DNA of 34,552 bases, from the NCBI GenBank assembly GCA_015056125.1, contig SVGW01000027.1, positions 1 to 34,552 on the forward strand, written 5' to 3'. Each line of letters begins with the position of its first letter. The first letter of the stretch is position 1. Positions 1 through 34,552 of the stretch are shown here, in pieces. A program made the position numbers and the translations under genes. This DNA comes from Clostridiales bacterium (GTDB lineage: Bacteria; Bacillota; Clostridia; Christensenellales; Aristaeellaceae). The notes below the pieces were generated by a model that ran no database searches, was not told where the DNA came from, and saw only the letters and a list, made by a program, of their open reading frames with translations.

Positions 1-544
1 CTCTTTTTTCCGACACAGGGTCCGCCGCAATCACCGGCACAGCGCCGGCAGCGCGCAGCTGGCGGATGGCCATCATTCCCAGAATGCCAACGCCCATGAC
101 CAATACAGGCTCGCCGATCTCTACGCGGCATTTTCGGAGCGCCGCCAAAGGAAAAGTGCCAATATGGCAAAGGGCGGCCTCTTCAAATGAAATCGCGTCA
201 TCTTCAATCTTAGTGATTTTTTCTTCATCCAGACATACATACTGCATATGATGGCTCCAAGATAAAGCCACCCGATCCCCGGGCTTCACCGATTCCACTC
301 CTTCGCCCACTTCCATCACAATACCGGATGAGCTGTAACCGCCATAGCGGGGAAATTTGATTGGCACATCGGTTCGATTCGCTACCACGTTGGCCTCTCC
401 CATTACGTTGGCGCGCTCGGTACCGCTGCTGATAGAAGAAACCATCAATTTTACAAGCACCTTTTTATATGCAATTTGTGGAATATCCTCCTCCAATAGC
501 TGAGCAATGCCAGGGGCGGTGAATACAATTCTTTTTTGTTTCAT
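1..544 (-). CDS. MDR-family (zinc-type alcohol dehydrogenase-like) oxidoreductase, partial
   Basis: The first 181 codons of a medium-chain dehydrogenase/reductase; the gene continues past the left edge. The translation starts MKQKRIVFTAPG and has the GroES-like N-terminal fold pattern, with SSGTERANVMG near residue 40 and KPGDRVAL near residue 85. A Rossmann glycine motif (GVGILG, about residues 151-156) begins the NAD(P)-binding domain. The family oxidises or reduces alcohols, polyols or sugars with NAD(P). The SGTERA-type N terminus belongs to a branch often lacking the structural zinc lobe, but the rest of the protein is needed to tell. The start is the ATG at 542-544, preceded by a clear AAGGAGGG site. 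It diverges from the AraC-type gene at 648, which may control it. The substrate cannot be read from this fragment. Confidence 0.88.
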   Translation of the reverse strand, partial: MKQKRIVFTAPGIAQLLEEDIPQIAYKKVLVKLMVSSISSGTERANVMGEANVVANRTDVPIKFPRYGGYSSSGIVMEVGEGVESVKPGDRVALSWSHHMQYVCLDEEKITKIEDDAISFEEAALCHIGTFPLAALRKCRVEIGEPVLVMGVGILGMMAIRQLRAAGAVPVIAADPVSEKR

Positions 545-575
545 TTTGTTCCCTCCTTGTTGTTATTATAACCCC

Positions 576-604
576 TTGACATTCGGCATACCACATGGTA
601 TCTT
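576..604 (+). promoter_or_regulatory. Sigma-A-type promoter for the AraC-family gene
   Basis: A perfect -35 box TTGACA (576-581), a 17-base spacer and a TATCTT -10 box (599-604) lie about 40 bases upstream of the AraC-type start codon. The same 100-base gap must also hold the promoter of the divergent dehydrogenase. A TATAAT reads on the minus strand at 565-570 but lacks a convincing -35 box. Confidence 0.6.
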
Positions 605-647
605 ACAAAGAAAGATGCACTATTCTGCAAACAGGATGTGAATTTAT

Positions 648-1400
648 ATGATCTCATCCCGCCCCATTTCTTCCCATTCTTTCAATGATTTTGTTATCTT
701 CAACTATCGCCATACCGATATGAGCGCCGGCTCACCCTACCACTATCTTGCATACATGCGTGAAGGATACGGCCGTATTGAAGCCGCAGGGATCGAGCTG
801 GATCTTGTTCCGGGCGATTTTTTCTATATTCCGCTCGGCCTTCCCTATCATTCCTATTGGAAAAACAGCGGAATGATCCGATTTGATTCTTTTGGTTTTT
901 CCAATTTTCCTCTTTTCCCCTCCCATACCTATCCTCTGCAGCGCATTTCCCCATCTTCTCAAACCCTCGCTTTAACGGAAATGCTCTATCAAAACAAAGC
1001 CCCATCCTATCGTACGCTCGGGCTGTTCCATCTGCTGCTTGATTCCGTTCTCCCCTCCATGCAGACTTCGCCTGTCAGCAGCCAGATGAACGCCGTTTTA
1101 CAGGCAGAGCAATACATGGCGCAGCACCCGGAAGAATCCATGCCGCAGGTTGCTCGCCATTGCACGATCAGCGAATCCGGGCTCTATGCCGCCTTTCGAG
1201 CCGTAAGAGGGTATCCTCCTGTATTTGCCAGGCAAAAATTTCTCATAGAAAAAGCAGTGGCACTATTGTCATCTACAGATTTGACCGTCGATGAAATCAG
1301 CCTGCAGTTGGGCTTCCACTCCACCACCTATTTCCGCCGCATTTTTATGAAGCATACGGGCAAGCGCCCTATGGACATCCGCAGGGAAAGAATGCTATAA
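648..1400 (+). CDS. AraC-family transcriptional regulator
   Basis: A 250-residue regulator with the usual two-part design. The N-terminal half (about residues 15-110) has the cupin-like sensor pattern, including GYGRIEAAGIELDLVPGDFFYIP, typical of AraC regulators that bind small sugars or related ligands. The C-terminal 90 residues carry two helix-turn-helix units. The second contains LTVDEISLQLGFHSTTYFRR followed by KHTGKRPMDIR, close to the family consensus for the second DNA-contacting helix. A weak AGGA lies 11 bases before the ATG. The divergent dehydrogenase and the downstream DUF4832-type gene are the likely targets, which suggests control of a small carbohydrate pathway. That assignment is by position only; the ligand is unknown. 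Confidence 0.93.
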   Translation: MISSRPISSHSFNDFVIFNYRHTDMSAGSPYHYLAYMREGYGRIEAAGIELDLVPGDFFYIPLGLPYHSYWKNSGMIRFDSFGFSNFPLFPSHTYPLQRISPSSQTLALTEMLYQNKAPSYRTLGLFHLLLDSVLPSMQTSPVSSQMNAVLQAEQYMAQHPEESMPQVARHCTISESGLYAAFRAVRGYPPVFARQKFLIEKAVALLSSTDLTVDEISLQLGFHSTTYFRRIFMKHTGKRPMDIRRERML

Positions 1401-1401
1401 T
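1372..1401 (+). promoter_or_regulatory. Extended -10 promoter inside the end of the AraC gene
   Basis: TGGACA (1372-1377, one mismatch to consensus), an 18-base spacer and a perfect TATAAT (1396-1401) preceded by TGC form a strong extended -10 promoter. It overlaps the last codons of the AraC-type gene and lies about 60 bases before the methyltransferase start. It would let the methyltransferase and DUF4832 genes be expressed independently of the regulator. Confidence 0.6.
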
Positions 1402-1462
1402 ATAAAGAACGATGCGGGTAAAATGGACTTGACTGACTATTTCGGAGGAAAGAGGAAAACGC

Positions 1463-2080
1463 ATGAACCAGGAAGTCATCGCCCATTACGATCAATTGAT
1501 CGATGAGAATAACGATCCTGTCCATGATCCGCCTGCTCTCCAGGCGTATATGAATCAGTGGGACGGCAGTGCGTTTTTGGATATGCTTTCTCTTGAATTG
1601 TGGCACAGCGTGCTGGAAATCGGCGTGGGCACAGGGCGCTTAGCCCTTCGGGTTGCGCCCCGCTGCAAGAATTTCACCGGAATTGATATTTCCCCAAAGA
1701 CCGTTGAGCGGGGAAAGAGCAACCTGGCACACTGTAAAAACGCACATTTGATCTGCGGGGATTTTATGGATTATCCTTTTGGCGCATCTTTTGACCGCAT
1801 TTATTCCTCGTTAACCTTTATGCATATCCAAAGAAAACAAGCGGCCATTCAAAAAGTCGCTTCTCTGCTTTCAGAACACGGTCTGTTTGTGTTGTCCATT
1901 GATAAAAATCAATCATCTTCTATCGATATGGGCACCCGACGCATTGTAATTTACCCAGATCAGCCAGATGAGATCCTTCTGTATATGCGAAAAGCAGGCT
2001 TTATCCTCTTGGATCGCGTCGAAACCCCTTTTGCTCATATTTTGGTCGCTCAAGCGCCCTATCACAAAAACGGAGGTTAA
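1463..2080 (+). CDS. Class I SAM-dependent methyltransferase
   Basis: A 205-residue protein with the Rossmann-like methyltransferase core. Motif I is VLEIGVGTGRLALRVA (from residue 50), the glycine-rich loop that binds S-adenosylmethionine. The acidic end of the next strand is FTGIDIS, with the ribose-binding aspartate. Motif IV/V-like segments FDRIYSSLTFMHI and LLSEHGLFVLSID follow. This is the UbiE/Methyltransf_11/25 style, and no substrate-specific domain is visible. A GGAGGAAAGAGG site precedes the ATG. Its stop codon is one base before the start of the next gene, so the two are probably translationally coupled. What it methylates is unknown. Confidence 0.9.
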   Translation: MNQEVIAHYDQLIDENNDPVHDPPALQAYMNQWDGSAFLDMLSLELWHSVLEIGVGTGRLALRVAPRCKNFTGIDISPKTVERGKSNLAHCKNAHLICGDFMDYPFGASFDRIYSSLTFMHIQRKQAAIQKVASLLSEHGLFVLSIDKNQSSSIDMGTRRIVIYPDQPDEILLYMRKAGFILLDRVETPFAHILVAQAPYHKNGG

Positions 2081-2081
2081 A

Positions 2082-3437
2082 ATGATGAACAGAACACCAA
2101 ACCAGACCAGATTCTTTCAAGTAAAACGTGAAGAAGGGCAAAATCCCTTCACTGGCTTCACCAGCTTCCAGCATTTTCGGGGTGAAAAGCTCTATTCCGA
2201 TATTGTGGTAACGCCTGAAGCGAAAATGACGGAGACCGAGCGGGTGGAATGCTATCCCATATCTTCTGACGCCGAAGAAAACGGCCGAAATCAAGGCTAT
2301 TATCCTGATAGCTCCATCGCATATATCCGGGTGCTTTGGAAGGAATTTGAACCTGAGCAGGGCGTATACAACTACGCTTTTATTGAAGATATTCTTTCTC
2401 AAGCTAAGGCGCATAACCAAAGCCTGATCTTCCGCCTCATGGCCCATAGCACCCGGGCCTGTGACGATGTGCCTGAATGGCTGAAAAAGCTGATTCCCTG
2501 CCCGGAGCGCCCGCCCATGATGCGCGTAAAGGATTCCCCTACCGATCCCTTGTTTATGGAGCTTTTTCTGAAAGCTATTGAAAAGCTGGGGGAACGCTTT
2601 GACGCTGATCCCTTCTTTGAGGCCATTGACATTTCCCTTCCTGGCTCCTGGGGCGAAGGGCATAAGCTGGAATTATATCCCCCCGATCTTTTTCAGAAAA
2701 TTATGGATACCTATCTTTCTGCCTTTCCCAATACTCAGCTGATGACTCAGGTTGGCCGGCCCGAGCTGATCGAATATGCCTGGGAAAAGGCCGGTGTGCG
2801 GGTAGGCTGGCGCGGAGACGGCCTGGGCGAGCCCAACCATATCCAGAAAATCTATCCTGTTCGCATTGCCAAGATCCCGGATGCCTGGAAATATGCTCCT
2901 GTTTCGTTTGAATCCTATTGGTGGCTGGGCGAATGGCAGCGCCAGGGATGGGATCTGGATGAGATTATCGAAAAAACCCTTTCCTGGCATATTTCTTCCT
3001 TTAATCCCAAATCCATTCCGGCTCCCATTGAATGGAAAGAAAAGCTGGATAATTGGGTGAGCCGGATGGGATATCACTTTGCCATTCATTCCTTCTCATA
3101 TCCGGATACAGCGGCACCGGGCGACCATGCAGAAATGACGCTTCATCTTGAAAACACCGGCGTTGCTCCTATTTATCACAGAATCCCGCTGCAGATTTGC
3201 CTTGTTGGAAAAGATACCAGCTATTGCTTTGAAACGGATGCCGATATTACCAAATGGATGCCTGGAAAACACGCTCAGCAGCTTTCCATCGATCTCCCTG
3301 CCGATGCAGCACCGGGACAATACCAGATTAAAATCAGCATAACCAATGATTTGGTACCCATGATCTATTTTTGCACCAATGCCCCCCGCCATGAAAAGGG
3401 CTATCTTGTGGGCGAAATGAATATTGAAAGGAAATAA
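2082..3437 (+). CDS. DUF4832-type (glycoside-hydrolase-like) TIM-barrel protein
   Basis: A protein of 451 residues without a signal peptide, so probably cytoplasmic. The N-terminal part (about 20-330) looks like a beta/alpha barrel. NPFTGFTSFQ resembles the NPxxGF opening of DUF4832 proteins. YIRVLWKEFEPEQGVYNYAFIEDIL is the pattern seen in GH42-like and GH5-like barrels, and DISLPGSWGEGH carries a plausible acidic residue. The last 100 residues form a beta-sandwich like the DUF4832 C-terminal domain (PGDHAEMTLHLENTGVAPIY). The start is ATG 2082 or ATG 2085, both served by GGAGG at 2072-2076; the same frame is open upstream into the methyltransferase gene, but that is not used. A hydrolase or lyase role on plant or host glycans is possible, but no activity can be assigned. 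Confidence 0.85.
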   Translation: MMNRTPNQTRFFQVKREEGQNPFTGFTSFQHFRGEKLYSDIVVTPEAKMTETERVECYPISSDAEENGRNQGYYPDSSIAYIRVLWKEFEPEQGVYNYAFIEDILSQAKAHNQSLIFRLMAHSTRACDDVPEWLKKLIPCPERPPMMRVKDSPTDPLFMELFLKAIEKLGERFDADPFFEAIDISLPGSWGEGHKLELYPPDLFQKIMDTYLSAFPNTQLMTQVGRPELIEYAWEKAGVRVGWRGDGLGEPNHIQKIYPVRIAKIPDAWKYAPVSFESYWWLGEWQRQGWDLDEIIEKTLSWHISSFNPKSIPAPIEWKEKLDNWVSRMGYHFAIHSFSYPDTAAPGDHAEMTLHLENTGVAPIYHRIPLQICLVGKDTSYCFETDADITKWMPGKHAQQLSIDLPADAAPGQYQIKISITNDLVPMIYFCTNAPRHEKGYLVGEMNIERK

Positions 3438-3452
3438 CTTGCAAAATGCTCC

Positions 3453-3492
3453 CAAAGCCGCCGGATTTTTCCACCGGTGGCTTTGTTTATTT
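3453..3492 (+). terminator. Rho-independent terminator after the DUF4832 gene
   Basis: A 12-base-pair stem (arms 3453-3464 and 3474-3485, one G-U pair) encloses a T-rich loop and is followed by TTTATTTT. It lies 15 bases after the stop codon and ends the first transcription unit. A second small AT-rich inverted repeat, TGCATAT/ATATGCA, follows at 3493-3510. Confidence 0.8.
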
Positions 3493-3567
3493 TGCATATT
3501 TTTATATGCACTTTTCATTTAATACAGAAAAAAAGCAAATTTTTATGGTATTTTTTCGGTTTTTCTC

Positions 3568-3595
3568 TTGCCTTTCATTCTTTTTTATGTATTAT
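3568..3595 (+). promoter_or_regulatory. Candidate promoter of the first opp operon
   Basis: TTGCCT (3568-3573), a 16-base spacer and TATTAT (3590-3595, one mismatch to consensus) lie in AT-rich DNA about 130 bases before oppB. The long leader that follows contains two copies of AAAGGCCTG (near 3680 and 3706) that could pair through their palindromic AGGCCT cores. Confidence 0.45.
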
Positions 3596-3728
3596 ATATA
3601 AGGCAGATTTTTGTATGCGCTTTATCGTGCATCGGCATTTGCTCTGCAATGCTACCGCTTTATTGCGGCAAATTACAAAAAAGGCCTGCTCTGTTATCTC
3701 TGCGCAAAGGCCTGAAGGTGGAATGGCA

Positions 3729-4658
3729 ATGAGTTCAAAGATGTTGTTTTACGTGTTGAAACGTGTGTTCCTTGCGATCCTGACCATCTGGATCGTTATT
3801 ACGGTTACCTTTTTCGTAATGCATTCCGTGCCCGGCGGTCCCTTCATTGGTGAAAAAGCCATCTCCAAGGAGGCCCAGGCTGCCTTGGAAGCCAAATATG
3901 GCCTGGATAAGCCCTTGTGGGAGCAGTATACCACCTATCTTGAAGATATCGTCACTGAATTTAATTTCGGTCCGTCCCTTAAGCAGCGCGGCCGTCAGGT
4001 AATCGATATCATTCTGGACGGTATGAAGACCTCTGCTAAGCTTGGCCTGATTGCCGCATTCAGCGCCGCTGTAGTGGGTATCACGCTGGGCTCCGTTGCT
4101 GCGCTTCGCCGCAATTCCCTGCTGGATAAGGTGATCATGGTAATTACCACGGCATTCGTATCTATGCCTTCGTTTATTATGGGATCTTTCCTATTAATTA
4201 TATTCTCGGTACAGTTGGGGTGGCTGCCAGCCAACGGCGCCGCTGAAGGCGGCCTCATTCTTCCTGTTATCACCCTTGCTCTCTACCCCATGGCCTACAT
4301 TACCCGCCTGACCCGCTCCTCCATGCTGGATGTGCTGGGACAGGATTACATCCGCACAGCCCGTGCCAAGGGCGTTCCCGGCATGAAAATTATTTTCGGC
4401 CACGCGCTGAAAAATTCCCTGATCCCTGTAATCACCTACTTTGGCCCCATGCTGGCTTTCATCGTAACCGGTTCCATGGTAGTTGAGCAGATTTTCGCCG
4501 TGCCCGGGATTGGCCGTCAGTTTGTATCCAGTATCACCAACCGCGACTATACCATGATCATGGGCACCACCATTTTCCTGGCTTCCCTGATCGTGATCAT
4601 GAACCTGATCAGCGACTTGCTTTACAAAGTGGTTGATCCCCGCATTGAATTTGATTAA
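3729..4658 (+). CDS. oppB: Oligopeptide ABC importer permease OppB/DppB-type (system 1)
   Basis: A 309-residue inner-membrane permease, the usual length for OppB/DppB. One membrane helix is at the N terminus (residues 9-28). The family segment SVPGGPFIGEKAISKEAQAALEAKYGLDKPL follows in two parts across the first external loop, and five more helices come after. The EAA loop that docks the ATPases is YIRTARAKGVPGMKIIFGHALKN, again typical. The C terminus is KVVDPRIEFD, the family ending. The start is taken as ATG 3729, seven bases after AAGGTGG; ATG 3723 is the alternative and the frame is open further upstream. It pairs with OppC (gap 15 bases) to form the translocation pore. Confidence 0.95.
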   Translation: MSSKMLFYVLKRVFLAILTIWIVITVTFFVMHSVPGGPFIGEKAISKEAQAALEAKYGLDKPLWEQYTTYLEDIVTEFNFGPSLKQRGRQVIDIILDGMKTSAKLGLIAAFSAAVVGITLGSVAALRRNSLLDKVIMVITTAFVSMPSFIMGSFLLIIFSVQLGWLPANGAAEGGLILPVITLALYPMAYITRLTRSSMLDVLGQDYIRTARAKGVPGMKIIFGHALKNSLIPVITYFGPMLAFIVTGSMVVEQIFAVPGIGRQFVSSITNRDYTMIMGTTIFLASLIVIMNLISDLLYKVVDPRIEFD

Positions 4659-4673
4659 AGGAGACAGACGGCC

Positions 4674-5732
4674 ATGCTTAATAAAAACAAACCCTTCAGC
4701 CTGCATCTGGATCCGGATGCCCTCCGGCCGGCCACTGCAGCAGAAAAAGAATACATTTCCCAAATGCGTCCCTCTTCCACCTTCTTTAAGGATGGCGTAA
4801 AGCGGCTTCTTAAAAACAAGGTGGCCACCATCAGCCTCATTTTGATTGTGATCATCACCATTTCCTCCATCGTGCTTCCTCTGGTATGGCCCTATTCTTA
4901 TGATAAGATGCTGGGCGTTACCCCCGGCCGTCCCGCCGATAAATCCTACAACAATCTCGCCCCCTTCACCTACGGAAAAACCGAACAGAAGAAGATTGAT
5001 GCGGGCGAATTTGTTTTCCCCCACATTTTCGGCACCGATTCCCATGGGCGCGATTACTTTATCCGCGTGGTATACGGTACCCGCATTTCCCTGGCTGTCG
5101 GTTTCTTTGCCAGCATTATCGTACTTTTGATCGGTATGACCATTGGCTCTGTCGCCGGTTACTTTGGCGGCAAGGTGGACCTTGTGATCATGCGCATAGT
5201 AGATATTATCTATTCATTGCCTGATATGCTGGTAATCATCCTCCTATCCGTTGTGCTTGGCAAGGTGCTGAATGTAGAAGGAACGGTGCTTGAAAAGATC
5301 GGCTCCAATATTATTTCCATGTTCATCGTCTTTGGCCTTCTTTACTGGGTGAGCATGGCCCGTATGATCCGCGGCCAGATTCTTTCTCTCCGTGAGCAGG
5401 AATATGTGCTTTCCGCTCAAGCCACCGGCGCCAATGGAAAGTGGATCATCCTCAAGCACCTGATTCCCAACTGCATCAGCGTGGTCATCATTTCTACCGC
5501 CCTGCAGATTCCCAATGCCATCTTTACCGAGAGCTTCCTCTCCTTCCTGGGTCTGGGCGTAAACGCTCCCATGCCTTCCTTGGGTTCTCTGGCCTCTGAT
5601 GCTCTGAATGGTATTCATTCCTATACTTATCGTCTGATCATCCCTGCTCTGTCCATCTGCCTGATCGTTCTTTCTCTGAATCTTTTCGGCGATGGTCTCC
5701 GGGATGCTTTCGACCCCAAGCTCAATGCTTAA
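4674..5732 (+). CDS. oppC: Oligopeptide ABC importer permease OppC/DppC-type (system 1)
   Basis: A 352-residue permease, slightly longer than most OppC because of a 40-residue cytoplasmic N terminus. Membrane segment 1 covers about residues 52-74. An external loop of roughly 45 residues leads to the family motif FGTDSHGRDYFIRVVYGTRIS. The EAA loop is EYVLSAQATGANGKWIILKHLIPN, and the protein ends DGLRDAFDPKLNA. AAAGGAGAC precedes the start. It is the partner of OppB in the same operon. In contrast to the second OppC in this window, its first external loop has no extra domain. Confidence 0.95.
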   Translation: MLNKNKPFSLHLDPDALRPATAAEKEYISQMRPSSTFFKDGVKRLLKNKVATISLILIVIITISSIVLPLVWPYSYDKMLGVTPGRPADKSYNNLAPFTYGKTEQKKIDAGEFVFPHIFGTDSHGRDYFIRVVYGTRISLAVGFFASIIVLLIGMTIGSVAGYFGGKVDLVIMRIVDIIYSLPDMLVIILLSVVLGKVLNVEGTVLEKIGSNIISMFIVFGLLYWVSMARMIRGQILSLREQEYVLSAQATGANGKWIILKHLIPNCISVVIISTALQIPNAIFTESFLSFLGLGVNAPMPSLGSLASDALNGIHSYTYRLIIPALSICLIVLSLNLFGDGLRDAFDPKLNA

Positions 5733-5744
5733 TGAAAGGAGTGC

Positions 5745-6759
<1,015 letters not shown>

Positions 6760-6767
<8 letters not shown>

Positions 6768-7752
6768 TAATTTCAAAAAAGATATCCCCCTGATTGAGGT
6801 AAAGGGCCTGAAGCAGTACTTTGATATCAACATGGGTTTCTTCCGCTCCAAGCCCCTGAAGGCGGTGGATGATGTTTCCTTCGCGATCAAGAAGGGCGAA
6901 ACCCTGGGTTTGGTTGGCGAATCCGGCTGCGGAAAAACCACCGTGGGCCGCACCATTCTTCACCTCTATAAGCCCACTGCCGGCGAAGTGTGGTACAATG
7001 GAAAGCTCCTTAAATCCAAGGAGGATATCCACGAATTCCGCAAGAAGGCCACCATGGTGTTCCAGGATCCCTATTCTTCCTTGAACCCCCGCATGACGGT
7101 ATCCGATATCGTTGGCGAGCCTTTGGATGTGCATCATCTGTATGCCGATAAGAAAGAGCGCGAGGAGCGCATTCTGGAGCTGATGGGTTACGTGGGCCTC
7201 AACAGCGAGCATGCTTCCCGCTACGCCCATGAATTTTCCGGCGGCCAGCGCCAGCGCATTGGTATTGCCCGTTCTCTGGCGGTAAACCCCGAATTCATCG
7301 TATGCGATGAACCCGTGTCCGCTCTGGACGTATCCATCCAGGCACAGGTCATTAATATGTTTGATGATCTGCAGGATCGACTGGGCCTTACCTACCTTTT
7401 CATTGCCCACGATCTGCTGGTTGTTCGCCACATTTCCGATCGTATTGCGGTTATGTATCTGGGCCGGATGGTGGAATTGGCGGATGCCGATGAAATCTAT
7501 AATCATCCTCTCCATCCCTATTCCCAGTCCCTGCTCTCTGCCGTGCCTCTACCCGATCCCAAGGCAGCTCGGGCAAACAAGCGCATCGTCCTTTCCGGCG
7601 ACATTCCCTCTCCCCTTAACGCTCCCTCGGGCTGCCCCTTCCGCACCCGCTGCCGCTATGCTACGGAAGCTTGTGCCCAAACGATGCCGCCCTTTGAAGA
7701 AGTGGAGCCCGGCCATTTTGTGGCCTGCCACCGGGTAAAGGAGATCAACTGA
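6760..7752 (+). CDS. oppF: Oligopeptide ABC importer ATPase OppF-type (system 1)
   Basis: A 330-residue ATPase with Walker [10 protein letters not shown], signature [10 protein letters not shown], Walker [14 protein letters not shown] and H-loop IAHDLLVV. The C-terminal extension keeps four cysteines, at about 292, 298, 305 and 323 ([14 protein letters not shown]), as in OppD of the same operon, so the heterodimer may hold two Fe-S clusters. The start is embedded in the end of oppD, with a GAAGGGGG site upstream. The 78 bases after its stop contain no terminator, so the following solute-binding protein is likely co-transcribed, perhaps with extra transcription from a weak internal promoter. 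Confidence 0.95.
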
Positions 7753-7830
7753 TCCCTTCTCTTCCCTACTTTGTTCATCAATGCGGAAATCCCGTATTTT
7801 TGAAAAAAATATTTTTTAGGAGGACCTATC

Positions 7831-9615
7831 ATGAAAAAGCTCGTCGCTCTGATGATGGCTCTGGTTATGGCTCTGTCCTGCTTCGGCATGGCCGTGGCTG
7901 ACGAAGAAACCAGCTCCATCGCTGTCTGCCTCGCTTCCGAGCCGGACACCCTGGACCCCGCTCTCAACTCTGCCGTTGACGGCGCCACCATGGTCACCCA
8001 CCTGTTCGCCGGCCTGGCCACCTGGGCTCAGGATGAAAACGGCAATCTCACCATCGTGCCCTACTGCGCGGAAGCTCTCACCGAGCCCGTTGTGAACGCC
8101 GATGGCACCGTGACTTACACCTACACCCTGAAGGACAACCTGCTCTGGTCCGATGGCCAGCCCCTGACCGCCAAGGATTTCGAATTCGCCTGGAAGCGCG
8201 CTTCCTCCAACGAACTGGGCGCTGACTACGGCTACATGTTCGAAGTTGTGAAGGGCTATAATGATGTTGTCGATGGCGTTGAAGGCGCCGAACTGGCTGT
8301 TGAAGCCACCGATGACAAGACCCTGGTTGTGACCCTGAACAACGCTGTGGCTTACTGGAATGAGCTGCTGGCCTTCCCCACCTACATGCCCGTGCGTGAA
8401 GACGTGGTTGCCAGCGAATCCTGGGCTACCGATCCCGCTACCTACATCTGCAATGGTCCCTACACCATCACCGCTTGGGAACATAACAGCAAGATCACCA
8501 TGACCAAGAACGCCAACTTCTTCGATGCTGACAAGGTCACCATGGATGTCATCGAATGCTACCTGTCCGATGATGCCAACAACATGCTGGCCAACTTCGA
8601 AAATGGCGACTGGCTGCTGATCGATGACGTTCCCACCGCTGAAATCGCTTCTCTGAAGGTTGAATATCCTGAAGAATTCGTGGTGGCCGGCCAGATCGGT
8701 ACCTACTATGTATGCTGGAACGTGAATGAAGAAATCCTGCCCGAAGGCTGCGCCCTCACCGGCGTTGAAGCTGAAGAAGCCCGCGAAGAAATCCGCGCCG
8801 CTCTGGGCCTGCTGCTGGACCGCAACTACATCGTAGAAGAAATCAGCCAGGCTGGCGAAGTGCCCGCTTCCTCTTTCGTTGCCATGGGTATGACCGATCC
8901 TGACGGCACCCAGTTCTACAAGAACACTGGCGTTTCCGATGAATTCGTTGGTTACTATGATACCACCGAAGAAGCCTACGAAGGCAACTGGATGGCCGCC
9001 ATCGAAGTGCTCAAGAAGTACTACAACTATGACGAAGCCACCGGCATGTTCACCAACTTCCCCTCCATGGAATACATCTACAACACCAACGATGCTCATA
9101 AGGCTATCGCTGAATACATCCAGGGTGTGTTTGCTTCTGTTGGCATCAACATGACCCTGACCAACCAGGAATGGGCTACCTTCCTCAACACCCGTAAGGA
9201 AGGCGACTACTCCATCGCCCGTAACGGCTGGGTAGCTGACTACACCGATCCTATCTGCTTCCTGGATATGTGGGTTTCCATCTCCGGTAACAATGACATC
9301 CAGTTCGGCAAGGACGCTCATGCTGACCTGGCCATGTATGATCTGGATCTGACCGCTTTCGGTTATGACGTGAAGGTTGAAGACGGCACCTGGGCTGAAA
9401 CCTATGACGTGCTGATCTCTACCATCAAGTCCTGCACCGACACCAACAACCGCTATGCCATGATGCATATCGCGGAAGACATGCTGATGGCCACCGGCTG
9501 CATCGTGCCCGTGTACTACTACACCGATATCTACATGATCAATGAAGCGGTGGAAGGCTTCTACTCCATCCCCCTGGGCTACAAGTACTTCATGTACACC
9601 ACTGTGAACAAGTAA
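7831..9615 (+). CDS. Peptide-binding protein, SBP_bac_5 family (system 1)
   Basis: A 594-residue solute receptor for the importer encoded just upstream. The signal peptide is KK-LVALMMALVMALSC..AVA, with a type I cleavage site after AVA (residue 23). The cysteine at 17 does not sit in a proper lipobox. Mature family hallmarks include EPDTLDPALNSA near the N terminus, KDNLLWSDGQPLTAKDFEFAWKR split over the usual loop, and VADYTDPICFLDMW near residue 470. A strong TAGGAGG site precedes the ATG, directly after an A/T palindrome (AAAAAATATTTTTT). Codon use is extremely biased: TTA, CTA and TCA are absent, leaving a long open antisense frame. That suggests very high expression. Position last in the operon is unusual but not rare. 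Confidence 0.94.
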   Translation: MKKLVALMMALVMALSCFGMAVADEETSSIAVCLASEPDTLDPALNSAVDGATMVTHLFAGLATWAQDENGNLTIVPYCAEALTEPVVNADGTVTYTYTLKDNLLWSDGQPLTAKDFEFAWKRASSNELGADYGYMFEVVKGYNDVVDGVEGAELAVEATDDKTLVVTLNNAVAYWNELLAFPTYMPVREDVVASESWATDPATYICNGPYTITAWEHNSKITMTKNANFFDADKVTMDVIECYLSDDANNMLANFENGDWLLIDDVPTAEIASLKVEYPEEFVVAGQIGTYYVCWNVNEEILPEGCALTGVEAEEAREEIRAALGLLLDRNYIVEEISQAGEVPASSFVAMGMTDPDGTQFYKNTGVSDEFVGYYDTTEEAYEGNWMAAIEVLKKYYNYDEATGMFTNFPSMEYIYNTNDAHKAIAEYIQGVFASVGINMTLTNQEWATFLNTRKEGDYSIARNGWVADYTDPICFLDMWVSISGNNDIQFGKDAHADLAMYDLDLTAFGYDVKVEDGTWAETYDVLISTIKSCTDTNNRYAMMHIAEDMLMATGCIVPVYYYTDIYMINEAVEGFYSIPLGYKYFMYTTVNK

Positions 9616-9648
9616 TTTTCTGCAGAGATTTCTGTTGAAACAGCTTGG

Positions 9649-9681
9649 CGGCTGGCATTCGTAAGGATGCCAGCCGTTTTT
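9649..9681 (+). terminator. Rho-independent terminator of opp operon 1
   Basis: A perfect 10-base-pair stem, CGGCTGGCAT with ATGCCAGCCG, has an eight-base loop and is followed by TTTTT. It lies 33 bases after the stop of the solute-binding protein gene. Confidence 0.9.
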
Positions 9682-9942
9682 CATTACAACTTCCACATCC
9701 TTTCTTCTGTTTTTTTGATATATTTTTATATTGTTTTTATGAATAAACCAAATCCAACAAATTCATAACGAAAAATCCAAGGAATCATTACCATTTTGTG
9801 CAGTTTGCATACAATCAAAGTTCAAAAAGTTTTGGTTCAAATGGGTTGTATTTTGCCGTATTATCTGGTAAAATATATCTTGTGTGTTACTATGCACTTG
9901 TTGATTTATCATCAATGAATTACATTATAGGGGGAACCAAAA
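9682..9942. other. AT-rich intergenic leader, no gene seen
   Basis: About 260 bases without a credible reading frame. They hold long T runs, a pair of GTTCAAA direct repeats (9820-9826 and 9835-9841) just upstream of the promoter of the EF-G-like gene, and that promoter. The direct repeats could be a regulator site, but nothing in the window identifies one. Confidence 0.5.
9846..9874 (+). promoter_or_regulatory. Extended -10 promoter of the EF-G-like gene
   Basis: TTGTAT (9846-9851), a 17-base spacer ending TGG and TAAAAT (9869-9874, one mismatch) form an extended -10 promoter about 70 bases before the start codon. Confidence 0.5.
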
Positions 9943-12024
9943 ATGGCTGACTATCAGACCGAAAACATCCGCAATATTGCCTTGATTGGTCATGGCAGCG
10001 AGGGCAAGACCACGCTGGCCGAGGCCATGCTCTACGCTGCTGGTCATGTGGACCGTCAGGGCAAGGTAGAAGACGGCGCCGCCACTACCGACTTTGATCC
10101 CGAAGAACTCAAGCGCCATATTTCTCTGAGCGCTGCTATCGCTCCCGTGGAATGGAAGGGCACCAAGATCAACGTGATCGACGTTCCCGGTTATTTTGAT
10201 TTCATCGGCGAAATGATGGGTCCCCTCCGCGTAGTGGAAACTGCCGGTATCGTTGTGGGCGCTGTGAGCGGCCTCACCGTGGGCGCTGAAAAAGCCTGGG
10301 ATTTCTCCAAGAAGAATAACGTATCTCCTATGTTCATCGTGAACCGTATGGATACCGAAAACGCCAACTATCAGAAGGTTGTGGATCAGCTCCGGGATAA
10401 GTTCGGCACCAGCGTTGTTCCCATGCTGCTGCCCATCGGCGCCGGCGCTTCCTTCAAGGGCGTTGTAAACGTGCTGGAAAATAAGGCTTACGAAGGCACC
10501 GGCAAGGGCCTGAAGGAAGTTCCCGTTCCCGCCGATATGGCCGATGCCATCGCTTCCGCCATGGAAGAAATCACCGAAGCCGCTGCCGGCGCTGATGATG
10601 AGCTGATGATGAAGTTCCTGGAAGGCGAAGAGCTGACCCACGAAGAAATCCTCTTTGGTTTCCGTGAAGGCATGAAGACCGGCGCCATCGTGCCCGTGAT
10701 TGCCTGCTCTGCCACTACCGGCGTTGGCGTTGCCAAGCTGCTGGATATGATGAGTGTCTATCTCCATTCCCCCGTGGGTGTCAAACTCGAGGGCGAAAAT
10801 CCCAAGAACGGCGAAAAGGTTGAGCGCACCTGCGATAACAACGAGCCCTTCTCTGCCTTCGTTTACAAGACCATCGCCGACCCCTTTGTTGGCAAGCTGT
10901 CTCTCTTCCGGGTGTGCTCCGGTACCATCACCCCTGCCACCGCCCTGTATAATGCCAATGCCGAAAAGGCTGAAAAATCCGGCGGCCTGTTCATGATGCG
11001 CGGCAAAAAGCAGAGCAACGTGAACCAGCTCAACGCTGGCGATCTGGGCGCTCTGTCCAAGCTCCAGTACACCAATTCCGGCGATACCCTGTGCGATGCC
11101 TCCAATCCTGTAAAGTATGCCCCCATCGCCTATCCCATCCCCTGCATCTCCAAGGCCGTCTACGCTGCCAAGCAGGGTGAAGAAGATAAGGTGTTCTCTG
11201 GTCTGGCCCGCCTTCAGGAAGAAGATCCTTCCATCAAGGTTGAAAAGAACGTGGAAACCACCGAAACCCTGGTTTCCGGTCAGGGCGAACTGCATCTGGA
11301 TATTATCCGCGCCAAGCTGGCTTCCAAGTTCGGCGCTCAGGCCAACCTGAACGATCCCAAGATTCCCTACCGTGAAACCATCCGCAAGAAGGTTGCCTGC
11401 CAGGGCCGTCACAAGAAGCAGTCCGGTGGCCATGGCCAGTTCGGTGATGTGTGGATCGAATTCTCCCCCATCGGCGATACCAATATTGACTTTGAATTCG
11501 AAGATGCCGTTGTGGGCGGCGCCGTACCGCGCAACTTCATCCCCTCTGTTGAAAAGGGCCTGCGCGAAAATATCGTCAAGGGTGTTCTGGCCGGCTATCC
11601 CATGGTTGGCCTCCATGCCAAGCTGTATGACGGTTCCTATCATCCCGTAGACTCCTCTGAAATGGCGTTCAAGACCGCTGCCCGCATTGCTTACAAGAAG
11701 GGCTGCATGGATGCCAGCCCCGTGCTGCTTGAGCCCATCATGCACGTGGAAGTGTTTGTTCCCGATGAATACATGGGCGACATCATGGGCGATATGAACA
11801 AGCGCCGCGGCCGTATCATGGGCATGGATCCCATTGATGGCCTGCAGCGGGTTACCGCCGAAGCTCCTATGGGCGAAATGTTCAAGTATGCCACCGATCT
11901 TCGCTCCATGACTCAGGCCCGCGGTTCCTTCACGATGTCCTTCGAGCGTTATGAAGAAATGCCCACTGATGCTGCCAAGAAGATCATCGAAAATGCCCAG
12001 AAGGACGAGGACGAAGAAGAATAA
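9943..12024 (+). CDS. Elongation factor G-like translational GTPase (EF-G paralogue)
   Basis: A 693-residue protein with EF-G domain order: GTPase (1-280), beta-barrel domain II, then the domain III-V block ending in the EF-G C-terminal fold. GTP motifs are G1 GHGSEGKTT (16-24), G3 DVPGY (80-84) and G4 NRMD (134-137). Canonical EF-G has GHIDAGKTT and DTPGH. The histidine that activates the hydrolytic water is Tyr84 here, and switch I is also unlike FusA (RHISLS). These changes are typical of the EF-G-like (EF-G2) paralogue group in Clostridia, Thermotoga and actinobacteria, so it is probably not the housekeeping factor; no rpsL/rpsG/tuf neighbours support that. GGGGGAACC precedes the start. 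Codon use is highly biased, implying strong expression. Its ribosomal role is not established. Confidence 0.92.
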   Translation: MADYQTENIRNIALIGHGSEGKTTLAEAMLYAAGHVDRQGKVEDGAATTDFDPEELKRHISLSAAIAPVEWKGTKINVIDVPGYFDFIGEMMGPLRVVETAGIVVGAVSGLTVGAEKAWDFSKKNNVSPMFIVNRMDTENANYQKVVDQLRDKFGTSVVPMLLPIGAGASFKGVVNVLENKAYEGTGKGLKEVPVPADMADAIASAMEEITEAAAGADDELMMKFLEGEELTHEEILFGFREGMKTGAIVPVIACSATTGVGVAKLLDMMSVYLHSPVGVKLEGENPKNGEKVERTCDNNEPFSAFVYKTIADPFVGKLSLFRVCSGTITPATALYNANAEKAEKSGGLFMMRGKKQSNVNQLNAGDLGALSKLQYTNSGDTLCDASNPVKYAPIAYPIPCISKAVYAAKQGEEDKVFSGLARLQEEDPSIKVEKNVETTETLVSGQGELHLDIIRAKLASKFGAQANLNDPKIPYRETIRKKVACQGRHKKQSGGHGQFGDVWIEFSPIGDTNIDFEFEDAVVGGAVPRNFIPSVEKGLRENIVKGVLAGYPMVGLHAKLYDGSYHPVDSSEMAFKTAARIAYKKGCMDASPVLLEPIMHVEVFVPDEYMGDIMGDMNKRRGRIMGMDPIDGLQRVTAEAPMGEMFKYATDLRSMTQARGSFTMSFERYEEMPTDAAKKIIENAQKDEDEEE

Positions 12025-12032
12025 TTCATTTA

Positions 12033-12057
12033 AGCTCGGCGTTTGCCGGGCTTTTTT
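12033..12057 (+). terminator. Rho-independent terminator after the EF-G-like gene
   Basis: An eight-base-pair stem (12033-12040 with 12045-12052, one G-U pair) has a GTTT loop and is followed by six T. It lies only 23 bases before the next start codon. Either some transcription reads through or the coiled-coil gene has a promoter inside the EF-G-like gene. Confidence 0.75.
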
Positions 12058-12079
12058 CTTCAGTCAGGAGGTTGTTTCC

Positions 12080-13393
12080 ATGAAAAAATTAGCATGGCTT
12101 ACGGTTGCCATTTTTCTGGCTGCGGTTGTTCTGGTGGGTGTCCTTTGGAATCAAAGCAGTCAGTTGGAAAGTTCTCTCGCTGCTTTAGAATCGGAAAAAG
12201 CAAGGGAAACGGCGCAATTGAAAGCGGATTCAGAGGCTGCGGTAGCTTTACTTCAAGGCGAACTGAATGCTGCATATGAAAACGCACAAAATGATGCTGC
12301 GCTTTATGAAGCGGCGCTGGCGGATGCATATGCGCAAATCGAAGTATTAGAGCAGGAAATGGACAATATGCTGACTTTGGCGCAGCATGAAGAGGAAATT
12401 GATGCCGTCCAAGATGCCCTTCTCAGCCAGATCGATGCGTTAAATCATCAAATCACCGATCTGCAGGCAAAGGGAGAACTTATGTCCGCTGCATTAAACG
12501 CTAAAGAACAAGATAACGCTTCCTGCCTTGAACAAATTCGCGTACTGAATGATCAACTCGTCGGAATGCACTCTCAGAGCGATTTGGAAGCCGCCGTTGC
12601 AAATGCTATCCAGGATACGGCTGATCCATTAAACGCCGCCATCCAGGCCCTGGAGGCCCAAGTTGCCGGGATGTATACCCAGGCACAACTGGATATCGCC
12701 GTATCTGCAGGAAAAGCAGAAGCGGAAGCGCCTCTCCTTGAACAAATTCACGCACTTCATGAGCAAATCGCCGGAATGCACGCTCAGAGCGATCTGGAGG
12801 CCGCCGTTGCAAATGCTATCCAGGAATCCTCCGGTCCGTTGATCGCCCAAATTCAGGCCTTGGAGGCGCAAATAGAGCGCATGTATACGGAAGATGAATT
12901 GAATGCTGCCGTTGATGCTGCTAAGAAAGAAGCAGAGCAGCCTCTCTTAAATGAATTGGAGGCCTGGGCTGCAAAAGCCGATGCCTTGGTGAAGGAGGCT
13001 CTGACCACCGCTGCTCAGGAAGCAGAAAAGACCAAAGATGCCTTTCTTGCATCGGATTTGGGCAAGGATCTTGTGCAGGCTAAGGATGATCTTACCGCAG
13101 CGCTCTCTCAAATCACTTCCCATTCCCAAATTGTATCCGCTTTGCTCCCAGTGGCTGATTGGATGATCCAGCAGGGCTTGGTGGAAGATATAGAAATTCA
13201 GATCACGATTCGGCAAGGAGAAGTGACCCAAACACTGTTCTACTCCGGCGCCACGCTTTCTTCTCTGAACCTGGATGCGTTGAATGACACCGCCTACGAA
13301 ATGAACATTACCGTCCTGGATAAAGAAGGAAACGAATTAACGACCTATACATTTCAGCATGTCCCTTCATTCGATGAAAATGCCGTTGGATGA
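12080..13393 (+). CDS. Membrane-anchored coiled-coil repeat protein of unknown function
   Basis: A 437-residue protein not recognised as a named family. One N-terminal hydrophobic segment (residues 4-23), without a clear cleavage site, suggests a single-pass anchor with the rest outside. Residues 27-330 are almost entirely Ala/Glu/Gln/Leu-rich coiled coil. Residues 150-289 are four consecutive 35-residue units (five heptads each), alternating GMH(S/A)QSDLEAAVANAIQ and (G/R)MYT..(Q/E)L types and each ending near PL; a degenerate fifth unit precedes them at 115-149. The C-terminal 90 residues form a separate mixed domain (VEDIEIQITIRQGEVTQTLFY). The start is ATG 12080 after CAGGAGG; the frame is open upstream only as a by-product of the EF-G-like gene. 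It could be a surface spacer or scaffold; this is a guess. Confidence 0.85.
   Translation: MKKLAWLTVAIFLAAVVLVGVLWNQSSQLESSLAALESEKARETAQLKADSEAAVALLQGELNAAYENAQNDAALYEAALADAYAQIEVLEQEMDNMLTLAQHEEEIDAVQDALLSQIDALNHQITDLQAKGELMSAALNAKEQDNASCLEQIRVLNDQLVGMHSQSDLEAAVANAIQDTADPLNAAIQALEAQVAGMYTQAQLDIAVSAGKAEAEAPLLEQIHALHEQIAGMHAQSDLEAAVANAIQESSGPLIAQIQALEAQIERMYTEDELNAAVDAAKKEAEQPLLNELEAWAAKADALVKEALTTAAQEAEKTKDAFLASDLGKDLVQAKDDLTAALSQITSHSQIVSALLPVADWMIQQGLVEDIEIQITIRQGEVTQTLFYSGATLSSLNLDALNDTAYEMNITVLDKEGNELTTYTFQHVPSFDENAVG
12527..12946 (+). repeat. Two tandem 210-base coding repeats
   Basis: Two copies of a 210-base unit (12527-12736 and 12737-12946) lie in frame within the coiled-coil gene, each encoding two 35-residue subunits. 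The first half of each copy is much better conserved between copies than the second half (for example GCCGCCGTTGCAAATGCTAT is identical in both). This points to recent duplication or gene conversion of that segment. Confidence 0.85.
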
Positions 13394-13396
13394 AGC

Positions 13397-13428
13397 AAAA
13401 AAGCGAAGGAAGCGTTTCCTTCGCTTTT
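13397..13428. terminator. Bidirectional terminator between convergent genes
   Basis: A perfect 13-base-pair stem (13399-13411 with 13416-13428) has a four-base loop, an A run on its left and four T on its right, so it can end transcription from both sides. It serves the coiled-coil gene on the plus strand and the opp2-alr operon on the minus strand. Confidence 0.88.
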
Positions 13429-13441
13429 CAATTGCACATTT

Positions 13442-14581
13442 TTAGCACGTTTCTTCCATCTCAGCGCTGACAGTCACTACCTGCCCACTGCGCAGATATA
13501 TCCTTGGAACCCTTCTGCCGATAAGCCCCAGGCATTCATTGCGGTTTAGATGGCCCCAAGCTGCATATTCCTGGAGGGTGATTTCATTACCCATAAGGGT
13601 AGCAACATCCCCAGCCTGCGTCTGTGGAATCTCTGTCACATCCACCATCATCTGGTCCATGCATACCAGGCCCAGTACAGGGGCACGTTTGCCATGAATA
13701 GATACAAAGCCTTTTTGCGACAGCACCCGAGGATAACCATCAATATATCCGGCAGAAATGGTGGCTACCAGCGTGTCCTTTTCAAGGGGGGTATCATCAT
13801 ATCCCACCCCTTCCCCTTTTTTTACCCAGGCCACCCGGGTGATCCGGGCCTTCAGCGCCATCACTTGCTTGCCTTCAGAAAAACGTTCCCACGCTGGTGG
13901 CACGTTGCCATAGAGAAATGCCCCAACCCGCACGGCATCCATCTGCCACTGCGGGTAACGGGTCAGGCCGATGGAATCCACCAAATGCCGCATAGGCACA
14001 GGAAAGCCCAGTGATTCCATTTCATCTACCAAGCCGGTAAACAACTTTTCCTGGGCAATACTTTGCTCACGGCTCCTGAGCGCCAGATGACTATATACAC
14101 CCTCAATTTTCAGGCCGGGCATGGATAGAATGGGGATGGTGCTCTTTGCATCTTCAAATCCCAGGCGATGCAAGCCGGTATCCAATTTAACCTGAATGAT
14201 CGCAGGCATACCCAGGGCGCTGGCAGCATCAGAAGCCAGCTTCGCATCCTGGCACGAACCCACCGTGAGCGAAATTCCCTGCTGAATCAGCACAGGAAGA
14301 TAGCTTTCCTCGGCAGGGCTCAGCAGCAGCACATGGGCCTTGGGCGCAGCACGGCGGGCAGTAAGCGCCTCTTCCGGTGCAGCCACGGCAAACCAGTCCG
14401 CGCCAGCCTCAGCCAGCGTTTTCACTGCACGAAAAAGGCCAAGTCCATATGCATTGGCCTTCACCACGCAAATAAACTTGGTCTTTTCTTCGCACAGTGA
14501 TCGGGCCAAGCGGTAATTATCCAGGAAAGCATCCTCATCCACTTCGGCCCATGCGCGGGCCATGGCACGATCCAGATTCAT
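13442..14581 (-). CDS. alr: Alanine racemase
   Basis: A 379-residue PLP enzyme that interconverts L- and D-alanine, supplying D-Ala for peptidoglycan. The PLP-binding lysine is Lys41 in VVKANAYGLG. The barrel continues with MRHLVDSIGLTRYP and the family segment RVGAFLYG. The C-terminal beta domain holds GVGYDDT, with the catalytic tyrosine, and ISAGYIDGYPR. Length and motifs are normal. It is the last gene of the second opp operon: its ATG is three bases after the oppF stop and its GGAGG site lies inside oppF, so translation is probably coupled. Having alr as the last gene of a peptide importer operon is unusual and hints that the importer has to do with cell-wall peptides. Confidence 0.95.
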   Translation of the reverse strand: MNLDRAMARAWAEVDEDAFLDNYRLARSLCEEKTKFICVVKANAYGLGLFRAVKTLAEAGADWFAVAAPEEALTARRAAPKAHVLLLSPAEESYLPVLIQQGISLTVGSCQDAKLASDAASALGMPAIIQVKLDTGLHRLGFEDAKSTIPILSMPGLKIEGVYSHLALRSREQSIAQEKLFTGLVDEMESLGFPVPMRHLVDSIGLTRYPQWQMDAVRVGAFLYGNVPPAWERFSEGKQVMALKARITRVAWVKKGEGVGYDDTPLEKDTLVATISAGYIDGYPRVLSQKGFVSIHGKRAPVLGLVCMDQMMVDVTEIPQTQAGDVATLMGNEITLQEYAAWGHLNRNECLGLIGRRVPRIYLRSGQVVTVSAEMEETC

Positions 14582-14584
14582 TTT

Positions 14585-15526
14585 TTATTCCTCCGCAAGC
14601 TGCTTGCGATATTTCTCTAATTCTGCCTGGTTGCCCCGCACAAAATGATTAGGCTCAATTTCGCACCACTGGGGCTGATCTTTGCTATAATCATGCATGG
14701 ATTCATCGTAGATCAGCGGCGGCGCATCCTGGCGATGATCAGGGGAAGGCATGGGCACGGCAGAAAGCAGCGCCTGGGTATAGGGATGCAAGGGATGGCG
14801 GAAAAGCGTTTCCGTATCCGCCAGTTCCATCAATAGGCCTTTATGGATAACAGCAATCCGATCACAGATGAAGCGCATCACAGAAAGATCGTGAGAGATA
14901 AACAGATAGGTCAGTCCACGCTTTTTCTGCAGATCAGAGAGCAAATTGAGCACCTGCGCACGAATGGATACGTCCAGCGCCGAGATCGGCTCATCCGCTA
15001 CGATGAACTCCGGCTGCATAATCAACGCCCTGGCAATACCGATGCGCTGGCGCTGTCCACCGGAAAACTCATGGGGAAAGCGGCTGGCAAATTCAGGCAG
15101 AAGGCCCACATCCATTAGCGCCGCATCCACCTTTTCCTTGCGTTCCTGGGTGGTTAAATGCTTATCTACGTTGTAAAGCCCCTCGGCCACAATATAGTCC
15201 ACCTTGGCGCGCTCGTTCAGGGAAGCCATGGGATCTTGGAAAATCATCTGAATTTTCCTTGTTACCTCCCGGTCCAATTCCTTGCTGATGGCGCCATTAA
15301 TCTTCTGGCCCTTAAAGACCACTTCGCCGCCAGCCGTTTCATAAATGCGGATCACAGCGCGGCCAATGGTCGTTTTTCCAGAGCCGGATTCACCTACCAA
15401 GCCAAAGGTCTCGCCCTTATAAATATCAAAGCTCACGCCGCGAACGGCATAAAAGGGCTTCCGCCGCGAACCGAACGCCACCTTCATATCCTTGACAGAA
15501 AGCAGCACTTCCTTCTTTTCGCTCAT
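14585..15526 (-). CDS. oppF: Oligopeptide ABC importer ATPase OppF/AmiF-type (system 2)
   Basis: A 313-residue ATPase with Walker [10 protein letters not shown], signature [10 protein letters not shown], Walker [14 protein letters not shown] and H-loop SHDLSV. The C-terminal extension differs from OppF of system 1. Instead of cysteines it has [14 protein letters not shown] and [17 protein letters not shown], the pattern of streptococcal AmiF and lactococcal OppF, so no Fe-S cluster is expected. The start is ATG 15526 with GGAGGAAATCTG before it. It shares one base with the oppD stop (TGATG). Longer upstream reading in the same frame is ignored because it lacks a ribosome site. Confidence 0.95.
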
Positions 15527-16560
15527 CAGATTTCCTCCCCTCTCTTGAGCCTGCTCAGCACTTCCGGAGGCTCCACCTTGGGTGCACGGGGATCCAGCAG
15601 CCACGTTCTGGCCTTATGAGTGGGCGATACTTCAAAGAAGGGAGGACGTTCTTCAAAATCGATTTTCAACGCATGCGGATTCCGGGGCGCAAATGCATCT
15701 CCCTTGATTTCCAAGAAAAGATTGGGCGGAGTGCCCTTGATGGAAAACAACTCTTCTCCCTTCACGCCCAGCTGCGGCAGCGAAGAGAGCAGCGCCCAAG
15801 TGTAGGGATGGCGTGCATCATAAAAAACTTCCTGGCTGGTGCCAATCTCCACGATATCACCGGCATACATCACCGCCACCCGATCCGCCACATTGGCCAC
15901 CACCCCAAGGTCGTGGGTGATGTACACGGTGGTCAATTCATACTTGCGCACCAATTCCCGGATCAGATGCAGAATCTGGGCCTGAATGGTTACATCCAAA
16001 GCCGTGGTGGGTTCATCGCAGATCAGGATTTTCGGCTTGCATGCAATGGCAATGGCAATGACCACGCGCTGACGCATGCCGCCGGAGAACTCATGAGGAT
16101 ACTGCTTCGCCCGGCGTTCGGGCTCGGTGATCCCCACGTCCGTCAAAGTTTCAATCATTCGCTGATGGGCAGCGGCACCGGTCAGGTTCTGATGAAGCTT
16201 CAGGGCCTCTTCAATCTGAGCCCCAATAGTCTTTAAGGGGTTCAGGCTGGTCATGGGGTCCTGCAGCACCATGGCAATTTCCTTACCGCGGATGGTGAGC
16301 CATTCTTTTTCCGCAGTATACTTGGCCAAATCCTGGCCATTGTAGAAAATACTGCCGCTATCAATCCAGCCGTTGGTATCCAGCAAGCCCATAAAGGTTT
16401 TTGTAAGCACAGATTTCCCCGAACCGGACTCCCCCACGATCGCCAAAGTTTCACCCTTGTACAGATCCAAGGATACTCCACGAATGGCATGAAGCACTTT
16501 CCCCCGCAGGGAGAATTTCACATTCAAATCCTGCACAGACAGGATCGGCGTTTTTTCCAT
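15526..16560 (-). CDS. oppD: Oligopeptide ABC importer ATPase OppD/AmiE-type (system 2)
   Basis: A 344-residue ATPase with Walker A GESGSGKS, signature FSGGMRQRV, Walker [14 protein letters not shown] and H-loop ITHDLGVV. In the C-terminal extension the four cysteine positions of the Fe-S type are Asp288, Asn294, Asp301 and Arg318 ([22 protein letters not shown]). This matches the AmiE/lactococcal OppD branch. The start is ATG 16560, seven bases after GAGGAGGAG; a GTG 18 bases upstream lies before that ribosome site and is rejected. It forms a heterodimer with the OppF of the next gene. Confidence 0.95.
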
Positions 16561-16574
16561 GAATGCACTCCTCC

Positions 16575-17936
16575 TCACAGGTGATTTTTAGGATCAGCAG
16601 CATCCGCAAAGGAGTTGCCAATGATGTAGAAAGAAATCGTGATGATGGACAATACAATCGTGGGAAACACCAACTGATAGCTGGCAGAAGTGGCCAGCAG
16701 CATACGGCCTACATTGATCAGATTGCCCAGAGAAGGGATGCTGATGGGCAGGCCCAGGCCGATATACGTGATAAATACCTCGCTGCCGATAGCGCCGGGC
16801 ACAGAGAGTGCCATGCGCAGCGTGATAACCGATACCAGATAGGGCAAAAGATTGCGGGTGATGATCCGGAAAGTACCCGTACCCAGGCAGCGGGAAGCCA
16901 GATTGTAATCTCGATCCCGAATAATCACGATCTGGTTGCGCACAAACCGCGCCATCCCTACCCACCCTGTCAGGCTCATGGCAAAAATCAGTGTAGATAC
17001 ACCAGGACGCATGATATAGGATACCAGAATCAGCACAATGGTGGTGGGAATATTATCGATAATATTATACACTTCCGTCAGCAGCCGATCCAAAGAGCGC
17101 ACATAGCCCCACAGCACGCCAATCAGGATACCAATCATCGCCTGGCAGAAAGCCACTACGATACCGATCAGAAGAGACGTGCGCGTACCGGACCACACCA
17201 TCGCCCACAAATCCTGACCGGCATTATTGGTGCCAAAGAGGAAGGGACGGGTATCAGGCAGCAAGCGAAGCTCTGATTTTTCAATGGTTATGGCATTACC
17301 GTCTTCCAGCATTTTCACCGAGGACTTTTTCACAAACAGTTCATCGCCGTTATAAGTCAACACATTAGGCGTAGTGAAAATCTCAATTTTATAATTGGAC
17401 TTTGCTTCATAGGGCGTGTTTTCGTAGTCATCGGGCAGTTTCAGCTTGGTAGTGAAGTCGTTCTTTACATAGCCCGTCTTTCCCTTGTATTCCACCTTGC
17501 AAAAATCGCTTCCATATTCCAAAACGGTGAAATTTTCACGCCGGGGAATGGAAGAAAGCACATTGCTCACTGCCAGCCACTCTTCATTTTCCCAGGGAGT
17601 GACAATCAGAAGCGTATCTTTTTCCGCAGTAGCTTCCACGTTGGTCACCCGGGGCTTCACATTCATCATCTGCATTCCTGTAATAGGATGATCGATTACC
17701 AGGTTGGCAGGATACTGATTGGGAAGATAGGGCTGAATCATCGTGAACAAAAGCAGCAGCACCAGCACCGTCATAAATACCATCGCTGCCTTATTTTTCA
17801 GAAAGCATCGAAAGGTGCTCCCCCAATATGAATAATTGGAATAGCCAGCCTTTTCAGCAGCCGCACTGTCATAGGCGGCAAACTGAAACATGGAATTTTC
17901 CAAAGGCTGAGAAATATGATCCTTAATTCCCTTCAT
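16575..17936 (-). CDS. oppC: Oligopeptide ABC importer permease OppC-type with extracytoplasmic SH3b-like insertion (system 2)
   Basis: A 453-residue permease, about 150 longer than usual OppC. Residues 1-50 are a cytoplasmic N terminus and 51-68 membrane helix 1. An extra external region (about 70-232) follows before the family motif FGTNNAGQDLWAMVWSGTRTS (in two parts, from 234). The remaining helices and EAA loop (LASRCLGTGTFRIITRNLLPY) are normal, ending DAADPKNHL. Inside the insertion, residues 120-166 match the second half of a bacterial SH3 domain: ENFTVLEYGSDFCKVEY then KGKTGYVKNDF. SH3b domains usually bind cell-wall peptides. The start overlaps the oppB stop by one base (TGATG). Whether the insertion binds wall or substrate, or only stabilises the receptor, is unknown. 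Confidence 0.93.
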   Translation of the reverse strand: MKGIKDHISQPLENSMFQFAAYDSAAAEKAGYSNYSYWGSTFRCFLKNKAAMVFMTVLVLLLLFTMIQPYLPNQYPANLVIDHPITGMQMMNVKPRVTNVEATAEKDTLLIVTPWENEEWLAVSNVLSSIPRRENFTVLEYGSDFCKVEYKGKTGYVKNDFTTKLKLPDDYENTPYEAKSNYKIEIFTTPNVLTYNGDELFVKKSSVKMLEDGNAITIEKSELRLLPDTRPFLFGTNNAGQDLWAMVWSGTRTSLLIGIVVAFCQAMIGILIGVLWGYVRSLDRLLTEVYNIIDNIPTTIVLILVSYIMRPGVSTLIFAMSLTGWVGMARFVRNQIVIIRDRDYNLASRCLGTGTFRIITRNLLPYLVSVITLRMALSVPGAIGSEVFITYIGLGLPISIPSLGNLINVGRMLLATSASYQLVFPTIVLSIITISFYIIGNSFADAADPKNHL

Positions 17937-18898
17937 CAGCGCGCACCCTCTTTCTTGGTCAGGCTGATTCTGGGATCAATCACAGCCATCAGCAAATCGC
18001 CCAGGATCATGCCCACAATCCCGATGCAGGAATAAATCATTACAATCGCCTGCACCATGGGGTTATCCTGACGGGTAATCACGTCCACCAGCAAGCCACC
18101 CATACCGGGAATGGAATAGAGGGATTCAATATAGATGGAGCCGCCCACAGTATACAAAAGAGAAGTGGGAATATACTGAATCATCGGCACAAAAGCGTTG
18201 CGGAACACATGGCGCATGGTGATTTTCTTGCTATCCACACCCTTTGCCCGAGCAAGACGCACATAATCCTTATTCAGTTCGTCCACCATGTACCGCCGCA
18301 GCCACATGGCATAATAGGCAATATTGCCAAGGGACATGGAAAACACCGGCAAAATCCAGGAAACCCAATTTTCCCGGTCAAATAACATACCCACCTGCAA
18401 AAGCTGAGTACCATAGGATTGGATATAAATATAATACACTGCCGAGGGAACGGCATTCACCAGCACAATAAACACCGTGCCGAATTTATCCCAAAATTTG
18501 CTCTTGGAGCGCGCCATAGCAGCACCCAGTGGAATACCCAGAATCATGGCGACAGCCATGGAAAGAACGCCCAACTGAATGGACAGAGGGGCTTTTGCAG
18601 CCACGATCTGCGCAATGGGTACGCCGCGGCTGTAACGGGCAGAAGTACCCAAATCTCCCTGCAGCAGATTCAGGAAGAAATCCTTCAACTGAACCCAAAT
18701 AGGATCATTCAGGCCCATTTTATCCAATGTTGCCTGGATAACCGCTTCGTCCAGCTTATCAATGTTCTCAAAATAACCGTCAATAGGCATCTGGCGAACC
18801 ATTACAAAAACAATTGTAAGAATAATCACCAGTGTAAGAACAGATTGACCGATGCGCTTCAGTAAATACTTTGCCAATTTGTCAACATCCTTTGACAC
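17936..18898 (-). CDS. oppB: Oligopeptide ABC importer permease OppB-type (system 2)
   Basis: A 320-residue permease with an N-terminal helix (about 16-35). The external segment LDEAVIQATLDKMGLNDPIWVQL and GDLGTSARYSRGVP are family hallmarks. The EAA loop is YVRLARAKGVDSKKITMRHVFRN and the C terminus VIDPRISL. The start is uncertain. GTG 18898 lies two bases after a strong hairpin and has no free ribosome site. TTG at 18877 has AAAGGA ten bases before it and would give MAKYLLKRIG, which aligns with most OppB starts. The GTG start is annotated. The gene follows the solute-binding protein and overlaps oppC by one base. Confidence 0.93.
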   Translation of the reverse strand: MSKDVDKLAKYLLKRIGQSVLTLVIILTIVFVMVRQMPIDGYFENIDKLDEAVIQATLDKMGLNDPIWVQLKDFFLNLLQGDLGTSARYSRGVPIAQIVAAKAPLSIQLGVLSMAVAMILGIPLGAAMARSKSKFWDKFGTVFIVLVNAVPSAVYYIYIQSYGTQLLQVGMLFDRENWVSWILPVFSMSLGNIAYYAMWLRRYMVDELNKDYVRLARAKGVDSKKITMRHVFRNAFVPMIQYIPTSLLYTVGGSIYIESLYSIPGMGGLLVDVITRQDNPMVQAIVMIYSCIGIVGMILGDLLMAVIDPRISLTKKEGAR

Positions 18899-18900
18899 TC

Positions 18901-18939
18901 ATTTGCGGCAGGAAGGGACGATCCCCTCCTGCCGCAAAT
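18901..18939 (-). promoter_or_regulatory. Strong intercistronic hairpin between SBP and oppB (system 2)
   Basis: An 18-base-pair inverted repeat (18901-18918 with 18922-18939, one G-U pair in the minus transcript) has a three-base loop. It sits 30 bases after the solute-binding protein stop and directly before the oppB start. No U run follows it, so it is not a standard terminator. The only GGAGG-like sequence upstream of oppB lies inside the stem. It may stabilise the upstream message and lower translation of the permease genes. Confidence 0.8.
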
Positions 18940-18969
18940 TCAATCTAATCCGTATAAATCACTTGGATC

Positions 18970-20829
18970 TCAGTTCTGAGAGAGCGCTTCTTCCTTGGCA
19001 GCCTCATAGGCGTCCCAAGCATCATAGAAAGCATCAGTATCCATATAATCATCCAGCTTGTACTGGCCCTTATAGCGCTCGGTGGTCAGGCCGAAGGGGG
19101 CCACGGGAGCAGAGAAGGGATCCAGCAGGGAGGCAGTATAGCCGCCTACGCCATGGCCATAAGGCAGCACGTAAGCATGGTTGATCAGGTAGGCTTCCGC
19201 TTCCGCAAAGGCCAGATAACGGGCAGAAATATCATCGGTGATGGCCTTAGCATTTTCTACCAGCGCATAGTAGCCTTCGATGCATTCAGTATCGGTGGAT
19301 TCGCCGATGAAGCTGTAGCTGTTGCCTTCGCGAACGAAGGGATCGGTGAAGGTTTCGGGGTCTGCATAGTCGGGGCCCCAGTTGCAGTTCATCATGGCAT
19401 ACATGCCGGTGCGGCGGGCGGTGTTGTAGCTGGTGGCGGGGCCGGATTCGATGATGATATCAATGTAATCAGTGCCCAGCACGCCTTCCAGCTGCTGTTC
19501 CACAATCTGGGCCTCTTCAGCAGAGTTATTGGCGGAAGTGGAGGGATTATAAAGCCACAGAATCTTCACAGGGAAGGTAGCCTTGCCTTCCAGTTCCTTC
19601 ATAGCGGCGTCCTTATACTGCAGGGCAGCGTCCAGATCCATCATATCGGCGCCCTTGGCGGTAATTTCAGCCAGAGAGCCCAGGTTCACAAAGTCCACAC
19701 CATTGTCATAGACGAAGGTAGGCGGAGTGATGGTGTTGAAAATCATAGATTCGGGATTTTCAGCGTCCACCAGGGTCTTGGTCTTGATGCGGTTAAATGC
19801 ATTCACAATGGACTTACGGAAGTTTTCGTTGTTCACAGCCACCTTCCAGTTATCGGGCTCGTAGGCCGCGTCAAACTTGGGATCGAAGTTGAAAGTGTAG
19901 AAATAGCTGTAATAGGTGGTGATGCGAGCAGGATGGATCTTGGCCGCCTTTTCTTCGTCCATCAGCCAGTCTTCCACCAATTCGGTCTTCAGGGAAGCGG
20001 CATCCACTTCGCCGTTGAGGAACATGGTGGGAGATACAGCAGTAGATTCCTTGTTGCACTTTTCAATGATCTTGTCAATATGCACGTTGTCGGCATCCCA
20101 GTTCTCATGGTTCTTGGCCAGCACCCGGGACTCCTGAGACTTGAATTCGTCCAGATAGAAAGCGCCGCAGTAGAGCAGGGTATCATTGCCGGTGGCAAGG
20201 CCAAAGTTTTCGCCCTGAGCGGTGAGGAAGGGCTCATATACGGGCATGAAGTTCACGTAAGTGAGCATGGAAAGGAAATAAGGAACGGGCTTGGACAGGG
20301 TGTACTGCAGGGTATAATCGTCCACAGCCTTTATTCCGACAGTATTCCAATCCAGAACGGCGGCAGGATCCACGCCCTCTATCAGGATAGCGGTTGCATC
20401 ATAATATACCTTTGCCCCTTCAATCACGTCATAGAGAATATCGGCGGTAGCAGAAGCGTTCTTGGCATTGAGAATGTACTTGGCAGCGGCCACAAAGTCA
20501 TTGGCAGTCACATTCGCCACAACCTTGCCATCACCGTCCACCCAGGTAGCGTCCTGGCGCAGCTTGAAGGTCCAGGTCAAGCCTTCATTGGAGGATTCCC
20601 ATTCCAGGGCCAGAGAAGGCTGCATCCGGCCATACATATCATATTCCACCAGGGTATCAATGATATTGGCCGCGATGGCAAATTCGTTGGTAGAAGAGGT
20701 TACCAGGTAATTCAGAGTGGTCACTTCGCTGGAATACAGCGTAGTGTAAGTGACTTCGTCTTCGGCCACGGCGCATACAGAGCTCATCAGCATCATGGCG
20801 CACAGCAGTAAAGAAATCCACTTTTTCAT
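18970..20829 (-). CDS. Peptide-binding protein, SBP_bac_5 family (system 2)
   Basis: A 619-residue solute receptor at the head of the second opp operon. The signal peptide is 22 residues, ending CAVA before EDE, with type I cleavage and no lipobox around either cysteine. Family marks are VTTLNYLVTSS near the N terminus, PSLALEWESSNEGLTWTF near residue 75, LRQDATWVDGDGK, and NWGPDYADPETFTDPF near residue 480. The DGDGKVVANVTANDF variant resembles AmiA/OppA-type oligopeptide receptors more than DppA. GAAGGGAG lies about 12 bases before the ATG. Its codon use is strongly biased, less so than the system 1 receptor. Ligand class (peptides, possibly wall peptides) is inferred from family and neighbours only. 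Confidence 0.94.
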   Translation of the reverse strand: MKKWISLLLCAMMLMSSVCAVAEDEVTYTTLYSSEVTTLNYLVTSSTNEFAIAANIIDTLVEYDMYGRMQPSLALEWESSNEGLTWTFKLRQDATWVDGDGKVVANVTANDFVAAAKYILNAKNASATADILYDVIEGAKVYYDATAILIEGVDPAAVLDWNTVGIKAVDDYTLQYTLSKPVPYFLSMLTYVNFMPVYEPFLTAQGENFGLATGNDTLLYCGAFYLDEFKSQESRVLAKNHENWDADNVHIDKIIEKCNKESTAVSPTMFLNGEVDAASLKTELVEDWLMDEEKAAKIHPARITTYYSYFYTFNFDPKFDAAYEPDNWKVAVNNENFRKSIVNAFNRIKTKTLVDAENPESMIFNTITPPTFVYDNGVDFVNLGSLAEITAKGADMMDLDAALQYKDAAMKELEGKATFPVKILWLYNPSTSANNSAEEAQIVEQQLEGVLGTDYIDIIIESGPATSYNTARRTGMYAMMNCNWGPDYADPETFTDPFVREGNSYSFIGESTDTECIEGYYALVENAKAITDDISARYLAFAEAEAYLINHAYVLPYGHGVGGYTASLLDPFSAPVAPFGLTTERYKGQYKLDDYMDTDAFYDAWDAYEAAKEEALSQN

Positions 20830-20901
20830 GCTTCGTTTTCTCCCTTCTTCTTTCTAAAATAGGCCCAACCGGCATACATATCCGGTTGATGGATGTGATA
20901 A

Positions 20902-20930
20902 AGCATACCACATATAGGACAAAATTTCAA
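20902..20930 (-). promoter_or_regulatory. Extended -10 promoter of opp operon 2
   Basis: On the minus strand TTGAAA (20925-20930, one mismatch), a 17-base spacer ending TGG and TATGCT (20902-20907) form a good promoter. The leader that follows has a small AACCGG/CCGGTT hairpin about 50 bases before the start codon. The remaining bases to 21060 are AT-rich and show nothing else. Confidence 0.6.
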
Positions 20931-21059
20931 GCTTGTGTACAATCAATTTCATCATAGTTCCTGATTTTCCATTGTTTTTTCCATGTATCGCCTCCATATT
21001 GTATCAATTTTGAATTTTCCAAATTTTCATATTGCATTTTTATCTGTAATTTTTCATAT

Positions 21060-21104
21060 TAAAAGAAAAGAAATGACAGAACAGAGCATTTTTGCTCCAT
21101 TCTG
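21060..21104 (-). terminator. Rho-independent terminator after the SpoIID-type gene
   Basis: A 12-base-pair stem (21077-21088 with 21093-21104, two G-U pairs in the minus transcript) has a four-base loop and is followed in the minus direction by a U-rich stretch (TCATTTCTTTTCTTTT). It lies 12 bases after the stop codon. Confidence 0.8.
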
Positions 21105-21115
21105 CCCATTTCTGA

Positions 21116-22123
21116 TTACCATAATTTTTCCACGGTCACATTCTGAAAATAATACGTAACGATTTCTTCGGCCGTTTCGCCTTCCTGCGCCATTTGATAA
21201 GCGCCCCACTGAGGCATGCCTACCCCGTGGCCGTATCCCTTTCCTTCCATAATAATTTTCCCATCGTCTTTTACCAGGCTGCTCAGAAGCGTAGATCGCA
21301 TTACGGAAGAGCCCAGGGCAATTCTCAGTTCGGGAGCAGAAACGGCATACCCGTTAATCAGGATCGTTTCCGCCCGTCCACTCTTTCCTGTTTTCCCTGT
21401 TTGAATGGAATCGATCTGGGCGATATTTTCATTGAGCCCAGCTTTTTTGGCCGCTGCGATCACTTCTTTTTCCGTGAAAACCGCACGCCATTCCCTGGCC
21501 TCCTCCGGCGCCTGATCGCTTTCCCGCCCATCCGTTATTTGGGTATATCCAGGTTCTTCTTTATTATAGGCAAGCCCTTCCCTGGCCAAGGCGGTTGTGC
21601 CGCCAGAATGCGCATGAAACCAGGCGTAGGGCAATTCTCCTCCATAGGAAAGCACCAGTCCTTCCGTTTCCTTGACCGCTTGCTCGATCCTTTCGTTGAT
21701 GCCTGTATCATCATATGCCTGCGCCTCTTCAATATCGGTGGAGATATCAGCACTTTCATATTTGCTTTCTTTTTCCGTGCAGAATTTCAGCACGAAGGTT
21801 CGCGCCAATATTGCCTGCGCTTTTAATGCTTCCAAGGGCCAATCATTCTTCATTTCACCAGCCAGCACCCCCAGAAGGTAGGTTTCGATGTCCATTTCCT
21901 TGGTTTCTTCTTCATCCGTTTGATATACGTTCAGCACGGGAATGCCTGCCTCATTTTTCTCCAGCTTCTCCGGCAGCGCAGGCTTTTTGCTCTGCTGCTC
22001 ATGTCCCAAAGGTACTTTGGTCTGTTCTTGCTCATTTTCTGCGCTTCCGGAGCAGCCGCTCAGAATCAGCATGCCTGCCAGTAGCAGAATCATCCATCTT
22101 TTTTTATTCCATTTCTTTTTCAT
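21116..22123 (-). CDS. SpoIID/LytB-domain lipoprotein
   Basis: A 335-residue protein with a lipoprotein signal peptide ending LILSGC, so lipid-anchored to the outer face of the membrane. The SpoIID domain follows. IETYLLGVLAGEM carries the catalytic-type glutamate; EALKAQAILARTFVLKF and WFHAHSGGTT are typical, and it ends GYGHGVGMPQWGAYQMA. In Bacillus, SpoIID is a peptidoglycan lytic transglycosylase that cuts denuded glycan strands during engulfment. Many related proteins act outside sporulation. There is no spoIIQ or other sporulation gene here, so the role may be general wall turnover. The start is ATG 22123 with GAGGGGG upstream; a TTG codon directly before it is not used. Confidence 0.92.
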   Translation of the reverse strand: MKKKWNKKRWMILLLAGMLILSGCSGSAENEQEQTKVPLGHEQQSKKPALPEKLEKNEAGIPVLNVYQTDEEETKEMDIETYLLGVLAGEMKNDWPLEALKAQAILARTFVLKFCTEKESKYESADISTDIEEAQAYDDTGINERIEQAVKETEGLVLSYGGELPYAWFHAHSGGTTALAREGLAYNKEEPGYTQITDGRESDQAPEEAREWRAVFTEKEVIAAAKKAGLNENIAQIDSIQTGKTGKSGRAETILINGYAVSAPELRIALGSSVMRSTLLSSLVKDDGKIIMEGKGYGHGVGMPQWGAYQMAQEGETAEEIVTYYFQNVTVEKLW

Positions 22124-22218
22124 CAAAAAAATTCCCCCTCCACGGCATTATCTTGGCCTGCAGCCCTCAATGCCATGCAGGGGAAATTTCAGGAAATTTT
22201 TATTTATTTGCCGTCAAC

Positions 22219-23571
22219 TTAGCCCACAGGAATATCCCACTGCACCCCCAGCACTTCGTTCAGGCGAACGAAGGTCTTGGTGCCGGCGATACCATCCACA
22301 GTCAGGCCCTGGGTGCGCTGGAAGCGCATCAAAGCAGAACGGGTCTTGGGGCCAAACTTGCCATCATCCTCGCCATCGGCCAAATGGCCCAGCTGGATCA
22401 GCTGCTGCTGCAACTTCTTAACGGCCGCGCCGCTGCTGCCCTGCTGCAACTTGGTCACATTGGCGCCAACGGCAGGCTTGCTGGGATCCACTACATCGGG
22501 CTCAGCATTGGACACATTCAGCGTCTTGATCACAGCCCAGGTAGCGGGCCCGATCACGCCATCCTGCTTAAGGCTGTAATCCTTCTGCAGGGCCAGCACG
22601 GCAGCCTTGGTCTTAGGCCCAAAGATGCCATCGGCATTGCCCAGCAGATAGCCGGCAGCCTTAAGCCTCATCTGGGCATTGGCCACATCGTTGCCGTAAG
22701 AACCATTGCGCAAGGAACGCTCGGTGTAGGGATCATCCACGGTGCCCTGGTTCTGCTTGTCTTGTTCTTCCTGGTTATTGACCGTGCTGGGCCAGAGATA
22801 GCGGCGCACGATATTGGCAGCGATACCATCGGCCTTGAGGCCATTGGCGGTCTGGAACGCCTTGACGGCAGCCACAGTATCCGCGCCATAGTAGCCGGAA
22901 GGAGAAATGGAGAGATAGTTCAGGGACACCAGCTTCTGCTGGAGCACATACACATCGTAGCCCCGGGCACCGGAAGAAAGAGTGCGCACAGGAATACCGC
23001 CGTTAAAAATCTTGGCACTGCGGTTATAAAGGGCGTCCTTGGTCTTGGGGCCCGCCTTGCCATCCACGGTCAGGCCCGCAGAAGCCTGGAACCATTTTAC
23101 CGCCCGGAGCACATCGGAGCCGAAAACGCCATCAATTTTTCCCACATAGTAGTAGGCACTGCGCAGCTGGCGCTGCAATTCCTTTACATTTTCGCCGCTC
23201 ATGCCATACTGCATCGTGGCCTGATACTGCACATCCGCTTTGGATACCGCATCATCAGTATTGAGCAGGGCCAGGGTGGCGGCGCCGATCCGCCCGTCCA
23301 CAGTCAGGCCGTTAGCGCTCTGGAAGGCCTTCACGGCGCTGAGCACGCCGTTGCCAAATTTGCCATCCAGGGTATTGGAATAGAAGCCGTACATCTTCAG
23401 CCGCTTCTGGGCCTGGAGCACGTCTTCACCGCTCATGCCGTAAGTAAGGGTACGGCTGGTGGTGATGGTGGGCACGGTTTCTTCTGCACCGGCATCGGCT
23501 TCCGTCGCCATCGCCACGGCAGGCAGCAGCATTGCCAGCACCAGCAAAATAGCCAATAAACGCTTTTTCAT
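22219..23571 (-). CDS. Secreted protein with five PG_binding_1 repeats
   Basis: A 450-residue exported protein with a signal peptide (LLAILLVLAMLLPAVAMA, cleavage near residue 22) and no lipobox. After a short linker come five peptidoglycan-binding repeats of about 60 residues (roughly 46-102, 123-181, 200-258, 289-349, 376-437). Each has G..G.dV...Q..L...G, then DG.FG..T..Av..FQ...GL.vDG and a final G..T...L. A Gln/Asn-rich linker (265-285) splits repeats three and four. There is no catalytic domain. It probably sits in the wall as a binding or cross-linking protein. ATG 23571 has AGGAGG ten bases upstream. No clear terminator separates it from the SpoIID-type gene, so the two may be co-transcribed. 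Confidence 0.92.
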   Translation of the reverse strand: MKKRLLAILLVLAMLLPAVAMATEADAGAEETVPTITTSRTLTYGMSGEDVLQAQKRLKMYGFYSNTLDGKFGNGVLSAVKAFQSANGLTVDGRIGAATLALLNTDDAVSKADVQYQATMQYGMSGENVKELQRQLRSAYYYVGKIDGVFGSDVLRAVKWFQASAGLTVDGKAGPKTKDALYNRSAKIFNGGIPVRTLSSGARGYDVYVLQQKLVSLNYLSISPSGYYGADTVAAVKAFQTANGLKADGIAANIVRRYLWPSTVNNQEEQDKQNQGTVDDPYTERSLRNGSYGNDVANAQMRLKAAGYLLGNADGIFGPKTKAAVLALQKDYSLKQDGVIGPATWAVIKTLNVSNAEPDVVDPSKPAVGANVTKLQQGSSGAAVKKLQQQLIQLGHLADGEDDGKFGPKTRSALMRFQRTQGLTVDGIAGTKTFVRLNEVLGVQWDIPVG

Positions 23572-23640
23572 TTCAAAAAAGCCTCCTCTCTCAGGATACA
23601 AGCAAACGGATAAAAAGGCACATGCTTGTTTCATGGTGCT

Positions 23641-23649
23641 ATTGTAGCA
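23641..23649 (-). promoter_or_regulatory. Candidate extended -10 element for the PG-binding gene
   Basis: TGCTACAAT reads on the minus strand about 70 bases before the start codon (TGC plus TACAAT, one mismatch to TATAAT). No good -35 box is present, which is common for extended -10 promoters. An AATTTACA/TGTAAATT inverted repeat lies further upstream (23694-23718), just after the end of radA. Confidence 0.35.
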
Positions 23650-23746
23650 TAAACTATTCAAAAATCCTATTCCAGAATTGTTTCAAAATGCGTAATTTAC
23701 ATGTAACAACTGTAAATTCCCACTTTCTTGCACCGGATTATCCCTA

Positions 23747-25132
23747 TCAGGAGGAGGGCAGCAGGTCCAGCACCGCCATGGCTTGGGCCACTGTATCCAC
23801 GCCGTGCAAGATAACGCCATCAGGCACTTTGATTTTTTTGGCGCTGTCACGGGGACAAAGAAGGTGCGTGAAGCCCAGACGCTGGCATTCTGCCGCCCTA
23901 TGCTCCAATTGGGAAATAGCACGCACTTCCCCTGCCAACCCCACTTCCCCCATCACCGCCCAATCCCCTGGAATCACCCGGTCGGTGTAGGAAGAGGCTA
24001 CCGCCATGCAAAAGGCCAAATCCGCAGCAGGTTCATTGAGGGAAAGCCCCCCTGCCACGTTGATGTAAGCGTCCCGGTTATACATTTTAAGCCGTGCCCT
24101 TTTTTCCATTACGGCAAGCAGCAGCATCACGCGGGATGAATCCATGCCATCCACGGTACGCCGGGGAACGGCGTAAAAAGACTGGGTCACCAGCGCCTGA
24201 ATATCCACCAGCATGGGGCGGGAGCCCTCCAGCCCGCAAAATACGCAGGAGCCGCTGGCGCCCTTGGCCCGCTGGGAAAGCAGGGTTTCGGATGCATTTT
24301 TCACGGGGCGCATGCCCTCGCCTGTCATTTCAAAAATGCCCAGCTCATTCACCGAACCAAAACGATTTTTCACCGCTCTGAGCAGCCGGTATTCATGCTG
24401 ATGATCCCCTTCAAAATAGAGCACCACATCCACCATATGCTCCAGAATCCTGGGCCCGGCCAGGGCGCCTTCCTTGGTCACATGGCCCACCAGAAAAATA
24501 GCGCAGCCCTCGGTTTTGGCATAGCGCATCAATAGCGCCGCGCTTTCTCTTACCTGGCTCACGCTGCCGGGAGCACTCCCCATTTCCGGGCGATACATGG
24601 TCTGGATGGAGTCGATCACACAAAAATCAGGCTGCACAGCGCGCATTTTTTCCTCTACTGCGTCCATGGCATTTTCTGTGAGCACGATCATTTCGCTGTC
24701 CCTGGCTCCCAGGCGCTCGGCGCGCAGCTTAATCTGTCTTGCGCTTTCCTCACCGCTGATATACAAAACCCGCTTTCCCTGGCGAGATAAATAGGCGCAC
24801 ACCTGCAAAAGCAAGGTGGATTTGCCAATGCCCGGATCGCCGCCCACCAGCATCAGCGCCCCTTCCACAATGCCGCCTCCCAGCACCCGATCCAGTTCCG
24901 TGATCCCGCTGGGGGTATACAGCTGGGCGGTAGTTTCAATATCCTTCATGGGCACAGCTGCGCCGCCCGTTCCCCCGCGCTGCTTATACTGCTTGGGGGC
25001 CGGCTCGGTGTTATCCTGGAGCATGACTTCCTCCAAAGTATTCCATGCACCGCATTCCGGGCATTTTCCCAGCCATCTGGGGGTTTCATAGCCGCAGGCT
25101 GAGCATTGAAAGCTGCTTTTTTTCTTTGCCAC
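23747..25132 (-). CDS. radA: DNA repair protein RadA (Sms)
   Basis: A 461-residue ATPase involved in recombinational repair and branch migration. The N-terminal zinc finger uses Cys10, Cys13, Cys24 and Cys27 (CSACGYETPRWLGKCPEC). A RecA-like core has Walker A GDPGIGKS (98-105) and the aspartate of FCVIDSIQTM. The RadA-specific KNRFG motif follows (KNRFGSVNELGIFEM). The C-terminal third is the Lon-like domain (GGLSLNEPAADLA, GEVGLAGEVRAI). Length and motifs are normal. The start is GTG 25132 with GAGGG about eight bases before. It usually sits near clpC, disA or lysyl-tRNA synthetase in Bacillota; here it is alone, divergent from the phosphoesterase gene. Confidence 0.96.
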   Translation of the reverse strand: MAKKKSSFQCSACGYETPRWLGKCPECGAWNTLEEVMLQDNTEPAPKQYKQRGGTGGAAVPMKDIETTAQLYTPSGITELDRVLGGGIVEGALMLVGGDPGIGKSTLLLQVCAYLSRQGKRVLYISGEESARQIKLRAERLGARDSEMIVLTENAMDAVEEKMRAVQPDFCVIDSIQTMYRPEMGSAPGSVSQVRESAALLMRYAKTEGCAIFLVGHVTKEGALAGPRILEHMVDVVLYFEGDHQHEYRLLRAVKNRFGSVNELGIFEMTGEGMRPVKNASETLLSQRAKGASGSCVFCGLEGSRPMLVDIQALVTQSFYAVPRRTVDGMDSSRVMLLLAVMEKRARLKMYNRDAYINVAGGLSLNEPAADLAFCMAVASSYTDRVIPGDWAVMGEVGLAGEVRAISQLEHRAAECQRLGFTHLLCPRDSAKKIKVPDGVILHGVDTVAQAMAVLDLLPSS

Positions 25133-25245
25133 GTTTCTTCCCTCTTTTTAAGATAATACGATGCGATCCTCAGGCGCGCCCAAGTCGCTTTTTCATCGTC
25201 TTCTTCCCTTCTTCTTTCATTGAAACAAAAGCTTTTTCTGAGGTG

Positions 25246-25274
25246 AGTATAGCATAAAGAATTTTCCGGATCAA
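25246..25274 (-). promoter_or_regulatory. Extended -10 promoter of radA
   Basis: On the minus strand TTGATC (25269-25274), a 17-base spacer ending TGC and TATACT (25246-25251, one mismatch) make a strong extended -10 promoter about 115 bases before the radA start. Confidence 0.65.
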
Positions 25275-25337
25275 GAAAATACAGAAAATAAACCCCTATA
25301 TTTACAAAACTGTTCTCCGAAAGGGAACCTTTCTGCA

Positions 25338-25366
25338 TTGCATAAAAGAGCTTTTTCATATATAAT
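25338..25366 (+). promoter_or_regulatory. Promoter of the phosphoesterase-ppk operon
   Basis: TTGCAT (25338-25343), an exact 17-base spacer and a perfect TATAAT (25361-25366) lie 30 bases before the phosphoesterase start codon, leaving a very short leader. Confidence 0.65.
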
Positions 25367-25396
25367 GGTATCCAATCATTGGAAAGGAGTTTCTCC

Positions 25397-26476
25397 ATGA
25401 AGCGCTATCGTGATCCTCTGTTTGCGCCGGAAAAGCGCAAGCATCCGGTTTTGATTTTCTGTCTTCTTCTGTTTGTGCTTCTATTCAGCGTTACGCTTAT
25501 TTTTAATCATATCAATAATAGCCGCGTCAATCTTATCCAGCAGCGCGTCACCATCACCAATCTCCCTTCTTCCCTGGAAAATTACCGCATTCTCCACATT
25601 AGCGATCTTCACGGCCTTTTCTTTGGCGCGCATCAGGAGCGTATCGCTGCCACGCTGGATTCTGCCCGCTATCATATCGTATGCATCACCGGCGATGTAA
25701 CCGATGAAAACGGTAACCCCGATGCTTTGCTGGCCCTTATTGATCTTTTCCCCGATACGCCGGTTTATTTTATCACCGGCGATGAAGACCCAGATCCCAT
25801 TCTTGCCGTGCCCCATGGAAGCGAAAGCCCTAAAGCCGATTATATTTTGCAAGCCGAAGCCCGGGGCGCCATTTATCTGGATTCTCCTCAAAAAATCACT
25901 GTGGGAAAAAGCACCCTCTGGCTCTGCCCGGAATGGATTTACTCTCTGGATCTGAACGTATCCGAAAGCGCCCTTCAAAAACGGTATGCCGAATTGAAAG
26001 AAGAGGCGCCTTCCCCGGAGCGGGACGCCGCCTTATTGGCCGTGGAATATCAATTGGATCAGATGGACAGAATCCGGGATGCACGCCGGGAAATTCTGGA
26101 AACAGATACCCATATCGCCCTAACCCATCATCCCTTGCAAATGTCCGCCATGGAAAATTTAAATGAATGGACCGCCTCTGATAACGAAAGCTATGTTCGC
26201 TCCGTTTCCCTTGTATTGGCCGGGCATTATGTAGGCGGCCAGTGGCGCTTGCCCTGGTTTGGGGCGCTGCGGGCACCCGTATCTTCCGGCCTTGGCAATG
26301 CGGGCGGATGGCTCCCCGAGGATGAAAAAGTGATGGGCCTTTCTTCCTTCCTTGGTATACCACAGTATATCAGTCCGGGACTTGGCACGTCCCGCGCCAT
26401 CGATCTCCCCGGCATTCGTCTATTTAATACTCCTGCTGTTACCGTGCTTACCTTAACTGGAAAACTTACTTATTAA
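25397..26476 (+). CDS. Membrane-anchored metallophosphoesterase-like protein with degenerate active site
   Basis: A 359-residue protein with one N-terminal membrane segment (residues 18-36) and a calcineurin-like phosphoesterase domain outside. Motif 1 is intact (SDLHG, Asp70 and His72), as are motif 2 (TGDVTD, Asp100) and the single-histidine motif (LTHHP, 244-246). The GNH(D/E) motif, however, is GDED (128-131), losing the metal-binding Asn and the catalytic His. The final GHxHGGQ is GHYVGGQ (276-282), losing one metal-binding His. A long charged insertion (190-237) precedes the histidine motif. ATG 25397 is seven bases after AAAGGAG. It may be inactive, single-metal or a binding protein. 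The gene lies 20 bases before ppk in the same transcription unit. Confidence 0.85.
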   Translation: MKRYRDPLFAPEKRKHPVLIFCLLLFVLLFSVTLIFNHINNSRVNLIQQRVTITNLPSSLENYRILHISDLHGLFFGAHQERIAATLDSARYHIVCITGDVTDENGNPDALLALIDLFPDTPVYFITGDEDPDPILAVPHGSESPKADYILQAEARGAIYLDSPQKITVGKSTLWLCPEWIYSLDLNVSESALQKRYAELKEEAPSPERDAALLAVEYQLDQMDRIRDARREILETDTHIALTHHPLQMSAMENLNEWTASDNESYVRSVSLVLAGHYVGGQWRLPWFGALRAPVSSGLGNAGGWLPEDEKVMGLSSFLGIPQYISPGLGTSRAIDLPGIRLFNTPAVTVLTLTGKLTY

Positions 26477-26496
26477 TTCAAAGGAAGCGATCTTCA

Positions 26497-28542
26497 ATGA
26501 GCAAAGCCGAACTATTCAACCGGGAACTGAGTTGGATTCAATTTAACAGCCGTGTGCTGGATGAAGCCAATAACCCGGATAATCCCTTGCTGGAAAGAGG
26601 GAAATTTCTATCCATCTGCGCCTCCAATCTGGATGAATTTTTTATGGTGCGGGTTGGATCGCTGATGCAGAAAGTATTGAGCAATGATAAGAAAGAGGAT
26701 CCGGCCCACATGACGCCCCAGGAACAGCTGGATGCAATTTTCCCCGCCGTGCGCAAGCTGGTGGAGCGCCAGTATGAACTTTTAAGCAAGGAATATTTGC
26801 CAGCTCTTTCCCATGCCGGCATTCATTTTGTGGCCCCTAAGAATCTGAGCAGCGCGCAGAAAAAATGGCTTTCCAGCTATTTTGACGAGCAGGTGCTTCC
26901 ATTGCTTACCCCGCGTGCTATTGATGATCGCCGCCCCTTCCCGCTTCTTACGGCAAGGGTATTGCATCTTGCCCTGCTTCTTCCCCCTGCCAGCCGGGGC
27001 GATGCTCTGCGCATGGCGTTGATTCCGCTGCCTGCCTCCCTGCCCCGGGTAACGCTTTTGCCCATGGGTGAAGGAAAGGTGCGGGGTATTTTCTTGGAAG
27101 AGGTGGTTGCGCTTTTTGCCTCCCGGCTCTTTGGCGGCGCTCAGCCCGTGGCTTGCTTCCCCTTCCGCATTACCAGAAATACCGATTTTGTATATAACGA
27201 CAGCGACGCCGACGCACTCATTACCGAAATGCAGAAAAACCTGAAAAAGCGCAAATGGGGCCATGTGGTGCGCCTGGAAGTGCCCACCTGCGCAGAAACC
27301 CGGCTGCTCACCCGGCTCAAGCGATATCTGGATGTGGCGGATGAAGGAATTTTTTTCATTCCCGGCCCTCTGCATCTGGACTTTTTCATGAAGCAAATCT
27401 CCTCTTTGCCCGATTTTGATGATTTCCGCTTTCCCCCCTTCACCCCTTATCTGGATCCCGTCTTCCGGGAGGAGGGCTCCATTTTCCGCGCCATCAGAAA
27501 AGAGGAGATTTTGCTCAATCACCCCTTTGACAGCTTTGATCCTGTGGTTCGCCTGATCTGCGAGGCAGCCGAGGATCCAAATGTCATGGCCATCAAGCAG
27601 ACGCTCTACCGCGTCAGCGGAAAAAGCCCTATCGTGGCCGCCCTTGCCCGGGCCGCCCGGGCGGGCAAGCAGGTGACCGTACTCATTGAAGTGCGCGCCC
27701 GTTTTGACGAAGAAAACAATATCAACTGGTGCCATTCCCTGGAAAAAGCCGGCTGCCATGTATTCTATGGCGTGCCCAAATTAAAAACTCACAGCAAAAT
27801 TACCCTGGTAGTGCGCAAGGAGCCCACCGGCTTACGCCGTTATGTGCATCTTGGCACAGGTAATTATAACGATGTTACCGCTAAGCTATATACCGATATG
27901 GGCCTGCTCACCTGCGATGATGTAATCGGCCGGGATGCAGGAGCGTTTTTCAACACCGTTACCGGCTATGGGGAAACTGCGCCCATGGAAAAGCTGATTG
28001 CTGCGCCGGATCATCTGCGCAAGGCCGTGAAGCGCTTGATTAAGCGGGAAATTGAGCATGCTGAAAATGGCCAGCCCGCTCGGATTATTGCAAAAATGAA
28101 TTCTCTGGTGGATCCAAAAATTATCAAGCTCCTCTACAAAGCCGCCGACGCCGGAGTGGAAATCGACCTGATCATCCGAGGCATCTGCTGCCTGAAAACG
28201 GAAGGACGGGAAAATTTGCGGGTGCGCTCCATTGTGGGTCGGTTCCTGGAGCATACCAGGGCTTTCGTATTTGAAAACGGCGGCGAACGGGAAGTATATC
28301 TTTCTTCTGCCGACTGGATGCCCAGAAATCTGGATAAACGCGTGGAATTGATGTTCCCCATTGAAAACGAGGCCCTCAAAAACCGGGTAATCGCCTCTTT
28401 GCAGGATGAACTTGGTGATACGATGAAGGCCTGGGAAATGAAGAAAAACGGCGATTATCGCCGGGTTGAACGGGAAATGCCCTTGCTCAACAGCCAGGAA
28501 GCCCGAATTCTTGGCCATGCACAGCCTGCTTCTTTTGACTAA
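26497..28542 (+). CDS. ppk1: Polyphosphate kinase 1
   Basis: A 681-residue enzyme that reversibly polymerises the ATP gamma-phosphate into inorganic polyphosphate. The N-terminal domain opens FNRELSWIQFNSRVLDEA and has SNLDEFFMVRVGSL. The two phospholipase-D-like C-terminal domains carry the phosphorylated histidine, His432 in KTHSKITLVVRKE (equivalent to E. coli His435), followed by YVHLGTGNYNDVTAKLYTD in two parts. The second histidine is His586 in RFLEHTRAFVF (E. coli His592), followed by LSSADWMPRNLDKRVEL. Length is normal for Ppk1. AAGGAAG lies before the ATG. No exopolyphosphatase (Ppx/GppA) gene is beside it, the usual partner; instead a degenerate phosphoesterase precedes and a membrane protein follows. 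Confidence 0.97.
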   Translation: MSKAELFNRELSWIQFNSRVLDEANNPDNPLLERGKFLSICASNLDEFFMVRVGSLMQKVLSNDKKEDPAHMTPQEQLDAIFPAVRKLVERQYELLSKEYLPALSHAGIHFVAPKNLSSAQKKWLSSYFDEQVLPLLTPRAIDDRRPFPLLTARVLHLALLLPPASRGDALRMALIPLPASLPRVTLLPMGEGKVRGIFLEEVVALFASRLFGGAQPVACFPFRITRNTDFVYNDSDADALITEMQKNLKKRKWGHVVRLEVPTCAETRLLTRLKRYLDVADEGIFFIPGPLHLDFFMKQISSLPDFDDFRFPPFTPYLDPVFREEGSIFRAIRKEEILLNHPFDSFDPVVRLICEAAEDPNVMAIKQTLYRVSGKSPIVAALARAARAGKQVTVLIEVRARFDEENNINWCHSLEKAGCHVFYGVPKLKTHSKITLVVRKEPTGLRRYVHLGTGNYNDVTAKLYTDMGLLTCDDVIGRDAGAFFNTVTGYGETAPMEKLIAAPDHLRKAVKRLIKREIEHAENGQPARIIAKMNSLVDPKIIKLLYKAADAGVEIDLIIRGICCLKTEGRENLRVRSIVGRFLEHTRAFVFENGGEREVYLSSADWMPRNLDKRVELMFPIENEALKNRVIASLQDELGDTMKAWEMKKNGDYRRVEREMPLLNSQEARILGHAQPASFD

Positions 28543-28564
28543 ATTTTACGAAGGAGACGTTTTT

Positions 28565-29758
28565 ATGCCCCTTGCACGCCGCCGGGATTATACGCCCCTG
28601 CTTCTTATTGCCGCCATGATCCTCATGTGGGCTCTTCTTCATATTTTCATGGGCGGCGATGCGCTGGGCCCGTCGCTATATAACACCTACACCCTCCAGG
28701 CCCTTGCCTGGCGACAGGGCGAATTACATCTTCCTCATGATTATCCCCATCTGGAGCTGGCGATTTTTGAAGGGGACTACTATGTATCCTTTCCGCCGCT
28801 TCCCTCTGTGATCCTCTATCCCCTCACTTTCCTCTTTGGAGCGCAAACGCCGGATAATTTTCTTGTAAAGCTTTATGCGCTGATGGCCTGCCTCGCTATG
28901 TATTACGCCCTGCGAAATGCCGGCTATTCCCGGCTTTCCGCTTCGTTCCTTTCCTTTTTCTTTTCCTTTTCTTCTTCTCTGCTGCCCATGACCATGCAAG
29001 GCGCCGTGTGGTATCACGCCCAGGTGCTGGCGTTCCTCATGGTCACCTTGTCCATTTGCCTGCTGGCACTGGATTTCACCGCGCCTGCGCTGCTTTTCTA
29101 TGCCCTGTCCGTGGCCTGCAGGCCATTTCACGCCCTGTATGCCCTTCCTTTGTTTTTCACCTACTGGATCATTAACCGCCGGGCCGGGGTATCCCTTGTA
29201 AAAATGGCCCGTTCTCTGATGCCAGGAATTGGGCTTGGGCTTTGCGTAGCAGCTGCCCTGGCCTTATATAACCTGGCGCGGTTTGGAAATCCTCTGGAAT
29301 TTGGCCACAATTATCTGCCTGAATTTTCCTTCCAGGGCGGCGTCCAGTTTTCTGTATCCCATGTGCTGAATCATTTAAAAACCTTCCTTTGGGGATTGCC
29401 CCTGGAGATTTCAAACGGCGCCCTTGCCTTTAAAAAATTCGGCTATTCCCTGTTTATCGCCTGCCCGACCCTTACGCTGATGATGATCTGGCTCGTCATC
29501 GATTGCTTCAAAAAGCGGATGCGCTGGGAAAAAGCCGTGATCTTTCTTACGTTCCTTCTCCATCTTTTCTGCCTGCTGCTCCATCGCACCTTCGGCGGCT
29601 TCCAATTGGGCGCCCGCTATGCTGTGGATCTGATTCCTTATTCTTTTTTCTATCTGCTGCTGACTCCGGAAAAGAAAAAGCTGGCGCTGTGGGAAGGAAT
29701 TCTGCTGGGTGCCATCTTCATTTTCACCATGATCGGCATGACCCAGGTGCATATTTAA
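28565..29758 (+). CDS. Multi-spanning membrane protein, GT-C glycosyltransferase-like
   Basis: A 397-residue protein with about ten hydrophobic segments. After the first helix (12-30) a long external loop includes IFEGDYYVSFPPLPSVIL. This acidic-residue-plus-PPxPS arrangement is seen in lipid-linked-sugar GT-C enzymes of the PMT/ArnT type, where the first loop carries the catalytic Asp. Later loops contain YNLARFGNPLEFGHNY and TFGGFQLGARYAVDLIPY, again usual for uncharacterised members. No assignment of donor or acceptor is possible. ATG 28565 follows GAAGGAGACG; the frame reads further upstream into ppk1 but without a ribosome site. It is 22 bases after ppk1 and probably the last gene of that operon. 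No convincing terminator follows. Confidence 0.82.
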   Translation: MPLARRRDYTPLLLIAAMILMWALLHIFMGGDALGPSLYNTYTLQALAWRQGELHLPHDYPHLELAIFEGDYYVSFPPLPSVILYPLTFLFGAQTPDNFLVKLYALMACLAMYYALRNAGYSRLSASFLSFFFSFSSSLLPMTMQGAVWYHAQVLAFLMVTLSICLLALDFTAPALLFYALSVACRPFHALYALPLFFTYWIINRRAGVSLVKMARSLMPGIGLGLCVAAALALYNLARFGNPLEFGHNYLPEFSFQGGVQFSVSHVLNHLKTFLWGLPLEISNGALAFKKFGYSLFIACPTLTLMMIWLVIDCFKKRMRWEKAVIFLTFLLHLFCLLLHRTFGGFQLGARYAVDLIPYSFFYLLLTPEKKKLALWEGILLGAIFIFTMIGMTQVHI

Positions 29759-29847
29759 TTGGGAAGGATTTTTTCTTTCCATTTAACTATTCATCCTCAG
29801 GAAAACTGATTTTCTCTGCAAATTTCTGCTCTTTTTTGCATGAATGA

Positions 29848-29877
29848 TTGACCACGCAAAACCATTTGTGATATACT
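29848..29877 (+). promoter_or_regulatory. Extended -10 promoter of the DEAD-box gene
   Basis: TTGACC (29848-29853, one mismatch), an 18-base spacer ending TGA and TATACT (29872-29877, one mismatch) lie about 65 bases before the GTG start codon. Confidence 0.65.
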
Positions 29878-29902
29878 TAGCATGAATAAGTGCGATTGAC
29901 CC

Positions 29903-29917
29903 CAGGGCCGGGCCCTG
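29903..29917 (+). promoter_or_regulatory. GC-rich hairpin in the DEAD-box leader
   Basis: CAGGGC and GCCCTG pair around a CGG loop in the transcript leader, ending about nine bases before the GAAAGGA ribosome site. It is too far from a T run to be a terminator. A leader hairpin beside the ribosome site of an RNA helicase gene could make expression temperature- or helicase-sensitive; this is a guess. Confidence 0.45.
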
Positions 29918-29939
29918 AGACAGAAAGGACATTATTACC

Positions 29940-31124
29940 GTGGAACCGACCACCCAAGCCACCGGCTTTGAACAGCTGGATCTATCCAAAGAAATCATGC
30001 AGGCCGTAGCCAAAATGGGCTTTCAGAGGGCTACTCCCGTGCAGGAAAAAACCATTCCCATCATGATGGAAGGCCATGACGTGATCGCCATCGCCCCCAC
30101 TGGCACGGGCAAAACCTGCGCCTTTGGCATTCCCATGCTGGAATACATTTCCCTTACCGATAACCGCATTCAGGAACTGGTGCTGGCCCCCACCCGTGAA
30201 TTGGCTGTGCAGATCGGCGATGAGCTCACTAAGCTTGCCGCTTTTATCCCCGAAGTGCGCATTGCTGTGCTCTATGGCGGCCAGCCCATTTCCAAGCAGC
30301 TCAATCAGTTAAAGCGTAAACCCCAGATCATCGTGGCTACTCCCGGCCGCATGCTGGATCATATGCAGCGGGGCACAGCCCGGCTCTCCAATGTGCATAC
30401 ATTGGTGATTGACGAAGCCGATGAAATGCTGAAGATGGGCTTTGTAAAGGATGTATGCAAGATCATTGAGGCCATTCCCCCTGCCCGGCAGTTTGTGATG
30501 TTTTCCGCTACCACCAATCAGGATGTGCTCACCATTTCCTGGAAATATCAGCATGATCCGGTGGAAATCACCATCCCTGCCACTCAGGAAAACAAGCCCA
30601 AGATCACCCAATATGTGATTCCCACTACAAGAGAAGAAAAATACGATCATCTTTTATATCTTCTGGATTCCGATGTATATGGCAGGATGATGATCTTTAC
30701 CAACACCAAGGATATGTGCCGGCGCTTGAGCGAAAGGCTCAATAAAGCAGGCTACGAATCGGAAGCCCTGCACGGGGATATTCCCCAATCCAAGCGCAAT
30801 CAGGTGATGAACGGCTTCCGCAGGGGTAAATTCCCCATTCTTGTGTGCACGGACGTGGCCGCCCGGGGAATCGATGTGGATGACGTGGAGGCAGTGATCA
30901 ATTTTGATCTGCCCACCGAAAACGAATACTACCTCCACCGCATCGGCCGCACCGGCCGGGCGAGAAAGCACGGCGTAGCATTTACCCTGCTGTGCTTTAC
31001 CGAAAGCGTGCGTCTGGATGAAATTCTTAAATACATGGATTCCCAGCCCACTTATCTAAAATTTGATGAAATGGGCGTACTTCGTGAAAAAGAGGGCAAT
31101 ACTGCTTTCTTTGAAAATATTTAA
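29940..31124 (+). CDS. DEAD-box ATP-dependent RNA helicase
   Basis: A 394-residue helicase with all family motifs: Q motif Phe10 and Gln35 (ATPVQEKTIP), motif I APTGTGKT (52-59), PTRELAVQ, TPGRMLDHM, DEAD at 158-161, SAT at 189-191, HGDIPQSKR, ARGID and HRIGRTGRA (333-341). It stops soon after the second RecA-like domain, so it lacks the basic or RRM-like tail of CshA, CsdA or DbpA and is a minimal core helicase. Such proteins act in ribosome assembly, mRNA decay or cold adaptation. The start is GTG 29940, ten bases after AAAGGA; there is no nearer ATG in frame. The next gene follows after 21 bases with no terminator. Confidence 0.96.
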   Translation: MEPTTQATGFEQLDLSKEIMQAVAKMGFQRATPVQEKTIPIMMEGHDVIAIAPTGTGKTCAFGIPMLEYISLTDNRIQELVLAPTRELAVQIGDELTKLAAFIPEVRIAVLYGGQPISKQLNQLKRKPQIIVATPGRMLDHMQRGTARLSNVHTLVIDEADEMLKMGFVKDVCKIIEAIPPARQFVMFSATTNQDVLTISWKYQHDPVEITIPATQENKPKITQYVIPTTREEKYDHLLYLLDSDVYGRMMIFTNTKDMCRRLSERLNKAGYESEALHGDIPQSKRNQVMNGFRRGKFPILVCTDVAARGIDVDDVEAVINFDLPTENEYYLHRIGRTGRARKHGVAFTLLCFTESVRLDEILKYMDSQPTYLKFDEMGVLREKEGNTAFFENI

Positions 31125-31145
31125 AAATATTTGGAGGAAACCAAG

Positions 31146-32201
31146 ATGAAAGTAGCAATCATTGGCTGCGGTTCCATTGCCAACAGCTCCCACATCCCCG
31201 CCTACATGAAGAACAGTGAAGTAGAAATCAAGTATTTCTGCGATATCATCATCGAGCGCGCCGAAGCTGCCGTGGAAAAATACGGCTGCGGCACCGCCGT
31301 GAAGGATTACCATGAAGTGCTGGCCGATCCCGAAGTCGTGGCCATCTCCGTTTGCACCCCCAACTATATGCACGCCCAGATCTCCATCGACGCCATGCGC
31401 GCCGGCAAGCACGTGCTGTGCGAAAAGCCCGCCGCCCGCACCTATGCCGAAGCCCTGGAAATGCAGAAGGTGCAGCATGAAACCGGCATGACCCTGAACA
31501 TCGGCGTTGTGAACCGCTTCAACGACAGCGTGCGCCGCATCAAGGAATATGTGGACGCCGGCAAGCTGGGCGATGTGCATCATGTGTATGTTTCCTTCCG
31601 CGCTCACCGCTCCATCCCCGGCCTGGGCGGCGCTTTCACCACCAAGGCCATCGCCGGCGGCGGCGCCCTCATCGACTGGGGCGTGCATTACCTGGATATC
31701 GTGATGTACTGCACCGGCGACCCCACCCCCAAGACCGTGACCGGCGAAGCCTTCTGCAAGCTGGGCAAGGATATGCCCAACTATGTGTATAAGAAGATGT
31801 GGTCCGAAATGACCAAGGATTTGAACGGCACCTATGACGTGGACGACTCCGTTACCGCCCTGATCCGCACCGAAGGCCCCGTGATCACCCTGAACGGCGC
31901 CTGGGCCCAGAACATCGGCGAAAGCGAAACCTATATCGACTTCATGGGCGATAAGGGCGGCATCCGTCTCCAGTACGGCGGCAAGTTCACCTACTATACC
32001 GCCGAAATGGGCGCTCTGGTTTCCTATCAGCCCGATTTCGAAATGACCCCCATGTTCGAAAACGAAATCAACAGCTTCGTCAAGTGCATCCAGACCGGCG
32101 AAAAGCTGGCCTCCCACATCGATACCGTCATCATCACTGCCAAGATGATGCAGGCCATCTACGATTCCTCCGATAAGCACGAGGAAATCAAGCTGGCTTA
32201 A
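31146..32201 (+). CDS. Gfo/Idh/MocA-family oxidoreductase
   Basis: A 351-residue NAD(P)-dependent dehydrogenase. The N-terminal Rossmann fold has the dinucleotide motif IIGCGSIA (residues 5-12) and the EKP motif CEKPAA (92-97), whose Lys is catalytic in the family. The C-terminal domain has GGGALIDWGVHYLD, with the conserved Asp and His. Members oxidise sugars, inositols or sugar derivatives; the exact substrate is not readable. ATG 31146 is eight bases after GGAGG; a TTG five codons upstream overlaps that site and is not used. Codons are extremely biased (TTA, CTA and TCA absent), so the protein is probably very abundant. That contrasts with the helicase just upstream. Confidence 0.95.
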   Translation: MKVAIIGCGSIANSSHIPAYMKNSEVEIKYFCDIIIERAEAAVEKYGCGTAVKDYHEVLADPEVVAISVCTPNYMHAQISIDAMRAGKHVLCEKPAARTYAEALEMQKVQHETGMTLNIGVVNRFNDSVRRIKEYVDAGKLGDVHHVYVSFRAHRSIPGLGGAFTTKAIAGGGALIDWGVHYLDIVMYCTGDPTPKTVTGEAFCKLGKDMPNYVYKKMWSEMTKDLNGTYDVDDSVTALIRTEGPVITLNGAWAQNIGESETYIDFMGDKGGIRLQYGGKFTYYTAEMGALVSYQPDFEMTPMFENEINSFVKCIQTGEKLASHIDTVIITAKMMQAIYDSSDKHEEIKLA

Positions 32202-32218
32202 TTGAACAAACACAGCAG

Positions 32219-32254
32219 AGCCGGAAGCAGCCAAGCGTTGCTTCCGGCTTTTTC
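32219..32254 (+). terminator. Rho-independent terminator after the oxidoreductase gene
   Basis: A perfect 11-base-pair stem (32219-32229 with 32239-32249) has a nine-base loop and is followed by a T run. It lies 18 bases after the stop codon. Confidence 0.9.
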
Positions 32255-32259
32255 TGTAA

Positions 32260-32291
32260 AAAATGATAATTTCTTTTTTCATTATCATTTT
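32260..32291. promoter_or_regulatory. Inverted repeat with Fur-like half-sites, overlapping a -10 box
   Basis: An 11-base inverted repeat (32260-32270 with 32281-32291) contains TGATAAT and ATTATCA, the half-sites of a Fur-family box, but spaced ten bases apart instead of one. A perfect TATAAT follows at 32294-32299 with no good -35 box. The repeat would sit where an operator for that promoter is expected. Confidence 0.4.
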
Positions 32292-32413
32292 TGTATAATA
32301 TGGCATGGAAATGATACCATAAAACATATGTTGAAAGTGTTCTTATCTTTATTTCACGATCGTCCGGCATTTAATTTCATACTTATTATGATGTGCCTTA
32401 TTCATCTTTCCTC

Positions 32414-32442
32414 TTGCCAATTCATATATTTTTATAGATAAT
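32414..32442 (+). promoter_or_regulatory. Promoter of the LplA-like solute-binding protein gene
   Basis: TTGCCA (32414-32419, one mismatch), an exact 17-base spacer and GATAAT (32437-32442, one mismatch) lie about 58 bases before the start codon. The stretch from 32300 to 32413 between the two candidate promoters is AT-rich and shows no gene. Confidence 0.65.
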
Positions 32443-32499
32443 GAAATCAACAAACGGTGCAGTGCGCAATGCCCGTAAATAAAAAAGGAGGATCACCCC

Positions 32500-34110
32500 A
32501 TGAAGAAAATCGTATCCATTTTCCTGGCTCTTCTTCTCATCATCGGCCTTGTGCCCATGGGCCTGGCAGAAGAAAAACCCGTGATCACCATTGCCGTACA
32601 GGACAAAGTAAACGTAGAAGACTACAATACCAATCTGCAGACCCTGCAGCTGGAAGAAGCCTGCGGCGTTGACATTCAGTTCATGGTATTCCCTGCAACC
32701 GACTATACCACAAAGCTGAACCTGATGTTTTCTGCCGGCGGCGCCGAACTTCCTGACGTCATTTTCGCCAATCCCAATTACGGCGAATTGCTCAACTGGA
32801 TTGATTCCGGTATGCTGCTGCCCCTGAACGATTACTTCGCCGATCCCAACAAAGCCCCCAATATCTATTTCAACATCAAAGATATCGGCTTTGACTTCAC
32901 CAAGCAGATCGTGATGCCCGACGGCAACATCTACTTCATTCCCACATTCACCCAATCACAATCCAACGAAACGCCTCACAAGGCATGGTATAACCAGACC
33001 TGGCTGGATGCGCTGGACGCTGAATCCCCCACCACCCCGGATGAACTGTATGATCTGTTTGTGAAAGTAAAGAATACTGATCTCAACGGAAATGGGAAAA
33101 ACGATGAAATCGGTTTGGTAGGTAACATGGACAGCTATAAAGGCTGGTTCCAGTACATCATGAACGCTTTCATTTATGCAGGTGACAGCAAATATCTGGT
33201 TGTGGAAGACGGTGTTGTGACTGTAGCCTACACCAAGCCCGAATGGCAGGAAGGCCTGAAATTCATCCGCAAGCTTTTTGCGGAAGATCTGATCCCCAAG
33301 GAAATTCTCACCCAGGATGACCAGCAGTATCTGGCTATGCTCAATAGTGAGCTTTGCACCACCATGATGCTGGTTTATACTTCTCCCTCCCGCGTGAATG
33401 CTGCCCTTGACTGGCGCAATGATTTTATCTGCTATCAGCCTCTGATCAATGAAGAATTCGGCGGCCCCTTGGCCTCCTATCGTCCCTCCACTGTTCCCAA
33501 CGGCAATTGCTTCTTTATCACCAAGAACTGCAAAAACCCTGATGCCGCCTTTAAGCTGGGCGATACCATTGTCAGCCGTCATTTTGTCATCACTACTCGC
33601 TGGGGTCAGGAAGGCCAGGATTGGGACTATATCGAAAATGTTCCCAATGCTGATGAGTATGTTGCTGCTGTAGACGGCTTTGATAAGCTGATGCTGATTT
33701 ACAACGATGCTCAGTTCTGGTCCTCCGGCGAAGTTCAGAACCGCAGCTGGATGAACGCCGGCCCCGCCATCCGCAGCTACGGCGTAGCCAACGGACGTGC
33801 GATCAAACCCGATGCGTTTACCGATTTTAACAAGCACAGCAATGGCGGCGCCGTGCTTTACAGCGAAAACGTATCCTGGCTGCCTACCGAAGTCATTCCC
33901 AAGCTCACCTATAACTCGGAAGAAGCTGCTATCATTTCGGATCTGGAATCTACTCTTGACACCTTTGTAGATGAATGGACCGCCAACTTCCTGGTCGGCA
34001 ACCTGGATCTGGATAAGGATTGGGATACCTATGTGAAGGAACTGGAAGCCATCGGTATTGAACAGTATGTGGAAATCGTGCAGCGCGTGTACGATCGTAT
34101 GTACAAGTAA
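32500..34110 (+). CDS. Extracellular solute-binding protein, LplA-like (family 1, probable sugar)
   Basis: A 536-residue receptor of the type that serves LplB/YtcP-like carbohydrate importers. The signal peptide is 23 residues (IVSIFLALLLIIGLVPMGLA), followed by EEKP, and contains no cysteine, so lipid anchoring is ruled out. The mature protein opens ITIAVQDKVNVEDYNTN. It has the family segments FSAGGAELPDVIF, WIDSGMLLPLNDYF and KAWYNQTWLDALD, and a calcium-loop-like DLNGNGKNDE at 194-203, common in this family. An AAAAGGAGG site precedes the ATG. It is flanked by terminators on both sides, with no permease or ATPase gene in the window. It must share a transporter encoded elsewhere, or its permeases lie beyond the next gene. 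Confidence 0.93.
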   Translation: MKKIVSIFLALLLIIGLVPMGLAEEKPVITIAVQDKVNVEDYNTNLQTLQLEEACGVDIQFMVFPATDYTTKLNLMFSAGGAELPDVIFANPNYGELLNWIDSGMLLPLNDYFADPNKAPNIYFNIKDIGFDFTKQIVMPDGNIYFIPTFTQSQSNETPHKAWYNQTWLDALDAESPTTPDELYDLFVKVKNTDLNGNGKNDEIGLVGNMDSYKGWFQYIMNAFIYAGDSKYLVVEDGVVTVAYTKPEWQEGLKFIRKLFAEDLIPKEILTQDDQQYLAMLNSELCTTMMLVYTSPSRVNAALDWRNDFICYQPLINEEFGGPLASYRPSTVPNGNCFFITKNCKNPDAAFKLGDTIVSRHFVITTRWGQEGQDWDYIENVPNADEYVAAVDGFDKLMLIYNDAQFWSSGEVQNRSWMNAGPAIRSYGVANGRAIKPDAFTDFNKHSNGGAVLYSENVSWLPTEVIPKLTYNSEEAAIISDLESTLDTFVDEWTANFLVGNLDLDKDWDTYVKELEAIGIEQYVEIVQRVYDRMYK

Positions 34111-34126
34111 TCTTCAATCAGCAATA

Positions 34127-34163
34127 AAGCAAGGGGCTGCTCAGGCAGCCCTTTGCTTCTTCA
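34127..34163 (+). terminator. Rho-independent terminator after the LplA-like gene
   Basis: A 14-base-pair stem (34127-34140 with 34145-34158, one G-U pair) has a TCAG loop and is followed by a short T-rich stretch. It lies 16 bases after the stop codon and directly before the REP-like repeat. Confidence 0.82.
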
Positions 34164-34170
34164 TTCCAAG

Positions 34171-34212
34171 CCTTCCCCTTGAGGGGAAGGTGGCGCGGAG
34201 CGCCGGATGAGG
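34171..34212. repeat. REP-like double-hairpin intergenic repeat
   Basis: Two adjacent perfect hairpins: CCTTCCCC/GGGGAAGG with a TTGA loop (34171-34190), and GGCGC/GCGCC with a GGA loop (34192-34204). They are followed by GGATGAGG. From general knowledge this layout is like short palindromic repeats scattered between genes in many gut Clostridia. Only one copy is in this window. It lies 20-30 bases before the ribosome site of the next gene. Confidence 0.65.
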
Positions 34213-34242
34213 TGGAAAAAATCTTTTGATGAACGAGGAAAA

Positions 34243-34552
34243 ATGATGAAATGGTATAATATGCACGATAAGCCCCTTGAAATCTGCGGCCTGGCCGTGA
34301 AAGAAAAGGGAAAATATCATCGCCTGCCGGATGAGATCATTGACAAAGTCAATGAAAAAGTGACCCCGCTGGCCACCTATCCCGTGGGCGGCCGTGTACG
34401 CTTCCGCACCGATTCCCCCTTTGTTACCGTCCGCTATCTGGTGGGCAAAGTAAATCTGGGCCATGACGGCTTTGGCTTTATCGGCACATCGGGAGTGGAC
34501 GTTTATGTGGACGGCACCTTCCGGGGCGGCAGAATCCGGGGCTATGCCACCC
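34243..34552 (+). CDS. GxDLY-domain SGNH/GDSL hydrolase, partial
   Basis: The first 103 codons of a gene that runs off the right edge. The visible part matches the N-terminal beta-sandwich domain found before SGNH/GDSL esterase domains (GxDLY type). It has YHRLPDEI, then YPVGGRVRFRTDSPFVTVRY, and GTSGVDVYVDG as the GxDLY-like motif (Val in place of Leu). The catalytic domain with its Ser-Gly-Asn-His residues would lie downstream and cannot be checked. Such enzymes remove acetyl groups from carbohydrates or act on small esters. No signal peptide is present. ATG 34243 or 34246 follows GAGGAA. The neighbouring sugar-type receptor suggests glycan use. Confidence 0.82.
   Translation, partial: MMKWYNMHDKPLEICGLAVKEKGKYHRLPDEIIDKVNEKVTPLATYPVGGRVRFRTDSPFVTVRYLVGKVNLGHDGFGFIGTSGVDVYVDGTFRGGRIRGYAT

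Follow-up and report, generated by a model that had tools for sequence, protein, structure and literature searches.

We describe here an OppC-type permease in which a block of ca. 134 residues, very probably a folded SH3-type module, has been inserted in the first external loop. It is found in part of one Clostridia family, often with an alanine racemase gene close downstream. Our overall reading, to which we give an even chance, is that of an Opp/Ami-type importer in which the inserted module aids the uptake of murein peptides at the wall. The gene lies in a stretch of DNA of 34,552 nucleotides, here called the window, in which the permease and the parts of its insert map as follows:

16575..17936, minus strand: OppC-type permease with the insert, 453 aa (open reading frame with an ATG start)
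17250..17651, minus strand: the insert, residues 96-229 (from alignment and loop lengths; missing from short homologues)
17454..17567, minus strand: SH3b-like stretch, residues 124-161 (SH3_3 match and SH3b similarity)
17250..17435, minus strand: second half of the insert, rich in beta structure, residues 168-229 (six predicted strands)

Both the BPD_transp_1 and the OppC_N profiles match the protein above their gathering scores, both are also matched by all 26 long members scanned, and the model has the permease fold of solved OppC. Scores against curated models stay below the cut-offs, at 232.3 bits for the NCBIfam Opp3C equivalog (curated score of 450) and 316.7 bits for MMSYN1_0166 OppC (370). 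In the model, membrane helix 1 runs from residue 49 to residue 70, and the motif FGTNNAGQD (234-242) directly precedes the following helix, which begins at 243. Between residues 69 and 234 the loop is 165-182 aa long in 37 long OppC proteins, the one in the window among them, versus 26-93 aa in 42 short ones. The first-pass annotation had placed a surplus block between membrane helix 1 and FGTNNAGQD, and alignment, loop lengths and model all put it there; the figure of about 150 residues was somewhat too high, the block being ca. 134 residues long (96-229). It had also pointed to an SH3 stretch at residues 120-166, correctly mapped to positions 17439-17579. The stretch is real, but its extent has to be revised, as it is part of the larger 134-residue module. 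A frame error or an assembly artefact is ruled out as the origin of the insert, which is common to 36 other long homologues. A family-wide OppC extension, which the first-pass annotation had named as an outcome that would speak against its reading, is likewise ruled out by the 42 short matches within the same family.

The SH3 signal is concentrated in the first half of the insert. Pfam SH3_3 (PF08239) matches residues 124-161 with E 1.5e-5 and 25.5 bits, short of the gathering score of 27, aligning them with profile positions 13-52 of 54, and of the 26 long homologues scanned, 25 match the same profile at E values of at most 0.01, the lowest being 2.8e-6. A 1440-aa protein encoded in the same genome contains SH3b repeats to which approximately residues 124-168 are 44-47% identical (best E 2.4e-5). 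Rows were chosen by eye for diversity in four alignments: A1, a structure alignment with 57 of 79 full-length OppC; A2 and A3, with 26 and 25 of the 37 long OppC; and A4, with 35 of 75 inserts. The profile of 25 inserts (A3) matched the SH3b repeats of the 1440-aa protein with E 5e-8 to 7.6e-7 and solved SH3b domains of wall-related proteins with E 0.0013-0.009. The hhalign value of 98.7% for SH3b similarity is inflated, because the repeats had been picked with the same profile. Judged from these comparisons of sequence, the signal in the OppC insert is in excess of chance, and the insert would most likely derive from a wall-associated SH3b domain within this lineage. Among the aligned inserts W120 is invariant both in 26 and in 35 sequences, N125 is invariant in the 26 and nearly so in the 35, and R133 is invariant in the 26 only.

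Structure prediction gave a beta-rich insert with SH3-like neighbours. In the AlphaFold2 model of the whole OppC, pLDDT was 80-96 in blocks across residues 71-240, and residues 86-231 modelled alone reached a mean pLDDT of 89.2; the insert is thus predicted to fold on its own. These two confident models rule out an unstructured extension and, together with the sequence, back the SH3-type fold that had been proposed from pattern recognition. Six strands were predicted in the second half. The nearest solved folds were SH3 barrels, the best of them a circularly permuted one, all as weak matches. A fold search with the whole OppC model had permeases only in its listing.

Also among the nearest folds of the insert were the wall-binding domains of the Listeria phage endolysins 6hx0 and 1xov, as weak matches with 52-53 residues aligned. 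They bear on a reading in which the ligand of the module is wall teichoic acid, lipoteichoic acid or some other polymer of the wall, and the module is there for anchoring or positioning and does not contribute to substrate capture. We consider this improbable, given such short and weak matches and an operon in which nothing was seen that points to teichoic acid. A bolder interpretation takes the insert as two SH3-like barrels that interlace, the first of them a naturally occurring, circularly permuted SH3b domain, which tie the importer physically to the cell wall so that it takes up murein peptides where they are released. If true, the importer would be an ABC system tethered to the wall, in which the permease, rather than the binding protein, does the capturing or anchoring, but we think it unlikely. 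When the second half of the insert (residues 163-231) was compared with the SH3b repeats by hhalign, no similarity was found (probability 0.3%). Neither a circular permutation nor a second SH3b repeat is therefore supported by the sequence, and the permutation comes from the fold ranking only.

The insert was found in 76 of 308 genomes of the family, belonging to 21 of its 50 genera (E 1e-20). Whole-protein searches of the family retrieved 77 long matches, among them a diverged insert (genome G476, locus L266) and an interrupted one (G578), together with 42 short matches of 60-77% core identity, counted by hand from the list, of which 40 were read as loci. In wider samples of 398 genomes of the phylum (E 1e-8) and 391 of the class (E 1e-10), the insert was present in none except the window's own genome. 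An order sample of 297 genomes gave five strong insert matches, all from the same family, and the weaker matches that were looked at were SH3b domains of other proteins. No relative was encoded in 10 viral stretches matching a pattern. In the samples searched, the insert is confined to part of the Clostridia family.

In a tree built without the insert columns from 67 rows (12 of 79 were left out as near-duplicates by eye), the long form was one clade with an SH-aLRT of 95. A second tree without the insert columns, of 122 rows, implied two changes: 73 long forms grouped in a main clade with a support of 97, and L266 fell in another place; L267, in which OppC is in two pieces, was kept out of this tree and retained in the locus counts. 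The family thus acquired the module mainly in a single event, with L266 as one diverged case outside the main clade. The insert of L266 is only 25% identical and lies outside the main long clade, representing either a second gain or an old insert that was lost in its neighbours. A genus may contain both forms of the transporter, long and short. In L215 and L216, short- and long-form opp operons stand in tandem on one contig, with their permeases ca. 6 kb apart.

Substitution rates were compared between pairs, of which 25 out of 389 are considered here; the pairs share sequences and are not independent. The 15 close pairs, with a core dN of no more than 0.024, gave omega values of 0.05-0.28 for the SH3b part, 0.05-0.21 elsewhere in the insert and 0.01-0.06 for the core. 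The 10 more diverged pairs had higher values, 0.17-0.76 for the SH3b part and 0.19-1.11 elsewhere in the insert. The low values in the close pairs indicate that the insert is under purifying selection, but looser than that on the pore. For a possible recent foreign origin the GC content gives a mixed picture, the two halves of the insert (0.465 and 0.432) being lower than the core (0.515) but close to the N-terminal part (0.436).

The permease belongs to a run of genes on one strand, in the order binding protein, OppB, OppC, OppD, OppF and alanine racemase. These genes and their upstream neighbours are:

18970..20829, minus strand: oligopeptide-binding protein, AmiA/Ali-like, no lipobox seen (SBP_bac_5, E 3.3e-50)
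17936..18898, minus strand: OppB-type permease partner (BPD_transp_1, E 6.3e-35)
15526..16578, minus strand: OppD-type ATPase (ABC_tran and oligo_HPY)
14585..15604, minus strand: OppF-type ATPase (ABC_tran and oligo_HPY; mechanical ORF start)
13442..14581, minus strand: second alanine racemase, last gene of the run (TIGR00492, 247 bits against a cut-off of 168)
21116..22126, minus strand: SpoIID-domain protein upstream, membership uncertain (PF08486, E 4.8e-24; lipobox LSGC)
22219..23661, minus strand: PG_binding_1-repeat protein, upstream neighbour, membership uncertain (PF01471, E 2e-95, five stretches)

The racemase aligns over residues 9-358 with solved racemases, the best of them named as a serine racemase (4ecl) and followed by alanine racemases. 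On homology it is a putative alanine racemase, for which alanine and serine are both possible substrates. Another racemase copy, at C76, is 37% identical. Both upstream neighbours of the operon have a connection with the wall, but the SpoIID gene is found upstream in only 7 of 75 long loci. Elsewhere in the window, a 480-aa ORF (11951-13393, plus strand) with one weak Pfam match and no NCBIfam match converges on the racemase gene, and a second opp system (3477-9615, plus strand) has an OppC of 352 aa and an OppB of 393 aa with a longer N-terminus.

Wide loci were read around 75 long and 40 short permeases. Where at least 6 kb of downstream sequence was available, an alanine racemase starting within 6 kb on the same strand was found in 32 of 49 long loci versus 1 of 26 short ones (Fisher 9.6e-8). 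An earlier count, 40 of 60 versus 1 of 29, accepted short flanks if the gene was found and is less fair; the window itself is in neither. The check for co-occurrence with alr, suggested in the first-pass annotation, thus gave a positive result, although the events behind these numbers are not independent. An S66 LD-carboxypeptidase lay within 9 kb in 11 of 49 long loci versus 2 of 26 short ones. In 10 of those 11 it was behind the racemase, with an M20 hydrolase between in 8, the fullest order in these 8 loci being OppF, racemase, M20, S66. Two loci of the window's genus (L147 and L217) have OppF, racemase, S66, and L240 has OppF, S66. Over all loci, M20 hydrolases were seen in 12 of 75 long and 0 of 40 short ones. 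The S66 protein of L147 has a muramoyltetrapeptide carboxypeptidase (6uuk, E 3.1e-39) as its closest solved structure and scores 177 bits against the NCBIfam model of that name, below its cut-off of 378. No S66 gene, and so no LD-carboxypeptidase of the kind expected with the importer in what we call a murein-peptide recycling operon (a working label and not a curated family), was found in the window's genome as assembled, which is 82% complete.

These enzymes are not restricted to the importer. Eleven further loci with a second racemase were read, 8 from short-form and 3 from long-form genomes; M20 adjoined the racemase in 7 of the 8 short-form cases and S66 was there too in 3, and neither was in the DNA examined around the 3 long-form ones. 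The enzymes being together in short-form genomes too, racemase, M20 and S66 are a recurring set that in long-form genomes is often placed behind the importer. The second racemase is not unique to long-form genomes. Among 30 genomes searched, some long-form ones without a linked racemase have one elsewhere (e.g., G005, G025) and others show the canonical copy only (e.g., G006, G009, G019). In G025 (L279) the second racemase is preceded by genes for a SpoIID protein and a large PG_binding_1 protein, without intervening opp genes.

Shared ancestry may explain the linkage of racemase and carboxypeptidase, the long form being nearly one clade with 2 pairs for an independent comparison. This bears on a reading in which the insert is a structural or gating element, such as a pore cap or an assembly aid, whose SH3 ancestry says nothing about a ligand, and the racemase is a hitch-hiker in one clade. 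The single main origin of the insert, by which neighbours may be co-inherited, and the existence of short relatives without it fit this idea. We nevertheless hold it to be very unlikely, as the racemase stays beside OppC in 7 loci where OppD and OppF are gone, perhaps by one or two events. Those 7 long loci, from six genomes within a single genus plus one genome from a different genus, have binding protein, OppB, OppC and racemase as far as the contig reaches and no OppD. OppD is absent nearby in 8 of 75 long loci in total, in L259 because the contig ends. Regarding the fate of the ATPases, OppD and OppF are missing beside OppC in L156, L158, L160, L223, L224, L226 and L228; in six of these seven genomes, which were searched, the best related OppD elsewhere was a frame of 449-691 aa, and of 685-691 aa in four, which may be an OppD-OppF fusion.

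The binding protein of the window has a signal peptide and no lipobox, as do two other solute-binding proteins in the window (7831-9615 and 32500-34110). Lgt genes are present and the SpoIID protein nearby does have a lipobox. With a simple pattern for the lipobox and starts chosen heuristically, it is absent from the binding proteins of 60 of 62 long loci and 31 of 36 short loci of the same family, and its absence would seem to be a trait of the lineage. In L147 and L157 (long) and L186, L187, L188, L192 and L193 (short), the binding protein seems by eye to begin with a membrane-spanning segment and no cleavable signal. The SH3-like surface of the insert might then dock or retain a binding protein that is mostly not lipid-anchored, keeping it near the pore, a role for which the near-universal lack of a lipobox in long loci with Lgt genes present would give the need and the invariant W120, N125 and R133 could give the interface. 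However, short-form partners lack the lipobox nearly as often, and the binding protein of the second Opp of the window, with its 352-aa OppC, lacks it too; a need for retention is thus not correlated with the insert. This weakens the idea that the insert is there solely to retain the binding protein, and we rate docking as unlikely.

We come back to the uptake of murein peptides. LD-carboxypeptidases act on murein tetrapeptide to release D-Ala, which alanine racemase can convert into L-Ala and back, and an importer with an external SH3-type module ahead of these enzymes is most simply interpreted as a murein-peptide importer with a wall-facing module. The module would sit outside the membrane at the pore entrance, where it would touch the cell wall or wall fragments and make more murein stem peptides locally available to the binding protein that partners it; the importer would then take them up. 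In operons with the full set, the LD-carboxypeptidase would strip the terminal D-Ala, the racemase would convert that D-Ala to L-Ala and the M20 hydrolase would degrade the remainder. We think that the long operon probably is a murein-peptide importer, and place contact of the module with the cell wall slightly short of an even chance. The SH3b domain of lysostaphin is reported to hold a wall cross-bridge peptide in a groove (PMC6461655). In L161 the operon is preceded, ca. 5 kb upstream of OppC, by the gene of a 550-aa protein in which repeats like those of PG_binding_1, a stretch like SH3b and perhaps a hydrolase end were recognised by eye.

A search of titles and abstract openings, with most subscription journals outside its coverage, found no such permease or operon described; the neighbourhood of a long OppC with racemase and LD-carboxypeptidase is new here. 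If our reading is true, a folded wall-type module within a permease, in 21 genera of one family, puts a wall-facing function on the pore, and mostly uncultured gut and rumen Clostridia gain a candidate operon for wall-peptide recovery, with importer, alanine racemase and, in relatives, LD-carboxypeptidase. As long and short forms exist in the family, in the same genus or in tandem, the effect of the insert can be compared directly.

Peptide importers of this type generally have their specificity attributed to a separate binding protein, and the solved OppC chains of E. coli (8z21) and M. tuberculosis (8j5s) are without residues opposite the 134-residue insert. In the pneumococcal Ami/Ali system there is a large external insert in AmiC, the OppB-type subunit; the binding protein of our operon has AliB, AliD, AliC and AmiA as its closest relatives among solved structures. 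The insert profile matches solved SH3_3 (PF08239) domains such as those of autolytic lysozyme 4krt and cell wall hydrolase 2kq8. Unlike these, the insert has a first strand that is unrecognisable by sequence, sits in a permease loop and is followed by an extra beta-rich half. The wall-binding domain of Listeria phage endolysins consists of two linked SH3-like barrels, the title of one paper naming SH3b-like repeats, and the A500 (6hx0) and PSA (1xov) enzymes, aligned over the 52-53 residues given above, are absent from the sequence matches of the insert profile. The proposed job, to bring wall peptides to a permease, resembles that of E. coli MppA, which is reported to deliver murein tripeptide to the permease of either Opp or Dpp (PMC6022919). 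In that system specificity resides in a separate binding protein encoded outside the operon, whereas here the novelty is in the permease itself, and the operon includes the racemase and, in relatives, also the carboxypeptidase.
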